Source of the DNA: Capnocytophaga catalasegens
GTDB lineage: Bacteria > Bacteroidota > Bacteroidia > Flavobacteriales > Flavobacteriaceae
Reading direction: 5' to 3'
DNA length: 64,000 bases
NCBI RefSeq assembly: GCF_026005215.1
Contig: NZ_BPMA01000018.1
Coordinates: 1 to 64,000, forward strand
The translations under genes and the position numbers were made by a program. The notes under the pieces were generated by a model. That model did not search any database and was not told the DNA's origin. It saw nothing but the letters and a program-made list of their open reading frames with translations. Positions 1 to 64,000 of the stretch are shown one piece after another. How positions within the stretch are numbered: position 1 is the first letter of the stretch; every line of letters starts with the position of its first letter.

Positions 1-92
1 TAGACGAATCTGTTTACAAGCTCAATCGTCGTTACTTTGCAGAGCATTTATTTGACAGATTGGTTTTAGCCAATATTACAGCTTATGAGTGA
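1..92 (+). CDS. 3' end of an unidentified protein (partial)
   Basis: An open frame runs from the window edge (first full codon at base 3) to a TGA at 90-92 and encodes 29 residues ending in NITAYE. Only the C-terminus is visible and I do not recognise the family. The next gene on the same strand starts about 90 bp later with a possible -7 box of its own near 138-145, so this is probably the last gene of its unit. Confidence 0.5.
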   Translation, partial: DESVYKLNRRYFAEHLFDRLVLANITAYE

Positions 93-184
93 TTACGGAT
101 ATACAATAAATTTATTTATTTTTTTAAAAAAATTCCTCATTTTTGCACTCTAAAAAATATATAATCATTTTAAATCAAATTTCA

Positions 185-814
185 ATGAAAAAATTAGTAG
201 AATTTTTGGCAGGAAGCCAATCATGTTTTGTGAATTATATTCGTATTGCTATTTTTATAGTAATGGCTTGGATTGGAGGTCTTAAAGTTTTTCAATACGA
301 AGCCGACGGAATAGTTCCTTTTGTAACAAACAGTCCTTTTATGAGCTTTTTCTATAACAATAGAGAAATGGTTGATAACGGAAAAGGGAAAGTAGTAGCC
401 CAATACACACTTCACAAAAATCCAGAAGGCTTGGTAGTTCCTAAAAACATTGAGTGGCACAAATCGAATGGAACATATCCTTTTTCTTATGGATTAGGTG
501 CGGTTATTTGTTTTATTGGAACTTTGGTGCTACTCGGAATCTGGTTTCCTAAAATAGGTATTATTGGTGGGTTGCTTACTTTCGGAATGTCTATTGTAAC
601 GCTTTCGTTCTTAATCACTACTCCTGAAACTTGGGTTCCTAATTTGGGAAATCCAGAAATTCCTGGCTCACAAAGTCCTAATTACGGATTTCCTTATCTG
701 TCAGGGGCAGGTCGCTTGGTTATCAAAGACATTATAATGTCGGCAGGTGGACTTGTAGTGGCTTCTGATGCAGCTCAGCGTATTTTAAAATCATGTAAAT
801 CATGTAAAAATTAA
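185..814 (+). CDS. DUF417 / YkgB (RclC-like) inner-membrane protein
   Basis: The 209-residue product has four hydrophobic segments (about residues 15-35, 105-125, 127-150 and 180-200) and matches the DUF417/YkgB pattern I know from E. coli RclC, a membrane protein of the reactive-chlorine response. Recognisable parts are AWIGGLKVFQYEADGIVPFVT near the N-terminus, the SPFMSF segment and GAGRLVIKDI near the end. I chose the ATG at 185 (MKKLVEFL). An upstream in-frame TTG at 143 overlaps a probable promoter -7 element (CATTTTTG, 138-145). A role in oxidant defence is inferred from the family only. A hairpin terminator follows. Confidence 0.85.
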   Translation: MKKLVEFLAGSQSCFVNYIRIAIFIVMAWIGGLKVFQYEADGIVPFVTNSPFMSFFYNNREMVDNGKGKVVAQYTLHKNPEGLVVPKNIEWHKSNGTYPFSYGLGAVICFIGTLVLLGIWFPKIGIIGGLLTFGMSIVTLSFLITTPETWVPNLGNPEIPGSQSPNYGFPYLSGAGRLVIKDIIMSAGGLVVASDAAQRILKSCKSCKN

Positions 815-840
815 ACCTAAAAATCCACACACATATAAAA

Positions 841-876
841 AAGAAGCTAAGAACAATTTCCTAGCTTCTTTTGTTA
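841..876. terminator. Bidirectional hairpin terminator
   Basis: Nine-base perfect arms AAGAAGCTA (841-849) and TAGCTTCTT (862-870) are followed by T-rich sequence on the right and preceded by an A-run on the left. It separates the rightward ykgB-like gene from the leftward lipoprotein operon, so it can serve both. Confidence 0.8.
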
Positions 877-894
877 TTATGGAAAAAATTAAAA

Positions 895-1818
895 TTATTC
901 CCAAGAAATATTGTCAATTACAACTTGCGCTGCTGTAGAAGCCGCAGTTCCCAATTTTATAGTAATTGTTTTCATTCCTGTAACATTTACCTCTATATTA
1001 TGTATTATTGCAGGATTTTCAGCATCTCCTCCGTATTCAAATGTTTTTCTGTGCACTTCGGTAGTACTATTTTCATCTCCATTCAACACAACTAAAATAC
1101 GCTGTTTAGCAGAAAAAGCTCCTCTTGCTTGGAAAGTTATTTTGGTTACATTGGAAGCAAAACTTAATTTAATATATCCATTATCATTGGATCTTCTTAG
1201 CATAAGACCTTTACCTTCTATTTCACTTCCTGTTACATCAGTACGAGCTTTATATTCTAATTTTGTTCCATCAGAAGCTGTCAATTCTCCTTGATTTGTA
1301 TATCCTTGTGAAGAAGATGTTAAATTTTCAAAATCAAACTTATTTCCCGTAGGGGTTGGTGTATTGCCACCACCTGGATTAGGATTATTTGGTGTTGTAC
1401 CAAATATAAGATCAGATTCTTGAGAATAAACAATTTCTTTTATAACCTCGCCTGATGTTAATTTATAATCAGTAAATTTACCTGTTACTGTAAGCTCTTG
1501 TCCTTCTGTTGCCAATTTATTTTTTGCTTCTTGGGATAATGCATCAGTTACAGCCTTTGGTGCATAAATCTGAATAAGAGTATTGTCTTTAAGTTTGAAA
1601 TAAGAACGATTATTTTGTATGGTAATATTTCCGTGTATTTTTACCATTTTGCCTACTTCATATACACTTACATCACTAGTAGCTGCTTCAATAGTGGTAA
1701 GAGTAGGAGGAGTTGGTTTTTCGTTACCTGTTACTGGCGGAATACCTGTTTGATCATCTTTCTCACATGAGGCAAAAATCAGTAGTGCTAAAACACTTGT
1801 AATAAATATTTTTTTCAT
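895..1818 (-). CDS. Lipoprotein with predicted OB-fold and beta-sandwich domains
   Basis: This is the last gene of a leftward four-gene operon. From the ATG at 1818 the 307-residue product begins MKKIFITSVLALL and has a lipobox ending FASC with the acylated Cys at residue 18. A Pro/Thr-rich linker follows. A region at about residues 45-130 (VGKMVKIHGNITIQ... through LTVTGKFTDYKL) resembles the OB-fold seen in Bacteroidota surface lipoproteins. After a second Pro/Gly linker comes a C-terminal beta-rich domain (about 160-307) ending VVIDNISWE. A longer frame with start at 1851 would overlap the upstream gene; 1818 leaves a 10-bp gap. It is probably a cell-surface partner of the receptor and nuclease encoded upstream. 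The ligand is unknown. Confidence 0.75.
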   Translation of the reverse strand: MKKIFITSVLALLIFASCEKDDQTGIPPVTGNEKPTPPTLTTIEAATSDVSVYEVGKMVKIHGNITIQNNRSYFKLKDNTLIQIYAPKAVTDALSQEAKNKLATEGQELTVTGKFTDYKLTSGEVIKEIVYSQESDLIFGTTPNNPNPGGGNTPTPTGNKFDFENLTSSSQGYTNQGELTASDGTKLEYKARTDVTGSEIEGKGLMLRRSNDNGYIKLSFASNVTKITFQARGAFSAKQRILVVLNGDENSTTEVHRKTFEYGGDAENPAIIHNIEVNVTGMKTITIKLGTAASTAAQVVIDNISWE

Positions 1819-1828
1819 TGTTATTATA

Positions 1829-2671
1829 TTAATTTGTTTTCTGAATATCATCTAAAGTATTGATATAAAACTGATACGTACTATTGTACTTGGTCAAAAT
1901 TCCTGTGATAATTAGCTTACCTGAAGGAACTAATTCTTGAGCGTATGTAGCATAGCTACTTGTCAAGAAGATTACACTTCCTCCCAAATTGTCTTCCAAT
2001 TTGTACGAGGTATTGTATTGGTCTGTTATTTTGTAGAAGGTTTGTCCTACAGCATTATTTTCAAATTGAACGTTTTTGAGTGTAATCAATCGATTTGTGT
2101 TTTCATTTTTATTCAAATTTTTAATATCATCAAATAAAATAGTTAGCTCTGAAACGGCTTTTTTTTCTCCCATATTTATAACTACTTCATCAATCATAGA
2201 AGGAGGTAAATTTGATATTTTGGTATTTCCTCCTGCGGTTACTCCTGAACCATATCCTATTTCAATGAGAGCATATCGGGTATTATACCAAAAAGTCGTT
2301 CCTTTGAGTCGTATTTGCACTTTGGTTCCGAGCGGAAAATCACCATATAGTCCCTTTTTTTCAATGGCAACAGCTATTGTTCCTAACTTGTCGGGAGCTT
2401 GTACATATATTTTTTTATAAAAATTTCCATCTTCATCACTCGAAATTACATAACCTTCAAAAGCATCATTCTCTGTGTATTCGGTAATAAGCGTTGTGGC
2501 TTTGTCTCGAAGTTTCGTATAACTTATACGATTTCCGTCAAATGATTCAGCTTTATTTTTATCAGATTGTTGTAATTCAGCATAATTCGGGTCATCATAA
2601 TTACTATCTTTTACACACGAACTAATAACAAATAAAGCAATCGTAATAATAGGAATAATATATATCTTCAT
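1829..2671 (-). CDS. DUF5689-type lipoprotein
   Basis: The 280-residue product has a lipoprotein signal (MKIYIIPIITIALFVISSC, Cys 19) followed by an acidic stretch. Its body matches my recollection of DUF5689: a strand-rich segment with FEGYVISSDEDGNFYKKIY near residue 72, and a second part ending FYINTLDDIQ. DUF5689 proteins in Bacteroidota usually sit beside TonB-dependent receptors and secreted nucleases, as here. It starts 22 bp after the receptor gene and ends 10 bp before the next lipoprotein gene, which indicates cotranscription. Its role as a surface-exposed capture or scaffolding protein is inferred. Confidence 0.75.
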   Translation of the reverse strand: MKIYIIPIITIALFVISSCVKDSNYDDPNYAELQQSDKNKAESFDGNRISYTKLRDKATTLITEYTENDAFEGYVISSDEDGNFYKKIYVQAPDKLGTIAVAIEKKGLYGDFPLGTKVQIRLKGTTFWYNTRYALIEIGYGSGVTAGGNTKISNLPPSMIDEVVINMGEKKAVSELTILFDDIKNLNKNENTNRLITLKNVQFENNAVGQTFYKITDQYNTSYKLEDNLGGSVIFLTSSYATYAQELVPSGKLIITGILTKYNSTYQFYINTLDDIQKTN

Positions 2672-2693
2672 CTTGTAATTTATTAAATTATTT

Positions 2694-5423
2694 TTAGAAA
2701 CTTACAGCCATATTTACATAATAAGTTGTTCCATAACCTACAAAATATTTATTTCCAAAAGTAGGATATCCATTGGCTCTTTCATATACCATTGCTTGAT
2801 AATTTCCTCTTCGGGCTTGTTCAAATCCACCTGTTTTGAATTGTTTGTTAAGCAAATTATTCACACTTGCAAAAACACTTACATATTTACCTTTTATCCG
2901 CCATGACTTGCCTGCGGTCAAATTTACTAAAAATAATGAACCTAAATTCTCTTGCGTCAAAAATTCTTTTACTTTTTCTTGATCAATATTAGAGAATTGG
3001 CTTCCAGTAGTTGGGTCAAGGTAAATATTAGTTGTTCGAAGAAAAGGAGCTATATCTATATAATTATCATTGAACCAGTTAGCTGTAGCTCCCACCCACC
3101 AATAACGTGGATTTCGGTACTCCAATCCTACAGAATATGCTTGCTGTGGAGTTCCTGCTACTCTATAATTCTTCATATAAGAGATATATGGTTTTCCTAT
3201 TAGCCTTTCATCAGAAGAATGAATTACAGTAGGATTATTTGTATAATAATATTTATTCCAAGTAGCCACAGCAGTAGCTTTTAGAGTCGGCAATATTTGA
3301 AACTCTGTCCCCCATTCAACTCCATAATGCAATTTATCTATATCCGTTACTGTTTCTGAAAGAAATCCACCAGACTCCTCTCCTACTCTCGCTTGTACAA
3401 AAAAGAAATTTTTATCAGTAACATCTTGATATTTAGTTACATATCCTGTAATTCTCGACTTAAAATATGGCATTCGGATAATATAACTTGCATCAGCAGT
3501 AGTTTGTGTTTCAGCTTTGATATCAAAAGGAATTACAGAGTTAGAGTTACGAATATTCATAAAAATAGCATTCAACGCTTGTGGTACTTCAAAGTATCCT
3601 GCATTGAATTGCAATATGTGCCGCCCAGTGATACTATACGTAAGCCCTGCTTTGGTGCTTACCGAATTGAAATATTTCACACCACTTTTTCCTTTAGAAT
3701 CAGTGTAAGTTTTATTATTTTCAAATTGTCCATCACGTTCATAACCTGTATAATCATATCGACCAGCTATGTAAAAATCGGCACGTCCGTATTTAAAGCG
3801 AAGTTGTCCAAAAGCGTTTGCTTTCTGAATCTGAGCTTTATAATGATATTGATATTTATCTCCTTCAACCAATTGTTCATCGGTTGTATTATACCATTGT
3901 CCCGTATAATAGCTTTTGTTTAGAAAATATTTACCTCCGAGCAAATCATTGATTTGTTGATAGTTATCTGTTTGTATATTTTGATAGGTAGCTCCTGCAT
4001 TCAACCAAATATTAGAATTTATCTTGGTAGATGATAATATATTACCTGTCAAGGTTTTAGTATCAATAACATCTTCACCGAGAACATAAATACTTTCTCC
4101 ATTGATATTATGATTTGCCTTATAAAGTTTATCCCAATTAAGCTGACTATTGTTGCGGAAATATTGTATTTGTTGATATGTTTTGTCTAGCGCATAAGGG
4201 TCGTGGCGTGATGGGTCATTCGGATTATTCATATTATAATAATGAGAAGGCATATTGGTATAATAGGTTGGGTCGGGATTTTGAGCCTTAGCATACTGAA
4301 TACGTGTATCTCCTATTTGACCAAATTGATATCCTATATTTGTATTGATTTTAGTATCATTTTTTTTATAATTATGAGAAAGAATGAATATAGGTTCGGC
4401 TATTCGTTTCATTTTTGAATTTCGTACATCACCATGTTGAGTACCCCAATTTGGATTATAATATCTACCTCCCAAAGCGATAACTTCTTGTGTTAACGGT
4501 GCTGATTTTCCTCTATTATTATAGGAATAAATTCCTGCGAAATTGAATGCTGAGTGTGAATTCACTCGATATTCTATAGCTGCTGCAAAAGCATAAGCAT
4601 TGTATAACATTCCGTCAATATAGCCTCCGTTATTAGCCCAACGTCTTGAACCCGAAAGTGAATAAGCCCATTTGTTATTTCTCAACCCCGAGTTATAGGT
4701 CGCCATTACACGTCCTGTATAAGTTCGATTAGATGCCGTTGCTGAAAATCGTAATCCTTCTCTATTCTCTGACGGACGTATAGAAATGTAATTACTTCCA
4801 AATATACCTCCGAAATCATATTCTGATGCCTGTACACCTATCGTATTGATTTGATTACGTGTCATATCATTCAATCCTCCCCAATTACTCCAATTGGCTC
4901 TTCCTGTCTCTATTTTAGCCATCGGAACCCCATTGATAAGTACATTTGCTTCCCGAGAATCATAGCCTCTTGGACGAAAAAATACCTGTCCGAAATCGAA
5001 CGATGCACGTTGAAAATACACATCGCGAGATGATTGTAATAACCCCGAAACCATATCTGCACTTCCTTCATCATCTTCCAATTCGCTTTCCGAAAGAGAT
5101 ATAACATTGGTGTTTAGTTCCTGAATGGAATCCAATTGTAATACAATAGTAGGTAATGTAAGATTTTCTGTTACTTTCAATATCATTCGTTGCGAAATAT
5201 ATCCACTAAGAGATATATTCAAAATATGAGTCCCCTGAGGAAGCTCCATCGAAAAGTTCCCTGAGGCATCAGTCAATATTTCTTGAAAAGAATTTTCCAT
5301 TTGCAAAGAAACATTGGGAAGTGGTTTTATACCATCAGTAACGCTACCTTGAACAAAAAATTGTTGAGCAGAACTTATCCATCCTGACAAAACCACAAAA
5401 AATGTTAAAAATATTTTTTTCAT
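2694..5423 (-). CDS. TonB-dependent outer-membrane receptor with carboxypeptidase-regulatory-like domain
   Basis: The 909-residue protein has a signal peptide (MKKIFLTFFVVLSGWISSAQ), an N-terminal carboxypeptidase-regulatory-like beta domain (about 22-105; VQGSVTDGIKPLPNVSL, SGYISQRMI), a plug region with RPRGYDSREANVLINGVPM around residue 150, and a long series of aromatic beta-barrel strands ending in Phe (VNMAVSF). This matches the SusC-like/TonB-dependent transporter architecture that uses TonB-ExbBD energy to import large substrates. The gene lies 41 bp downstream of an exported nuclease-family gene and 22 bp upstream of two lipoprotein genes. No SusD homologue is present, so the lipoproteins may take that place. 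I infer import of nucleic-acid breakdown products or phosphate-containing ligands. Confidence 0.9.
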   Translation of the reverse strand: MKKIFLTFFVVLSGWISSAQQFFVQGSVTDGIKPLPNVSLQMENSFQEILTDASGNFSMELPQGTHILNISLSGYISQRMILKVTENLTLPTIVLQLDSIQELNTNVISLSESELEDDEGSADMVSGLLQSSRDVYFQRASFDFGQVFFRPRGYDSREANVLINGVPMAKIETGRANWSNWGGLNDMTRNQINTIGVQASEYDFGGIFGSNYISIRPSENREGLRFSATASNRTYTGRVMATYNSGLRNNKWAYSLSGSRRWANNGGYIDGMLYNAYAFAAAIEYRVNSHSAFNFAGIYSYNNRGKSAPLTQEVIALGGRYYNPNWGTQHGDVRNSKMKRIAEPIFILSHNYKKNDTKINTNIGYQFGQIGDTRIQYAKAQNPDPTYYTNMPSHYYNMNNPNDPSRHDPYALDKTYQQIQYFRNNSQLNWDKLYKANHNINGESIYVLGEDVIDTKTLTGNILSSTKINSNIWLNAGATYQNIQTDNYQQINDLLGGKYFLNKSYYTGQWYNTTDEQLVEGDKYQYHYKAQIQKANAFGQLRFKYGRADFYIAGRYDYTGYERDGQFENNKTYTDSKGKSGVKYFNSVSTKAGLTYSITGRHILQFNAGYFEVPQALNAIFMNIRNSNSVIPFDIKAETQTTADASYIIRMPYFKSRITGYVTKYQDVTDKNFFFVQARVGEESGGFLSETVTDIDKLHYGVEWGTEFQILPTLKATAVATWNKYYYTNNPTVIHSSDERLIGKPYISYMKNYRVAGTPQQAYSVGLEYRNPRYWWVGATANWFNDNYIDIAPFLRTTNIYLDPTTGSQFSNIDQEKVKEFLTQENLGSLFLVNLTAGKSWRIKGKYVSVFASVNNLLNKQFKTGGFEQARRGNYQAMVYERANGYPTFGNKYFVGYGTTYYVNMAVSF

Positions 5424-5464
5424 ATCAAAATTAAATTGATTTTATTTTTATATTTTTTTGAAAA

Positions 5465-6505
5465 TTATTTCTCTTTTATAATATAAACATAAACCGGAAA
5501 ATGGTCAGAATACCCACCTGTATATTGTCCATTACTATAACTTCTGAAAGGATATCCTGCATATTGTCCTGAGGAATTAACAACCATTGGGTCGTTAAAA
5601 ACACCTGCTTTCCAATACTGATAACCTTGCACGGGTTTTAACAATCCGTAAGTAAAATATATTTGGTCAAACAAATTCCAACTATCACGATATGCCAAAG
5701 AACCTATTCCTTTTTTGAGCATATTTTCCATCGGATTGTAAAGCTCTCCTTCTTTTACTTTGGTTTTATCTGCCTTGGTTTTCAACACTTTTTTAAAACT
5801 GGAATTGCTTGCATCATCATTGAAATCACCCATACTGACAATTTTTGCTTGTGGATTGATTTTCAGTAATGAATCTATAATTTGCTTGTTTAAAGCAGCA
5901 GCAGCTTCTCGAAACGGGCGACTTACAGCCTCTCCGCCAGAACGAGAAGGCCAGTGATTGACAATAAAATGAAATTGTTCACCATCTAACTTGCCCGTAA
6001 CCAGTAATTGGTCTCGTGTATAACGTCGCTTTCCGTCAGAATCAAATATTTTCAAAGGATGTTTAGAAGTACTTGTAGGGGCAAAAACATCTTTTTTATA
6101 AAGAAGCCCAACATCAATACCACGAGCATCGGGTGAATCGAAATGCACAATTCCATAATTATAACTTCGTAAATGTGAAGTTTTGACCAAATCAAGCATC
6201 ACATCTTGATTTTCTACTTCACAAACTCCCACTATATCAGGAGCTTGTCTTGTTACGTCTTTTCCTATTTTGGCGATAACACTACTTATTTTATCTATAT
6301 GGTCATAATAAATTTCAGATGTCCATCTATCTTTGCCTGTTGGAGTGCGGTCATCGTCAAATTTTTTAGGATCATTGATAGTATCAAACAAATTTTCTAC
6401 ATTATAAAAAGCAATAGTACGAACATGATACGATTTTTTCTGCGAAAAAACAGAAATACTTAATAATAAAATCCCACCTATCAAAATGTTATGCAAAATT
6501 TTCAT
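5465..6505 (-). CDS. Exported endonuclease/exonuclease/phosphatase-family enzyme
   Basis: The 346-residue product starts with a signal peptide (MKILHNILIGGILLLSISVFSQ) and carries the EEP catalytic series: YNVENLFD (metal/phosphate site, about 34-41), GVCEVEN (Glu 96), NHWPSR (His), MGDFND (Asp/Asn) and the terminal SDHFPV (Asp-His). The fold is shared by DNase I-like nucleases and phosphodiesterases, and sequence alone does not tell which substrate is used. It heads a leftward operon with a TonB-dependent receptor and two lipoproteins and has a good promoter just upstream. The combination suggests extracellular or periplasmic digestion of DNA/RNA followed by uptake. Confidence 0.88.
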   Translation of the reverse strand: MKILHNILIGGILLLSISVFSQKKSYHVRTIAFYNVENLFDTINDPKKFDDDRTPTGKDRWTSEIYYDHIDKISSVIAKIGKDVTRQAPDIVGVCEVENQDVMLDLVKTSHLRSYNYGIVHFDSPDARGIDVGLLYKKDVFAPTSTSKHPLKIFDSDGKRRYTRDQLLVTGKLDGEQFHFIVNHWPSRSGGEAVSRPFREAAAALNKQIIDSLLKINPQAKIVSMGDFNDDASNSSFKKVLKTKADKTKVKEGELYNPMENMLKKGIGSLAYRDSWNLFDQIYFTYGLLKPVQGYQYWKAGVFNDPMVVNSSGQYAGYPFRSYSNGQYTGGYSDHFPVYVYIIKEK

Positions 6506-6523
6506 AAGATTTAAAATTTTCTA

Positions 6524-6554
6524 CAAATGTACAAACAAATTATTGAAAAAACAA
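6524..6554 (-). promoter_or_regulatory. Bacteroidota-type promoter of the nuclease/TonB receptor operon
   Basis: On the minus strand TTG (6552-6554), a 20-bp spacer and TACATTTG (6524-6531) match the phylum consensus TTG-N19-TAnnTTTG. The predicted transcription start lies only about 12 bp upstream of the ATG at 6505. Confidence 0.7.
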
Positions 6555-6587
6555 GATTCAATATTTTATTTTTTTAATTTCAAAGAT

Positions 6588-6623
6588 AAAAAAAGTCGCC
6601 TATAATGACAGACGACTTTTTGT
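6588..6623 (-). terminator. Terminator downstream of tpiA
   Basis: Arms AAAAAGTCG (6590-6598) and CGACTTTTT (6613-6621) form a stem. On the minus strand it is followed by a T-run, 15 bp after the tpiA stop codon. Confidence 0.75.
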
Positions 6624-6637
6624 TTTTCATACAAAAA

Positions 6638-7387
6638 TTAAATTGCACTAATAACTGCTACAAAATCATCAGCTTTTAGTGAAGCTCCACCAATAAGTCC
6701 GCCATCAACATCTTTTTGTGCAAAAATATCTTTGGCATTCTTAGGATTGGCACTTCCTCCGTAAAGAATTGATACATTTTGTGCAACTTCATTTCCGTAT
6801 TTGTCAGCAATAATTTTACGAATAAAAGCATGCATTTCTTGTGCTTGCTCGGGTGTAGCCGTTTCTCCTGTCCCGATAGCCCATACAGGTTCGTATGCCA
6901 AAATCACACTTTGCCACGCCTGAGCCGAAAGGTGAAACAATGCTTTTTCAATCTGTTCTTTTACCACATCAAAATGCTTGTTAGCTTTGCGTTCTGCAAG
7001 TTTTTCGCCTATACAAAAAACTACTCGCATCTTGTGTTTAAGAGCTGTATCAACTTTTTTGGTTAAGGCTTCATCAGTTTCGTTAAAATATTCTCTACGT
7101 TCCGAATGCCCTAGAATCGTAGTTTTTACACCGATTGAGGCAAGCATTTGCGCCGAAATTTCGCCTGTATAAGCTCCATTTTCCGCAAAATGCATATTCT
7201 GAGCAATAACCTCTACTTTACTTGCTTTTGTCTTTTGAACAGCAGTCGCCAAATTAACAAAAGTTGGAGCAATCATTACCTCGGCAGTTGTTTGAGGCAA
7301 TTTTGTAAGTAATTCGGCAATAAGTGCTTCACTTTGTACCAAATCATTGTTCATTTTCCAGTTTCCTGCTACAATTTTTTTTCTCAT
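6638..7387 (-). CDS. tpiA: Triosephosphate isomerase
   Basis: The enzyme interconverts glyceraldehyde-3-phosphate and dihydroxyacetone phosphate in cytosolic glycolysis. The 249-residue product has the family length and all signatures: GNWKMN at 6-11 with the catalytic Lys, GHSERR with the catalytic His near residue 97, AYEPVWAIGTG with the catalytic Glu and start of the flexible loop, and the phosphate-binding YGGS and GGLIGGASL near the end. It appears monocistronic, with a terminator directly after it. Confidence 0.97.
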   Translation of the reverse strand: MRKKIVAGNWKMNNDLVQSEALIAELLTKLPQTTAEVMIAPTFVNLATAVQKTKASKVEVIAQNMHFAENGAYTGEISAQMLASIGVKTTILGHSERREYFNETDEALTKKVDTALKHKMRVVFCIGEKLAERKANKHFDVVKEQIEKALFHLSAQAWQSVILAYEPVWAIGTGETATPEQAQEMHAFIRKIIADKYGNEVAQNVSILYGGSANPKNAKDIFAQKDVDGGLIGGASLKADDFVAVISAI

Positions 7388-7496
7388 AAAACGTAAATAT
7401 CTGTTATTTAATCAATTAAAATATTTTTATTATATTCAAAAATCGGATATAAAAGTACAACTTATTTTTATATTAAGTTACTTTTTTTTGAAAAAT

Positions 7497-8582
7497 TTAG
7501 TTTTGAAGTTCGTAATTGATAATCATTCCTGTTACATAATTATAACTTTGTATACCTTTTTTTTGATTGTTTGCTTTAAGAAAAACATCATAACTCGCTT
7601 TAAAATAGGGTTCTAACGGATTTTGATATTGCTTCCAGAAATCAGAACTTTCTTTATAATTTTTCAAAATTCCTTTTCTGATTTTTGATAAAAATTCATC
7701 ATATTTTTCCTGATTTACTTTCTGAACTTCGCCAAGACAATATCGCAAAGCAAAAAGTGCCGCACTATATTTAAAATATTTGTTCTGATGATGAGTTGAT
7801 ACCAAATACGCTATAAAATTCGCTTCATTTTCAGCAGAATACCCCAACTGATGTGCTACTTCATGAGTTGCTGTAATAGGCACATGATACCCAACAGGAA
7901 GTCTATTGACTTGTGCCTCTCCCGTAAAAGGATTCAAATAGCCACTATATCCCATATAAGTTAATACTCGGCTATAAAGAGATGATTTTAAACTATTTAC
8001 ACAAAGTTTAAACTGAGGAAATTTATATGATATATTTTCATAACCTTGTGAGGTAAGTTTATATATTTCTTGATTTGTCAAAGGAATATCAACTGAAAGG
8101 GTATCGATGGACATAAGTTGGGTATGAAGTTCGTTTGCTCGTTGAACAAAAATCTCGGTTGCATTATAGAGTTCTGATTCTGTATAAATTGTATTCAATT
8201 TGAGTGTTTTTTCTAATGGTTTTCGATAATAATTAAATCCCCAAAACAAATGAAATATAAAAAATATTCCCCCTACAAATAGTACTATTTTACCAAAAAA
8301 ATAAACCGGATTTTGCCAAATACTTTTAAATTTTTTAATAAAAAAAAGAAATATAATCCCTCCTATTATCGTATAAAAAATATCGCCAATCGAAAAAGGA
8401 ATCCAACCGAAAATGAATCGCAAAACCATACTAATATAAGGATAAATTCCTGTACTATATAATTTTTCAGTAAGGTCAGGACTTTGTCTAAAAATAAGTA
8501 CAAACAAATATGTTAGTAAAAAAAGTCCTATACCGATATAATACTTTGTAAAACGATTCTTTTTTGTGTTGGATAAATTCAT
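7497..8582 (-). CDS. DUF3810 membrane metalloprotease-like protein
   Basis: The 361-residue product has three N-terminal transmembrane segments (about 15-33, 62-82, 98-118) followed by a soluble domain carrying the zincin motif HEVAH (near residue 240) and a downstream ENEAN motif where a third metal ligand would be expected. This matches DUF3810, a membrane-anchored predicted metallopeptidase family. The substrate is unknown. It is transcribed divergently from glsA, and the glsA promoter appears to overlap its first codons. Confidence 0.85.
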   Translation of the reverse strand: MNLSNTKKNRFTKYYIGIGLFLLTYLFVLIFRQSPDLTEKLYSTGIYPYISMVLRFIFGWIPFSIGDIFYTIIGGIIFLFFIKKFKSIWQNPVYFFGKIVLFVGGIFFIFHLFWGFNYYRKPLEKTLKLNTIYTESELYNATEIFVQRANELHTQLMSIDTLSVDIPLTNQEIYKLTSQGYENISYKFPQFKLCVNSLKSSLYSRVLTYMGYSGYLNPFTGEAQVNRLPVGYHVPITATHEVAHQLGYSAENEANFIAYLVSTHHQNKYFKYSAALFALRYCLGEVQKVNQEKYDEFLSKIRKGILKNYKESSDFWKQYQNPLEPYFKASYDVFLKANNQKKGIQSYNYVTGMIINYELQN

Positions 8583-8599
8583 TTTTTATTATACTTTTG
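8569..8599 (+). promoter_or_regulatory. Predicted promoter of glsA
   Basis: TTG (8569-8571), a 20-bp spacer and TACTTTTG (8592-8599) fit the Bacteroidota consensus. The predicted start of transcription leaves a leader of about 90 bases before glsA. The -33 element lies inside the divergent DUF3810 gene. Confidence 0.55.
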
Positions 8600-8696
8600 T
8601 AATATCTTTTCTTCCTCCAAAGGAAAGTATTTTTTGTCTAATATACAATAAAAAAAGTATTTTTATTTCTTTTGAAATCAAATTCTTTAAAAATCA

Positions 8697-9611
8697 ATGA
8701 ATTATCAAAAAATTATTTCGCAAATTTATAACAAAATTTTGCTTGAAGAGAATAAAGGTACTATACCGACTTACATACCTGAATTGGCGCGTATCAGTCC
8801 TGAAAAGTTTGGTGTTTATTTCTTAAACTTAAATCAAACACAAATTGGAAAAGGTGATTTTCAAGAAAAATTTTCTATCCAAAGTATTACCAAAGTTTTG
8901 TCTATGACCATGGCGTACAGAGAATTAGGCAACGACTTGTGGAAGCGTGTAGGGATAGAATCTTCGGGAACATCATTCAATTCATTAGTACAATTGGAAG
9001 CCGATAATGGTATTCCTCGCAATCCACTTATCAATGCTGGTGCTATCGTTGTTTGCGATATTCTGCTGTCTGTTTTAAAAAATCCGCAAGAAGATTTTTT
9101 AAAATTTGTACAAGATGTAACTAATAATTCATCTATAAATTATTCGTTACGTGTGGCTAATTCTGAAAAATCAGTCGGTTATCGAAATTTTGCACTTTGT
9201 TATTACATCAAATCGCTGGGAAATATTAAAAATAACCCTATTGATGTATTAGATTTTTATTTCAAACTCTGTTCTATCGAAATGAATTGTCAAGAATTAG
9301 CTCATACTTTTTCTTTTTTGGCTAATGATGGTGTAAAACCTCACGATGGGCAACGTATTTTGACAGAAATACAAACCAAACGTGTTAATGCCATTATGCA
9401 AACGTGTGGTTTTTATGACGAATCGGGAGAATTTGCATTCAGAGTTGGACTTCCTGGAAAAAGCGGCGTTGGTGGTGGTATTGTTTCGGTTATGCCCAAT
9501 CAGTATAGCATTGCGGTATGGAGTCCCCTCCTTAATGAAAAAGGAAATTCGTATCGCGGAATGAAATTTTTAGAAAAATTTACCACACAAACCCGAATTT
9601 CAGTTTTTTAA
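8697..9611 (+). CDS. glsA: Glutaminase
   Basis: The 304-residue product matches the serine-dependent glutaminase A family, which hydrolyses glutamine to glutamate and ammonia. It has the usual length, the Ser-x-x-Lys-type active site SIQSITKV near residue 63, the conserved NPLINAGAI segment, the SEKSVGYRN segment, and the C-terminal GLPGKSGVGGGI glycine-rich strand. The enzyme is cytosolic and supplies ammonia or contributes to acid tolerance in other bacteria; that role here is inferred. The gene is alone on its strand between two leftward genes. Confidence 0.96.
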   Translation: MNYQKIISQIYNKILLEENKGTIPTYIPELARISPEKFGVYFLNLNQTQIGKGDFQEKFSIQSITKVLSMTMAYRELGNDLWKRVGIESSGTSFNSLVQLEADNGIPRNPLINAGAIVVCDILLSVLKNPQEDFLKFVQDVTNNSSINYSLRVANSEKSVGYRNFALCYYIKSLGNIKNNPIDVLDFYFKLCSIEMNCQELAHTFSFLANDGVKPHDGQRILTEIQTKRVNAIMQTCGFYDESGEFAFRVGLPGKSGVGGGIVSVMPNQYSIAVWSPLLNEKGNSYRGMKFLEKFTTQTRISVF

Positions 9612-9653
9612 TTTAATTTAAAAAATGTAAAGATGTAATGTTTAAAAAAAATG

Positions 9654-9679
9654 TAGAGACGCAAAGCATTGCGTCTCTA
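9654..9679. repeat. Perfect inverted repeat downstream of glsA
   Basis: Eleven-base arms TAGAGACGCAA and TTGCGTCTCTA flank a 4-base AGCA loop, 42 bp after the glsA stop. I recall very similar GAGACGC...GCGTCTC palindromes as interspersed repeats in other bacterial genomes, so this may be a dispersed element. It could also end glsA transcription, although no long T-run follows. Confidence 0.7.
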
Positions 9680-9725
9680 TTCAATTAACATATAATAGTT
9701 TTTTTTATAGAAAATTACCCACCCA

Positions 9726-9830
9726 AATGTTTGACGTTCTCCAATCGTTGGAATAGCCCCTGCATCAATGTTTGACATTTTCCAATGATTGGAATAACTC
9801 CTGCATCAATGTTTGACATTTTCCAATCCT
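9726..9830. repeat. 41-bp tandem repeat, about 2.5 copies
   Basis: Units at 9726-9766 and 9767-9807 and a partial unit from 9808 begin AATGTTTGAC and the full units end CTGCATC. Each full unit holds a short internal palindrome (CCAATCGTTGG in the first, CCAATGATTGG in the second). The array fills the gap between the glsA palindrome and the end of the E1 gene. Function unknown. Confidence 0.85.
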
Positions 9831-9849
9831 TTAAAAAATCTCTCAAATA

Positions 9850-12261
9850 TTAAATTAGCTTTGGATATTTTATGGGATTTACTTCATTCATCATCATATA
9901 TATTTTCTCAAAAACATCTTCTACATTTGGTTTTGAAAAATAATCGCCATCAGAAGAAAATGCAGGTCGATGTGCCTTGGCTGTAAGTGTTTCAGGTTTG
10001 CTATCCAGATAACGATATGCGTCTTGTTTTTCCAGTATTTCTTGTAGCAAATACGCTGATGCTCCGCCAGGAACATCTTCATCAATAATTAACAAACGAT
10101 TTGTTTTTTGAATACTTTTCACTACATCTTTATTTATATCAAAAGGAAGTAATGATTGTACATCAATAATTTCAATACTAATATCAAATTTTTCTAATTC
10201 GCTAACTGCTTGTTCTACAATACGTAATGTAGAACCATACGAAACTACGGTAATATCTTTCCCCTGGCGGATTGTCTCAACTACTCCTATGGGAGTTTTA
10301 AACTTGCCCAAGTTTGTTGGCAATTTTTCTTTCAAACGATAGCCATTGAGACATTCTACAATCAAAGCAGGTTGGTCTCCTTGCAAAAGAGTATTGTAGA
10401 AACCTGCCGCCTTTGTCATATTGCGCGGTACTAATATATAAACCCCTCTAAGCAGATGTAACAACCCGCCCATAGGAGAGCCTGCGTGCCAAATTCCTTC
10501 CAAACGATGCCCTCGTGTACGAACAATTAGTGGTGCTTTTTGACGCCCATAAGAGCGATAATGAAGCGTTGCCAAATCATCACTCATGGTTTGCAATCCG
10601 TACAAGATATAATCCAAGTACTGAATTTCAGCTATTGGGCGTAATCCTCTCATAGCCAAACCGATTCCTTGCCCAATAATCGTTGCTTCACGAATTCCCG
10701 TGTCTGAAATCCGATATTCTCCATATTTTTCTTGCAATCCCTCCAAGCCTTGATTTACATCGCCTATGAAACCTACATCTTCTCCAAAAATAACAACTTC
10801 GGGCTTAGTTTCAAATATTTTATCAAAATTATCTCTTATAACAATACGACCATCTACCATAGGGGCATCTTCTTCATATTGAGGAGCTACTTCTTCTACA
10901 AAAATAGGATTTAATGGTGTTTCGCTATACAAATAGGAATTATATTTCTCTTCAAAGATTTCGTTGTACCTTTGTACCCAATCTCGAAGTTGTGTTACAG
11001 CATCATTTTCTTCATACGTTACATAACGTAATGCTTTGCGAGCTACGCTCATAACATCTTTATAATATGGGTCATCTATTTCAGCCAAAGTATCTTTCAG
11101 ATGAGAAATTTCCATACTATTCAAAGATATTTTTTCAACTTCATACAACAAGTTGATAAGTTCTCTTTTAGCATTTTTGATTGGTGCTTGATAGGCTTCC
11201 CAAGCTTTATTTTTTCCTTGTTTTACTAAGTTTTTAGCTTGTGTATCTATTTGATTTATTTCTTCTTCAGTAGCTATATTAACATTCAAAATCCATTGAC
11301 GCATTTGTGCGATACAGTCATATTCTTTCTCCCATTTCAATCGTTCGGGCGATTTATAACGTTCGTGCGACCCTGAAGTAGAATGCCCTACAGGTTGTGT
11401 AAGTTCTGTAACATGAATAAGTACGGGTACATGTTGTCCACGAGCTATTTGTGATGCTTTCTCAAAAACTTCTAAAAGTGCTGGATAATCCCAACCTTTT
11501 ACTGAGAAAATTTCAAAACCTTCTCCTTTATCATCTCGTTGTAACCCTTTAAGTATTTCAGAAATATTTTCTTTGGTTGTTTGATACTTAGACGGAACCG
11601 AAATACCATAACCATCGTCCCAAATACACATAATTACAGGAACTTGCAATACACCAATAGCATTAAGGGCTTCAAAAAAATGCCCTTCACTAGTACTTGC
11701 ATTTCCTATGGTTCCCCAAGCTACTTCATTGCCCGAATTAGAAAAATTCTCGCTTCCTTCTATCGGAATATTTCGATAAATTTTAGAGGCTTGTGCAAGC
11801 CCCACAAGGCGTGGCATTTGTCCAGCTGTGGGAGAAATATCGCTACTTGTATTCTTTTGATTTACAAGATTTTTCCAATTTCCATTTTCGTCTAAACTAT
11901 GACTTGTAAAGTGTCCTCCCATTTGGCGTCCTGCACTAGTGGGTTCCGCTTTAATATCGGTATGCGCATAAATTCCTGCAAAGAAATTTTCAATAGAAAA
12001 CTCACCAATTGCCATCATCAAAGTTTGGTCTCGATAATATCCACTTCTGAAATCCCCATCTTTAAAAGCTCTTGCCATTGCCAATTGTGGCACTTCTTTA
12101 CCATCACCAAAAATACCAAATTTGCCTTTACCAGTAAGTACTTCTCTTCTGCCAAGCAAGCTACATTCTCTACTAATTACAGCTATTTTATAATCTTCAA
12201 GAACTTGATTTTTAAAATCTTCAAATGATAAGTTTTCTAAACTTGAAATATTTATATCCAT
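9850..12261 (-). CDS. 2-oxoacid dehydrogenase E1, fused alpha and beta subunits
   Basis: The 803-residue product joins an E1-alpha half (about 1-400) and an E1-beta half (about 470-803) in one chain. The alpha half has the thiamine-diphosphate region around GSENFSNSGNEVAWGT. The beta half has FGEDVGFIGDVNQG, RIRDTGI-type and EIQYLDYI segments, and the C-terminal IEIIDVQSLLPFD region. Such fusions are common in Bacteroidota and are usually annotated as branched-chain 2-oxoacid dehydrogenase E1. The exact substrate (branched-chain acid or pyruvate) cannot be decided here, and no E2 or E3 gene is adjacent. The enzyme works in the cytosol in oxidative decarboxylation of 2-oxoacids. Confidence 0.93.
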   Translation of the reverse strand: MDINISSLENLSFEDFKNQVLEDYKIAVISRECSLLGRREVLTGKGKFGIFGDGKEVPQLAMARAFKDGDFRSGYYRDQTLMMAIGEFSIENFFAGIYAHTDIKAEPTSAGRQMGGHFTSHSLDENGNWKNLVNQKNTSSDISPTAGQMPRLVGLAQASKIYRNIPIEGSENFSNSGNEVAWGTIGNASTSEGHFFEALNAIGVLQVPVIMCIWDDGYGISVPSKYQTTKENISEILKGLQRDDKGEGFEIFSVKGWDYPALLEVFEKASQIARGQHVPVLIHVTELTQPVGHSTSGSHERYKSPERLKWEKEYDCIAQMRQWILNVNIATEEEINQIDTQAKNLVKQGKNKAWEAYQAPIKNAKRELINLLYEVEKISLNSMEISHLKDTLAEIDDPYYKDVMSVARKALRYVTYEENDAVTQLRDWVQRYNEIFEEKYNSYLYSETPLNPIFVEEVAPQYEEDAPMVDGRIVIRDNFDKIFETKPEVVIFGEDVGFIGDVNQGLEGLQEKYGEYRISDTGIREATIIGQGIGLAMRGLRPIAEIQYLDYILYGLQTMSDDLATLHYRSYGRQKAPLIVRTRGHRLEGIWHAGSPMGGLLHLLRGVYILVPRNMTKAAGFYNTLLQGDQPALIVECLNGYRLKEKLPTNLGKFKTPIGVVETIRQGKDITVVSYGSTLRIVEQAVSELEKFDISIEIIDVQSLLPFDINKDVVKSIQKTNRLLIIDEDVPGGASAYLLQEILEKQDAYRYLDSKPETLTAKAHRPAFSSDGDYFSKPNVEDVFEKIYMMMNEVNPIKYPKLI

Positions 12262-12357
12262 AACAAACTAAGGTATTAAATAAATTATCAAAGGTGCATT
12301 TTTTCCTTTGAAAAACAATTTATATTTTATTTTAACAAATAATTATTTTTGATTCAA

Positions 12358-12591
12358 TTATACTTCTTTTATATCTTTAAAAAAAATCCATTTCATTAGT
12401 ACGACCTCTCTTCCTTGCTTTTCAAAAGCCCCAAAACGAGGCGCTAAAAAAATAGTAGTAAATCCTGATATGGTTACTGCTATCCAATAATTAAGTTCTG
12501 GAAGTAAAAAATTTACAATAAAACGTAATGTAATGAAAATCAATCCAAAAGATAAAAAATTATATAAAAAAGCTCGTGATTTTGCTGACAT
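12358..12591 (-). CDS. Small two-segment membrane protein
   Basis: From the ATG at 12591 (MSAKSRAF) the product has 77 residues and two hydrophobic segments (about 9-30 and 35-55), then a basic C-terminal tail. A TATCTTTG element (minus strand, 12617-12624) lies just upstream and favours this start over a TTG three codons earlier. I do not recognise the family. Confidence 0.6.
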   Translation of the reverse strand: MSAKSRAFLYNFLSFGLIFITLRFIVNFLLPELNYWIAVTISGFTTIFLAPRFGAFEKQGREVVLMKWIFFKDIKEV

Positions 12592-12660
12592 TTTCTGCAA
12601 ATTTATTTTTTCGGTTCAAAGATACAACTTTATTTGTAAAAAACATTATAATAGACTAAT

Positions 12661-12700
12661 AAAAAATCCGTAAAAGATAAATATCTTAAACGGATTTTTT
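12661..12700. terminator. Hairpin terminator after the transglycosylase-like gene
   Basis: Eleven-base arms AAAAAATCCGT (12661-12671) and ACGGATTTTTT (12690-12700) form a perfect stem with T-runs on both strands. It lies 23 bp after the stop codon of the leftward gene at 12723. Confidence 0.85.
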
Positions 12701-12722
12701 CGATTTATACAAATTAGTTCTT

Positions 12723-13373
12723 TTATTGAATTTTGCTTTTTTCGTCTGCTTCTATAAGCGAAAGGTCATATCCTTGAAAACTCTTCATATAGTTACAAAT
12801 AGTTGTTCCATTGGCGTCTGCAAAAGAATTTCCTCCGTTTGTAGCAAAATATTTTTTAACATTTTTGGCTCCTGCCAAATGTGCTGCTGCCAAAATTCCC
12901 GATTCGGTAATAAGCACTCCTCCGATACGTTTTCCTACATATTTTTCTATTTCATCACGAAGTTGCCATTTGTTGTACGAAATACTAATTTTGAACAATT
13001 TTTCTTGCAATTCGGGCGTAGTTAAAAACTCTTGACTATCTTCTACTCCGTAAAAATCCAACGCTGTTTTACCAAACTGATACTTGCCCATATAGCCATA
13101 ATTATTGACTATAAAATAATTTCCACGAGATTCTCTATACCCCATTTTTTCTTTAAATCCTATATATGATTTTTCATTTTTTCCCAAAAAAGAAAACGAA
13201 TGAATCATACCATCTTCAGGAAGAATAAATGCTGGTTGAGGAAATTCCACTCGCAAGTCTTTGTGAAGTTCATCACGAGTTAGTTTATCTGCATTAAGCA
13301 CCATAAAACTTGACAAGGCCAACGATATTACGCCACCTCCCATAAAAGCATACCTTTTTTTAAATTTAACCAT
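12723..13373 (-). CDS. Lysozyme-like peptidoglycan transglycosylase, membrane-anchored or exported
   Basis: The 216-residue product has an N-terminal hydrophobic segment (about 8-27) and a lysozyme-like core with MGYRESRGNYFIVN (ES, presumed catalytic Glu, about residue 80), YGYMGKYQFGKTAL and a late GILAAAHLAGA helix. This order (ES...GxxGxYQF...AAHLxG) is that of Bacteroidota SLT-like proteins that cleave peptidoglycan glycan strands in the periplasm. Upstream, TACCTTTG on the minus strand (13448-13455) marks a probable -7 element and leaves a leader of about 68 bases. A terminator follows the gene. Confidence 0.82.
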   Translation of the reverse strand: MVKFKKRYAFMGGGVISLALSSFMVLNADKLTRDELHKDLRVEFPQPAFILPEDGMIHSFSFLGKNEKSYIGFKEKMGYRESRGNYFIVNNYGYMGKYQFGKTALDFYGVEDSQEFLTTPELQEKLFKISISYNKWQLRDEIEKYVGKRIGGVLITESGILAAAHLAGAKNVKKYFATNGGNSFADANGTTICNYMKSFQGYDLSLIEADEKSKIQ

Positions 13374-13587
13374 TCATCTTAATTTCTTTGAGACTTATAT
13401 AATTGATTATCAAATAAATACACATTATAGCTCAAAATTTCAAGGGGCAAAGGTACGTCTTTTTTTTAAATAAAAAATTTATATGTTAAAAATATGTTAT
13501 ACTATATTTTAACTTAAATAATTATACTATCAGTTTAAAAATCATTTATGAAAAGATTTTTTTCACTAAAAAAAATTATCATTTAAG

Positions 13588-14376
13588 TTATATATTTAAC
13601 ACTTTGCGAATAGTTTTTAACACTCCAGAATGAACGTTATCTTCTTCAGTAACAAAATTGGCTACTTGTTTGACTTCTGGTTGTGCATTCTTCATAGCGT
13701 AACTAAAATAAGCTGTTTGCATCAGTTCCAAATCATTCAAATAATCGCCAAAAACCATTGTTTCTTGGGGAGAAATTCCTAATTTCTGTTGTATTTGCTT
13801 CAATGCAACCCCCTTATTAACTGATAGATTTGTAATATCAAGCCATTTGTCTCCCGAAACAACGATTTTGAACTGATTTTCATACAATTTCAAACGTTGA
13901 TATGAGTTATTGCGAGGATTATTTTTGTCAAAAATTGCAATCTTGAAAATAGCATCATCAACTTGATACAAATCTGTAACTTGGTGTAATACAGGATAAT
14001 ACTTTCCAATATTATAATACGTTTCTGAATCAGAAGCATTTAAATAAGCACCTTTTTTCCCACAAAGAGCCACACCTATATTGGGGATTGTTTGACAGAT
14101 ATCTAACAACAGTGTAACATTTTGATTATCAATTGTATCCTCATATATTTCTTGTTCTTTGAGTAATACATATCCTCCATTTTCGGCAATAAATCCCATC
14201 TGATGATGTACAGATTTGAAAAATTGTAACAAACTCGGATACTGGCGCCCACTTGCTACACAAAATAATATTTCCCGTTTATAAAGTTCTTGAAAAACCT
14301 CTTGAAAATCAGATGGAAAATGATGATTTTCTCCCAAAAGAGTTCCGTCCATATCGGTTACAATAAGTTTTATCAT
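13588..14376 (-). CDS. Cof-type HAD-superfamily hydrolase
   Basis: The 262-residue product is a Cof/subclass IIB HAD phosphatase. Motif I is VTDMDGTLL (nucleophile Asp at about 8), motif II CVASGRQ, and motif IV VFGDYLNDLELM; a cap domain lies between. These enzymes dephosphorylate small metabolites in the cytosol, and the substrate here is unknown. The ATG at 14376 (MIKLIVTD) fits the family and leaves 11 bp after the upstream gene. A longer frame starting at 14415 would overlap that gene. Confidence 0.9.
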   Translation of the reverse strand: MIKLIVTDMDGTLLGENHHFPSDFQEVFQELYKREILFCVASGRQYPSLLQFFKSVHHQMGFIAENGGYVLLKEQEIYEDTIDNQNVTLLLDICQTIPNIGVALCGKKGAYLNASDSETYYNIGKYYPVLHQVTDLYQVDDAIFKIAIFDKNNPRNNSYQRLKLYENQFKIVVSGDKWLDITNLSVNKGVALKQIQQKLGISPQETMVFGDYLNDLELMQTAYFSYAMKNAQPEVKQVANFVTEEDNVHSGVLKTIRKVLNI

Positions 14377-14387
14377 TGCTTTTGATT

Positions 14388-15014
14388 TTAATTGTTTAAC
14401 AAAACTAAACTCCATACAAAATCCTCAATTTCTCCACAAAAAACCTTGTATTTTTCTTGGCATTGGGGGTGTGTTATTCGGGCTGAAAATTCATTGGCTT
14501 GTATCGAATTTTTATCTAAAATAAGATGCTCTTTGAAATCAACTGATGGTACGTCGGCAGCTTTGTAAAGCGCTTCTTTGGCAGCCCAAATTTTGGTCAA
14601 AATAGAAATTTTTTCGGATTGTAGGTTATTTTTTCCAGATTTCCATTGGGTAAAACGATATGCCAAACGCTCTATGCGTGTTTGTTTTTTTTCAATATCA
14701 ATTCCTATTTTCTGATAACTCAACCCAATTATTGCAAACTGATGGGAATGACTAATTGAAATATATTGCCCATTTGATAAAAAAGGTTTTCCATTTTCAT
14801 TATAATAAAGTGCTTTCTGAGGAATTTCAGCAAGTTGTATCAAATGGCGAACTGCAAGCAAACTCTTGCGATGTCTTTCAGATTTCATCTTAGTAAGTCG
14901 CTCATTATCAATATTTGACAAGCTAATTCCTGAAAATAATTCAGTTTCAGTTTCTGTTATTTTCCAAATAAAAATAGAAGCATCTGTAAGATTTATTTTT
15001 TCAAAAAAAGGCAT
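14388..15014 (-). CDS. 4'-phosphopantetheinyl transferase superfamily protein
   Basis: The 208-residue product carries the Sfp-type signatures: NGKPFL, ISISHSHQFA, the metal-binding GIDIE, and WAAKEALYKA. These enzymes transfer 4'-phosphopantetheine from CoA to acyl or peptidyl carrier proteins. The length suits the two-lobed Sfp type rather than the short AcpS type, and the substrate carrier is not indicated. It starts 4 bp after the FolK-kinase fusion gene and ends 11 bp before the HAD gene, so the three are likely cotranscribed. Confidence 0.9.
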   Translation of the reverse strand: MPFFEKINLTDASIFIWKITETETELFSGISLSNIDNERLTKMKSERHRKSLLAVRHLIQLAEIPQKALYYNENGKPFLSNGQYISISHSHQFAIIGLSYQKIGIDIEKKQTRIERLAYRFTQWKSGKNNLQSEKISILTKIWAAKEALYKAADVPSVDFKEHLILDKNSIQANEFSARITHPQCQEKYKVFCGEIEDFVWSLVLLNN

Positions 15015-15018
15015 TTTA

Positions 15019-16152
15019 CTAATGTTGATTTATCAATGACAAAATATAGTAATAATCTTCTTTATTTTCTACAAAATCTAAATTAGAAATGTCAATAAAT
15101 AAAATATTCATCGTCAGATTATTTCTTAAAAAAGTGAGATAACTATGTTGAATATCATCTAAATATGTTTTCGGAATTCGTTTTTCGTATCCACGCCCAC
15201 GTTTTTCTATATTTTGTAAAAGTCGATCAGAGTTTTGTAACAAATAAACATATAAATCAGGACGTTTTATCTCTTTGTACAAAATATAAAATATTTTTCG
15301 ATATAGAGCAAATTCATCTTCGGTTAACGTAACCCCAGCAAAAATCAATGATTTGAAAATATCATAATCTGAAATTACAAAGTTTTTAAACAAATCTAAT
15401 TGTGATAATTGTTCCGAAACTTGAGTATATCTATCTGTTAAAAATGACATTTCGAGAGCAAAACCATATCGTTGATTATCTGCATAAAATTTTGCCAAAA
15501 AAGGATTATCTTCATAACGCTCCAAAAGTAATTTTCCCAAAAAATCTTCTGAAATTTTTGTTGCCAATGAAGTTTTTCCTGCACCTATATTTCCTTCAAT
15601 TGCTATGTAACTATATCGATTGGCAAAATTTATTTCAGTAGGAAGAAATAATTCTTCTTGTATAATTTTTGCTTCTACAACCTCCTGATTATCAATATAT
15701 AATTGTTGTATTGTTTTTCCTAAAACAGGATGTACATAATCTGATGCTATATCTAACAAAGGTTGCAAGACAAACTTGCGAAAAGGTATCTGCGGGTGTG
15801 GAATGGTTAGTGTTTGAGTTTTTAAAATAAGATTATCATAAAAAAGAATATCCAAATCAATAGTTCGTGGCTGATATTCTTGGGTTTTCAGATTTCTTTC
15901 TCGACCTAAAAAAGTTTCTATGTTTAACAATTCTTGCAAACATTGCTCAGCCGAAAAAAAAGTTTCCACCTCAATACAAGCATTGTAAAACAGTTCTGAT
16001 TCAAACCCCCAAGCTGGAGTTTCATAAATATGGGAAACTGACTTAATTTTACCCAAATGTCTTGAAATAGCTACAACGGCACGTTGCAAATATTCCTTAC
16101 GATTTCCAATATTACTTCCCAATGCTATGTATACCTGATGTGTCGATTTCAT
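15019..16152 (-). CDS. folK: Fusion of HPPK (FolK) and deoxynucleoside kinase
   Basis: The 377-residue chain joins two enzymes. Residues 1 to about 165 are 6-hydroxymethyl-7,8-dihydropterin pyrophosphokinase (ALGSNIGNR, YETPAWGF, RTIDLDILFYDN, PHPQIPFRKF), a folate biosynthesis step. Residues about 178-377 are a P-loop deoxynucleoside kinase with EGNIGAGKTSLA and a DYDIFKS segment, which fits nucleoside salvage. The linker is about 15 residues and both halves keep their motifs. A -7 element TATCTTTG (minus strand, 16158-16165) lies so close to the ATG that the transcript may be almost leaderless. Confidence 0.92.
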   Translation of the reverse strand: MKSTHQVYIALGSNIGNRKEYLQRAVVAISRHLGKIKSVSHIYETPAWGFESELFYNACIEVETFFSAEQCLQELLNIETFLGRERNLKTQEYQPRTIDLDILFYDNLILKTQTLTIPHPQIPFRKFVLQPLLDIASDYVHPVLGKTIQQLYIDNQEVVEAKIIQEELFLPTEINFANRYSYIAIEGNIGAGKTSLATKISEDFLGKLLLERYEDNPFLAKFYADNQRYGFALEMSFLTDRYTQVSEQLSQLDLFKNFVISDYDIFKSLIFAGVTLTEDEFALYRKIFYILYKEIKRPDLYVYLLQNSDRLLQNIEKRGRGYEKRIPKTYLDDIQHSYLTFLRNNLTMNILFIDISNLDFVENKEDYYYILSLINQH

Positions 16153-16308
16153 AATGGCAAAGATACTATTTATTTGGGTAAAAATCTCTTATATTTTCCT
16201 CTTCTTTTTATTATTTTTTACAAAAAACTAATTTTTATAAAAAAAGGAATTTTGAGTCAAAATATATTTTTGTCAAAATTCCTCAATATAAATATTTTCT
16301 ATCAAAAA

Positions 16309-17709
16309 TCAACATTGTTTTTTTAGAAAATGATATAGCAAACGGATACCTACGCCTGTTCCTCCTACTTTGAAATACTTATAAGGTTTATTCAAAAAAG
16401 CTGTTCCTGCAATATCTAGGTGTAACCACGGATAATTTGTAAATCGTTGTAAAAATTTACCTGCAGTAGAAGCACCTCCTTCTGCACCTCCTAAGTTTTT
16501 AATATCAGCAATCGGCGATTTTATATCTTCATCGAATTCGTCCCAGAATGGAAATTCTATCAAACGTTCATAAGTTGCTTCTCCCGATTTTTTTAATTCA
16601 TTTTTTACGCCTTCTGTAGCTGTTCCCATTACAGCACTTCCGTAGTGAGATGTTACGCGTGCAGCTGCTCCTGTAAGGGTCGCCAAATCAATTACCAACT
16701 CTGGATTATAGCGTTCTGCATATACCAAAGCATCTGCAAGGATAAGACGCCCTTCAGCGTCAGTATTTTTAATTTCAACCGTAAGTCCATTCATCATCGT
16801 AAGAATATCGTCTGAAACAAGCGCATTGCTACTTATTCGATTATCAGTAGAAGGAATAAGTCCCACAACATACAACGGCAGTTTATTCTGTGCTATCGCA
16901 CATAGAGTACCTACAACTGCTGCACCTCCCGCCATATCCGATTTCATTTCATCCATATAAGCCCCTGTTTTGATATTATATCCGCCCGTATCATACACAA
17001 CTCCCTTACCTACAAACACATAGGGTTTTTCATTAACAGCATTGTCAGGCTTCCAAGTAAGAATATTAAACGTAGGAGGTTGCTCACTCCCTTGATTTAC
17101 ACCTAATAAACCACCCATTTTCAAATCTTCTATTTGTTTTTTATTAAAAACTTGAACTGAAAAACCAAATTTTTCGCTCAAATTTATTATTTCTTGTGAA
17201 AATTTAACAGAATTCAAATAAGAAACAGGCTCATTAACAAGCGTTCGAGCAATACTTACTGAAGAAATTACATTTTGCAATTCTGTAATATTCTCTTCCG
17301 AAATGGCATTTATTGAAATTGTAAGTTCCTTATTTTCAGAATTTTGTTTTGTTTTATATTTATCAAAAGTGTATTCACTCAAAAGCATTCCTTCTAAAAA
17401 TACAAGAATATCATCTTCGGGAAAAGTCGTTTGTAAAATAGCTTCCGTAATATCTTCTTTTTGTAATAACTGTAAAACCTCATGCCCTAATACCCGTAAT
17501 TTTTCAGCTATTTTTGCTTGATTATCAGCTATTTCCAAAGCTAAAACAACAATAGAAATTGATTTTTCTGTCGGAAGATAGACTACCTTGTTTTCTTTTG
17601 TAGTAAAATATTTTTGACACAAAGGTCGTATTTCCTCGGGTAATTCAGTTATTTGTGAAGTTAAAAAAAGTGTTGTATTAAAATTATTTTTATTTGTTAA
17701 TATTTTCAT
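16309..17709 (-). CDS. pepA: Leucyl aminopeptidase (M17 family)
   Basis: The 466-residue product is an M17 dinuclear-zinc aminopeptidase that removes N-terminal residues from peptides in the cytosol. The catalytic domain shows VFVGKGVVYDTGGYNIK (metal-binding Lys and Asp), MKSDMAGGAA, and the family signature NTDAEGRLILADAL. The C-terminus ends in a GGTGVGIR segment. The N-terminal domain is divergent, as usual. It lies 65 bp after the DUF5606 gene and has no obvious promoter of its own, so it may be cotranscribed with def. Confidence 0.94.
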   Translation of the reverse strand: MKILTNKNNFNTTLFLTSQITELPEEIRPLCQKYFTTKENKVVYLPTEKSISIVVLALEIADNQAKIAEKLRVLGHEVLQLLQKEDITEAILQTTFPEDDILVFLEGMLLSEYTFDKYKTKQNSENKELTISINAISEENITELQNVISSVSIARTLVNEPVSYLNSVKFSQEIINLSEKFGFSVQVFNKKQIEDLKMGGLLGVNQGSEQPPTFNILTWKPDNAVNEKPYVFVGKGVVYDTGGYNIKTGAYMDEMKSDMAGGAAVVGTLCAIAQNKLPLYVVGLIPSTDNRISSNALVSDDILTMMNGLTVEIKNTDAEGRLILADALVYAERYNPELVIDLATLTGAAARVTSHYGSAVMGTATEGVKNELKKSGEATYERLIEFPFWDEFDEDIKSPIADIKNLGGAEGGASTAGKFLQRFTNYPWLHLDIAGTAFLNKPYKYFKVGGTGVGIRLLYHFLKKQC

Positions 17710-17774
17710 TGATACAAGAAGTTTAAACTATCATAAAATAAGTTTCTAAGTAGAGGCAATATTGTTTAGAACTA

Positions 17775-18200
17775 TTATTTCTCTTGTTGTTTATTATTTT
17801 CTTCACTTGAAGATTCTTCTTCCAATAATCCTTTGTCAATCAATATATTATACCATTGAATTATTTTGCGAATATCATTGGCAAAAACTCTATCTTCGTC
17901 ATAATTAGGTAATACAGAAAAGAAATATTCTTCCAATTCGTGTTTTTCAGCTTTGTGTGAAATAGTTGTTTTGTTTCCGTTTTCCTTCTCTTTGATGGCT
18001 TTGAAAATTTCGTGAAGTGGTTTTTCCTCTTCCAAAGTATAAATTGCTATTTCGGAAAGCAAACTCACATTGTTTCTAAGTCCTACATTGATTCGTTTTC
18101 CATCCAAAAGCGAAATAGCTAAAAATCCTGTTCGTGTTTGTGATTGCAATTGATATAATCCGGGTTTTCCCGAAATGGCTAAAATTTTGTCCAATTTCAT
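17775..18200 (-). CDS. DUF5606 family protein
   Basis: The 141-residue product begins MKLDKILAISGKPGLYQL and matches the small Bacteroidota family DUF5606. It is predicted cytosolic, with a Glu/Ser/Gln-rich disordered C-terminal tail after about residue 122. The gene follows def by 20 bp. The pairing with peptide deformylase hints at a link to translation, but no function is established to my knowledge. Confidence 0.82.
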   Translation of the reverse strand: MKLDKILAISGKPGLYQLQSQTRTGFLAISLLDGKRINVGLRNNVSLLSEIAIYTLEEEKPLHEIFKAIKEKENGNKTTISHKAEKHELEEYFFSVLPNYDEDRVFANDIRKIIQWYNILIDKGLLEEESSSEENNKQQEK

Positions 18201-18220
18201 TTGTATTTTAAATTAATTAA

Positions 18221-18808
18221 TTATCTCTTTTTCTGGTCAGGAAAGTGCATACGATAACGCACACTGACTTTCCCTTTACTGATATTTGTCAATTTACCTT
18301 TTAATAATTGTTTTTTGAAAGAAGAAAGCTTATCTGTGAATAAAATTCCCTCAATATGGTCATATTCGTGCTGAATAACTCGCGCTGCCAAGCCTGAAAA
18401 AGTCTGCTGATGTAGATTGAATTGCTCATCTTGGTATTCAACAACAATAGTTCCTTTGCGTTTTACATCTTCATTTACACCAGGAATACTTAAACAACCT
18501 TCGTTAAAAGTCCATTCATCTCCTTTTTCTTCAATAATTCGAGCATTGATGAAGACTTTTTTGAAGTTGCTTAAAAATTCTTTTTCTGTTTCTAACAAAT
18601 CTTCATCTTGGGAAAAAGGTTCTGTATCTATGACAAACAAACGTATCGGCTTGCCTATTTGAGGTGCGGCAAGACCTACACCACTACTTGAATACATCGT
18701 ATCAAACATATTAGCAATTAACTCTTTAAGTTTCGGATAGTCTTTTTGTATAGGCTCACATACTTTTCGCAAGACAGGGTCTCCATACGCAACAATTGGT
18801 AATACCAT
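18221..18808 (-). CDS. def: Peptide deformylase
   Basis: The 195-residue enzyme removes the formyl group from the N-terminal Met of new proteins. All three family motifs are present: GVGLAAPQIG (about 44-53), EGCLSIPG with the metal-binding Cys, and QHEYDHIEG with the HExxH zinc/iron site. It is first in a leftward group with DUF5606 and pepA. A -7 element TATCTTTG (minus strand, 18829-18836) is 20 bp upstream of the ATG. Confidence 0.97.
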   Translation of the reverse strand: MVLPIVAYGDPVLRKVCEPIQKDYPKLKELIANMFDTMYSSSGVGLAAPQIGKPIRLFVIDTEPFSQDEDLLETEKEFLSNFKKVFINARIIEEKGDEWTFNEGCLSIPGVNEDVKRKGTIVVEYQDEQFNLHQQTFSGLAARVIQHEYDHIEGILFTDKLSSFKKQLLKGKLTNISKGKVSVRYRMHFPDQKKR

Positions 18809-18887
18809 AACTTTTCTTTTTAGGTCTGCAAAGATAGATAAATTTTGGAAAGTAAAAAGACTATAGTTAATTTTTTTAAAGATATAT

Positions 18888-18919
18888 TTGAAAAAAATCT
18901 GTCAAAACCCCTATCTTTG
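18888..18919 (+). promoter_or_regulatory. Promoter of the methyltransferase gene
   Basis: TTG (18888-18890), a 21-bp spacer and TATCTTTG (18912-18919) fit the consensus. Transcription would begin only about 6 bases before the ATG at 18932, which supports that start over the TTG at 18845. Confidence 0.65.
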
Positions 18920-18931
18920 CAAAAAAATATA

Positions 18932-19633
18932 ATGAAAGATTTATTTGGAAAAGCAATATATGACTATTTTTCAGGAAATTATACTGAAAATTTAAAGACT
19001 GAAACCGATATTTCTGAACAAGACGAGTTACCTCTCTCTTATCTTTTCAGAACTTACCAGCAGATGCCTTTTTTAGAAAAAAAAGCACTTGATATGGCTT
19101 CTGGCAAAATACTTGATGTAGGTTGTGGAGCAGGTTCGCATTCGGTATATTTGCAAGAAAAAAACATGGATGTTATAGCCATTGATATTTCACCCAAAGC
19201 TATTGAAGTATGCAAATTACGAGGTATAAAAAATGCTATAAATCAAGATATTATGCAAGTAAAAGGTAAATTTGACACCATTCTTCTGCTAATGAATGGC
19301 GCTGGTATCTGTGGAAGACTTCGTTATCTTGATATTTTTTTACAAAAATTAAAATCCCTTTTGAACGAAAATGGACAGATACTTACCGATTCGTCGGATA
19401 TTATCTATATGTTTGACCAAAATGAAGATGGAAGTTATGATATTCCGTTGCTTCACGATTATCGCGGAGAGGTCAATTATATTATTCGTTACAAAAATCA
19501 AGAAGAAGCTGCCTTTCCGTGGATGTATATTGATTTTAATACTTTACAAAATGCCACAATAGCTAATGGTATGACTTGTGAGTTAATTTTCGAAGGCGAA
19601 CATTTTGATTATTTAGCAAGAATTACAAAATAA
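18932..19633 (+). CDS. Class I SAM-dependent methyltransferase
   Basis: The product from the ATG at 18932 has 233 residues. It carries a Rossmann-type SAM site: motif I KILDVGCGAGSHSVYL, the acidic end of strand 2 AIDIS, and motif III-like DTILLLMNGAG. The substrate is not evident. The family includes methylases acting on small molecules, proteins and RNA. It converges on queE with only 5 bp between stop codons. Confidence 0.87.
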   Translation: MKDLFGKAIYDYFSGNYTENLKTETDISEQDELPLSYLFRTYQQMPFLEKKALDMASGKILDVGCGAGSHSVYLQEKNMDVIAIDISPKAIEVCKLRGIKNAINQDIMQVKGKFDTILLLMNGAGICGRLRYLDIFLQKLKSLLNENGQILTDSSDIIYMFDQNEDGSYDIPLLHDYRGEVNYIIRYKNQEEAAFPWMYIDFNTLQNATIANGMTCELIFEGEHFDYLARITK

Positions 19634-19638
19634 TTAGA

Positions 19639-20271
19639 TTACGGTATATTCATATATTTGTGCATTTGCAAAGAAACTTTCCACCTCGGATTTTCCATTA
19701 CATACGCAACAATTTCGGGTATCATTTTGTCTTTTCTACTCCATTCGGGTTGTAAATATAAAATACAATTTTCTCTTACCTTTTGTGCCATTTCTTCTGC
19801 AAAAATCAAATCGTGCCGATTGTAAATAATCATCTTAAGTTCATCGGCTTTACTGCAAACTTGTTCTGTGGGAAGTTTCGTTTTTTTGGGAGAAAGACAT
19901 ATCCAATCCCAAACACCTGTAAGAGTGTATGCCCCAGAGGTTTCTATATGCGTTTTCATACCTTTTTGTTTGAGCAAATTAGTCAAAGGAAACATATCCC
20001 ACATAAGTGGCTCTCCCCCAGTAACTACAATTGTTTTAGAATACTTAATAGATTCATTTACAATATTTTCTATATGAGTAGGCGGATGTAGATTTGCGTT
20101 CCAACTCTCTTTAACATCACACCAATGGCATCCTACATCACAACCTCCTAAACGAACAAAATATGCAGCTGTTCCTTTATAGAATCCTTCGCCTTGTATC
20201 GTATAAAATGCTTCCATCAACGGAAGCATTTCACCTTTTTCTACTAATAATTGTATCTCTTTATTCAACAT
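19639..20271 (-). CDS. queE: 7-carboxy-7-deazaguanine synthase (radical SAM)
   Basis: The 210-residue product is a radical SAM enzyme of the queuosine/7-deazapurine pathway, converting carboxytetrahydropterin to 7-carboxy-7-deazaguanine. The N-terminus shows AFYTIQGEGFYKGT, the cluster motif CDVGCHWC (Cx3Cx2C) and VVTGGEPL, and the C-terminus has YLQPEW and SLQMHKYMNIP. These together are specific to QueE. It follows the SPOR-domain gene by 43 bp on the same strand. Other queuosine genes are not in the window. Confidence 0.95.
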   Translation of the reverse strand: MLNKEIQLLVEKGEMLPLMEAFYTIQGEGFYKGTAAYFVRLGGCDVGCHWCDVKESWNANLHPPTHIENIVNESIKYSKTIVVTGGEPLMWDMFPLTNLLKQKGMKTHIETSGAYTLTGVWDWICLSPKKTKLPTEQVCSKADELKMIIYNRHDLIFAEEMAQKVRENCILYLQPEWSRKDKMIPEIVAYVMENPRWKVSLQMHKYMNIP

Positions 20272-20314
20272 ACTTTATCAGAAATCAAAAAATTAAAATT
20301 TTTCTTTTTATTCT

Positions 20315-21868
20315 TTAATTTTTTACTTCCATAATCCAAGCTTCTTTCAAGTCCTTGAATAATTGTTCATCTGTAGCTTTGAGCATACGAATATCCGCTC
20401 GTTTCCTTTCAGCTTCCTGATAAGTTACACTATATGATTCGTAAATATAATATATTTTTTTTACTTCATTAAAAAAGTATGAGGCTTTTATTCCTCTATC
20501 TTGAAGGCTCTGTACAAATCCTTGTGCATTTGATTCGGAAGAATAGGCTCCCAAAATGGTATAATACCCCGCACGGATATTGGTAAGTGCCACTGTATAA
20601 ACAGGTTGTGAAGATTTTTCTTTTTCAACTTTGCCGTCTGTTACTACTTTTTTTGAAAGATTTTTTGTTGAAATATCGCTTTTTGATAGATTTTCTTCTT
20701 GGTTTGTAATTATTTTCACAATATTTTTTGTTTCTTGCAAAATAGAATTTGATGGTTCTGCATTTGTAGTTGAAATCGTTGGAACAGCCAATGTACTCAT
20801 ATACAGATACGAAGGTGTTCCTTGTGAAGAAAATTTCATTGTCAATTCTGAGATTTCATTTGATAGTATTTCATTTTCGTCAGTAATATCAAGTGTAACA
20901 ATGTCAAAACCTAAGGTATTAAGACTATATGGCTTACGATTATACACATATTCATTATTTTCAGTAATAGAGCTATTGAGAAAATTTCCCACACTTCGCG
21001 TACTGGTTCGTAGTAATACTTCTCCTTTTGAAGAAGCCAACGAAAAAATACTTCCTTCTTTTGCTAAATCTGCTCCCAGAGCTCCCATAAGTAACTTCAT
21101 TGGAGTTTGGTTACTTTCGGGTATTTTAAATCCTTTAAATACAATTGATTTTGATTTTTTCTCTATGGGAATAAATCCATCATACGAAATAAATTTTTGT
21201 AAAGGACTACCTTCTTTTTCATAGATAAAAACAATAGACCAACCAGCCGAAACACCACCTTTTACCTCACCTATCGCCGAACGAATATTTGCCACAAAAT
21301 ATTCACCTTGCCAATTGGACAATTTTTCAACATGTGAAGTTATATCTGCATATGCAACATATGGAGCATTTTCTTGGTTTTTCACACCTTTTCCATCATA
21401 AATAATTTCTCCTACAATTGTCTGATATTCAGTCATATTAGGAAACTTAACTTTTACTACATCAAAGGGTTTGCGAGCTGAACTAACTGGCGTGTATTTC
21501 TTTCCAGATAATTTTCCTTCTTCATAAGGATAAGTAGCCGTCCAATACAACCCTACATAACGTATTGTCATTCTATCAGCAGTATTAAGGGTTAGGTATG
21601 CGCTACTTGATGAAAAATTGTGCGTAAAATCATCTATATTCACATAGGCCATTGTGAAATTATCATTTGTTTTAGCATTATCTTCAATCGAATTATAAGC
21701 CTTGTCTGTATTGGCAAAAATCGCTTTTCTATTGACAATTGAGTTACCAATTACAGTCATATCTCCTTGTAATTCAGACTGATAACGTATTTTAAAATCT
21801 TTACTTTGCCCAAGAATAACTTCTGAAAATAATAAGCAAAATACTATATTGAAATATTTGTAAATCAT
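20315..21868 (-). CDS. Exported adhesin-like protein with C-terminal SPOR domain
   Basis: The 517-residue product has a signal peptide (about 1-20). Residues about 25-375 have a beta-rich body that I associate with the N-terminal part of large flavobacterial surface adhesins: IVNRKAIFAN, AYVNIDDFTHNFSSSSAYL, IRYVGLYWTATYP and GGVSAGWSIVFIYEK. A low-complexity Ser/Lys-rich linker follows. The C-terminus (about 430-517) looks like a SPOR domain (YYTILGAYSSESNAQGFV, IYYIYESY), which binds denuded peptidoglycan. This suggests a periplasmic or envelope-anchored protein. Function unknown. Confidence 0.65.
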   Translation of the reverse strand: MIYKYFNIVFCLLFSEVILGQSKDFKIRYQSELQGDMTVIGNSIVNRKAIFANTDKAYNSIEDNAKTNDNFTMAYVNIDDFTHNFSSSSAYLTLNTADRMTIRYVGLYWTATYPYEEGKLSGKKYTPVSSARKPFDVVKVKFPNMTEYQTIVGEIIYDGKGVKNQENAPYVAYADITSHVEKLSNWQGEYFVANIRSAIGEVKGGVSAGWSIVFIYEKEGSPLQKFISYDGFIPIEKKSKSIVFKGFKIPESNQTPMKLLMGALGADLAKEGSIFSLASSKGEVLLRTSTRSVGNFLNSSITENNEYVYNRKPYSLNTLGFDIVTLDITDENEILSNEISELTMKFSSQGTPSYLYMSTLAVPTISTTNAEPSNSILQETKNIVKIITNQEENLSKSDISTKNLSKKVVTDGKVEKEKSSQPVYTVALTNIRAGYYTILGAYSSESNAQGFVQSLQDRGIKASYFFNEVKKIYYIYESYSVTYQEAERKRADIRMLKATDEQLFKDLKEAWIMEVKN

Positions 21869-21985
21869 CTGAAAAAAATTTAATCACAAACAGAGATAAA
21901 ACAAATTTTTCCTTATTCTATCTCAATTTGTGAGCATAACTATTGGTATTTCATACCAAATTTATAGTTAAATTTTGTGCAAAAA

Positions 21986-22282
21986 TTATTTTGCTTCTTC
22001 TATTTTTTGAATTTTTCGTGTGTATTCCAACGAAACAGCTGAGCGGTCAAACATTAACTTCCCCGCCATTGTTTCAATAATAATTGACGTATCAGTAAGT
22101 TCTGCTATTCTGCCGTGAAGCCCGCTTTTCATAACTACTCTATCACCTTTTTTGAGTGATTCGGCAAATTTTCGTTCTTGTTTTTGACGACTAATATTTT
22201 GCCAAAAAATAAAAGTCATCAATCCTAACATTAGTATAAGGAACATAAAATTAGCTCCTCCTGCTGCTTGTAATATTACCAT
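21986..22282 (-). CDS. yajC: Sec translocase accessory subunit YajC
   Basis: The 98-residue product has one N-terminal transmembrane segment (about 10-27) and the typical cytosolic domain with KKGDRVVMKSGLHGRIAEL and TSIIIETMAGKLMFDRSAV. YajC associates with SecDF and YidC at the inner membrane. It lies 33 bp after purC on the same strand. Confidence 0.95.
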   Translation of the reverse strand: MVILQAAGGANFMFLILMLGLMTFIFWQNISRQKQERKFAESLKKGDRVVMKSGLHGRIAELTDTSIIIETMAGKLMFDRSAVSLEYTRKIQKIEEAK

Positions 22283-22315
22283 AATTATATATATTTAGTA
22301 TTTTTGTTAATTTTT

Positions 22316-23281
22316 TTAGATTATATATCCTTTTTCGTTCAAGAAATCTGATACATTATTATAAATACGCTCTTGTATATTAGAAATATCAGCTTTTACA
22401 AAGGGTTCTCCCAAGATATTTTCGTACAATTCGATGTATCTATCCGAGATAGATTGTATATAGTCATCTGACATTTGAGGAATTTGCTGTCCATCTTTGC
22501 CTTGAAATCCTTGAGAAATAAGCCATTGACGTACAAATTCTTTAGATAATTGTCTTTGAGCTTCTCCGCTATCTTGACGTTCTTTATATCCTTCCTTATA
22601 GAAATATCGAGACGAATCGGGTGTATGTATCTCATCAATAAGGACAATTTTTCCGTCTTTGGTTTTTCCAAATTCGTACTTGGTATCAACTAATATAAGC
22701 CCTTGTTTATCAGCTATTTGCAAACCTCGTTCATACAATGCATAAGTATATTTTTCCAATATTTCATAATCTGCCTCGCTGACAATGCCTTGTTTGAGTA
22801 TTTCTTCTTTAGAAATATCCATATCGTGCTGTCCGTTATCAGCTTTGGTTGTTGGTGTTATTATTGGATTGAAAAAAATATCATTTTCTTTCATCCCTTC
22901 GGGGAGAGGTACTCCACATAATTTTCGTTTTCCTTGCTTGTATTCACGAAAAGCATATCCTGACAAATAGCCTCGAATTACCATTTCTACTTTAAACGGC
23001 TCACACCAATGTCCTATCGCTACATTAGGGTCTGGACTTGCCAATAGCCAATTAGGAACAATATCCTTTGTTAGTTCCATAAAACGAGTTGCTATCTGAT
23101 TAAGTATCTGCCCTTTATAAGGAATTCCCTTAGGTAATACAACATCAAACGCCGAAAGCCTATCTGTGGCAATCATCACAAGCAACTCATTATCAATAAA
23201 ATATACATCACGTACTTTTCCTTTATAAACTGATTTTTGTTTTGGAAAAGAAAAATTGGTATGTACAATGGTCTGTTTCAT
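22316..23281 (-). CDS. purC: Phosphoribosylaminoimidazole-succinocarboxamide synthase
   Basis: The enzyme joins CAIR and aspartate in de novo purine synthesis. The 321-residue product has the longer form found in Bacteroidota and fungi, with [39 protein letters not shown] and [15 protein letters not shown] -7 element TACATTTG (minus strand, 23310-23317) lies 28 bp upstream of the ATG. yajC follows and may be cotranscribed. Confidence 0.97.
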
Positions 23282-23467
23282 AGAATAATTAAAGTTTTAT
23301 CTGGGTTTGCAAATGTACAAAATTTTATTATTTTAACGATTAAAAATTTCGTTTTCTTTATTATTCTGACATATAATTATTCTTTAATACCTATTTTTCA
23401 TAAACTTTTATTGTTCAGAAAAGTATTTTTTTCTTAAAAATCTGCTTTTTATTATTGTTATGATTAT

Positions 23468-24424
23468 TTAAATTTCTTGTTCAATATTTTTGTATGCACT
23501 GATAATAGCCTTAACTAACGGATGACGGATAACATCTTTGTCACCTAAATGCAACACCCCAATGCCCTTCGTATTTTTCAAAATAAGTAATGCTTCTTTA
23601 AGTCCGCTGATTACACGTTTAGGCAAATCAACTTGACCAGGATCCCCAGTTATCATAAACTTAGCATTTTTCCCCATTCGAGTTAAAAACATTTTCATCT
23701 GTGCATGTGTAGTATTTTGAGCCTCATCCAAGATGACAAAAGCATTGTCAAGTGTTCTTCCCCTCATAAATGCAAGAGGCGCTATTTGTATAGTACCATT
23801 CTCTAAAAAATGGCGCAATTTTTCCCCTGGAATCATATCATACAACGCATCGTAAAGAGGTTGCATGTATGGGTCTAGTTTTTCTTTCAAATCTCCTGGT
23901 AAAAAACCTAAATTCTCACCCGCTTCTACGGCAGGTCGTGTCAAAATAATTCGTTTTACTTGTCTCTCTTTCAATGCTTTAACTGCCAAAGCCACTCCAG
24001 TATAAGTTTTGCCTGTTCCTGCGGGACCTATGGCAAAAACCATATCATTTTTTTGCATTAACTCTACCAATTTTCGTTGATTGGGTGTTTGCGGACGAAT
24101 AATTTTCCCTCCCACCCCATGTATTATAATATCACTTATTTTCGATTGACCAGGCTCGTTTATTTCGAAATTATCAGTAGTTAAAATTCGTTCTAAAGAA
24201 TTGGTATCCAATTGATTATATTTACTAAAATGAACAATAAGCAACTCTATTCGATGTTCAAATTCATCTAGTAATTCTTTATCACCAAAAGCCATTATCT
24301 GATTACCTCGTGCTACAATTTTCAATTTTGGAAAATAATTTTTCAATAAATCAATATTATTATTATTTTCTCCAAAAAACACTTGCGGACTGACTTGTGT
24401 TAATTCTATAATTCTCTGATTCAA
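23468..24424 (-). CDS. PhoH-family ATPase
   Basis: The 318-residue product has the PhoH core: Walker A AIGPAGTGKTYTGVA (about 135-150), TRPAVEAGE, the Walker B-like VILDEAQNTTHAQMK, and the sensor-like MITGDPGQVDLP. These are cytosolic predicted ATPases linked to RNA metabolism and phosphate stress in other bacteria. The N-terminal KH-like/PIN-less extension of about 115 residues is normal for the family. A TACCTTTG -7 element (minus strand, 24456-24463) lies upstream. Confidence 0.94.
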   Translation of the reverse strand: MNQRIIELTQVSPQVFFGENNNNIDLLKNYFPKLKIVARGNQIMAFGDKELLDEFEHRIELLIVHFSKYNQLDTNSLERILTTDNFEINEPGQSKISDIIIHGVGGKIIRPQTPNQRKLVELMQKNDMVFAIGPAGTGKTYTGVALAVKALKERQVKRIILTRPAVEAGENLGFLPGDLKEKLDPYMQPLYDALYDMIPGEKLRHFLENGTIQIAPLAFMRGRTLDNAFVILDEAQNTTHAQMKMFLTRMGKNAKFMITGDPGQVDLPKRVISGLKEALLILKNTKGIGVLHLGDKDVIRHPLVKAIISAYKNIEQEI

Positions 24425-24583
24425 TGTTTTTAATTATTTATAAATTATCAAAGCCCAAAGGTAATCATTTTGTTGAAAAAAACTTTCAAAAAAAGATAAA
24501 AAATTGCTATGGGTTTTGTAGGTTTGCAAAAAATTTATCAACTATACTTTGTTAATAAATCTGTGAATAACGTTTTCAGGACA

Positions 24584-25417
24584 ATGCATATTATTACTTT
24601 GACAACTGATTTTGGTGAGCGAGATTACTCCGTAGGTGCTCTCAAAGGTAAGCTATACAGCCTTATTTCCAATGCTCGAATTGTAGATATTTCACATCAA
24701 ATAGAACTTTTCAACATAATGCAAGCCGCTTACGTACTGCGCAATGCGTACAAATATTTCCCTACCGAAACAATACATATTATCGGGATTGATGACGAAT
24801 TGCATTCTGAGAAAAGTCTGCTAATAGCTTATTATCAAAATCAGTATTTTATCTGTGCTGATAACGGATTTTTTTCCCTCCTTTTTGAAGAAAATATCCC
24901 TTGCGATGTATATAAAATTCCTTTTTCAGGGCAAAATTCTACCTTTCCTACACTTGATTTCGCAACATATGTGGCTGAAAAAATCACATTGAAAATTCCT
25001 CTTGAACAAATAGGAGAACGTACTGAAAATCATATTTTTACTAACGATTATACTCCTTTTGCAAACAAAAAACGTATTGATGGAAAAGTAATTTATATAG
25101 ATCATTACGGCAATGTGATTTCTAATATTTCGAAAAAACTCATTGAAAAACATGCACAAGGAAGGCGTTTTGATGTATTCTTTAAAGGGGTTGATTTCAA
25201 AAATATTTCTATACAAGAAATATATACACAATACAACGATATTGAATTCAAGTCAAATAAAAAAATATTAGCTAATGAAATACTTATTTTCAATCAGTTA
25301 CAACATTTAGAACTGGCTATCTATCGCGGAAATCCACTAACGATCGGGGCAGCTTCCACTTTATTTGGTATCGAATACCGAAGTCCTGTAAGTATCCAAT
25401 TTATTGATAATCAATAA
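24584..25417 (+). CDS. SAM hydroxide adenosyltransferase (DUF62 family)
   Basis: The 277-residue product from the ATG at 24584 (MHIITLTTDFG) matches the DUF62 family, which hydrolyses S-adenosylmethionine to adenosine and methionine and is related to fluorinases and chlorinases. Visible motifs are TTDFGERDYSVGALKG, a VDISHQIELFNIMQAAYVL segment, and DHYGNVISNI in the C-terminal domain. A longer frame from 24509 adds 25 residues that do not fit the family. A TAGGTTTG element at 24519-24526 may be the -7 box, though no -33 element is properly spaced. It converges on priA with 6 bp between stops. Confidence 0.88.
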   Translation: MHIITLTTDFGERDYSVGALKGKLYSLISNARIVDISHQIELFNIMQAAYVLRNAYKYFPTETIHIIGIDDELHSEKSLLIAYYQNQYFICADNGFFSLLFEENIPCDVYKIPFSGQNSTFPTLDFATYVAEKITLKIPLEQIGERTENHIFTNDYTPFANKKRIDGKVIYIDHYGNVISNISKKLIEKHAQGRRFDVFFKGVDFKNISIQEIYTQYNDIEFKSNKKILANEILIFNQLQHLELAIYRGNPLTIGAASTLFGIEYRSPVSIQFIDNQ

Positions 25418-25423
25418 AATAAA

Positions 25424-27874
25424 TCATAAATCGACATTATAACTTATCTTAACAGGGCGATATGTCGCAATCGAATAAAAACTCTGTTCTACTCGAAGTA
25501 TGTATTTTTTTATATTTGAAGGAGAAATACTTTGCGGAAATTTGACCAAAATATGCTTAATATATTCATTTCTAATACGTGAAATAGACGGAAATTCAGG
25601 ACCTAATAGTTCCACAAGCGAATTATTAAATCCGTTTCGTAACGATTGAGCAAACCACTCCGACGCTTGATTTATACGCAACTCTTCTCTATGTTTGAAT
25701 GTGATACGAATAAGTCGATACAGCGGAGGATAATGAAAATCTTTTCGTTCGTGAAGTTGTTCTTTTACCATTGTATCATACTGAAAATTAGCCACTTGCT
25801 GCAATACTGACTGATACGGATTGTACGTCTGTATCAAGACTTTGCCCTGATGGTGATGTCTTCCTGCACGCCCTGCTATTTGCGTAAGTAGCTGAAAACT
25901 ACGCTCTACGGCTCTAAAATCAGGTTGATGTATCAGCAAATCAGCATTCAAGATTCCAACTAAGCTAACATTCTCAAAATCAAGACCTTTGCTTACCATT
26001 TGCGTACCTACCAAGATATCCGTTTCATAATTTTCAAATTTGGATATTATTTTCTCATATCCATATTTTCCTTTGGTGGTATCTTGATCCATTCTGTCAA
26101 TACGAGCTTGTGGGAAAATTCGATTTAATTCTTCTTCAATTTGCTCAGTACCAACACCTTTCATACTTATATGGGAACTTCCGCACGCCATGCAAGTTTG
26201 AGGTACAGCCTGCGAATATCCGCAATAATGGCAACGAAGATGCTTCTGCAACTGATGATAAGTAAGGCTCACATCGCAATTAGGACACTGAGGAATATAC
26301 CCACACGTATCACATAACAAAAATGGAGCATAACCTCTTCTGTTTTGAAATAAAATAACTTGTTTTTTAGCTTGTAAAGTTTCAGTAATTGCCTCAACAA
26401 GCGTATCTGAAAAATGCCCATTCATTTGTTTTTTTTTGACTTTATCTTTCATGTCAATAAGCTGAATTTCAGGCTGTAATATATTTACATAACGCTCTCG
26501 AAGTACTACACATCCATATTTCTCTATTTGTGTATTATAATATGATTCTAACGAAGGAGTTGCCGAACCTAGCAATACTTGAGCTTTGTGTTGCATTGCC
26601 AAAACCAATGCAGTATCGCGGGCTTGTAAACGAGGCGGATTTTCCATTTGTTTATAAGAAACATCATGTTCTTCATCAACAATAATTAGTCCTAAATTAG
26701 TAAATGGTAGAAAAACAGCCGATTGCACACCTATTATCAGTTGTGTTTTAGGAGAATTGGCAAGTAAATTATTCCAAACCTCTACTCGCTCGTTAATTGT
26801 ATATTTGGTATGATACACACTCATTTTTTCTCCAAAAAATCGCTCTAATCGATGTATAAGTTGCACCGAAACAGCTATTTCAGGAAGCAAATACAATACT
26901 TGTTTGCCTTGTGAGAGTATTTTTTCTATTTGTTTTATATAAATTTCTGTTTTTCCTGATGAGGCTACTCCGTGAAGTAATACAACTGATTTTTCTTGAA
27001 AATATCGATTAATTTCATCTAAGACAAAAGACTGATTTTCCGTAAGTTTAAATATTTTTTCTTCACTTTGTTGAAACGATACTCTATCGGTTTGAAGGTA
27101 ATATTCTTCAAAAATATTTTTTTTCACTAAAGAAGCTAAAACAGACGATGAGGTCTGTGCTTTTTCAAGTAAATCAGAGGCTTTTATTTGAGCTATTTTA
27201 TGAGATTGCATTGAAAAGAAAGCGAGTATTAATTTTCGTTGTTCTATGGCTCGAACAGAGAGAGATTCTATCATTCTTTTCAATGCATCATCTGACTGAT
27301 ATTCAGCATTTAACCGAATATATTTTACTAATTTAGGTTGATATTTTTCATGTATTTTCTCTGTTAATCGAATAGCCTTTTTTTCAACTAATGATTTTAT
27401 TACAGAAATCGGATTTTTTTTATGAATAATCTTACCTATTTCTTGTGTTGAAAGCGAACTTGCTCTTCCTAATGCTTCATATACAAGGAATTCATTATCA
27501 GTAAGTTGCTTTGTATCTATTTCTTGTGAGGCTCTTTCGACCATCGTTTCACTCTCTAACAGAAAAGCACTTGGCAATGCCATTTTTAACACTTCGCCTT
27601 GGCAAGCCATATAATAATTACTAACCCACTGATATAAAGATAATTGAAAAGAAGTTATAATTGGTTTTTCATCTAAAATATATTCAATTTCTTTGGTCTG
27701 ATAAACAGGTTTTTGATTATGTATTTTTTGTACAACTGCTGTATATATTTTTGATTTACCAAACGACACAGCTACTCGCATACCCTCTTTTAAGAAAAGA
27801 GCTTCGTCTTGATTAATTTGGTACGTATATAACTGACGAAGCGGTAAAGGCAATATGACATCAACAAAAAACAT
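25424..27874 (-). CDS. priA: Primosomal replication protein N' (PriA helicase)
   Basis: The 816-residue DNA helicase restarts stalled replication forks. It has an N-terminal DNA-binding domain (VILPLPLRQLYTYQI), Walker A GVASSGKTEIY (about residue 300), Walker B VDEEHDVSYKQ, the zinc-binding cysteines (CDTCG, CPNCD, CHYCG, CMACG) and helicase motifs V-VI (VGTQMVSKGLDF, QIAGRAGR). It overlaps the upstream YihY-like gene by one base (TGATG), so the two are translationally coupled. Confidence 0.97.
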   Translation of the reverse strand: MFFVDVILPLPLRQLYTYQINQDEALFLKEGMRVAVSFGKSKIYTAVVQKIHNQKPVYQTKEIEYILDEKPIITSFQLSLYQWVSNYYMACQGEVLKMALPSAFLLESETMVERASQEIDTKQLTDNEFLVYEALGRASSLSTQEIGKIIHKKNPISVIKSLVEKKAIRLTEKIHEKYQPKLVKYIRLNAEYQSDDALKRMIESLSVRAIEQRKLILAFFSMQSHKIAQIKASDLLEKAQTSSSVLASLVKKNIFEEYYLQTDRVSFQQSEEKIFKLTENQSFVLDEINRYFQEKSVVLLHGVASSGKTEIYIKQIEKILSQGKQVLYLLPEIAVSVQLIHRLERFFGEKMSVYHTKYTINERVEVWNNLLANSPKTQLIIGVQSAVFLPFTNLGLIIVDEEHDVSYKQMENPPRLQARDTALVLAMQHKAQVLLGSATPSLESYYNTQIEKYGCVVLRERYVNILQPEIQLIDMKDKVKKKQMNGHFSDTLVEAITETLQAKKQVILFQNRRGYAPFLLCDTCGYIPQCPNCDVSLTYHQLQKHLRCHYCGYSQAVPQTCMACGSSHISMKGVGTEQIEEELNRIFPQARIDRMDQDTTKGKYGYEKIISKFENYETDILVGTQMVSKGLDFENVSLVGILNADLLIHQPDFRAVERSFQLLTQIAGRAGRHHHQGKVLIQTYNPYQSVLQQVANFQYDTMVKEQLHERKDFHYPPLYRLIRITFKHREELRINQASEWFAQSLRNGFNNSLVELLGPEFPSISRIRNEYIKHILVKFPQSISPSNIKKYILRVEQSFYSIATYRPVKISYNVDL

Positions 27875-28788
27875 CAGTTCGATTTTTTCAGACGCAACAA
27901 AGATGCATTGAGTTCAAAACCAAGCAAAACAATCGTAGAATTGAGCCAAATGTAAAGCAAAAAAATAAGCAAAGCCCCTATAGAACCATATAATTGATTA
28001 TATCGTGCAAAACTTTCTATATAAATACCAAACAAATATGTTGTTAAAATAATCAGAATAGTTGTCAAAAAAGAACCTGCTGAGAAAAATCGAAGTCCTT
28101 TCTCGGGAGTTCCAAAAAGAAATAAGACAGAAATTATGAGTAAAACTACGAAAACAAAATACAATTTTTTACCCAAAGCAATAATTTTTGCATTTTCGTA
28201 CAGAACACCCATATTTTCAAGATTTTCAACAATATATACTTCAAACCATAATAATAAAATAACTGATAGAAGTAATAAAAATATCAAAATAAGAGCCACT
28301 AAAACAGAGATAAAATACTGACGAATCGCATTGCGAGTTGTTTGAATATGATACGAATATTCAAATCCTCCAAAAATAGCATTTATTCCATTAGCCGTCA
28401 GAAAAAGCGAAAGGACAAAAACTCCTGATAGTAAGCCTGCCCGTTTTTTACCTGCAATATCGAAAAAAATTTCTTTGAAAAAATCGTGTGTTCCCGCAGG
28501 AAGAAGATTGTCTATAAAAAACCAAAAATCTTGCTGGAAATCCTGAATTGGGACATACGGAATTAAGTTCAAAACAACTAATAAAAATGGAAAAATAGCT
28601 ACAAAAAAGCTATATGCAATAGCACTTGCTCGATAAGTTAAAGCTCCTTTAACTATTCCTACAATATATAATTCAAGTAAATCGTACAACGAAAAAGCCT
28701 TTTTGTTAAGAGGAATACTTTTGAGTAATTGTACTCCTTGTCTCAAAATAGGTATTTTGGCTAATTGTTGTTCAATTTCTACTGACAT
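27874..28788 (-). CDS. YihY/BrkB-family membrane protein
   Basis: The 304-residue product has six predicted transmembrane segments, with the typical AIAYSFFVAIFPFLLVVLNLIPYVP, a central GINAIFGGFEYSYH and a final YGSIGALLIFLLYIWLNSTIVLLGFELNA. YihY proteins are inner-membrane proteins of unsettled function; they were once wrongly called RNase BN. Its stop codon overlaps the priA start. It follows the small membrane-protein gene at 28865. Confidence 0.93.
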   Translation of the reverse strand: MSVEIEQQLAKIPILRQGVQLLKSIPLNKKAFSLYDLLELYIVGIVKGALTYRASAIAYSFFVAIFPFLLVVLNLIPYVPIQDFQQDFWFFIDNLLPAGTHDFFKEIFFDIAGKKRAGLLSGVFVLSLFLTANGINAIFGGFEYSYHIQTTRNAIRQYFISVLVALILIFLLLLSVILLLWFEVYIVENLENMGVLYENAKIIALGKKLYFVFVVLLIISVLFLFGTPEKGLRFFSAGSFLTTILIILTTYLFGIYIESFARYNQLYGSIGALLIFLLYIWLNSTIVLLGFELNASLLRLKKSN

Positions 28789-28864
28789 AACATATTGATT
28801 TACAAATAAAAAGCTCTAATAAAAACAACATATTTGCTCCTATCACCTCTTTTAGCTATCGAAA

Positions 28865-29047
28865 TTATGCTTGATTTTGAACTCTTTTTGCCTGACGTTT
28901 CTCTCTGATTCGTTCGAAAAACGCTCCTGTCAACCAATAAGGAATAACATACGTAAGCAAAAAAATCATCAGCCAAAAACCAATACCTGCAATGGCTAAA
29001 AAGGCTAAGAAGCCTAAATACTCTTGAAAAGAAAAATCTACTTGCAT
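28865..29047 (-). CDS. Small single- or two-span membrane protein
   Basis: The 60-residue product has a hydrophobic stretch (about 10-42: FLAFLAIAGIGFWLMIFLL, then YVIPYWLTGAFF) and a basic C-terminus (RIREKRQAKRVQ). A TATCTTTG -7 element lies just upstream on the minus strand (near 29068-29075). It is 76 bp from the YihY-like gene on the same strand. The promoter and composition favour a real gene; the family is not recognised. Confidence 0.6.
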   Translation of the reverse strand: MQVDFSFQEYLGFLAFLAIAGIGFWLMIFLLTYVIPYWLTGAFFERIREKRQAKRVQNQA

Positions 29048-29428
29048 AAAAATCCTATTTTAAAAGGCAAAGATACTAATTTTTTTAAAAAAAATAAAAT
29101 TTTAACATTTTTATTTTTATCCTTACTAATTTAGAATCATTATAAATTTTTACAAGTGCTTTTTACACAAAATATATCTAAAATGATTATCAATAATAAA
29201 ATTTACATTTTCAAATGTTAATACAAAAGAAAACTTCATTATATCAATTGGAAACACAAATATTGGTAAAATTTTAATCTTTTTTTTTTTAAAATTACCC
29301 ATAGCGTAATTCTTTACATAATAAATATTTTTCATTGTTTTTGAATACTCTTCTGATGAAAATTTAAATAACTTTAATGATGGTGTATTACATCTTTTTG
29401 CTTACTTTTGCATTTTAAATAGAAACTT
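29048..29428. other. AT-rich intergenic region upstream of uvrC
   Basis: No convincing gene is present. The right end holds the uvrC -7 element TACTTTTG at 29403-29410, about 19 bp before the GTG start. A 61-codon minus-strand frame at 29150-29335 consists of AT-rich low-complexity residues and was not accepted. Confidence 0.6.
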
Positions 29429-31222
29429 GTGAAACCTATTCCTATTGAAATACAAATACAAACACTACCTGATACACCTGGAATTTATCAATTTTTTGAT
29501 GAAAATGATAAAATATTATACGTAGGAAAGGCCAAAAATTTGAAAAAAAGAGTTTCTTCATATTTCAGCAAATTACACGAATCAAGCAAAACACGTGTAC
29601 TTGTCAAAAAAATAGTAACCATTCGGCATATTATCGTTGAGACCGAAAACGACGCTCTTTTGTTAGAAAATAATCTAATCAAAAAACTCCAACCACGTTA
29701 TAATATCCTACTCAAAGATGATAAAAGTTATCCGTGGATTTGTATAAAAAATGAACGTTTCCCACGTGTTTTCTTTACAAGACGTATTATAAAAGATGGT
29801 TCACTATATTTTGGCCCTTATACTAACTTGAAAGTAGTTCGTACATTGCTTGATTTGATTAAAGAACTTTATCCACTTCGTACATGTTCTCACGAACTTT
29901 CTGTTCAAAATATTAAAAATAAAAAATTCAAAGTTTGTTTAGAATATCATATCAAAAATTGCAAAGGTCCTTGTGAGGACTTACAATCCGAAGAAGAGTA
30001 TAACGAATATATTCGACAAATCAAAGAAATTTTAAAAGGTAACTTACGCGATGTTATTTCTCACTTCAAAGAAGAAATGAACGCACACGCACAGACTTTT
30101 CGCTTTGAAGAAGCTCAGGATATTAAAGAAAAAATGCAAAGTTTGGAAAATTATCAAGCTAAATCAACTATTGTTAGCTCCAAAATTCACAATATTGATG
30201 TCTTTTCTATTGTTTCTGATGAAGAATACGGATATGTTAATTTTCTGCAAGTAGCATATGGGGCTATTATTCGCGCTCATACCATCGAAATGAAGAAAAA
30301 ATTAGATGAAACCGACCGCGAAATGCTCGAATGGGCAATTATGGATATTAGAGAACGCTTTTCTTCAACTTCCAAAGAAATTATTGTACCTTTTCCACTG
30401 ACAATTGCTGAAAATTTGCAATTGACTATCCCGAAACAAGGTGAAAAATTTCAACTCTTACAACTCTCACAGCGCAATGCTCAAATGTATCGACAAGAGC
30501 GCTTCAAACAGGTAAAAATCATTGACCCTGAGCGACATACCAATCGAATTCTAACACGTATGCAAGCAGATTTGCATCTATCAGTCCCTCCACGACATAT
30601 TGAATGTTTTGACAACTCTAATATTCAGGGAACAAACCCTGTGGCAGCCTGCGTTGTTTTCAAAGACACCAAACCAAGTAAAAAAGATTATCGCCATTTC
30701 AATATAAAATCTGTAGAAGGTCCTAATGATTTTGCTTCAATGGAAGAAGTCGTTTATCGGCGTTACAAACGACTTTTAGAAGAAAATGCCCCCCTACCCC
30801 AACTCATTGTTATTGACGGAGGCAAAGGACAGCTTTCCTCGGCAGTTAAGTCGTTAGAAACTTTAGGATTACGTGGTAAAATAGCTATTATCGGAATTGC
30901 AAAACGATTAGAAGAAATCTTTTATCCCGAAGATAGTATTCCGTTGTATTTGGACAAAAAATCAGAAACGCTAAAAATTATTCAACAGCTACGCAATGAA
31001 GCCCATCGGTTTGGAATTACTTTTCACAGACAAAAACGAAGTAATACTGCAATTATATCCGAACTCGACCAAATAAAAGGTATTGGCGAACAAACTAAAA
31101 CTGCTTTACTTTCTCATTTCAAATCGGTCAAACGAATAAAAGAAGCCTCGCTTGAAGATATTATCCAAATTGTAGGGAGGTCTCGAGCACAAAAAGTATT
31201 TGATGGATTGGCTAAACTATAA
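29429..31222 (+). CDS. uvrC: Excinuclease ABC subunit C
   Basis: The 597-residue product makes the dual incisions in nucleotide excision repair. It has an N-terminal GIY-YIG nuclease domain (GIYQFFDENDKILYVGKAKN), a cysteine-containing region, a UVR motif (about 200-235), the RNase H-like C-terminal nuclease (IECFDNSNIQG, VIDGGKGQLSSA) and tandem helix-hairpin-helix (IKGIGEQTKTALL). The start is a GTG at 29429, placed one turn after a TACTTTTG -7 element. A strong terminator follows. Confidence 0.97.
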   Translation: MKPIPIEIQIQTLPDTPGIYQFFDENDKILYVGKAKNLKKRVSSYFSKLHESSKTRVLVKKIVTIRHIIVETENDALLLENNLIKKLQPRYNILLKDDKSYPWICIKNERFPRVFFTRRIIKDGSLYFGPYTNLKVVRTLLDLIKELYPLRTCSHELSVQNIKNKKFKVCLEYHIKNCKGPCEDLQSEEEYNEYIRQIKEILKGNLRDVISHFKEEMNAHAQTFRFEEAQDIKEKMQSLENYQAKSTIVSSKIHNIDVFSIVSDEEYGYVNFLQVAYGAIIRAHTIEMKKKLDETDREMLEWAIMDIRERFSSTSKEIIVPFPLTIAENLQLTIPKQGEKFQLLQLSQRNAQMYRQERFKQVKIIDPERHTNRILTRMQADLHLSVPPRHIECFDNSNIQGTNPVAACVVFKDTKPSKKDYRHFNIKSVEGPNDFASMEEVVYRRYKRLLEENAPLPQLIVIDGGKGQLSSAVKSLETLGLRGKIAIIGIAKRLEEIFYPEDSIPLYLDKKSETLKIIQQLRNEAHRFGITFHRQKRSNTAIISELDQIKGIGEQTKTALLSHFKSVKRIKEASLEDIIQIVGRSRAQKVFDGLAKL

Positions 31223-31233
31223 ATATATTTATA

Positions 31234-31265
31234 AAAAAATCCTCAACTAAGTTGAGGATTTTTTG
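31234..31265. terminator. Bidirectional terminator between uvrC and tRNA-Val
   Basis: A near-perfect palindrome, ATCCTCAACT and AGTTGAGGAT around a single A, is flanked by A- and T-runs. It starts 12 bp after the uvrC stop and directly abuts the 3' end of the leftward tRNA gene, so it can end both units. Confidence 0.9.
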
Positions 31266-31340
31266 TGGGCCCTACTGGATTCGAACCAGTGACCCCCTGC
31301 TTGTAAGGCAGGTGCTCTGAACCAGCTGAGCTAAGAGCCC
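31266..31340 (-). tRNA. tRNA-Val (anticodon UAC)
   Basis: The minus strand folds as a 75-base cloverleaf with acceptor GGGCTCT/AGGGCCC, D-arm GCTC...GAGC, anticodon stem CTGCC/GGCAG-type with loop CTTACAA (anticodon TAC), and T-arm ending in the conserved GGTTCGAATCC. The CCA tail is not encoded. Confidence 0.95.
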
Positions 31341-31374
31341 TAATAACATTTTTTCAACACTTGTTTAACCAAAG

Positions 31375-31449
31375 TGGGTCCTACTGGATTCGAACCAGTG
31401 ACCCCCTGCTTGTAAGGCAGGTGCTCTGAACCAGCTGAGCTAAGAACCC
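31375..31449 (-). tRNA. tRNA-Val (anticodon UAC), second copy
   Basis: This gene is identical to the neighbouring tRNA-Val except for a compensatory change at acceptor pair 4 (T-A here, C-G in the other copy). It keeps the anticodon loop CTTACAA and lacks an encoded CCA. The two genes are 34 bp apart, probably one transcript. Confidence 0.95.
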
Positions 31450-31566
31450 TTTGTGCTTATTTGCGAGTGCAAAGATAATATATTTTTTTTATCTGACAAT
31501 ATTTTTTTGTGTTTTTTATTATTTTTTTTTAAAATACTTAATAATGAAGTATTTACGATTTAATTT

Positions 31567-32784
31567 TCAAACAATTTCAGCTACAACAAAAGTGCTTCCT
31601 CCTACAAAAATCACATCTTCACTACTAGATTGCCGTTTAGCCGCTTCCAAAGCATTATGTACTGATGAATAAAAATTTCCTTCTAAACCTATTTGGTTTG
31701 CTTTTTGAGCCAAAACAAATTCATCTAATCCACGAGGAATATTAGGACGACAAAAATAATACGTTGCATGTAGCGGAAACATAGGCAATATTTCATCTAT
31801 ATTTTTTTCCTTAACAAAACCTAAAACAATATGTAAATGCTGGTATTTTTCTTGTAAAAGTTGTTCCAAAACAAGTGTCAAGCCATGTTTATTATGCCCT
31901 GTATCACAAATAATTTTAGGATTTTGAGAAAGCACTTGCCAACGACCTTTTAAACCTGTATTTTTAACAATATTTGCAAGTCCTTTCTCTATAGTTTCTT
32001 CGGTAATTTTCCAGCCTTTTTGTTGCAAAACATTTATTACTCCTACAATTCCTTTTATATTTTTTTGCTGATATTTACCTTTCAAATCCATAGAATAAGA
32101 AACAGATAAATCATTAACAAATTGAATATTAGCTTGTTTTAACATTGCTTCTTTCTGAAAAACAGCAGCTGTAATCGGGTTATACTCACTAATAATTATA
32201 GGTGTATTTTCCTTAATAATACCTGCTTTTTCGTAAGCTATTTTTTCAAGAGTTTCACCCAATATATCTGTATGGTCTTTATCTATATTAGTAATGAGCG
32301 AAACTTCAGGTTTTATAATATTAGTTGAATCGAAACGACCTCCAAGTCCAACTTCAATTACGGCAATATCTACTCTTTGCTCAGAAAAATATGAAAAAGC
32401 CATAGCAACAGTCATTTCAAAAAAAGATAATTGATTATCTTCCAAAAAAGAACGATTTTGTTCAATAAATTGTACGACAAATTCTTGCGAAACTTCTTTC
32501 CCATTTATTTTAATTCGTTCTCTGAAATCTTTCAAATGCGGTGAAGTATAAAGTCCGACATTATATCCTGCCTCTTGCAAAATAGAAGCAATTGCATGGC
32601 TCGATGAGCCTTTTCCATTTGTCCCTCCAATATGAATCGAAGGAAAATTCTGCTGAGGATTTTTCAAAACTTGACAAAATAATTGAATATTATCTAATTT
32701 ATGTTTCAATGCCGAAATTCCTTTGGATTGAAACATCGGAAGTTGATTAAACATCCAAGTTATGGTTTGCTGATATGTTGTCAT
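31567..32784 (-). CDS. folC: Folylpolyglutamate/dihydrofolate synthase
   Basis: The 405-residue ATP-dependent ligase adds glutamate to folates or dihydropteroate in the cytosol. It shows the Mur-ligase-like P-loop HIGGTNGKGSSSH (about 48-60), TSPHLKDFRERI, VEVGLGGRFDSTN, NIDKDHTDILG and the C-terminal CDTGHNKHG. About 30 bp of AT-rich DNA and a terminator separate it from the phosphatase gene. Confidence 0.95.
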   Translation of the reverse strand: MTTYQQTITWMFNQLPMFQSKGISALKHKLDNIQLFCQVLKNPQQNFPSIHIGGTNGKGSSSHAIASILQEAGYNVGLYTSPHLKDFRERIKINGKEVSQEFVVQFIEQNRSFLEDNQLSFFEMTVAMAFSYFSEQRVDIAVIEVGLGGRFDSTNIIKPEVSLITNIDKDHTDILGETLEKIAYEKAGIIKENTPIIISEYNPITAAVFQKEAMLKQANIQFVNDLSVSYSMDLKGKYQQKNIKGIVGVINVLQQKGWKITEETIEKGLANIVKNTGLKGRWQVLSQNPKIICDTGHNKHGLTLVLEQLLQEKYQHLHIVLGFVKEKNIDEILPMFPLHATYYFCRPNIPRGLDEFVLAQKANQIGLEGNFYSSVHNALEAAKRQSSSEDVIFVGGSTFVVAEIV

Positions 32785-32814
32785 CTTATGAAAAAAAATA
32801 TTTTTTATAAACTA

Positions 32815-32850
32815 AAAATACCTCCTAAACATAATAGTTTAGGAGGTTTT
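32815..32850 (-). terminator. Terminator after the dnaA/phosphatase pair
   Basis: Ten-base perfect arms CCTCCTAAAC (32821-32830) and GTTTAGGAGG (32837-32846) enclose an ATAATA loop. On the minus strand a T-rich run follows, about 20 bp after the phosphatase stop. Confidence 0.88.
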
Positions 32851-32869
32851 AATTCTTAAATTTTGCATT

Positions 32870-33340
32870 CTATGATTTGTTTGTTAATTTATTGGTTATT
32901 TTATTACATGCATTATCAATTGCGCTAAACACGATCCGAAATTGGGTTTTATCTCCATAATAAGGGTCTGGAAGTTCTTCTTGATTAGTTGATTCAAGGG
33001 CATCTAAAAGCAATGATACTTTGTTTTTTTGTTCTTGTGTTTTAGCCAATCGAATAACGTTTTGATAATTACTTTTGTCCATTACAAAAATGTAATCAAA
33101 ATAATCAAAATCTGCTGATGTAAATTGTCTTCCTTTTAGTGAAGAAATATCTATTCCATTTTTTCTAGCTACTTCTATCGAACGAGGATCTGGAGTTAAT
33201 CCCACATGATAATCAGAAGTCCCCGCCGAATCAACTTCAAATTTTTCCGGGTCAAGTTTAGAACGCATCACACCTTCTGCCAAAGGCGAGCGACAAATAT
33301 TTCCTAAACAAACCATTAGTATTTTTGTCTTGTGTTTCAT
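32870..33340 (-). CDS. Low-molecular-weight protein-tyrosine phosphatase
   Basis: The 156-residue product has the P-loop VCLGNICRSPLAEG (catalytic Cys 11 and Arg 17) and the general-acid loop DPYYGD near residue 126, both typical of the family. Its start codon immediately follows the dnaA stop, so the two are almost certainly cotranscribed. Such enzymes counter tyrosine kinases, often those controlling polysaccharide export; no kinase is seen in this window. Confidence 0.94.
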   Translation of the reverse strand: MKHKTKILMVCLGNICRSPLAEGVMRSKLDPEKFEVDSAGTSDYHVGLTPDPRSIEVARKNGIDISSLKGRQFTSADFDYFDYIFVMDKSNYQNVIRLAKTQEQKNKVSLLLDALESTNQEELPDPYYGDKTQFRIVFSAIDNACNKITNKLTNKS

Positions 33341-34768
33341 TTATTGTCTTATTCGCTTGGTTAAATCGGCAAAATATTTTTTGAATTGTTTATCAGTTTC
33401 ATTTAAGTTATCAACCGTTTTACAGGCATGAAGTACTGTTGCATGGTCACGCTTACCTATTTGATCTCCGATATTTGCCAATGAAGATTTGGTATATTTT
33501 TTAGCAAAAAACATAGCTAATTGACGCGCTTGCACTACGTGGCGTTTACGTGTTTTTGATTGTAATTCTTCCAACGAAATCTGAAAATATTCTGAAACCA
33601 TCTCTTGTATATAATCAATGGTTATTTCTTTTTTGATATTTTTTACTATTTTATCTACTGATTTTTTAGCTAATTCTAATGTAATTTCTTTTTTGTTGAA
33701 AAGAGCCTCTGCCATAAGTGAAGTATTAACTCCTTCAAGTTCTCGTACATTGGTTTTCACATTCTGCGCAATATATTCAATGATTTCATCTTTCATTTGA
33801 ATACCATCACGATATAGAATATTAGTCAAAATCTGCTTACGCATTTCAAAATCAGGTGATTGCAATTCAGCTGAAAGTCCCCATTTGAATCGTGAAAGTA
33901 ATCGATTTTCAATCTCTTGCATATCCACAGGAGCTTTGTCCGAAGTCAAAATAACTTGTTTTCCATTTTGATGTAAATGATTAAAAATATGGAAGAAAAC
34001 ATCTTGTGTTCCTTGTTTTGATGCAAAAAATTGTACGTTATCAATAATAAGTACGTCTATTTGTTGATAAAAATGAATAAAATCAGGGCGATTATTTCGT
34101 TTTGCCGCATCAGCATATTGCTTGGTAAAATCCTCTGCCTCAACATAAAGTACTTTTTTCTTTGGAAATTTTTCTTGTATCTCATTTCCAATAGCATGAA
34201 CCAAATGCGTTTTGCCTAATCCTACTCCACCAAAAATAAATAGTGGATTGAATGAAGTTCCTCCTGGTTTTTGTGCAATAGCCATACCCGCCGAGCGTGC
34301 TAACCGATTTGACTCACCTTCTACAAAAGAATCGAAATTTTTGTTAGGATTCAATTGTGAATCAACTTGTACTTCTATCAGTCCAGGTACTACATATGGA
34401 TTGAAAATTTCAACAGAAGATTGAGGTACTGCAATTTTATCTTTGTTATTTTTCTTATTTGAACTTGGAAGTTGCTCAGTAGCCTGCTCATCTTTACTAG
34501 GATTGTTTTCCATTTTAACACTATACACGAGTTTAGGCTTAGGATTTGTTCCAAGTTCTTTAGTAAGCGCACTCCACATAAGTCCTAAATAATGCTCATC
34601 AAGCCATTCTGCAAAAAACATACTTGGCACCATAATTACCAAGGTGTTATCATCGGTAAGTTTGACAGGTTCAATAGGTCTAAACCACACCTCAAAGGCA
34701 TCATCCGATATGTTATCCTTGATAAAAGATAAACAATTTGTCCATACATTTTGCACACTATTATTCAT
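33341..34768 (-). CDS. dnaA: Chromosomal replication initiator protein
   Basis: The 475-residue AAA+ protein binds oriC and opens the duplex. It has domain I (about 1-90), a linker, Walker A GGVGLGKTHLVHAIGN, Walker B VLIIDNVQFF, and the domain IV DNA-binding signature KRDHATVLHACKTV near the C-terminus. The 194 bp upstream to the thioesterase gene contain no recognisable TTATCCACA-type boxes, so I see no evidence for oriC here. Confidence 0.98.
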   Translation of the reverse strand: MNNSVQNVWTNCLSFIKDNISDDAFEVWFRPIEPVKLTDDNTLVIMVPSMFFAEWLDEHYLGLMWSALTKELGTNPKPKLVYSVKMENNPSKDEQATEQLPSSNKKNNKDKIAVPQSSVEIFNPYVVPGLIEVQVDSQLNPNKNFDSFVEGESNRLARSAGMAIAQKPGGTSFNPLFIFGGVGLGKTHLVHAIGNEIQEKFPKKKVLYVEAEDFTKQYADAAKRNNRPDFIHFYQQIDVLIIDNVQFFASKQGTQDVFFHIFNHLHQNGKQVILTSDKAPVDMQEIENRLLSRFKWGLSAELQSPDFEMRKQILTNILYRDGIQMKDEIIEYIAQNVKTNVRELEGVNTSLMAEALFNKKEITLELAKKSVDKIVKNIKKEITIDYIQEMVSEYFQISLEELQSKTRKRHVVQARQLAMFFAKKYTKSSLANIGDQIGKRDHATVLHACKTVDNLNETDKQFKKYFADLTKRIRQ

Positions 34769-34962
34769 AAATTTACAATTTTTTTATTATCTTTGAACGC
34801 TCAAAAACAATCAACAAAAAAACATCTTTTTTTCAAAAAGCAAAGTTGCATATTATTTTTTAAATAAAAAAATTTTATTGAAAAAAAATTTGATTTATTT
34901 TAATTTCAATTAGTTAATTTATTCTTAACAAAAAGAAATATAATTTATAAAAGCATTTTTAT

Positions 34963-35361
34963 ATGGAAAAACATTTTACTCACCTAATCAGAACACGCTA
35001 TGCAGAAACCGATCAAATGGGGGTTATTTATTACGGAAACTACCCTCAATATTTAGAAATTGCTCGTGTAGAATGGCTTCGTCATATCGGTATTTCGTAC
35101 AAACAAATGGAAGAAAACGGAATTATGCTTCCTGTGGTTTCTCTTCAAATAAATTATAAAAAACCAGCTCTATATGACGAGTTACTTTCGGTTAAAATTA
35201 CTTTAAAAAGTACGCCTACAAGCAAAATAGAATTTGATTACGAAATTTATAACGAGCAAAAACAACTTCTTGCTATAGCCAATACAATATTAGTTTTTGT
35301 TGATAAAAAAACGTTTCGACCTATAAAATGCCCTAATTTTATTCTTGAAAAACTCTCATAA
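34963..35361 (+). CDS. Acyl-CoA thioesterase of the YbgC/4HBT hotdog family
   Basis: The 132-residue hotdog-fold protein has the 4HBT signature RYAETDQMGVIYYGNYPQYLE, with the catalytic Asp and Tyr typical of YbgC-type thioesterases, followed by ARVEWLRHIG. It probably hydrolyses short acyl-CoA or acyl-ACP esters in the cytosol. It is divergent from dnaA. The accessory region starts about 80 bp after its stop. Confidence 0.9.
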   Translation: MEKHFTHLIRTRYAETDQMGVIYYGNYPQYLEIARVEWLRHIGISYKQMEENGIMLPVVSLQINYKKPALYDELLSVKITLKSTPTSKIEFDYEIYNEQKQLLAIANTILVFVDKKTFRPIKCPNFILEKLS

Positions 35362-35439
35362 AACACCATTTTAAAGGGTTAAATATTAAATTTTTGCTGA
35401 TTATTTATATTTTTATCTATATGAAAAGATTTTTACTGG

Positions 35440-35640
35440 TCAAAATTCATTTCTTATAAATCAAAATCTATTTCTTATCAGTAATAATTCATTTCCTATC
35501 GGTAAATACTGATTTCTTATGGGGCAGAACTTATATAATACAGGTCAAACCTTGCTTCCTTACCTTTAAAATGCTTTTCTGTATGGGAATTATCAAAATC
35601 TTATGGGTAAATACTCATCACTTACAGGGAATTCTTATGA
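35440..35640. repeat. Degenerate 21-22-bp tandem repeat array
   Basis: From 35440 the sequence falls into successive units of about 21 bp related to GTAAAAATTCATTTCTTATCG. The first four (to about 35523) are clear and the later ones are weaker. The spacing equals two helical turns. The later units merge into the 218-bp repeat at 35541. No gene occupies 35362-35781. Confidence 0.6.
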
Positions 35641-35758
35641 TATACGCAGCAATATCCGTGCCGTAAGTGGTAAAATTTCAGTAGATTAGTATTAAAATGC
35701 TGTTAAAAGAAAAGACGCCTTGAGGGCGTCTGTGGGGGTGGAGTTGTATTGGGTATTC
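35541..35758. repeat. 218-bp dispersed repeat, copy A
   Basis: This block matches 42936-43153 in the same orientation. The best-conserved part (about 35570-35735) is nearly identical, including the segment GATATACGCAGCAATATCCG. It contains the terminator-like hairpin at 35713-35731 and lies just after the leftward membrane-protein gene at 35782. Confidence 0.85.
35704..35731 (-). terminator. Terminator hairpin inside repeat copy A
   Basis: Arms AGACGCC (35713-35719) and GGCGTCT (35725-35731) form a 7-bp stem. Read on the minus strand it is followed by TTTTCTTTT and lies about 50 bp after the stop of the gene at 35782. Confidence 0.7.
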
Positions 35759-35781
35759 TTTAAGAAAATAAAATTTTATAA

Positions 35782-36261
35782 TTAATTCATCTGTAATAGC
35801 TTAGAAACATCTTCGGCGTGGATTCGACAATAGTACATCACATAAGCGATATAAGGAACAAAAAGCAAAATACTCCATAGCAATCCTTTGGCAAACGCCT
35901 GATAATTTGCGTTTTTCACAAAAAGATAAATCACCCATACAATATTCAAAGTCATCACGATATGCGACATTTGAGCAAAAATATTGGCTCCGCTCCAACC
36001 AAAAGTAAACATTCCCATCGTTCCGAAATAATACATCGGCAAGAGGACAAGAGGCAACAAAACTGCTTTTTTCTTCCATATAAACAGCAGAAAACAAAGC
36101 AAATAGACCAAACTTGAAGGCGAACAAGCGTTGAACATTACCCATTGTAACAGACTTACTTTCAGTTCCGTAAAGAAATACCACGAGCCACTGAGTGTCA
36201 GCAATAACAGCAAAAAAGCCAACACCATTCCGATTGTTTTTTCTTTTTTTGTAAGTGTCAT
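35782..36261 (-). CDS. Uncharacterised four- or five-span membrane protein
   Basis: The 159-residue product has hydrophobic segments at about 10-30, 45-62, 66-85, 98-115 and 125-142, and short loops. I do not recognise a family. It starts 6 bp after the AraC-type regulator gene and is therefore its likely operon partner and possibly its target. Its base composition is visibly less AT-rich than the surrounding core genes. Confidence 0.65.
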   Translation of the reverse strand: MTLTKKEKTIGMVLAFLLLLLTLSGSWYFFTELKVSLLQWVMFNACSPSSLVYLLCFLLFIWKKKAVLLPLVLLPMYYFGTMGMFTFGWSGANIFAQMSHIVMTLNIVWVIYLFVKNANYQAFAKGLLWSILLFVPYIAYVMYYCRIHAEDVSKLLQMN

Positions 36262-36267
36262 AGCTAA

Positions 36268-37125
36268 TTATTTTATAGGTAAATAAATTTCTGTTTTAAG
36301 TTTTTCAGGCGGTGTTTTTCGGGCATCATTCAAATATTTTTCAAAAGGAACAATACTGCGAAGTTCGTAACCGCTTTCGGGCAACCATTTTCCGAAAATT
36401 GTGTCGTACACTTTCCCTAAATTGTCGTATGCACCCTGATAGTGAAAAACGGCGTATTTGCCTCCCTCAATTTCTTTCACCCCAACCTCGCCCTGAGGCT
36501 TGGCAGGTTTGTGAATCGCCAAACAGATGTCTGACCGCTGTTTGTCTCCCTCCGTAATTTTAGGGTCATCGTGCGAGATGCAAATATGTTCAATACCTGC
36601 CGTAAAGAGCTTATTTTCCTTAACGAAAGCCCAAAGTTTGGCGTAAGTATCGCCGTAATTGAGTGTTCCATAAGTTCCTGTAAGGGCAATATAAACAACT
36701 TTTTTCGGCTCTAAATCAATGATTTTTGGAGCTTTTAGTTTGATTTCAGTGATAAATTCTTCTTTTCTCATAATATATAATGTTTTATTATTTCTGTATT
36801 CGGTAGGACTTACATCATAAAACTTTTTAAAGGATTTGGACAAGGACGAAACCATCTCATAACCAACTCTTTCCGAAATCTGCTCAACCGACAGATTAGA
36901 ATATCGGAGCAAAATCGCCGAAGCCTCTACCCGCAGACGCGTAATGTAAGCACCAACAGATTCATTTACAAAGGCTTTGAAAATGCGATGGAAATGAAAC
37001 TCCGAAAAATTGGCAATTTCGGCAAGGGTTTTCAGTTCTATTTTTTCATCTAAATGATTGCCGATATATTCGAGTACTTTGTTTATGCGTTCGCGGTAGT
37101 CTGCTTGTGTGGATTTTGTATTCAT
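36268..37125 (-). CDS. AraC-family regulator with GyrI-like ligand domain
   Basis: The 285-residue product has an N-terminal AraC helix-turn-helix pair (about 8-110; NHLDEKIELKTLAEIANFSEFHF... and VGYEMVSSLSKSFKKF) and a C-terminal GyrI-like/SoxS-effector domain (about 125-285) ending KTEIYLPIK. Such proteins bind small, often cationic or amphipathic, molecules and activate nearby genes. A TACCTTTG element (minus strand, 37154-37161) lies upstream. The downstream membrane-protein gene is the obvious candidate target. Confidence 0.9.
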   Translation of the reverse strand: MNTKSTQADYRERINKVLEYIGNHLDEKIELKTLAEIANFSEFHFHRIFKAFVNESVGAYITRLRVEASAILLRYSNLSVEQISERVGYEMVSSLSKSFKKFYDVSPTEYRNNKTLYIMRKEEFITEIKLKAPKIIDLEPKKVVYIALTGTYGTLNYGDTYAKLWAFVKENKLFTAGIEHICISHDDPKITEGDKQRSDICLAIHKPAKPQGEVGVKEIEGGKYAVFHYQGAYDNLGKVYDTIFGKWLPESGYELRSIVPFEKYLNDARKTPPEKLKTEIYLPIK

Positions 37126-37281
37126 CAGTATTGTATCTTTTAAATTTCTGAAACAAAGGTAATAAGGTTTAAAAGAATTTTGTTTTTCCTATCTTGCTAA
37201 ATTGTTTTTTGAAAAGATTTTTTTATCTCTGTTACAAAAGAAATTTTGCAAAGTTTATAAATGTATCAGGAAATTATAAAA

Positions 37282-37337
37282 AAATAAGGACGAAAATACT
37301 TCGCCCTTACTATTTTCTATTTGCTAATATGTATTTT
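37282..37337 (-). repeat. Weak, decayed copy of the carB 3' end plus terminator
   Basis: The terminator part (hairpin 37288-37306, then CTTACTATTTTCTATTTG) is nearly identical to 40756-40799. It is followed by a sequence that reads KIHISK-stop on the minus strand, compared with KMYLSK-stop in carB. It lies directly downstream of the restriction-modification operon. The terminator match is strong; the coding match is weak. Confidence 0.55.
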
Positions 37338-37362
37338 ATCTTTTTTAAGTGCTATTTCTATT

Positions 37363-38748
37363 TTAATTCCAAAAATCTAATAAATTTTTAATCGCTTCTT
37401 GAAAAAGTCTAGGAGCCTTTATTCCCAAAATAAGTTGTCCCTTCTCATTAAGTAAAAATCCAATCTCAATCTCTATAATTCGGGTTTCTTTGCTTCCGTA
37501 CAAAACTACGGTTCTAATAATTTTACTTTTAGGGTAATATTTTTTAATATAATGTTTCTCAATATAATCATAATTAGCCAATTCGGAAATTCCATTATGT
37601 CTAAACTGATATTTTTTTCCTTCAATATTAATTACCTCATTGCGATCAAAATCAAAAAGAATAAGGTCAGGAATGTGTATTATTTCATCTTTATTTCCTG
37701 CCTTGTATTTTTCCCGATCTTTATATTTTGCCAATGGAATAGGATCTCCTTGTTTTGGTATGAAGTAACCTTTTTCACTACCTGCGTGATTTTCAAAAAT
37801 AGAATATCCTTGCGTAAAATTTTCAACCACCAAATGTATAAATATTGTTCCTAATTTTTCGCCATCTTTATCATATTTCCAATAACTTTTATTCATTTCT
37901 ACTTTTGGAATAGTTAATTTATCTAATTCTATTCCTATTTTATTAGCAATTTGAATAAATTTATTGGTTTTTCCAATATGATTTTGCTCTAATCCGTGTT
38001 GGGTGATTACAATTCTCTTTTCCCAACCTAATTTTCTCAAAACAGCAGAAATAATACTCAAAGCCCCAATATTAGGGTCGTGAGAAAGTCCATTACTTTT
38101 AAAAAGCCGTCCCGATATTTCTATTTTATCTTTTTCTCTGTTTAACAAAATAGGTACATTTCCTTTGGGAGGATGTCTCATATTATTTTTAAAATCAATA
38201 ACTTCGTCTATTTTTTCAAAAGGAATAAATATATCTTTATCAAGTTTTTTACCTAAAATTTCAACACCCAATGTTAAAAGTAGTCTTGTTCCAAAAATAT
38301 AAGTTTCCGTTGGCTTTTCCTTTTGTTCTATCTGCAAATTATAAAGCATTATCTTTTTAGCGTTCGGATAATAACTATCAATAAAAACAAACTTTGAACA
38401 ACGCTGATAAACACCTGTATTCCGACTTTCTTTATCATCCGTTTTTGTTTCTTCTATAGCATAAATAGGAATGTCTTTTTGTTTAGGTTCTTCTTTTTGA
38501 TTAAAAATTAAAAAATCTGTAAAACTCGAATTACCAGAAACAGTTTTTATATAAACTTTATTAACCTTATTACAGCGAAATCCTGTTACTTCATAAGTAA
38601 AAGCAAACTTTCCACCTTGTAAAATAGGTAAAATTCTAATAGAATCAATAAACCCCGATAATTTATAATCCTGAGTGAATTTTTGTAAAATTACAGCAAG
38701 TACTTGTTTCTTAGGTCGTTCTTCTGTTAATATCCAAAGATTGTTCAT
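37363..38748 (-). CDS. Type II restriction endonuclease (predicted)
   Basis: The 461-residue product ends an operon of two adenine methylase genes and overlaps the second by 4 bp (ATGA). It contains an EETKTDDKESRNT segment near residue 100 and a late LILFDFDRNEVINIEGKKY strand, both plausible parts of a restriction nuclease core; I could not assign the PD-(D/E)xK residues with certainty. Context is the main evidence. Two separate methylases suggest an asymmetric recognition site. The sequence is markedly AT-rich, unlike the flanking regulator genes, which is consistent with separate acquisition. Confidence 0.75.
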   Translation of the reverse strand: MNNLWILTEERPKKQVLAVILQKFTQDYKLSGFIDSIRILPILQGGKFAFTYEVTGFRCNKVNKVYIKTVSGNSSFTDFLIFNQKEEPKQKDIPIYAIEETKTDDKESRNTGVYQRCSKFVFIDSYYPNAKKIMLYNLQIEQKEKPTETYIFGTRLLLTLGVEILGKKLDKDIFIPFEKIDEVIDFKNNMRHPPKGNVPILLNREKDKIEISGRLFKSNGLSHDPNIGALSIISAVLRKLGWEKRIVITQHGLEQNHIGKTNKFIQIANKIGIELDKLTIPKVEMNKSYWKYDKDGEKLGTIFIHLVVENFTQGYSIFENHAGSEKGYFIPKQGDPIPLAKYKDREKYKAGNKDEIIHIPDLILFDFDRNEVINIEGKKYQFRHNGISELANYDYIEKHYIKKYYPKSKIIRTVVLYGSKETRIIEIEIGFLLNEKGQLILGIKAPRLFQEAIKNLLDFWN

Positions 38749-39803
38749 TTTTCCAAAATATAAAGCTGTTCTCTAATATATTTTTTATGTTTACTTTCAC
38801 CGTTATTATTGCTTTTAAAACGTAGATAATCAAATTCTACTAATTCTACTTTTCCACATTTTTGTAGCACTGAGAAAATATCTTTTTCTTTCATAATTCC
38901 CTCTGAGTTGTAACTAAGAACTAAATATTTAAACTTTCCTTTCAGAGCAATCTTATTTAATTCTTCTAATGCCGTTTTAGAATTACAAAATTTAGACTTT
39001 TGTTGTTGATAATCTCGCATACCTGATACTCCCTTTATTTGTGGGTTATCATACTTTGCAATAGTTTCTAAAAGATGATAATTTGGAGCGTATTGCCGTT
39101 GGTTATAGGGCGGATCTAGATAAAAAATATCTGCTTGTATTTCTTCTAATAACTCAACAGAGTCTTGATTAAAAGATCTATTTTCTTCCTTATTAGTAAT
39201 TAATTTTATAGGTCTTAAAACCATTTTCTTAACCGCTCTTGGATCCCATTTTTTATGAAAAGCCGCATAAACTCCTGCCACATTTGCATAGAAAGAAACC
39301 GATTCAAGCAAACAAGCAAGTAAGATAAAATATTCATTTATAGAGATTAAATTTTCTTCTTTCCATTGCTCTATTTGTAAACGAATGGCATCTATAATTT
39401 TTCCATTTTGATCCGAAAAAAACATTCTTGGTTGTTCCAATTTTTGTGTTCCAGTTGGCGTATAATTTTCATAAATAAACCCTTCTTTCCCTGAAATTTT
39501 ATTAAGAAACGAAACAACTTTTTCTAAATTCGTTTCAAATAAATTTGTGCTGTCAATCAAAATATTTTGCAATAATTTCTCAAACAAATCGAAACTATTA
39601 TTAGTAATATAAGCTCTTTGTAAGACATAGGAAAAATACATTAAATCAGAAGAAAAAACTTTATATCCTTTTGACTTAAAATATTGACCTACACTCGTGG
39701 TTCCCGCAAAAAAATCAAAAAAAGACTTTCCTTCTATATTTTTTATCTGCAGTGTATGATAAATTTTATCACACAAATTTTCTTTATTGCCTATATATCT
39801 CAT
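38745..39803 (-). CDS. D12-class adenine-N6 DNA methyltransferase
   Basis: The 352-residue product has the alpha-class order: an N-terminal GNKENL motif X-like segment, the SAM motif I FFDFFAGTTSVG (about 28-39), and catalytic motif IV FYLDPPYNQRQY near residue 230. It overlaps the upstream methylase gene by one base and the downstream endonuclease gene by four. It probably protects one strand of the recognition site. Confidence 0.92.
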   Translation of the reverse strand: MRYIGNKENLCDKIYHTLQIKNIEGKSFFDFFAGTTSVGQYFKSKGYKVFSSDLMYFSYVLQRAYITNNSFDLFEKLLQNILIDSTNLFETNLEKVVSFLNKISGKEGFIYENYTPTGTQKLEQPRMFFSDQNGKIIDAIRLQIEQWKEENLISINEYFILLACLLESVSFYANVAGVYAAFHKKWDPRAVKKMVLRPIKLITNKEENRSFNQDSVELLEEIQADIFYLDPPYNQRQYAPNYHLLETIAKYDNPQIKGVSGMRDYQQQKSKFCNSKTALEELNKIALKGKFKYLVLSYNSEGIMKEKDIFSVLQKCGKVELVEFDYLRFKSNNNGESKHKKYIREQLYILEK

Positions 39804-40738
39804 TATAATTCAATATTGTTAATTGAAAATAAGTCTTGCTTTTTAGGTGGTTCATAGTTAGTTATTAGCACTTCAACACTTGCTTTTTTATCCCTGACAA
39901 GAGTTTGGTAATTAGAATTTGCATAATGAAAATCAATATAATTAACCCTATAATTAGGATTATACCTCAACCAATTTTTCAATATTTCATTTGACTTCCC
40001 TTTGTGTTCTAAAACATTTGATAATGCAAATTTTATATTTCTTCCATTTAGGTTATCTAATAAATCAAGTAATTGATATTCTTCTTTTTGTGTCCAACCT
40101 TTAAATCCTCTTTTACCATCATTATAAGTTCCTGTGGTTATTAAATAAGGAGGATCACAATACACAAAATCATTACTTTGTAGTTCTGAAAAATCAAATT
40201 CTGAAAAACATTTATCAGAAAAAACAGGTTGAATTTCTTTTATCCTATTGATAAAGGCAACTAACTTCTGTTTCATTTTAGGATTAAAACTACTTCGTTC
40301 TCTTCCAAAAGGATTATTAAACTCGTGATTATTATTAAAGCGAATTTGATGATTAAATGAAAAGGCAATCAAAACGAACAAATCCAAAGGATTTTTATTT
40401 TGATTATACTGATTTCTTAATGTTTTATACCCTGCTTCGTTGGTTTGTGAAAGATTTAATTCTTTAATTTTATTTTCTATATAGTTTGTTATTTTTTCTA
40501 ATTCATTTTTTTGAAATATTCTATACATATCCACCAAAAAGGAAAGATTGTCGTTAAAAAACACCTTATTAGCAGAGACATTTATCCCTACATTACATCC
40601 TCCCGAAAATAAATCCACAAAATAGTTAATGTTTGTTGAAAAAAGAGGTAAAATTTGATCTAAAATTTTACTTTTCCCCCCTATGTAATTTAATGGTGAT
40701 TTTATTATGTTTTTCAATGTCAACTCTTTTGTTTGCAA
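39803..40738 (-). CDS. Dam-type (D12) adenine-N6 DNA methyltransferase
   Basis: The product (up to 311 residues) shows PLNYIGGKSKI (motif X), VDLFSGGCNVGIN (motif I) and the catalytic FVYCDPPYL (motif IV). This is the Dam/D12 arrangement. There is no ATG near the N-terminus. The TTG at 40738 overlaps a TAACTTTG -7 element (40736-40743), so translation more likely begins at the in-frame TTG at 40723 or 40717. It is the first gene of the restriction-modification operon. Confidence 0.9.
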   Translation of the reverse strand: MQTKELTLKNIIKSPLNYIGGKSKILDQILPLFSTNINYFVDLFSGGCNVGINVSANKVFFNDNLSFLVDMYRIFQKNELEKITNYIENKIKELNLSQTNEAGYKTLRNQYNQNKNPLDLFVLIAFSFNHQIRFNNNHEFNNPFGRERSSFNPKMKQKLVAFINRIKEIQPVFSDKCFSEFDFSELQSNDFVYCDPPYLITTGTYNDGKRGFKGWTQKEEYQLLDLLDNLNGRNIKFALSNVLEHKGKSNEILKNWLRYNPNYRVNYIDFHYANSNYQTLVRDKKASVEVLITNYEPPKKQDLFSINNIEL

Positions 40739-40755
40739 AGTTACAAAAATATTAA

Positions 40756-40884
40756 AATAAGGACGAAAAATACTTCGCCCTTACTATTTTCTATTTGTTG
40801 ATTTCTATTGCCTATTTGGAAAGATACATTTTCCTTCTTGCATAGAGTTCATAGAATTAGTCATCTTTTGAGGTCGTCTATGAA
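40756..40884 (-). pseudogene. Displaced carB 3' end (24 codons, decayed) with terminator
   Basis: On the minus strand 40884-40812 matches the last 24 codons of carB (FIDDLKDD...LYARRKMYLSK-stop). It has one inserted A, one nonsense change (CAA to TAA) and five other differences that are all synonymous (for example GAC/GAT, GAG/GAA, AGT/TCC, AAG/AAA). A terminator hairpin (40761-40780) follows, as after carB itself. The pattern shows descent from a functional carB allele. Confidence 0.85.
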
Positions 40885-40910
40885 AAAAGATTTATATTTT
40901 GGTAAAAGTT

Positions 40911-41324
40911 TTACCCCTCAAAAATAATCATCCAAGAGATACCGAATTTACCTTTAAAATCTCCAAAATAGCCAAAAAATTGCTCTTCCATAGGCATTTC
41001 TATTTCGCCCCCTTCGGAAAGTGCGTGGAAAAGGCGGTCAGCTTCGGCTTTGCTATCTACGGCAATACTCACATAGTTGTGATTGCCCGTAACAAGTTTT
41101 TGCCCAAGCGATTCGAAAATGTCCGACCCCATTAGTTTGTCATTTTCGCCTATCGGAAGTTCGATATACATAATGTGGTTTTTCTCGTTTTCAGGGACTT
41201 GCATTGGAGTTTCATCAGAACGAACCACCATTGTAAAATCGCCCCCAAAAGCCTTTTTGTAGAAATTAAACGCTTCTTCGCAATTCCCATTAAAATTCAA
41301 ATACGGATTGATTCTTGTTGCCAT
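40911..41324 (-). CDS. VOC-family protein (PhnB-like)
   Basis: The 137-residue product starts INPYLNFNGNCEEAFNFYKKAFGG and contains the two beta-alpha-beta modules of the vicinal-oxygen-chelate fold, ending GKFGISWMI. It resembles the PhnB/glyoxalase-like subgroup, whose substrates are mostly unknown. A TATTTTTG -7 element (minus strand, 41351-41358) is just upstream. It sits alone between two displaced carB ends, with a base composition richer in GC than the restriction genes. Confidence 0.88.
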   Translation of the reverse strand: MATRINPYLNFNGNCEEAFNFYKKAFGGDFTMVVRSDETPMQVPENEKNHIMYIELPIGENDKLMGSDIFESLGQKLVTGNHNYVSIAVDSKAEADRLFHALSEGGEIEMPMEEQFFGYFGDFKGKFGISWMIIFEG

Positions 41325-41478
41325 TTTTTTATCGTTTTAATTATTAAGGGCAAAAATAAGCAGTCGGAACGAAAAAAATCTTGCCATAGGACAAGAAATA
41401 AATTCATTTACATTATTCTGTAGATAATCTTTCTATTTTTGCAAAAATAAATTCAATAATATCAGAAATTTACCCAAT

Positions 41479-41745
41479 ATGCTACAATCGTCTAAACGAA
41501 TGGACTTACAGCCTATCGGTTGGCTGATGAAGCTCAGTCGTGCGTTTATTATTTTTACGGGGTTTCTATTATTAGTAGCATATTCCGTAATATTCTATGT
41601 CCTCTGCTTAAGTTATCAATCAGACTCAGAAGACTTGTTCATAGTTTTGTTTTTATTCGGGGCTACTACCTTATTTTTTTATATTTGGAATACGCAAGAT
41701 AGTACGATTAAAAACGCAAGCCATTATGCAAATTTATGTAGATGA
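41479..41745 (+). CDS. Membrane protein, N-terminal part (possibly frameshifted)
   Basis: The 88-residue frame has two transmembrane segments (about 22-45 and 55-72) and ends after STIKNASHYANLCR, overlapping the next frame by 20 bp. The alternative frame stays open upstream of the next start, so the two may be pieces of one protein of about 235 residues. A TATTTTTG -7 element at 41434-41441 precedes it. Family not recognised. Confidence 0.55.
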   Translation: MLQSSKRMDLQPIGWLMKLSRAFIIFTGFLLLVAYSVIFYVLCLSYQSDSEDLFIVLFLFGATTLFFYIWNTQDSTIKNASHYANLCR

Positions 41746-42196
41746 AATTGGGCTACATTATGTGCATCGGGATAGCAAGAAGACTTCTTTTTTGTACGAT
41801 AAATTTCAGAAATCCGACAACCGAATGATTTCCGATGTGTTTCACAAAACCATTCGCAGAGGAAAATATATCGTATTTAAAATTGTTTTTTTCTATCCCA
41901 ATGAAAAGGGTAATGTACGGCAACAATTTTTTCAAACAAAAGCAGATGCACTTTTCGCGTATATTTTTGCACGAAACGAGGCGGAACTTGAAGCCTTTTT
42001 CATTAAAAACATTGTACAACATCGTCCCGATTTACAGATTGATAAAGATATTTTCAAATATCATTATATCGATGAAAAAACATTGGTCTTTGACAGAGCA
42101 AAAAGAAAGAAAACTACTATATCCACTTTGTACATAATACTGATTGTAACAATAGTATTTGTATTTTTAATGATAATATTTTTGAATAATAACTAG
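41726..42196 (+). CDS. Membrane-anchored protein, C-terminal part (possibly frameshifted)
   Basis: The 156-residue frame starts MQIYVDEIGLHYVH, has a beta-rich middle and a single C-terminal transmembrane segment (about 132-153). Its frame is open for at least 11 codons before the ATG, reading into the transmembrane segment end of the preceding frame. It could be a separate gene or the second half of a frameshifted one. Family not recognised. Confidence 0.55.
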   Translation: MQIYVDEIGLHYVHRDSKKTSFLYDKFQKSDNRMISDVFHKTIRRGKYIVFKIVFFYPNEKGNVRQQFFQTKADALFAYIFARNEAELEAFFIKNIVQHRPDLQIDKDIFKYHYIDEKTLVFDRAKRKKTTISTLYIILIVTIVFVFLMIIFLNNN

Positions 42197-42241
42197 TTAC
42201 AAAATCTGGTTCAGGTAGAGCCAATAAGGCAAGAATTTAAC

Positions 42242-42820
42242 TTATAATGCAATCTCCTTCCGAATCCTACTCAGGGATGTATCGGTAATTCCCAAATAGG
42301 TGGCAATGTATTTTAAAGGTACGCTTTGAATTACTTGTGGCTTGTCTTTGAGGAATTGCAAATAGCGGTCTTTGGCGGGAAGCGTAATCATCTCGAGCGA
42401 ACGCTGTTGGGTTTGGAAGAGTTTTTCGGTCATAAAAAGTCGTCCCCATTCCGAAACTCCTGCAATGGAATGATACAACTGCTGAAAATCATCGAATTTC
42501 ACTTCCCACGCTATGCAATCGGTCAGGGCAACGATGTTTTCAAGGCTTGACTGTTGCTTGAAGAGTGACAATTCATTGATAACGAACTCCTGCTCACAGA
42601 AAAAACCTGTAGTAATGTCGTTTCCTTCGTAATCGTGGACAAAACTCCGAGCAATACCACTTTCCAAAGTGAAATAGCTTCTAGAAACTTCGCCTTTTTG
42701 TAAAATAAAATCTCCTTTCTTGAAACTCACTTGCTGATGTGCCGCCTTGATTCGTTCAAGTTGTTCAACCGAAATCAGCGGATGAGTATAAAGTGTGGAA
42801 AAATTGAGTGTGGTTTGCAT
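42242..42820 (-). CDS. Crp/Fnr-family transcriptional regulator
   Basis: The 192-residue product has a cyclic-nucleotide-binding-like beta roll (about 20-115; FKKGDFILQKGEVSRSYFTLESG) and a C-terminal helix-turn-helix (about 165-190; IATYLGITDTSLSRIRKE). It lacks the Cys cluster of Fnr. Its effector is unknown. It converges on the membrane-protein gene and lies just left of a displaced carB end. Confidence 0.9.
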   Translation of the reverse strand: MQTTLNFSTLYTHPLISVEQLERIKAAHQQVSFKKGDFILQKGEVSRSYFTLESGIARSFVHDYEGNDITTGFFCEQEFVINELSLFKQQSSLENIVALTDCIAWEVKFDDFQQLYHSIAGVSEWGRLFMTEKLFQTQQRSLEMITLPAKDRYLQFLKDKPQVIQSVPLKYIATYLGITDTSLSRIRKEIAL

Positions 42821-42851
42821 TTTGTATATAGTCTTTTAAGTTTTATGTTAA

Positions 42852-42935
42852 AAAAGGGCGAAAAATTTTTCGCCCTTACTATTACCTAACCCCTATTGCC
42901 TATTTGGACAAATACATTTTCCTTCTTGCGTAAAG
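42852..42935 (-). pseudogene. Displaced carB 3' end (last 12 codons) with terminator
   Basis: On the minus strand 42935-42900 encodes LYARRKMYLSK-stop, identical in protein to the end of CarB. The DNA differs only at synonymous positions (CTC/CTT, TAT/TAC, AGT/TCC, AAG/AAA). It is followed by a perfect 20-bp palindromic terminator, GGGCGAAAAATTTTTCGCCC (42856-42875). The 218-bp repeat copy B begins at the next base on the other side. Confidence 0.88.
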
Positions 42936-43153
42936 CAGGTTGAAATTCATTCCTTCATAGTCAGAATGCTTTTCTGTATGGAAATTATCAAAATCCTATG
43001 GGTAAACATTCATCACTTGCAGGGATTTCTTATGATATACGCAGCAATATCCGTGCCGTAAGTGGTAAAAATTCAGCAGATTAGTATTAAAATGCTGTTA
43101 AAAACAAAAGACGCCGTGAGGGTGTCTGTGGGGTAGGGGTTGTATTGGTATTT
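42936..43153. repeat. 218-bp dispersed repeat, copy B
   Basis: This block matches 35541-35758 in the same orientation with scattered substitutions and about one indel. It abuts a displaced carB end on its left and lies about 70 bp from the end of the PIN-domain gene on its right. It contains the hairpin at 43109-43127. The stretch 42821-43225 has no gene. Confidence 0.85.
43100..43127 (-). terminator. Terminator hairpin inside repeat copy B
   Basis: Arms AGACGCC (43109-43115) and GGTGTCT (43121-43127) pair with one G-T wobble. On the minus strand the stem is followed by TTTTGTTTTT. It lies about 100 bp downstream of the PIN-domain gene. Confidence 0.65.
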
Positions 43154-43225
43154 TTTGAATATATTTTGAAAAAAATTGAGAACTCAAGATATAATAAAAT
43201 TTGTCAATGAACAACTATTCTGTTA

Positions 43226-44296
43226 TTATCGATAGTCATTACTCTTATCAGAAATGTCAAAACTAATTTCTAATCCTTCATTTATAGATTCTATTTCAAA
43301 ATTTCCTTGATAATCTTCTTCTGAAATAATTTCGGCTGTTACAATCATTTTTGATCTAAATTTCTTTTCAAAACATTCAAAATTCTGTTCTAAATAATGA
43401 TAACTCTTATCATCACTATCGTAGTACATAGTATCTTCATCATCCGTTAAAACACTGACTTCTATATCAACATCTCCTGTAACTTCAACTATAACATAGT
43501 CTTCTTTAATATCCACAATTTTATATTCTAAGTCTCCGACATTAACTTCACTAATGTGCAAATCATAGATTTCCTTCCAATTTACAGCGTCAAAATATAA
43601 TGAAATATCATCTATGTTTGATTTGAACCAATCAATAAGTTCTTGTTTAAGAAAATTATAGTTCTGTGAAAACAGCAGTTTAGTAATATCAGATTTAGCC
43701 TTATCTAAATCTTTATATTTATCATCTAAATATTGGTCATAGTCACTTCTAATTGTCAAATTAGATAACGGACATTTAATAAAATCATTATCTATCGAAA
43801 ACATAAAAGCACTCGAATTATTTTGAGATAAAAAATCTTTTATCAATTCCAAACTAAATGCATCGGGAAATTCTGATTTTTTCTTTCCTTCTCCAAAAGG
43901 AGGTAAAGAATTAAAATAGCAATCAAAAACTGGTTCTATGTCGATAACCTTGTATGGTATAAGTTTTATAATGTCTTTATTAATTAATTCTTTAAAATTA
44001 TTAGTAAATTCGTCTTTAATTGAGGTTTCATTAATTTCTTTAAAGAAAACATCAAAAGCTTTACTATTCTTTAGGATACAGTTTTCCCAAGCTTTAATGA
44101 ATTTTTGATGGTTTGAAGCAGCTTTATCAAGATGTTCAACAAATTTACTTTCCAATTCATTATAAGTGATTGCAGTAATATAAATTTCGATTATTCCTTT
44201 ACTACTTAAACTCAATAAAGATTTTATTTTAGTTCCGTGTAAAAAGTTTTCTTTAATAAAAATACTTGTATCTAAAACTATTATATCCTTCATCAT
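43226..44296 (-). CDS. PIN-domain protein (DUF4935-like)
   Basis: The 356-residue product has an N-terminal PIN nuclease core: VLDTSIFIK (Asp 8), TYNELESK (Glu), SEFPDAFSLELI (Asp) and SIDNDF (Asp), which together form the expected acidic active site. The C-terminal half (about 210-356) is beta-rich with acidic stretches (EVSVLTDDED) and may be a sensor or inhibitory domain. DUF4935-type PIN proteins occur in defence islands and act as ribonucleases. No separate antitoxin gene is seen. It is the block nearest to carB in the accessory region. Confidence 0.8.
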   Translation of the reverse strand: MMKDIIVLDTSIFIKENFLHGTKIKSLLSLSSKGIIEIYITAITYNELESKFVEHLDKAASNHQKFIKAWENCILKNSKAFDVFFKEINETSIKDEFTNNFKELINKDIIKLIPYKVIDIEPVFDCYFNSLPPFGEGKKKSEFPDAFSLELIKDFLSQNNSSAFMFSIDNDFIKCPLSNLTIRSDYDQYLDDKYKDLDKAKSDITKLLFSQNYNFLKQELIDWFKSNIDDISLYFDAVNWKEIYDLHISEVNVGDLEYKIVDIKEDYVIVEVTGDVDIEVSVLTDDEDTMYYDSDDKSYHYLEQNFECFEKKFRSKMIVTAEIISEEDYQGNFEIESINEGLEISFDISDKSNDYR

Positions 44297-44403
44297 TACA
44301 ATTTTTAAAATATATGACTTTATTTGGCATAAATTAAAAGGGTATGCTTTTTTCTAAATACAAAAATAATCTATATCTGTGAGTAAAAACATCCATTATA
44401 TCA

Positions 44404-44430
44404 AAAAAAGCGCGAAAAAATTTTCGCCCC
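44404..44430 (-). terminator. carB terminator hairpin
   Basis: Arms GCGAAAA (44412-44418) and TTTTCGC (44421-44427) with a T-run beyond on the minus strand. It lies about 35 bp after the carB stop. Homologous hairpins follow each displaced carB end at 42.86, 40.77 and 37.30 kb. Confidence 0.75.
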
Positions 44431-44460
44431 TACTATTGCCTAATCCCTATTTTCTATTCC

Positions 44461-47313
44461 CTACTTACTCAAATACATTTTCCTTCTTGCATAGAGCTCA
44501 TAGAATTGGTCGTCTTTGAGGTCGTCTATGAAAAGAATACTCTCGCCGGTAGATTTCATTTCGGGTCCTAAACGCTTATCCACGTTCGGGAACTTATTAA
44601 ACGAAAACACGGGCTGTTTGATAGCAAATCCGTCCAATTTCGGTTGGAAATCGAAATCGGTTACTTTCTTCTCGCCAAGCATCACTTTGGTAGCGTAGTT
44701 CACGTACGGCTCCCCGTAGGCTTTGGCGATAAACGGAACGGTACGCGACGCCCTCGGGTTGGCTTCGATGATGTACACCGTGTCGTCCTTAATGGCAAAC
44801 TGAATGTTTATCAGTCCCACCGTGTTTAAGGCTTTGGCGATTTTGTGCGTATGGTCTTTGATTTGTTGCATCACAAACTCACCGATGTTAAACGGTGGCA
44901 GCGTGGCATTACTATCCCCCGAATGCACCCCACACGGCTCGATGTGTTCCATAATCCCAATGATATACACGTTTTCGCCGTCGCAAATGGCGTCGGCTTC
45001 GGCTTCGATAGCTCCATCTAAATAATGGTCGAGCAAGAGTTTGTTATTCGGAATTTTACGAAGCAAATCCACCACGTGTTCTTCCAATTCGTGCTTATTG
45101 ATAACGATTTTCATTCCTTGTCCACCCAACACATACGACGGACGCACCAAAAGCGGGAAGTCCAACTCATCGGCTAACTTTAAGGCTTCGTCGGCAGTTT
45201 CGGCAACACCAAATTTCGGATACGGAATGCCCAATTCTTTCAATAAAGTAGAAAAACGCCCTCGGTCTTCTGCCAAATCCAACGCGTCAAAACTCGTTCC
45301 GATGATTTTAATGCCATATTTATGGAGTTTTTCAGCCAATTTCAAAGCGGTTTGTCCACCCAACTGAACGATAACACCTTCGGGTTTTTCGTGACGAATG
45401 ATGTCGTAAATATGTTCCCAAAAAACAGGCTCGAAGTAGAGCTTGTCTGCCGTGTCAAAATCCGTAGAAACTGTTTCAGGGTTGCAGTTAATCATAATAG
45501 TTTCGTAACCGCACTCGGCAGCCGAAAGCACTCCGTGAACACAACAGTAATCGAACTCAATTCCCTGCCCAATGCGGTTAGGTCCTGAGCCTAACACAAC
45601 TACTTTTTTGCGGTCGGAAACGATACTATCATTCGCTGTGAAAAGATTGCCGTTCGCATCACGAATTGGAGCTTCAAACGTAGAGTAATAATACGGTGTT
45701 TGTGCTTTAAACTCGGCAGCACACGTATCTACCAACTTATATACGCGGTTGATACCCAATTCTTCACGTTTTTTATAGACTTCACTTTCCCAACACCCCA
45801 ACATATGAGCGATTTGGCGGTCGGCAAAGCCTTTTTGTTTGGCTTCCAATAGTAAATCTTTCGGAAGCGTTTCTATTTTATAGGTTGAAATTTCTTTCTC
45901 AATGCTGTATAGTTCTTCGTATTGCTTCAAGAACCACATATCTATCTTAGTGATTTCGTGAATTCTCGAAAGTGGAATGCCCATCGCGATGGCGTCGTAA
46001 ATCACAAAGACTCTATCCCAACTCGGATTGGTAAGTTTGTCGATGATTTGCTCATAATTTTTGTATCCTTTGCCATCTGCTCCCAATCCATTGCGTTTAA
46101 TTTCAAGTGATTGCGTAGCTTTATGAAGCGCCTCTTGGAACGAGCGACCGATACCCATTACTTCTCCTACCGATTTCATTTGCAGACCGATAGTGCGATC
46201 AGAACCTTCGAATTTGTCAAAGTTCCAACGCGGAATTTTTACGATAACATAATCCAACGTAGGCTCGAAAAGTGCTGAAGTGGACTTAGTGATTTGGTTA
46301 GAAAGTTCGTCCAAGTTATAACCGATAGCCAATTTTGTTGCAATTTTGGCAATCGGATAGCCTGTTGCTTTGGAAGCCAATGCCGAAGAACGTGATACAC
46401 GCGGATTGATTTCTATGGCGATAATATCCTCATTTTCATCAGGAGACACGGCAAACTGAACGTTACATCCTCCTGCAAAGTCGCCAATGCTTCGCATCAT
46501 TTTGATAGCCATATCCCGCATACGTTGAAATGTTCTATCGGAAAGCGTCATCGCAGGAGCAACGGTAATGGAGTCGCCCGTGTGGATACCCATTGGGTCC
46601 ATATTTTCAATGGTACAGATAATTACCACATTGTCATTTTTATCGCGAAGAAGTTCCAATTCGTATTCCTTCCAACCCATTAATGCCTTGTCAATCAACA
46701 CTTCGTGAATAGGAGAAGCCTCCAAACCACGTGTGAGAAGCGTATCGAAATCCTCCTTTTTGTACACCACAGAAGCTCCCGTTCCGCCCAACGTAAAAGA
46801 AGGACGAATTACCAAAGGAAAACCGAACTTTTGGGCAATTTCTTTTCCTCGAAGGAAGGAATTTGCCGTTTCGGACGGAGCCATCGGAATGCCAATTTTG
46901 TCCAAAAGCACACGGAATTTCTCGCGGTCCTCAGTAATTTGGATTGCATCAATATCCACCCCAATGATTTCCACACCAAAGTCTTTCCAAATCCCTTTTT
47001 CAGCGGCTTCAATGCAAAGATTTAAGGCTGTTTGCCCTCCCATTGTGGGCAAAACGGCATCAATATTGGGATGTTTTTTCAGAATTTCAACTATGGATTT
47101 GGTAGTCAAAGGCTTCAAATAGACGTGGTCAGCCATTGAAGGGTCAGTCATAATGGTGGCAGGATTGCTGTTGATAAGCACCGTTTCGATGCCGTCCTCA
47201 CGTAGCGAACGCAACGACTGCGAACCTGAATAGTCAAACTCACAAGCTTGTCCGATAATAATTGGTCCTGAACCAATTAACAATACACAATTTAAATCTT
47301 TACGCTTTGGCAT
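44461..47313 (-). CDS. carB: Carbamoyl-phosphate synthase large subunit
   Basis: The 950-residue enzyme makes carbamoyl phosphate for arginine and pyrimidine synthesis. Two homologous ATP-grasp halves are complete: GSGPIIIGQACEFDYSG and GSGPNRIGQGIEFDYCC mark their starts, and INPRVSRSSALASKATG and EANPRASRTVPFIAK mark their ends. After LGPEMKSTGES only about 30 residues remain, so the allosteric MGS-like domain of E. coli CarB is absent, which I believe is normal in Flavobacteria. Its base composition is clearly richer in GC than neighbouring core genes. It begins 14 bp after a DUF262 gene with no space for its own promoter. carA is not in the window. Confidence 0.96.
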   Translation of the reverse strand: MPKRKDLNCVLLIGSGPIIIGQACEFDYSGSQSLRSLREDGIETVLINSNPATIMTDPSMADHVYLKPLTTKSIVEILKKHPNIDAVLPTMGGQTALNLCIEAAEKGIWKDFGVEIIGVDIDAIQITEDREKFRVLLDKIGIPMAPSETANSFLRGKEIAQKFGFPLVIRPSFTLGGTGASVVYKKEDFDTLLTRGLEASPIHEVLIDKALMGWKEYELELLRDKNDNVVIICTIENMDPMGIHTGDSITVAPAMTLSDRTFQRMRDMAIKMMRSIGDFAGGCNVQFAVSPDENEDIIAIEINPRVSRSSALASKATGYPIAKIATKLAIGYNLDELSNQITKSTSALFEPTLDYVIVKIPRWNFDKFEGSDRTIGLQMKSVGEVMGIGRSFQEALHKATQSLEIKRNGLGADGKGYKNYEQIIDKLTNPSWDRVFVIYDAIAMGIPLSRIHEITKIDMWFLKQYEELYSIEKEISTYKIETLPKDLLLEAKQKGFADRQIAHMLGCWESEVYKKREELGINRVYKLVDTCAAEFKAQTPYYYSTFEAPIRDANGNLFTANDSIVSDRKKVVVLGSGPNRIGQGIEFDYCCVHGVLSAAECGYETIMINCNPETVSTDFDTADKLYFEPVFWEHIYDIIRHEKPEGVIVQLGGQTALKLAEKLHKYGIKIIGTSFDALDLAEDRGRFSTLLKELGIPYPKFGVAETADEALKLADELDFPLLVRPSYVLGGQGMKIVINKHELEEHVVDLLRKIPNNKLLLDHYLDGAIEAEADAICDGENVYIIGIMEHIEPCGVHSGDSNATLPPFNIGEFVMQQIKDHTHKIAKALNTVGLINIQFAIKDDTVYIIEANPRASRTVPFIAKAYGEPYVNYATKVMLGEKKVTDFDFQPKLDGFAIKQPVFSFNKFPNVDKRLGPEMKSTGESILFIDDLKDDQFYELYARRKMYLSK

Positions 47314-47327
47314 TTTTTCCTATGTTT

Positions 47328-49040
47328 TTAGTTTTTTTTCCAAATTTTAACGGCCTCATTATAGAGAAAATCAGCTCTTTTTTGTATTTCTTCCTCATTC
47401 CAATTTTCTAACGAAAGAAAAGGAACCAAAGTTTTTATTCCCGATGAATAAAGTGCCAAACCTCCTCTTTTATCTTTTCCTTTTTTCTTAGTTTTCCAAT
47501 TCGCATCTCGGATTGATGAATTTAAAGACTGCGTAATAATAGCGAGGTTACCAAGAGTGAGTAATTTCCGATTTCTAAAATCTCGTTTCTCTTTATCATT
47601 TATTTTCCCCCAATTATTTTCCCATTTTTTAGGCATTAAGTGTTCCAGAGTATATTTTGAAATTCCTAAAAGGCGAGTACTATCCATTCCATTTCGCAAT
47701 TTAGATTCTATAAAATATACAATCCCTGCTGCTTGTTTATTTACAAGTATAGCATTGTCAAATCCTTTTTTTAACTCTTCATCATTAGGAAAGAAGTTGA
47801 TTTGGTCTTCTTGCCTCTCAAAAAAGTTTATGAACTCTTGCTTTGATAAAATTTCATTCTGAATGAGTCTATCGGTAAAAAGTTGATTATAATTTTTTGT
47901 ATTAGCGTGAATTACCATTCTACGCATCACATAACTTTCTAATATTTCAAAAAGTTCATTTTGAGTATTTTTATCATTTTGAGTATTTTTCAGAACATAT
48001 AAAATATACGGAATTAAAGTGGAAGTATCTAATCCAAAAATAATTGTCGTTATTCTTTCTATGCCATTATTTGGAGTAAGTTCAGTATTGACAACTTCAT
48101 AATCAAAATTACCACTAAATATTTTTGCATAATCTTTTATCTCTAAAAGAATATCATTTTTGTTTAGATTGTAATTTTTTATAAGATTTTTGTAAGATTC
48201 AAAAAGCGTTTCTACTTTTGAAAATTCTATCTTATCTTCTGTTTTAATTTTTAAAGTTGGTTCTTGAATTTTTATTTGTAAATATGCCCAAAAAAATAAA
48301 TCAATAAATGTTCTACGAATTCTACCAGTGGTTATTTCTCTATCCCAATAATTTTTGGTTTCATCATCGGCTTCAAATATATTTTTCCAATATTTTTCGT
48401 ATAAATCTTTTTCCTCCCTACCAAAAAAATAATTTTTAAGTAATTCAGCAGTAGTTAACTTAACACCAAGAGAGTTAATAGTATCAAAAATTTGTTGCTC
48501 ATCTTCTCGTTCATCAAGGTCAATTCCTACAAAAAGAATATTCGTTAAAATTTTACCAAAATCTAATTTCTCGGGATTTAAATTCTTTTTAAAATAGGTA
48601 TAAGCCAAAGTGATATTATCCGTTTCTGATAAATCTTCTAATGTAGATAAATTTAAAATTATATTAAAATTTTCAACATCATTATGATTATGTAATAAGG
48701 AGATACTTTCATCAATTAGTTTAAAAATTCGTTCAAATCTCCCATCTTGATTGGTTTTCAAACACAAAACTTTAAAAAAGATGTTCAAAGTGGTTAATCT
48801 TTGTTGTCCATCAATCACAGTTCTTCGGTCTCCTGCCCTACTTACTGTTTGGGTTGGTTGTTGCTTTAGAATTACCGAACCTAAAAAATATGGTTTATCG
48901 GTCTCACTTACATTTTCCATATCTTCCAGTAGCCTTTCCCATTGGTCTTCCCCCCAAACATAAGCTCTTTGAAAAAAAGGAATTTCTAAAACCCTATTTC
49001 CATTAAAAATATCATTGATTGTTTTTTTTCCCGCTTCCAT
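47328..49040 (-). CDS. DUF262/DUF1524 protein (GmrSD-like)
   Basis: The 570-residue product has the DUF262 N-terminal ParB-like domain (IPFFQRAYVWGEDQWERLLED and the signature VIDGQQRLTTL) and a C-terminal DUF1524-like HNH nuclease (LEHLMPKKWENNW, then LLTLGNLAIITQSLNSS). This is the architecture of fused GmrSD type IV restriction enzymes, which attack modified phage DNA, and of related defence proteins. It is AT-rich and immediately upstream of carB on the same strand, so the two must share a transcript unless a promoter lies inside this gene. Confidence 0.88.
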   Translation of the reverse strand: MEAGKKTINDIFNGNRVLEIPFFQRAYVWGEDQWERLLEDMENVSETDKPYFLGSVILKQQPTQTVSRAGDRRTVIDGQQRLTTLNIFFKVLCLKTNQDGRFERIFKLIDESISLLHNHNDVENFNIILNLSTLEDLSETDNITLAYTYFKKNLNPEKLDFGKILTNILFVGIDLDEREDEQQIFDTINSLGVKLTTAELLKNYFFGREEKDLYEKYWKNIFEADDETKNYWDREITTGRIRRTFIDLFFWAYLQIKIQEPTLKIKTEDKIEFSKVETLFESYKNLIKNYNLNKNDILLEIKDYAKIFSGNFDYEVVNTELTPNNGIERITTIIFGLDTSTLIPYILYVLKNTQNDKNTQNELFEILESYVMRRMVIHANTKNYNQLFTDRLIQNEILSKQEFINFFERQEDQINFFPNDEELKKGFDNAILVNKQAAGIVYFIESKLRNGMDSTRLLGISKYTLEHLMPKKWENNWGKINDKEKRDFRNRKLLTLGNLAIITQSLNSSIRDANWKTKKKGKDKRGGLALYSSGIKTLVPFLSLENWNEEEIQKRADFLYNEAVKIWKKN

Positions 49041-49488
49041 AACATTCTATCTTTTCTTAATTCTGTATCAAATCATAAATTGGTTTTTACATATCTCCGT
49101 TATCACTAATAAGAGTATAACTACTAATTTTTACAGGCAAAACATGAAAATATACAATTAAAAATCAAAGAGTTATATTTTTATTTTTGATAAATTATCA
49201 CAAAAAAATCATTTATCACACCAATAACGGATATACAAATTAGTTTTCATCTTGATCTATTGCAAAAAATACAACAACTGAATTTTCATCTAGATTTCTC
49301 TCCTTTGAAGATATTTTCCAAGTAACGATAAGTCAAGTATCTGTCTCTTTCAAAGAACAACTCCGTTTCGTTTGATTAAAATTTCCCGTCAACTATCAAA
49401 GGGTACCTTCAAAAAACAGAAATTTTTAAAAAAAGGTGTTACCTAAAAAAGATAACACCTTTATATATTATAAAAATCAACCATCGAC
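49041..49488. other. Intergenic region with a possible gene relic
   Basis: No complete gene is seen in these 448 bp. On the minus strand 49375-49286 is open and reads NETELFFERDRYLTYRYLE followed by NIFKGEKSR-stop, with protein-like composition but no start codon. It may be the remnant of a decayed gene and I do not recognise it. The right end carries the rpmH terminator. Confidence 0.4.
49430..49464 (-). terminator. rpmH terminator
   Basis: Ten-base arms AAAGGTGTTA (49432-49441) and TAACACCTTT (49453-49462). On the minus strand a T-run follows, 25 bp after the rpmH stop. Confidence 0.88.
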
Positions 49489-49647
49489 TTATTTTTTATG
49501 TCTTGGTTCTGAAGAAACTGTTAATTTTTTTCTTCCTTTAGCTCTTCTTCTTGCCAATACTTTTCTTCCGTTGGCAGTTGCCATACGCTCTCTGAAACCG
49601 TGCTTATTTCTTCTCTTTCTTTTTGAAGGCTGAAATGTTCTTTTCAT
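49489..49647 (-). CDS. rpmH: Ribosomal protein bL34
   Basis: This 52-residue gene encodes the small basic protein bL34 of the large ribosomal subunit. It begins [20 protein letters not shown], followed by [19 protein letters not shown], the invariant core of the family. Its promoter is 75 bp upstream and a strong hairpin follows. It is not beside dnaA, unlike in many bacteria. Confidence 0.97.
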
Positions 49648-49720
49648 AACGCTTTATACTTTATCTCTTTAAAAATTAACTTATATATTCTTTTACAATA
49701 GAAAATTTCTTAATTGAGGG

Positions 49721-49751
49721 CAAAAGTAATACTATTTTTTTTATTTACCAA
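49721..49751 (-). promoter_or_regulatory. rpmH promoter
   Basis: TTG (49749-49751), a 20-bp spacer and TACTTTTG (49721-49728) on the minus strand match the consensus. The predicted leader is about 65 bases. Confidence 0.65.
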
Positions 49752-49806
49752 ATTTATCTGCAATAAAATAATTATTTTGTTGATATTTTATTCAAAATAT
49801 AAAATC

Positions 49807-50712
49807 TTATCGAATTTTATCAAACCCATTACCATATACTCCCATAACATTTGTTTTGGTAACAAACGCTTGTGGATCTATTCTATCTACTAAGCGAAAA
49901 ATAGATGTAGCTTCGGTTCTTCGAGCAATAACAATTACGACTTTTTGTGGTGTTTGCGAATACCACCCCGTACCATCAACTACTGTACATCCACGCTTTA
50001 TCTCCGTATTGATATGAGTTGCTATTTCGTCATATTGTTTTGAAAATATAAATATCTGTACCGATTGCCTTGCTCCATTAAGCACCATATCAACCATATG
50101 CCACATTAGCGGTAACAAAATAAGTCCTAAAACAGTCTTTTCTAACGTTTCTGCCGTACTATCCAGAATAAAATAAGATGATACTACAATCAAAACATCA
50201 AGAATAAGCATAATACGAGCTAAACTTATCCGAAAATATTTTGTAACCAAAAAACCAAGAATATCTGTTCCGCCTGCGCTTCCATTGACCGAATACACTA
50301 AACCTAAACCAACTCCTGCCAAAAGTCCTCCCATTATTACAGATAATAAAGCATCACTCAACGGAGGATTTTCAGTAAAATAGGGCTGTAAATACACTTC
50401 ACCATATCGAAATAGAATAGTTAAAATTCCTACTCCTATTATTGTTCGAAATGTAAGTTGCTTACTTATCATTCGAAAAGCAAGTAATAATAAAACTGCA
50501 TTTACTATCAAATTAGTTTTCCAAACCTCAAAACCTGTTGCATATTTAATAATTGTAGCTATACCTGAGAGCCCTCCTGTTACTATTTTATTGGGTAATA
50601 TAAATCCTGTATACCCTACTGTAAATAATATTAAACCAAACAGAATAACAAAATAATCTTTTATATAAAAAGATTTCAAATATTTCATTGGATAAATTCG
50701 CTTCTTTATCAT
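49807..50712 (-). CDS. YitT-family membrane protein (DUF161/DUF2179)
   Basis: The 301-residue product has five or six transmembrane segments with the DUF161 pattern GYTGFILPNKIVTGGLSGIA and VNGSAGGTDILGFLVTKYF, and a C-terminal cytosolic DUF2179 domain (about 215-301; GCTVVDGTGWYS...VVIVIARRTE). The function of YitT proteins is not settled. It is transcribed toward rpmH. The gene appears monocistronic. Confidence 0.92.
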   Translation of the reverse strand: MIKKRIYPMKYLKSFYIKDYFVILFGLILFTVGYTGFILPNKIVTGGLSGIATIIKYATGFEVWKTNLIVNAVLLLLAFRMISKQLTFRTIIGVGILTILFRYGEVYLQPYFTENPPLSDALLSVIMGGLLAGVGLGLVYSVNGSAGGTDILGFLVTKYFRISLARIMLILDVLIVVSSYFILDSTAETLEKTVLGLILLPLMWHMVDMVLNGARQSVQIFIFSKQYDEIATHINTEIKRGCTVVDGTGWYSQTPQKVVIVIARRTEATSIFRLVDRIDPQAFVTKTNVMGVYGNGFDKIR

Positions 50713-50822
50713 CTTTTACTATTACTTAATTCGTTGGCAAATTTATTTATATTTCTACAAATGAAAAAACCTTTTCTGAAATATTTTAATCATATTACAA
50801 AAATTGTATATTTTTGAGGATT

Positions 50823-50857
50823 AAAAAAACTGAACACTTTGATGTTCAGTTTTTTTG
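50823..50857. terminator. Hairpin terminator after the HhH-protein gene
   Basis: Arms AAAAAAACTGAACA (50823-50836) and TGTTCAGTTTTTTT (50843-50856) form a perfect stem with U-tracts in both directions. It lies 15 bp after the stop of the gene at 50872. Confidence 0.9.
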
Positions 50858-50871
50858 TACATTTTAATATA

Positions 50872-51510
50872 TTATTCAAGACCTCCTTTAAGGGTATCTT
50901 GCCAATTTCTAAGTTCTTCCCATTTGCCTTGATATGCTAATAATGCTTGTCTAGGCCAAGTAGTTGGTTTATGCATTTGAAAACGAGATCCTCCCTCGCT
51001 AAGAATTTCTGATAAAGTTTCTACAGATGTTTCTGAAAGAATTTTCCAAGTTTTTATACCTTTTTCTTTGAAAAGTTCTTCTATTTTAGGACCAATACCT
51101 TCAATTATTGTAAGGTCATTTTCTTTTATTTTCTTGCCTAAAAATTGACTTGCCAATGTTGCATCAAATAAACTCTGTATTTGTGATGGAACTGTATAAG
51201 ACTCTATCGAAATATCATTTTTTGCCTCTTGACATTTTTTTAATCTTACTTCTAAATCCAAATTCTTTTTACGCAACACCTCTAACTCTTCTTCTAACTC
51301 TTTGGTTTCTAACTTAGAGAGTTTAATATTCTCTTCTTGACAACTATTAAGTTGTAATTTCAAGTCTTCATTCTCTTTGGAGAGTGTATTGAGACTTACT
51401 TCAAGTGGAGTCATTTTTGCTTTAAAAGAACTTTCAGCTTTCGATTTGCCGAACAAATAGCCCAGCAAAAAGCAAAATACTCCAACAATGATAGGAATTA
51501 ACCAACACAT
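50872..51510 (-). CDS. Membrane-anchored coiled-coil protein with helix-hairpin-helix domain
   Basis: The 212-residue product has an N-terminal transmembrane segment (about 3-20), a long Glu/Lys/Leu-rich coiled coil (about 38-95) and a C-terminal HhH domain (about 130-185) with IIEGIGPKIEELFKEKGI and WKILSETSVETLSEIL. Similar C-terminal domains occur in Bacteroidota OmpA-type and L21-like proteins. It starts 24 bp after the OmpA-family gene on the same strand, so the pair may form an envelope complex. Function unknown. Confidence 0.75.
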   Translation of the reverse strand: MCWLIPIIVGVFCFLLGYLFGKSKAESSFKAKMTPLEVSLNTLSKENEDLKLQLNSCQEENIKLSKLETKELEEELEVLRKKNLDLEVRLKKCQEAKNDISIESYTVPSQIQSLFDATLASQFLGKKIKENDLTIIEGIGPKIEELFKEKGIKTWKILSETSVETLSEILSEGGSRFQMHKPTTWPRQALLAYQGKWEELRNWQDTLKGGLE

Positions 51511-51534
51511 ATATTTATTTTATTTAATTATACT

Positions 51535-52779
51535 CTATTTTTCAATTCGTACGCTAATTTCTGCACGTCGATTTTTAGCTCGTCCTTCTTCTTTTTTATT
51601 TGAAGCAATGGGCTTGGTTTGTCCCTTTGATATTGTATTAACCGATTTTTCAGCAAATCCGTGAGCTACTAAGTATTTTTTTAGAGCGTCTGCTCGAAAT
51701 TGTCCTAATTGTAAATTTTTCTTCGCATCACCTACATTATCTGTATGCCCTACAATTAGTACTTTAGCATTATCAATATGGTCTACATATTGAGCTATTT
51801 TAGCCAATTTTTCTCGTTCTTCAACTGTCAAATCAATTTTTGATTTTCCTGTATCAAAATAGATAATAAGTGGATTTCTATTCAAATTTCGACCAAAAGC
51901 TAATAATTCTTTACGAAATTTTTCTTTTTCTTCTTGACTTTTGGTCAAAATACTAAATGAAACTGCACCTTTCAAAAGCGGAGCATGCAAATTGTATGCA
52001 TCACGTACTTCGCCCTTAGTCAAAAATTGGTTTGATGCTCCACCTTGTGCTACAAAGAAATCTTTAATAGTATTAGCTCGTGCAATACCTAAATTATCAA
52101 AAACTGATACATTTCGTTCTTCGGAGTGATAATATCCTTTTATTTCTAACATCTTATCTGGGTTAGAAACCAAATATTGATTTATTGCCAGTACACCATC
52201 TCTAATTCCCTGACTAAGAGGCTCTTCAAAATACAAAAGGGATGGTCGAAAGTTAAAATTATCATTACTTTCATAAGAGAAATTACCTTGTTTATCCTCC
52301 ACTTTAAATTTTCCAAAAAAATCAGAAAGTTGTTCTACAGTAAAAAGAGTAGCTCCTCTTAATTGATTATTTTCATCGGTTATTAAACCACTTTCATGCT
52401 GTGTTTCGGTGGCAAGTTGATAACTTTCGATACCTTTTTCAATAAACCAATTTTTTACATTTTCTGCACGAGAAAGTCCTATTTGTTCAGTTTCTTTATC
52501 ATTATACAAACCCTTTATTTTCAATAATTTATCAGGATTTATATTCAAAAAATCTGTTACGCTATCTAAGCTACTATGTAGTGATTCTGAAATTGATGCG
52601 AACCCCGATTCACCCTCCAAAAAGTGAAAATTTTTAGGATTAAAAACTACCTGTTTTTGCCCGTCTTTTATATCTAATGGAAATTTTTTTTCAATTATCC
52701 CATGACAACAAAAAAACCATTGCAAATAAGCACCTACAAATATTATAATTAGTGCTAAAATTACATAAATATTTTTCAT
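51535..52779 (-). CDS. OmpA-family protein with three OmpA-like modules
   Basis: The 414-residue product has an N-terminal transmembrane anchor (about 5-24). The C-terminal module (about 300-414) is a full OmpA peptidoglycan-binding domain: IYFDTGKSKID, VLIVGHTDNVGD and GQFRADALKKYL, and NRRAEISVRIE. Two earlier stretches (about 75-150 and 195-270) repeat a degenerate form (LKIKGLYNDKE...LSRAENVKNWF; LEIKGYYHSEE...IARANTIKDFF), so I count three tandem modules of which only the last keeps the key Asp/Arg residues. TACTTTTG (minus strand, 52804-52811) is the probable -7 box. Confidence 0.85.
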   Translation of the reverse strand: MKNIYVILALIIIFVGAYLQWFFCCHGIIEKKFPLDIKDGQKQVVFNPKNFHFLEGESGFASISESLHSSLDSVTDFLNINPDKLLKIKGLYNDKETEQIGLSRAENVKNWFIEKGIESYQLATETQHESGLITDENNQLRGATLFTVEQLSDFFGKFKVEDKQGNFSYESNDNFNFRPSLLYFEEPLSQGIRDGVLAINQYLVSNPDKMLEIKGYYHSEERNVSVFDNLGIARANTIKDFFVAQGGASNQFLTKGEVRDAYNLHAPLLKGAVSFSILTKSQEEKEKFRKELLAFGRNLNRNPLIIYFDTGKSKIDLTVEEREKLAKIAQYVDHIDNAKVLIVGHTDNVGDAKKNLQLGQFRADALKKYLVAHGFAEKSVNTISKGQTKPIASNKKEEGRAKNRRAEISVRIEK

Positions 52780-52907
52780 TTGAATTCATTGAATTTTATG
52801 TTCCAAAAGTACTCTTTTTTCTTAATAATAAAATTAAATTTTTGTTAAATAATCTATTTTTGTTGAAAAATTAGTATTTTCGTTAAAAACATTTGTCTCT
52901 TAGCGTA

Positions 52908-54758
52908 TTATTCAACAACATCTAACTCTACTTTCAAGTTATTTATGATAAATTCTTGACGTTCAGGCGTGTTGTTTCCCATATAAAATTCCAATAATTT
53001 TTCTATACTAAGTGCTTTATCAAGCATTACAGGGTCTAAGCGCATATCTGAACCGATAAAATTTTTGAATTCGTCTGGTGAAATCTCTCCCAAACCTTTA
53101 AATCGAGTAATTTCTGGATTTCGCAATTTCATAATGGCATCTATACGTTCCTCATCACTATAACAATAAATTGTTTCTTTTTTATTTCGCACACGGAAAA
53201 GAGGCGTTTGCAATATATAAACATGTCCTTCTTTAATCAATTCGGGGAAAAATTGTAAGAAAAACGTAATCAAAAGTAAGCGAATATGCATACCATCTAC
53301 ATCGGCATCTGTAGCAATAACAATATTATTATATCGAAGATCTTCCATTGAATCTTCTATATTTAAAGCCGCTTGAAGCAGATTAAATTCTTCGTTTTCA
53401 TACACTATTTTTTTCGTTTTCCCATATGTATTGAGTGGTTTTCCTCGAAGACTAAAAACTGCCTGTGTATTAACATCGCGTGACTTGGTAATAGAACCTG
53501 AAGCCGAATCTCCCTCAGTAATAAAAAGTGTGCTTTCTAAACTTCTTTCTTCTTTACTATCATTCAAATGAATTCGGCAATCACGCAGTTTTCGATTATG
53601 TAGGCTAGCTTTTTTGGCACGTTCGCGAGCTAATTTACGTATTCCTGAAAGTTCTTTACGCTCCCTCTCGGCTTGGATAATTTTACGTTGAATTTCATCG
53701 GCAATAGCTTCATTTTTATGTAAAAAATTATCTAATTGTGTTTGAATAAAATTCAAAATATAGGTACGTACCGAAGGTTTTCCATCTCCCATTTCGGTAG
53801 AACCCAATTTGGTCTTGGTTTGACTTTCAAAAACAGGTTCCATCACTTTGACCGAGATAGCTGCAATGATAGATTTTCGAATATCGGAAGCATCATAATC
53901 TTTTTTGAAAAATTGACGTAATGTCAGTACAATTGCCTCACGAAAAGCCGTTAAATGCGTTCCTCCTTGTGTTGTATTTTGTCCATTGACAAACGAATAA
54001 TATTGTTCGTTGTACTGTGATTTGCTATGAGTTAGCGCTATTTCAATATCATTGCCTGTCAAATGAACAATCGGATAGCGAAAATCTTCTTGATTATTAT
54101 CATCTATGAGCAAATCTTTCAATCCGTTTTCAGAAAAATATTTCTCTCCGTTATAAACAATGGTAAGCCCCGGATTCAGATATACGTAATTGCGAAGCAT
54201 CTTTACTACGTATTCGTTTCTGAACTTATAATTTTTAAATATTTGTACATCGGGAGTGAAAACAACTTTTGTCCCGCGTCTGCTTTTAGATTCTTCTACA
54301 TTGCCTTCGTGGAGTAATTCTCCTTGTTGGAATTCGGCTGATTTTTGCTGATTATCTCGAATCGATTCTACTTTAAAATATGACGAAAGTGCATTAACAG
54401 CCTTTGTACCAACGCCATTAAGTCCTACTGATTTCTTAAAGGCTCGTGAGTCATATTTTCCTCCGGTATTCATTTTGGAAACAACATCAACGAGTTTGCC
54501 CAGAGGAATTCCACGTCCGTAATCACGTACAGAAACCGTGCCTTCTTCTATTTTGACTTCAATGGTTTTTCCTGCACCCATTACAAACTCATCAATGCAG
54601 TTGTCAATAACCTCTTTGAGTAAGATATAAATTCCGTCATCGACAGAAGAGCCATCTCCAAGCTTACCGATATACATTCCGGGACGCATACGAATATGTT
54701 CCTTCCAGTCTAATGATTTAATATTATCTTCGTTATATTGTATGGCTTCCAATGACAT
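52908..54758 (-). CDS. parE: DNA topoisomerase IV subunit B
   Basis: The 616-residue product is a type IIA topoisomerase ATPase/TOPRIM subunit that decatenates chromosomes with ParC. It shows the GHKL ATPase ([31 protein letters not shown]), the transducer, and the [17 protein letters not shown] and [10 protein letters not shown] motifs. Length and the [15 protein letters not shown] opening point to ParE rather than GyrB. I chose the ATG at 54758 (MSLEAIQY), because the upstream TTG at 54782 overlaps a TATCTTTG -7 element (54780-54787). parC is not adjacent. Confidence 0.94.
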
Positions 54759-54827
54759 AATTTTATTGTTGAAGTTGGGCAAAGATACGAAAAAACACGA
54801 ATTATAAAACTGATTTTTTATCTTTTT

Positions 54828-55676
54828 TTATAAAAAAGTTGCTCGTATCATTCGGTGATTTGTGTTCAGGTCTTTTTTTAATTCTATATTCTTATAATTT
54901 TTGTATGAAAGTAGCTCAGACATTTCATTTGCGAGATATTGATTGATTTCAAAGAAAAGGAATCCGTTTTCTGATAGATTATTTTTTGCAAAATCGGCTA
55001 TTTTATTATAAAAAATAAGTGGATTTTCATCAGGTACAAATAAAGCTAAGTGTGGTTCATATTCAAGAACATTCTTTGCAATTTGTTTTTTTTCTGATTC
55101 ACGCACGTAAGGAGGATTTGATACAATAATATCGAATATATAAGGTAGTTTTTCTATTTTCATAATATCTTCATTTATAAAAGTAACTGAAATAGAATTT
55201 TTTTCAGCATTCTTTTTAGCTATTTGAAGTGCTTTATTTGAAATATCTAATGCAAAAACTTGTGCATTGGGTAAGTTTTTAGCTAAAGAAACTGAAATAC
55301 AACCACTTCCTGTTCCGATATCTAATATTTTGGTACATTTTTCTTTATTTGTAGAACGAATAATCCAATCTACTAATTCTTCTGTTTCTTGTCGAGGTAT
55401 CAATACATTTTCATCAACATAGAAAGAAAGTCCATAGAAGTGAGCTTCACTTAGTATATATTGTATGGGTTTATTTTGTTGTAATTCTTTTATTGTATTA
55501 GTAAAAATATTATATTGCAAAGTAGAAATTTCTTTTTCTGTATCTAAAAAATACTTTATTTTAGATAGATTTAAATATTTTTCAAGTAATTTAAAAAAAA
55601 TAATATCTATTTCTTGTTTTGAATAAACTGATTTTAATTCATTTTGAAATAGAATTTTTAATTTTGAAAGTTTCAT
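54828..55676 (-). CDS. prmC: Release factor glutamine methyltransferase
   Basis: The 282-residue enzyme methylates the GGQ glutamine of peptide-chain release factors. It has the N-terminal helical domain, the SAM site ILDIGTGSGCISVSLA, and the catalytic NPPY in IIVSNPPYVRESEK. IPRQETEELVDW is also characteristic. The neighbouring hairpin upstream (55725-55759) separates it from tamB. Confidence 0.95.
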   Translation of the reverse strand: MKLSKLKILFQNELKSVYSKQEIDIIFFKLLEKYLNLSKIKYFLDTEKEISTLQYNIFTNTIKELQQNKPIQYILSEAHFYGLSFYVDENVLIPRQETEELVDWIIRSTNKEKCTKILDIGTGSGCISVSLAKNLPNAQVFALDISNKALQIAKKNAEKNSISVTFINEDIMKIEKLPYIFDIIVSNPPYVRESEKKQIAKNVLEYEPHLALFVPDENPLIFYNKIADFAKNNLSENGFLFFEINQYLANEMSELLSYKNYKNIELKKDLNTNHRMIRATFL

Positions 55677-55724
55677 TTTTATATTTTTATATCATTTTAA
55701 AAAAATTCATTAAAAAAATAAAAA

Positions 55725-55759
55725 AATCTATCTGAAAAAACAAAAAGTAAAGATAGATT
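55725..55759. terminator. Hairpin between tamB and prmC
   Basis: Nine-base perfect arms AATCTATCT and AGATAGATT enclose a 17-base A-rich loop. The flanks are A/T runs. It could end transcription from tamB or act as an RNA structure upstream of prmC. Confidence 0.5.
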
Positions 55760-55805
55760 ATCAAAAAAATCATCTCATTTTCTTTTATTTCTATATAGAA
55801 AAAAT

Positions 55806-55846
55806 AAAAATCCATATAGTTTTCATAAAAAACATTATGGATTTTT
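55806..55846 (-). terminator. tamB terminator overlapping the stop codon
   Basis: Arms AAAAATCCATA (55806-55816) and TATGGATTTTT (55836-55846) form an 11-bp stem whose right arm includes the tamB stop. On the minus strand T-rich sequence follows. Confidence 0.7.
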
Positions 55847-58800
55847 ATTATTTTTATCTTGATTTCTTTTAAAAATACCTCGAATAAGTTGTTTGAAAGT
55901 ATTAAAATCAACTCTGTAAGTAAGACCAACTCCTTGTGTATATCCAATTTTATCTAAGAAATATTGTTGAACATCATTCTCACGATTGAATATCTTTGCA
56001 CTAAGTGTTCCATCTTTATTTAATAGAAATTGTATTTCAAAATCACCTGCAATCGCTGTTTGTGTAACTCCTCCAACGGGTATTCCTACTTTACCATTGA
56101 GTAATACACGTTCGTTAATTTGTGTTGAAAGTGTAATACCCAATCTATCACCTGTATTATAAGCTTGTTCAGCATTAACAGTTCCTGTTTCATAACTAAG
56201 ACCTAAGTTTAGTTTATCATCATCTCCTGAAAGAAGTTGATTGAATATTCCCGCAGCTGTTTCTAACATATTATAAGAAACAATTTTGTCTCCGGCAGAT
56301 GTATCACTTAAAAAATTACCTTGTAATAAAAGTGCAAAAGCTTGTAATTGTTTTTTATCAGTATCTTTTAATCGATAATTAAGTTCAGAAACAAGACTTG
56401 AATTACTATCAGGGAAATTTATATCAAAAATAGTTTGTGGTTGAGCTAAACTACCTTCTAAACTAACTTCAACTTGAGTTTGTATTTTACGATTATATTG
56501 ATTTGATTCTAATAAAGTAGATGGATTAGCATACAAAGAATATACTGCTTTCAGGTTAGAAAGTTCTGCATTAAGCGGGTCGCCATTCCACGTAATTGAA
56601 CCTCCGGGCAATACACGAAACTTCTTGTCGATAATGCCTTCATATTTAAAATTGTATTCTCCTGAAATAGTCAGAAAGTCTCCCCACATATTGAACTTGC
56701 CATCGGTATTTATCTCAAAGAGTAACGTTCCTGCGCCCTTGCCAATTAAATTACTACCTGTCTTAGGGTCAATAATGATTTCAACTTCGGTATTTGGAAG
56801 AATATCCAAATCAAAATCCATCTCAAAACCTTGAAAAGTCTTCATCTGCGAAGTTTGTTCAATGTCATTTTTCTTCTTTTCAACAAAGTCAATAAAAGAA
56901 TCATCACCAACTGTGTGTGTATTGCTTAGGGGAATTTTAAATTTTGTCCCATCTGCGGTTGATGCTTGCACCTTTAAACGAATATCCTTCACATTTCCTG
57001 TCAAATCAACCTTGCCTTTTATGAATCCCGTCCCGTAAAACAATTCGTTATGCTCAGCTTGTGTGTTTAGCACCAAGAAACGATTGTTTTTCGTGTTCAA
57101 ATGCAAGTCCAGAAACCAATCTACAAATTTTTTATGATAGATTTTTCCGCTAAGCACCGCCTGAGTTTTATAAACCACATCAATTACTTTTATTTCATTG
57201 AAGATAAAATCATTTCCTTTTAGCGAAATAGATGCATCGGGGTCAAAATCCATATCAATATTCAGATACGGCACGCCCATTCCAGCTTTTTCTAATGAGA
57301 ATTCTCCTTCTATCTTCGGATTAGTTACCATACCCGAAATATGAGCTGAACCCGTCATATATCCACGTACATTATTGAGTATTCCATCTGCCAAAGCTCC
57401 AAAAGGAGCTAAATTGAGCCGTTTCAGACTTGTATCAAGACTTAAATAAGTTCCATTATCTCGTATTTGAATATCACCAATAGTTCTGAAACCTTCTCCT
57501 TGTCCATTTATAAATTGCGTATTTACTTTGAAAGCTGATAAATCTTCATTTCCATCAATACCCATTTCTAAATCTCCCATCAAATAATCATTGATAGTAA
57601 AATTACTAATTACCAAATCTGAAGAAGGAAAATACTTATTTCGTTGTTGAATTAAAGATAAATGACCATTGAGCGCCCCCGAAAAATTAAGCCCTTCTAT
57701 GCTCGGAGTAATGTCAAATAACTCAACTTTATTAAAAACCAGATGGATATCTTTGTAAGAGTTCTTGCCCATCTTCCCTCCTATCGAGATAATTTGCTCT
57801 GCTTGTTGTAACTGAAAGTTTTCTATATGAATCGAATCAAGTTTCTTGTCAAAAACCACCCGATTGTTCTTACCTTCTTTATTTACAATCCAATCTTTTC
57901 CTTTGAAATGCACAATCGATTTCTTTAAACCCACAACCGAAGACTGATTCTGGTCAAGCGTATGATAAAAATTCAAAGTATAATTATCTTCCTTCTTATT
58001 CCCACCTTTGAACTCCGTGCGAAAAAAAAGAGTATCCTTAATTGTAGCGTTAATCAGATTGAAATCGGATATATCGTATATGGAATTTTTAAATTTGTCT
58101 ATCTCGAAAAACGTATTATACAACGGATTTTTATTATCTATTAACAAATTGATTTTTTCTAACTTATTTCCATAAAGGTCAATGCTTGGCGATTTAAAAT
58201 TCAACTTAAAATCACCCGAATCAGCAACAATATTCCCTCGTATGAATGTGTTTTTGCCCAAAGTAACTTCCGGAAGGAATATTTCTATAATCTTATTATA
58301 AATTTTGAAATCAAATGAAAGGTATTGCCCCTTCGAAACTTTAAAAGGCTTGTAATTTGCATAAATACTCCCTATGGAATTTCTAAAAATCTTGTCCAAC
58401 TCACCAAAAGCAAAGTTACCCACAACCTTTCCAGTAATAACATCTGGAGAATCAATCAGAATTGTTCTTACTTTTTTCTCATCTAAAGAAATATTTACAT
58501 CAAAATCTTGAAAAGTATACCGAGTAGCATTCTTTTCGAATATGGTATTATGTATTCCTACTTTCCCTGTAATATCATCAAGTGTTTTACCTTTTACATC
58601 AAGTATAACAAGACCTTTTAGTTTTGCTATCGAATCATTCTTAATAAAACCAAGCGCTTTTAGGTCAGCATGCTCTATATCCGCTATGAAATCATATATA
58701 TTTTGCTTCTTATCAAGCTGTGCAAGCCCATCTACCGACATTTTCAGATTGACATCATTTATTTTAACCTCTCCCTTGAAGTATTGTTTGACAAAATCAC

Positions 58801-60277
58801 CTTTTACATCTATATTTGTATAATTGTAATCATTAAAAACAATTTGTTGTATCTTTCCATCAACAAATATTTTATCAATTTTGTCAAAATTCAACCCTTT
58901 TCCTACAAATTGAATATTCGATGTTATTTTTCCCAGATTATTTTGCTCAATAATTTTCCCCAAATCCAACTGATGTGTAGTCAAATACCCTTTGTATGAA
59001 GTTTTTTCCAAATTATCAAGGTCATTTAATATTCCTTCTATTGTAAAATCACCCAATTGAGAAGAAAAAGCCATATCAAGTTCTAGGTCAGTTGTTGAAT
59101 AATCAATAGTTCCACTGGTTTCAAAAAAACCAAAATGGCGAACTTGTTCAGGTAAGTTTTCTCCTAACTGGACTGGCATAAGTCCTACCAAATCAGAATA
59201 AATCGAAACCAAATGTGTAATATCTCCTTTTATATGAATAGGTTTGTTTTCTTCAAATAAATTAGCCAATGTAAAATTTCCTAAAAGTTCTGTATTCTGA
59301 TACCAAGCCGAAAGATTATTTATTGAAAAATTATTAAGTGTTCCTTGAACTTCTCCTTCTAATTCAATTAGTTTTTTATTAGAAAATCCATTATACAAAG
59401 GAATAATATCTTCGGTTCTTACTTTACTATTGTATATACGAGCGTGTACCTTTACATCATTTAAAAAATTATTATAACTTCCATTAGCAGAAGCAAATTT
59501 TACATCGGCTCTTATATGAGAAAAAGGAGTAATAAGCGTTGTATTATCAATAGAAATAAACGAATTTGTATATGAAAAATCGGTTTTTAAATCCGTAATT
59601 TTCAGATGTTTGTCCAAAACGAAACTTCCCGAATGAAGTTTCAGACCTATATCAGAATCTTTTATCGAAAAATCTGAAATCTCAGTAAAAAGACTATCTA
59701 CAACAAGCTGTGAAGGATTTTCATTATTATAATCTAATATATGAAAATAGCTATTTTTCAAATAGATACCTTTGGCTTTCATAATAAAAGGTTCTTGTGA
59801 AGGTGGCGTACCATCATCAAAACTATTTATAAATACATCTAAATTAGAAAGTGTATCTCCTTTGTACGTATTAAGATGAAAATGTAAATCTTCACCATAA
59901 ATATTTCCAAAATACAAATTACCTTTTATAAGTTTATTAAAATTGGTTATTGAAGTACGAAGCGTTCCTGCTGATATTAGCGTATCATTCTTAAAATCGT
60001 TAATTAAAACCTCTTTAAGAGAAATCATTCCAAGTACGCTTATTGAAGTTTTCCCTATGCGAATATCAATTCCATAACTTTCATTGAGTTTTTTAGTTAC
60101 AAACGACGCAATTCCACTTTGCACTGGTGGTAATAGTAACAATATGAAAATCAATACTATACTCAGTACAAGTAGTTTTATAATTCGAACAATTATGTGA
60201 AAAAATTTTTTGATATCAGAAAAGGTTTTATTTTTGTGCAAAAATAATACATTTCTTAAATTAAGCAATGAATACAA
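55835..60277 (-). CDS. TamB-like (DUF490) envelope lipid-transport protein
   Basis: The roughly 1,480-residue product has one N-terminal transmembrane anchor (about 33-52) and a very long beta-rich body of repeated short strands, ending in the DUF490/TamB domain (about 1000-1480; SIKLKGNDFIFNEI-type strands, ITWNGDPLNAEL, LLQGNFLS, the final VGLTYRVDFNTF). TamB-like proteins form a periplasm-spanning groove for lipid or outer-membrane protein assembly, usually with a BamA-like partner that is not seen here. The start is uncertain. The only ATG (60277) overlaps tsaD, and a good promoter lies downstream of it. Confidence 0.85.
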   Translation of the reverse strand: MYSLLNLRNVLFLHKNKTFSDIKKFFHIIVRIIKLLVLSIVLIFILLLLPPVQSGIASFVTKKLNESYGIDIRIGKTSISVLGMISLKEVLINDFKNDTLISAGTLRTSITNFNKLIKGNLYFGNIYGEDLHFHLNTYKGDTLSNLDVFINSFDDGTPPSQEPFIMKAKGIYLKNSYFHILDYNNENPSQLVVDSLFTEISDFSIKDSDIGLKLHSGSFVLDKHLKITDLKTDFSYTNSFISIDNTTLITPFSHIRADVKFASANGSYNNFLNDVKVHARIYNSKVRTEDIIPLYNGFSNKKLIELEGEVQGTLNNFSINNLSAWYQNTELLGNFTLANLFEENKPIHIKGDITHLVSIYSDLVGLMPVQLGENLPEQVRHFGFFETSGTIDYSTTDLELDMAFSSQLGDFTIEGILNDLDNLEKTSYKGYLTTHQLDLGKIIEQNNLGKITSNIQFVGKGLNFDKIDKIFVDGKIQQIVFNDYNYTNIDVKGDFVKQYFKGEVKINDVNLKMSVDGLAQLDKKQNIYDFIADIEHADLKALGFIKNDSIAKLKGLVILDVKGKTLDDITGKVGIHNTIFEKNATRYTFQDFDVNISLDEKKVRTILIDSPDVITGKVVGNFAFGELDKIFRNSIGSIYANYKPFKVSKGQYLSFDFKIYNKIIEIFLPEVTLGKNTFIRGNIVADSGDFKLNFKSPSIDLYGNKLEKINLLIDNKNPLYNTFFEIDKFKNSIYDISDFNLINATIKDTLFFRTEFKGGNKKEDNYTLNFYHTLDQNQSSVVGLKKSIVHFKGKDWIVNKEGKNNRVVFDKKLDSIHIENFQLQQAEQIISIGGKMGKNSYKDIHLVFNKVELFDITPSIEGLNFSGALNGHLSLIQQRNKYFPSSDLVISNFTINDYLMGDLEMGIDGNEDLSAFKVNTQFINGQGEGFRTIGDIQIRDNGTYLSLDTSLKRLNLAPFGALADGILNNVRGYMTGSAHISGMVTNPKIEGEFSLEKAGMGVPYLNIDMDFDPDASISLKGNDFIFNEIKVIDVVYKTQAVLSGKIYHKKFVDWFLDLHLNTKNNRFLVLNTQAEHNELFYGTGFIKGKVDLTGNVKDIRLKVQASTADGTKFKIPLSNTHTVGDDSFIDFVEKKKNDIEQTSQMKTFQGFEMDFDLDILPNTEVEIIIDPKTGSNLIGKGAGTLLFEINTDGKFNMWGDFLTISGEYNFKYEGIIDKKFRVLPGGSITWNGDPLNAELSNLKAVYSLYANPSTLLESNQYNRKIQTQVEVSLEGSLAQPQTIFDINFPDSNSSLVSELNYRLKDTDKKQLQAFALLLQGNFLSDTSAGDKIVSYNMLETAAGIFNQLLSGDDDKLNLGLSYETGTVNAEQAYNTGDRLGITLSTQINERVLLNGKVGIPVGGVTQTAIAGDFEIQFLLNKDGTLSAKIFNRENDVQQYFLDKIGYTQGVGLTYRVDFNTFKQLIRGIFKRNQDKNNKNP
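60229..60236 (+). promoter_or_regulatory. Predicted -7 element of tsaD
   Basis: TATTTTTG at 60229-60236 on the plus strand leaves a leader of about 25 bases to the tsaD ATG. A TTG lies upstream at 60210-60212, but the 16-bp spacer is short. It forms half of a palindromic pair with the minus-strand element at 60239-60246. Confidence 0.5.
60239..60268 (-). promoter_or_regulatory. Predicted promoter of tamB
   Basis: TTG (60266-60268), a 19-bp spacer and TATTTTTG (60239-60246) on the minus strand match the consensus exactly. Transcription from here would begin near 60232, inside the annotated 5' end of the tamB frame. Confidence 0.6.
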
Positions 60278-61296
60278 ACAATATTTTTATACTTTCGATA
60301 GAATCTTCGTGCGATGATACATCAGCAGCAGTATTGCAAAATCAGAAAGTACTTTCTAACATAACAGCAAGTCAAAAAGTACATCAATTATACGGAGGAG
60401 TTGTTCCTGAACTTGCCTCGCGCGCTCACGAACAAAATATCGTTCCAGTAATACAACAAGCCTTAGAACAATCTGGAATAACAAAAGAACAACTCTCAGC
60501 AATTGCTTTTACCCGAGGTCCGGGACTTATGGGGTCACTCTTGGTGGGAACTTCTTTTGCCAAGTCATTAGCTTTGGGACTTTCTATTCCGTTGATAGAG
60601 GTCAATCATATGCAAGGACACATTTTAGCTCATTTTATTGAAAACGAAAAACATAAACGTCCTACATTTCCTTTTTTAGCACTAACTATCAGCGGAGGAC
60701 ATACTCAAATTATTCAAGTAAACGATTATTTTTCAATGACTCTTTTGGGCGAAACCCAAGATGATGCCGTAGGTGAGGCTTTTGACAAGACTGCTAAAAT
60801 ACTCGGATTACCTTATCCTGGAGGACCTTTAATTGACCTATATGCTCAACAAGGTAATCCAACTGCTTTTTCTTTTCCTAAACCCAATGTTGAAGGGCTA
60901 AATTTCAGTTTTTCAGGACTGAAAACATCTATTTTGTATTTTATTCAGAAAAAAACACAAGAAAATCCAACTTTCATTGAAGAAAATTTACCTGATATTT
61001 GTGCGTCTGTACAAAATACAATTATTGAAATTATTATGTTAAAACTTCGAAAGGCAGTAGCACAAACTGGAATTACTCAAATAGCAATTGGAGGTGGTGT
61101 TTCTGCAAATTCTGGTATTCGTAATGCTCTAAATAATGAAGAAAAATATGGTTGGACGACTTTTATTCCGCGTTTTGAATATTGTACCGATAATGCCGCT
61201 ATGATTGGTATTGCCGCATATTTTAAATATTTACAAAAAGATTTTGCCTCGATGGATATTACTGCACAAGCAAGAATGATGATTGATAAATCGTAA
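60268..61296 (+). CDS. tsaD: tRNA threonylcarbamoyladenosine transferase
   Basis: The 342-residue enzyme completes t6A synthesis on ANN-decoding tRNAs. It shows IESSCDDTSAAVL at the N-terminus, the metal-binding HMQGHILAH, the LTISGGHTQI strand, GEAFDKTAKILGLPYPGG, and the C-terminal GGGVSANSGIRNAL and CTDNAAMIG motifs. It is divergent from tamB with overlapping 5' ends. Confidence 0.97.
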   Translation: MNTNNIFILSIESSCDDTSAAVLQNQKVLSNITASQKVHQLYGGVVPELASRAHEQNIVPVIQQALEQSGITKEQLSAIAFTRGPGLMGSLLVGTSFAKSLALGLSIPLIEVNHMQGHILAHFIENEKHKRPTFPFLALTISGGHTQIIQVNDYFSMTLLGETQDDAVGEAFDKTAKILGLPYPGGPLIDLYAQQGNPTAFSFPKPNVEGLNFSFSGLKTSILYFIQKKTQENPTFIEENLPDICASVQNTIIEIIMLKLRKAVAQTGITQIAIGGGVSANSGIRNALNNEEKYGWTTFIPRFEYCTDNAAMIGIAAYFKYLQKDFASMDITAQARMMIDKS

Positions 61297-61374
61297 TTTT
61301 TAAAAGTAATTATTCTTAAAAACGCATCACTATTTGATTTAAAAACATTACTTTTGTTGCCAAAATAAAATATT

Positions 61375-62505
61375 ATGAATATTGCGATTGTTTGTTATCC
61401 TACCTTTGGGGGGAGTGGCGTTGTGGCTACTGAACTGGGAATTGCCTTAGCTCAAAAAGGACATCAAGTGCATTTTATCACGTATAGTCAGCCTGTAAGA
61501 CTTGCCCATTTTTATAGAAATATCCATTTTCATGAAGTTCATGTAGAAGAATATCCTTTGTTTCACTATCAGCCGTATGAGTTAGCCCTTTCTAGTAAAA
61601 TTGTTGAAGTGGTGAAAAAATTCGGTATTCAAATTATTCATGCACACTATGCAATTCCGCATGCATACGCTGGATATATGGCAAAACAAATCTTAAACGA
61701 AGAAGGTATTGATATTTCAATAATTACAACCTTACATGGAACTGATATTACGCTTGTTGGTAATCATCCATATTACAAAACTGCTGTAAATTTCAGTATC
61801 AATGCGTCTGATGTTGTAACTTCGGTATCAGAGAGTTTGAAAAAAGATACATTAGAATTATTCAATATCAAAAAAGAAATACACGTAATTCCCAATTTTA
61901 TCAATCTGAACAAATATAAACAAATCCCTTCAGTTTGTAAACGAAGCGCCGTTGCCACTACAGACGAATTTGTTATCACTCACATTAGTAATTTCAGAAA
62001 AGTGAAACGTACACAAGATGTAGTTCGTATTTTCGAACTTATTCTACAAGAAAAACCTGCCAAACTGGTGATGGCGGGTGATGGTCCGGAACGTGAATCA
62101 ACCGAAGAACTTTGTAATAAAATGGAAATTGCAGACAAAGTTATCTTCTTAGGCAATTATTTGAATATAAACGAAATACTTTGTTTTTCAGATTTGTTTT
62201 TAATTCCGTCTGAGTCAGAAAGTTTTGGGCTGGCAGCCTTAGAAGCAATGGCGATGGGTGTTCCTGTTATTTCGAGTAATGCAGGTGGACTTGGCGAGGT
62301 AAACAAAAATGGATATTCTGGGTATTTAAGCCCTATTGGAGATGTTGCTCAAATGGCACAAAAGGCACTTTCTATTTTGAGTTCGCTTGAAATTTTAAAA
62401 AAATTCAAAAAACAAGCTAAAAAACAAGCTATGCTTTTTGATGAAGAAAAAATAATTCCGATGTATGAGGATATTTATCAAAATATTATAGATAAAACTT
62501 TTTGA
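61375..62505 (+). CDS. bshA: N-acetyl-alpha-D-glucosaminyl L-malate synthase (bacillithiol synthesis)
   Basis: The 376-residue GT4-family glycosyltransferase makes the first intermediate of the thiol bacillithiol. The N-terminus CYPTFGGSGVVATELG and the TLHGTDITLVG segment are typical of BshA, and the C-terminal PSESESFGLAALEAMAMGVPVISS is the GT4 nucleotide-sugar site. A TACTTTTG -7 element (61349-61356) lies 19 bp before the ATG. It is 78 bp after tsaD and ends before a strong terminator. The other bsh genes are not in the window. Confidence 0.94.
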   Translation: MNIAIVCYPTFGGSGVVATELGIALAQKGHQVHFITYSQPVRLAHFYRNIHFHEVHVEEYPLFHYQPYELALSSKIVEVVKKFGIQIIHAHYAIPHAYAGYMAKQILNEEGIDISIITTLHGTDITLVGNHPYYKTAVNFSINASDVVTSVSESLKKDTLELFNIKKEIHVIPNFINLNKYKQIPSVCKRSAVATTDEFVITHISNFRKVKRTQDVVRIFELILQEKPAKLVMAGDGPERESTEELCNKMEIADKVIFLGNYLNINEILCFSDLFLIPSESESFGLAALEAMAMGVPVISSNAGGLGEVNKNGYSGYLSPIGDVAQMAQKALSILSSLEILKKFKKQAKKQAMLFDEEKIIPMYEDIYQNIIDKTF

Positions 62506-62554
62506 AAACAAGCCTTTTATTTACAAATTATATAACAGCATAAGCTATTTAATT

Positions 62555-62588
62555 AAAAAAAGATGCCTCTACAAAAGGCATCTTTTAA
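62555..62588. terminator. Bidirectional terminator between bshA and gcvT
   Basis: Arms AAAAGATGCC (62558-62567) and GGCATCTTTT (62577-62586) form a perfect 10-bp stem with A- and T-runs outside. It serves the convergent bshA and gcvT genes. Confidence 0.9.
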
Positions 62589-62614
62589 ATGAAATAGTAT
62601 GTAAAATAAAATAA

Positions 62615-63700
62615 TTAGTCTTTTTTGTAGAAAGGTAGTTTTACCACTTTGGCAGGTATATTTTTATTTCTGATTTGAATAAAAATTTCACTTCCTACCG
62701 ATGCGTATTGTATGGGGACATACCCTAATCCAATGCCGATACCCAACGAAGGCGACATTGTCCCACTGGTTACTTTTCCAATTACATTTCCGTCAGCATC
62801 TACAATTTGGTAATCGTGGCGCGGAATGGCTTTTTCTTTCATTTCAAAGGCAATTAACTTACGCGTAACGCCAGCTTCTTTTTGTTTTTTCAAGAAATCG
62901 GTATCAATAAAGTCTTTGGTGAATTTGGTAATCCACCCCAAGCCTGCTTCAAGTGGCGAGGTTGTATCGTCAATATCATTTCCGTAGAGACAATATCCCA
63001 TCTCTAAGCGAAGTGTATCACGAGCGGCAAGTCCAATGGGTTTTATTCCATACGATTTACCCGCTTCAAATACTTTGTCCCAAAGTTTTTGGGCATCTTC
63101 ATTTTTTACATATACTTCAAATCCGCCACTGCCTGTATATCCTGTTGCAGAGATAATAACCTGTGGAATTCCTGCAAAATCACCTATTGTAAAGTGATAA
63201 AATGGAATAGCTGCCAAATTGATTTGGGTAAGCGATTGCATAGCCTCTACGGCTTTGGGACCTTGAATTGCAAGCAACGAATACTGGTCTGAACAATTTT
63301 CGAGTATAGCTCCAAATGTGTTATGTTGGTTTATCCATTGCCAGTCTTTATCAATATTCGAGGCATTGACCACAAGCATATAATTTTCATCAGCAATTTT
63401 ATAAATGATTAAATCATCAATTATACCTCCTTTACCATTGGGCATACAACTATATTGCGCTCGCCCATCAACTAATGTAGAAGCATCGTTGGAAGTTACC
63501 TTCTGAATAAGGTCTAAAGCTCCTTTTCCTTTGACAAAGAATTCGCCCATATGACTTACATCGAATACACCTACACCAGTGCGAACAGTCTGATGTTCGG
63601 CGTTAACCCCTTCGTATTGCACGGGCATATTGAACCCAGCAAAAGGAACCATTTTAGCTCCTAAGGCATTATGTACATCGTTTAATGTGATATTTTTCAT
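62615..63700 (-). CDS. gcvT: Aminomethyltransferase (glycine cleavage T protein)
   Basis: The 361-residue tetrahydrofolate-dependent enzyme takes the methylene group from the H-protein in glycine cleavage. It shows the folate-binding [39 protein letters not shown] and [19 protein letters not shown], and the C-terminal [13 protein letters not shown]. It is of normal length and apparently monocistronic, with an exact consensus promoter upstream. Confidence 0.97.
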
Positions 63701-63727
63701 AAAAAATCATTGTTGATAATCTGAGAC

Positions 63728-63757
63728 CAAAGGTACAATTATTTTTTTAGATACCAA
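63728..63757 (-). promoter_or_regulatory. gcvT promoter
   Basis: TTG (63755-63757), a 19-bp spacer and TACCTTTG (63728-63735) on the minus strand match the Bacteroidota consensus exactly. The leader is about 20 bases. No glycine-riboswitch-like structure fits in so short a leader. Confidence 0.75.
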
Positions 63758-63793
63758 TTGTTTTTTCAAAAAACTTTTTACAGCGTTCCGCAT

Positions 63794-63823
63794 CTGTTTA
63801 TTCAAAATAAAAGCGTAATTTTG
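63794..63823 (+). promoter_or_regulatory. Predicted promoter of the acyltransferase-like gene
   Basis: CTG (63794-63796, one mismatch from TTG), a 19-bp spacer and TAATTTTG (63816-63823). The ATG of the rightward gene is 25 bp downstream. Confidence 0.5.
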
Positions 63824-63847
63824 CTAAATTTTTGAACTATTTCACTA

Positions 63848-64000
63848 ATGAAACTTATAAAATATCTCTTTTGGGCTATTTGGCGCAGTTGGTTTTATAC
63901 CCTTGTTTTTATACTTACAGTTACCTTGGCTCCTGTGCTACTTGTGCTTATGCTTCGAGCGCCTTGGTACGGAGCGCTGTACTTTGTAGGACGCCATTTT
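63848..64000 (+). CDS. Probable lysophospholipid acyltransferase (N-terminal part)
   Basis: The frame starts at the ATG at 63848 and runs off the window after 51 codons. The visible N-terminus (MKLIKYLFWAIWRSWFY, then a hydrophobic segment and WYGALYFVGRHF) resembles flavobacterial 1-acyl-glycerol-3-phosphate acyltransferases, which make phosphatidic acid at the inner membrane. The catalytic HxxxxD motif lies beyond the window, so the call rests on the N-terminal pattern only. Confidence 0.5.
   Translation, partial: MKLIKYLFWAIWRSWFYTLVFILTVTLAPVLLVLMLRAPWYGALYFVGRHF

What the first reader, a model, noticed from the sequence alone, without database searches (positions are those of the whole stretch)
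37282..44540. Serial insertions at the 3' end of carB, each leaving a displaced carB tail and terminator
The last 12 codons of carB plus its terminator recur at 42.85-42.94 kb, the last 24 codons plus terminator at 40.76-40.88 kb, and a weak version at 37.28-37.34 kb, all in the same orientation. Differences from carB in the two clear copies are almost all synonymous, apart from one inserted base and one nonsense change in the 40.8-kb copy. That means each tail derives from a once-functional carB allele and not from a local non-coding duplication. Between the tails lie unrelated gene blocks: a PIN protein; a regulator, membrane protein and VOC protein; and a restriction-modification system. 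The simplest reading is repeated integration at the carB 3' end, where each incoming element supplies a replacement C-terminus and pushes the old one away. This resembles phage and island integration into gene 3' ends. No integrase is present, so the mechanism (lost recombinase, recombinase supplied elsewhere, or homologous recombination after DNA uptake) is open. I know of no described carB hotspot.
Basis: partly seen in the sequence, partly recalled or inferred. Interest (0 to 1): 0.85.

Follow-up and report, generated by a model that had tools for sequence, protein, structure and literature searches.

The report
Stacked gene blocks behind carB
In some mouth bacteria of the genus Capnocytophaga, foreign gene blocks, several resembling anti-phage defence genes, have been added one after another behind the core gene carB, and old ends of carB were pushed aside, leaving a readable record of gene traffic between species.

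Summary
Two displaced carB 3' ends plus terminator lie at 42.85-42.94 and 40.75-40.89 kb; the 37.28-kb copy is spacer plus terminator only. No other of 46 tested window ORF ends comes near (79 against at most 34). The host is a Capnocytophaga. Blocks stacked here occur singly between carB and a conserved 'leader' in relatives: regulator-VOC in C. cynodegmi, restriction-modification in G016. Each displaced end resembles another species' carB end more than its own carB (small margin for one). The window's carB region (35.4-49.7 kb) is imported: carB groups with C. cynodegmi/C. canis, dnaA and uvrC elsewhere. In G003, carB switches parent at nt 1191-1197, and a 97.6% C. cynodegmi-like block ends with an 18-bp near-match to carB, followed by an older carB end. 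Right joints differ and no integrase is adjacent. Best explanation: incoming DNA recombines through long homology in carB and joins with short or no homology at its other end, as proposed for Vibrio T6SS immunity arrays; related to minimal mobile elements and insertion with long target duplication. Caution: a variable neighbour alone is not special here (uvrC varies as much). A new variant of a known kind.

The parts
49489..49647 (-). rpmH-like ORF (52 aa, ribosomal protein L34 by eye), left neighbour of the carB region; 49420-49663 is 93-96% to G003, G006, G009, G016. The gene is conserved, so this is weaker evidence of import than the rest
   Evidence: name recalled from the sequence
47328..49040 (-). 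GmrSD-type (DUF262) restriction-like gene between rpmH and carB; 99.8% nt to C. cynodegmi G008 over 1486 of 1713 bases
44461..47313 (-). carB, intact; 90.7-96.4% nt to G003, G006, G008, G009, G016; the last 4 informative sites switch to G009-like (between carB nt 2835 and 2842)
44398..44460 (-). current carB spacer and terminator hairpin (44412-44427)
43226..44296 (-). block 1: PIN_12 protein; a homologue (also PIN_12; 72% nt over 259 bases, 66% over 441) is directly behind carB in G018
42960..43130 (-). fragment of the conserved 'leader' (first 171 nt, 95% to G008), just before joint J1 with a displaced carB end
42850..42936 (-). displaced carB end 1: last 12 codons (42900-42936) plus spacer and terminator
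40911..42820 (-). block 2: cNMP-binding (Crp-type) regulator 42242-42820(-), two ORFs of unknown family 41479-42196(+), VOC/glyoxalase-type protein 40911-41324(-); regulator and VOC are 91-92% to the block directly behind carB in C. cynodegmi G008, the two ORFs between have no match in the regions compared
40754..40886 (-). displaced carB end 2: last 24 codons (frameshifted, nonsense) plus spacer and terminator; joint J2 lies in the 18-bp near-match 40869-40886
37363..40738 (-). block 3: type II restriction-modification module (two D12-class adenine methyltransferases and a type II REase-like protein); together with displaced end 2 one continuous 95.4% match (3560 bp) to G016's carB end + RM
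37281..37327 (-). spacer + terminator only (the 'weak' copy); joint J3 with the RM 3' flank at about 37327
35782..37125 (-). block 4: AraC/GyrI-like regulator 36268-37125 and a protein of unknown family 35782-36261; 96-97% nt to G003
35430..35734 (-). conserved 'leader', right-hand anchor of the array (86-88% to relatives); begins with a terminator hairpin (35713-35731); edge of the imported DNA

Best explanation
This is an insertion ladder without a recombinase of its own, anchored on a core gene. Imported chromosomal DNA carries a donor carB 3' part, one or more gene blocks and part of the conserved leader. It recombines with the recipient through the long homology in carB. Its other end may recombine in the leader, which swaps one block for another and leaves no scar. 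In other events that end joins the recipient's own carB 3' end through a short near-match (16 of 18 bases) or almost no homology. carB stays whole because the donor supplies a new C-terminus and terminator, while the old tail and everything behind it are shifted downstream. Repetition stacks blocks, the newest next to carB. Once formed, a block flanked by two carB ends can move by ordinary homologous recombination. Shown by sequence: donor-like tracts, carB parent switches, joints, foreign origin of the carB region. Inferred: route of DNA entry (natural transformation is my guess), order of events, leader-to-leader swapping, and whether the VOC joint formed once or several times.
For: Blocks stacked here occur singly between carB and the leader elsewhere: RM in G016, regulator-VOC in G008; G006 has a SIR2-like and G009 an HNH-like gene there. 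RM with displaced end 2 matches G016's carB end + RM as one 3560-bp stretch at 95.4%. All 4 distinct displaced ends with coding sequence are closer to another species' carB end than to their own genome's; for tail 1 only 82.1 against 78.9%. G003 is the cleanest case: its carB switches from mostly G009-like (61:33 sites) to G006/G008/G016-like (4:97) at nt 1191-1197, reached by 0 of 2000 permutations. Its regulator-VOC block is 97.6% to G008 over 2464 bp and ends with the 18-bp near-match; then come a carB end 95.0% to G000's and 93.9% to G009's current end (own 81.2%) and, after the AraC block, a leader nearest to G009 (89.6% against 86-87%). By uvrC G003 is sister to G009 (0.992). In the flank tested, 0 of 200 Markov resamplings gave any 16/18 match, and it is the only site in G006's carB reaching 13/18. 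In the window, carB groups with G006/G008/G016 (1.000), uvrC and dnaA with G018/G004/G001/G012 (1.000).
Against: Competence of Capnocytophaga was not tested; ComEC is present, but also in 10 of 14 control genomes, E. coli included. A variable neighbour is not special: carB's downstream neighbour is shared by 12 of 190 genome pairs, uvrC's by 11 of 190. Displaced ends were found behind carB in only 2 of 20 genomes (stretches of 3 to 40 kb searched, mostly 20 kb), plus one 56 kb away in C. canis. In G003 the AraC block between tail and leader has no match near carB in G009, so 'native' there is only partly shown, and the methyltransferase-GmrSD-HEPN set has no match in the relatives compared. 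The RM step fits less well: the terminators on both sides of it resemble each other (51 of 57) more than G016's, like a target duplication or later conversion. The PIN block has no close relative near carB in the dog/cat-associated genomes. The left switch in G000 rests on four sites within 9 nt. One genome per species: no event was seen between sister strains.
Confidence: 0.7

Rival explanations
1. Insertion with long target duplication, as described for Helicobacter RM genes: a block enters and the recipient's own carB end or terminator is duplicated on both sides, with no donor carB needed.
For: RM is flanked by two copies of an unusual spacer/terminator; the right copy is closer to the left one (51 of 57) than to any current carB end (at most 48 of 57). 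RM genes are the typical cargo (passages of PMC1643837).
Against: The tails with coding sequence do not match their own carB: G003's tail 81.3% to its own, 95.5% to G000's; G000 tail 2 79.9% to its own, about 90% to others. The carB parent switch in G003 needs donor carB.
Confidence: 0.15
2. Site-specific integration at the carB 3' end by a recombinase encoded elsewhere or lost, with TTTTCAYAGACGMCCTCA or a neighbouring stretch as core.
For: The same VOC|carB-end joint lies at this 18-mer in G000, G003 and C. canis, with three different tail alleles behind it. Replacement of a gene 3' end by the insert is typical of such integration (recalled).
Against: Two other right joints are elsewhere (near carB -37 and in the spacer). 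Left switches differ (nt 1191-1197 in G003, 2835-2842 in G000). No PF00589 match lies next to carB in genomes with the shared blocks; no viral contig carries the carB end + spacer motif. Serine recombinases were not searched.
Confidence: 0.08
3. Local tandem duplication and rearrangement of carB ends within one genome, with blocks shuffled in afterwards.
For: G003 holds a 2.2-kb second copy (98.7%) of VOC-tail-AraC 16 kb further on, so duplication does happen.
Against: The tails carry other species' alleles, and blocks with their tails match single arrangements in other species.
Confidence: 0.04
4. Assembly chimera: DNA of a dog/cat-associated Capnocytophaga joined into the window contig.
For: Identity to those genomes jumps at 35430 and about 49663; the genome is in 100 contigs.
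Against: One carB in the genome, contamination 0.23%, completeness 99.98%. Displaced carB ends and a carB parent switch are also in G003, a single-contig genome.
Confidence: 0.04

Closest known systems
Sequential displacement of T6SS effector-immunity modules in Vibrio cholerae (Kirchberger et al. 2017, PMC5361080; abstract and passages seen)
   Same: A conserved anchor upstream, incoming modules from other strains, the old 3' part shifted behind the new module, stacking; homology-facilitated illegitimate recombination proposed; no integrase known
   Different: There the modules are effector-immunity pairs and the immunity genes are kept; here the anchor is the housekeeping gene carB, the displaced piece is a carB tail plus terminator, and the cargo is regulators and defence-like genes
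rhs C-terminal displacement (Jackson et al. 2009; seen only in the text and reference list of PMC5361080, otherwise recalled)
   Same: Strings of orphaned 3' ends behind an intact gene
   Different: In rhs the new 3' end changes the protein; here it restores the same protein
Minimal mobile elements of Neisseria (definition seen in passages of PMC3082526)
   Same: Different gene cassettes between the same conserved flanks (here carB and the leader)
   Different: Stacking with displaced gene ends is not part of that definition; the right flank here is a leader sequence, not always followed by the same gene
Insertion with long target duplication in Helicobacter pylori (Nobusato et al. 2000, as described in passages of PMC1643837)
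   Same: Direct repeats around inserted RM genes
   Different: Here the repeats with coding sequence are different alleles, not copies of the recipient's own sequence
Phage or island integration into gene 3' ends (recalled)
   Same: Replacement gene end supplied by the insert
   Different: No tyrosine recombinase next to carB, no constant core

Membership tests
Homology-facilitated illegitimate recombination product | One end joined through long homology | tested here: met
   G003 carB parent switch at nt 1191-1197, 0 of 2000 permutations; for G000 only the last 4 informative sites switch
Homology-facilitated illegitimate recombination product | Other end joined with little or no homology | tested here: met
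   J2: 16 of 18 near-match; J1 and J3: a few bases, judged by eye
Homology-facilitated illegitimate recombination product | Arises on uptake of linear DNA, RecA-dependent | not testable with these tools
   needs bench work; only ComEC presence seen
Minimal mobile element | Different whole-gene cassettes between the same conserved flanks | tested here: met
   carB...leader with different content in G000, G003, G006, G008, G009, G016, species representatives and not strains; the leader is followed by gene c3 in 4 of these 6 (G003, G006, G008, G016)
Minimal mobile element | Exchange by homologous recombination in both flanks | tested here: inconclusive
   left flank recombines; right flank not tested for breakpoints
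Insertion with long target duplication | Flanking repeats are copies of the recipient's own target (tails with coding sequence) | tested here: not met
Insertion with long target duplication | The same, for the RM step alone | tested here: inconclusive
   terminators on both sides of RM alike at 51 of 57 positions
Site-specific integrative element | Constant crossover core | tested here: not met
   three different right joints, two different left switches
Site-specific integrative element | Tyrosine recombinase gene in the element | tested here: not met
   PF00589 in 20 genomes, none next to carB in genomes with the shared blocks
Site-specific integrative element | Serine recombinase gene in the element | not tested
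   no search made; the families found for the block proteins name none

The most novel reading that the evidence does not exclude
A displaced carB end turns the block in front of it into a portable cassette with carB homology on both sides, so that ordinary recombination can add it to any carB in the genus. The carB 3' end would then work as an integrase-free acceptor site through which defence genes circulate and drag carB alleles across species. The VOC|carB-end joint at the same 18-bp near-match in three species, with three tail alleles behind it, would be its signature.
Probability: 0.3. Interest if true: 0.72.

Novelty: new variant of a known kind. Interest (0 to 1): 0.58.

Why it matters
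Much bacterial accessory DNA sits in variable regions with no integrase, and how it gets there is often guessed. Here the sequence keeps a record: donor-like tract, anchor, and the old gene end left behind. It suggests that core genes with conserved 3' ends can act as acceptor sites, and that a core metabolic gene can cross species together with the cargo beside it, which would mislead gene trees. The displaced ends give a searchable signature that could be applied to every core gene in any genus.

Tried and rejected
(1) 'Variable downstream gene = hotspot': rejected as evidence on its own. Genome pairs sharing a homologous ORF within 1.5 kb: carB downstream 12 of 190, carB upstream 36 of 171, uvrC downstream 11 of 190, uvrC upstream 20 of 190, dnaA downstream 55 of 171, dnaA upstream 153 of 153. 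The argument rests on the shared anchors and the allele evidence instead. (2) A dispersed repeat as source of the terminator copies: not supported; 5 matches in the own genome, 4 here. Part of the leader (about nt 158-395) does recur elsewhere in several genomes; its first part was seen only in the carB arrays. (3) Integrase: PF00589 in 20 genomes. Matches exist in each genome, but near carB only in G013 (other clade, about 6 kb) and G016 (14.1 kb). (4) Phage carrying the carB end: 0 viral contigs with the spacer motif; one viral contig matched the coding motif, and its ORF list shows phage-like genes and no carB. (5) RNA gene at 49.4-49.6 kb (my note says RNA; wrong): no Rfam or tRNA match there; it is a 52-aa L34-like ORF. 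The same note's '91% to its own' is also wrong; one search gives 81.3%. (6) PADLOC gave no match for PIN or the HEPN-type protein. (7) Literature: no paper on a carB 3'-end hotspot appeared in the listings (20 of 1,482 listed; 'carb' matched as a word start, unspecific; 15 of 132 listed; 3 of 3). PMC12109144 (passages) reports carB annotated in predicted Liberibacter prophages; not pursued. (8) G019's carB lies in two contig pieces; G019 was left out of the carB alignment, tree and fit (19 genomes). (9) Raw uvrC identity of the window's genome is slightly higher to the dog/cat-associated genomes (72.8-74.4%) than to G018/G004/G001/G012 (68.1-72.5%); only the tree (support 1.000) and dnaA (72.7-75.6 against 63.9-66.5%) put it with the latter. 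This is against a simple reading by identity.
Full report
What is there. carB is intact at 44461-47313(-). Behind it, in its own direction, lie: a PIN gene; a leader fragment; displaced carB end 1 (42850-42936); a regulator, two ORFs of unknown family and a VOC-type gene; displaced carB end 2 (40754-40886); a type II restriction-modification module; a spacer + terminator copy (37281-37327); an AraC/GyrI regulator with a protein of unknown family; and a leader (35430-35734). The displaced ends are not chance (0.07 expected, 3 found), and carB stands alone among 46 window ORF ends (79 against at most 34). The 37.28-kb copy has no coding sequence and scores 24, within that background; its match to the 40.8-kb spacer/terminator (51 of 57) is what marks it.

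Where it is. The relatives are Capnocytophaga: one search names C. cynodegmi DSM 19736, C. felis and C. canis CcD38, on contigs of the same lengths as those holding carB in G008, G009 and G006. I call these three with G003 and G016 'dog/cat-associated' because of their place in the carB and uvrC trees; the hosts are recalled, and G003 and G016 are unnamed. I did not name the window's species.

The blocks in relatives. Among 20 genus genomes, the block directly behind carB is RM in G016; regulator, metallo-hydrolase, a DinB-like protein (name recalled) and VOC in G008; a SIR2-like gene in G006 and an HNH-like gene in G009 (PADLOC, weak); a methyltransferase-GmrSD-HEPN set followed by regulator-VOC in G003; a PIN gene in G018. 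In G006, G008, G009 and G016 this block ends at the leader, a 442-nt sequence beginning with a terminator hairpin; in G003 the leader follows a displaced carB end and the AraC block. G000 has a leader at the far end of its stack and the first 171 nt of one inside it. Leaders of 300 nt or more near carB were found in 6 of 20 genomes, short weak matches in G005 and G019, none in the other 12.

The displaced ends are other species' alleles. Best matches to current carB ends: G003's tail (present in two identical copies) to G000 95.5%, G009 92.5%, own 81.3%; G000 tail 2 to G008/G006 90.3%, G016 89.6%, own 79.9%; C. canis tail to G003 90.7%, own 84.1%; G000 tail 1 to G008 82.1%, own 78.9%, a small margin. 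Tail 2 and the RM block form one 3560-bp match to G016's carB end + RM (95.4%); tail 1 and the regulator form one match to G008 (90.0% over 693).

An imported tract in G003. By uvrC, G003 is sister to G009 (0.992). Its carB is mostly G009-like up to nt 1191 and G006/G008/G016-like from 1197 (61:33 against 4:97 sites, 0 of 2000 permutations). Further right its regulator-VOC block is 97.6% to G008 over 2464 bp and stops at the end of an 18-mer that G008 has where the VOC flank meets the leader (TTTTCACAGACGCCCTCA) and that is shared at 16 of 18 positions with carB nt 2780-2797. After it come a carB end 95.0% to G000's and 93.9% to G009's, then the AraC block (94.1% to G000, no match near carB in G009), then a leader nearest to G009 (89.6%; G006, G008, G016 86-87%). 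This is what one imported tract leaves if its left end pairs in carB and its right end joins the recipient's own carB end. The methyltransferase set between carB and the regulator has no match in the relatives compared, so it may have come in more than one step. In G000 the last four informative sites of carB are G009-like (switch between nt 2835 and 2842, 0 of 2000 permutations), and the end with its terminator is 94.0% to G009.

The joints differ. J2 (VOC|carB) lies in the 18-mer in G000, G003 and C. canis. J1 (leader|carB) lies near carB -37 and J3 (RM flank|spacer) behind the stop codon, both with little homology by eye. A constant att core is therefore not met. No tyrosine recombinase lies next to carB in this group.

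The region is imported in the window's genome. From 35430 to about 49663, block by block, the best matches are 86-99.8% to dog/cat-associated genomes (tails 1-3 somewhat lower, 83-90%), apart from the PIN gene and the two ORFs at 41479-42196, which have no close match there. Outside it the listed matches to any genus member are about 65-79%, with short stretches at 31.2-31.5 kb, where the tRNA genes lie, at 81-89% (the lists were cut). carB falls with G006/G008/G016 (1.000), uvrC and dnaA with G018/G004/G001/G012 (1.000), although raw uvrC identity alone would not show this. Of 171 pairs, G000 with G006, G016 and G008 deviate most from a carB-on-uvrC fit (2.9-3.1 sd), then G006 with G016 and G008 (2.6 sd), so carB seems to have moved between other species too. 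The genome holds one carB.

Limits. A variable neighbour is not special here. One genome per species; no reads; competence untested. In Riemerella anatipestifer natural transformation needs ComEC, DprA, ComF and RecA; homologues of its other transformation proteins are reported in Capnocytophaga, but Flavobacterium johnsoniae, which also has them, was not competent under the same conditions (passages of PMC8459023). The RM step may be a target duplication.

Place among known things. The mechanism is the one proposed, not proven, for Vibrio T6SS immunity arrays (passages of PMC5361080). Single blocks between fixed flanks fit the definition of minimal mobile elements (passages of PMC3082526). 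Insertion with long target duplication (passages of PMC1643837) fits at most the RM step. What is different here is a housekeeping gene as anchor, restored each time, with its cast-off ends as a record.

Noticed in passing
window 47328-49040: A GmrSD-type gene sits between rpmH and carB, 99.8% nt to C. cynodegmi over 1486 bases, and is also next to carB in G005 and G007. rpmH lies right upstream of carB in G003, G006 and G015, and about 1.2 kb away in G009 and G016: the 5' side of carB is variable too.
   Followed up: partly
window 49086-49240: A stretch of about 155 bp upstream of the GmrSD gene recurs once elsewhere in the genome (C32, 87%) and is missing from the matching C. cynodegmi region.
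   Followed up: no
L040/L041 (G003), oriented 5091-7325 and 20951-23184: A 2.2-kb segment (VOC, displaced carB end, AraC, following gene, leader start) is present twice, 98.7% identical, 16 kb apart; the second copy lies behind another regulator (87.6%).
   Followed up: partly
L090 (C. canis) 7250-7820: A VOC gene plus displaced carB end stands 56 kb from carB and in opposite orientation on the same contig: the pair has moved away from carB.
   Followed up: partly
carB and uvrC trees: carB of G001/G004/G012 lies close to that of G002/G007/G013/G014/G017 (87-90% in the pairs listed) while uvrC of these pairs is 67-70%: carB may have moved in the second clade as well.
   Followed up: no
leader nt 158-395 (L046:2994-3231): This part of the leader contains short imperfect repeats and recurs at unlinked places in several genomes, the window's included (C17, C2).
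   Followed up: no
window 36268-37125: The AraC regulator carries a GyrI-like domain that also matches Pfam Cass2 (integron-associated effector binding protein).
   Followed up: no
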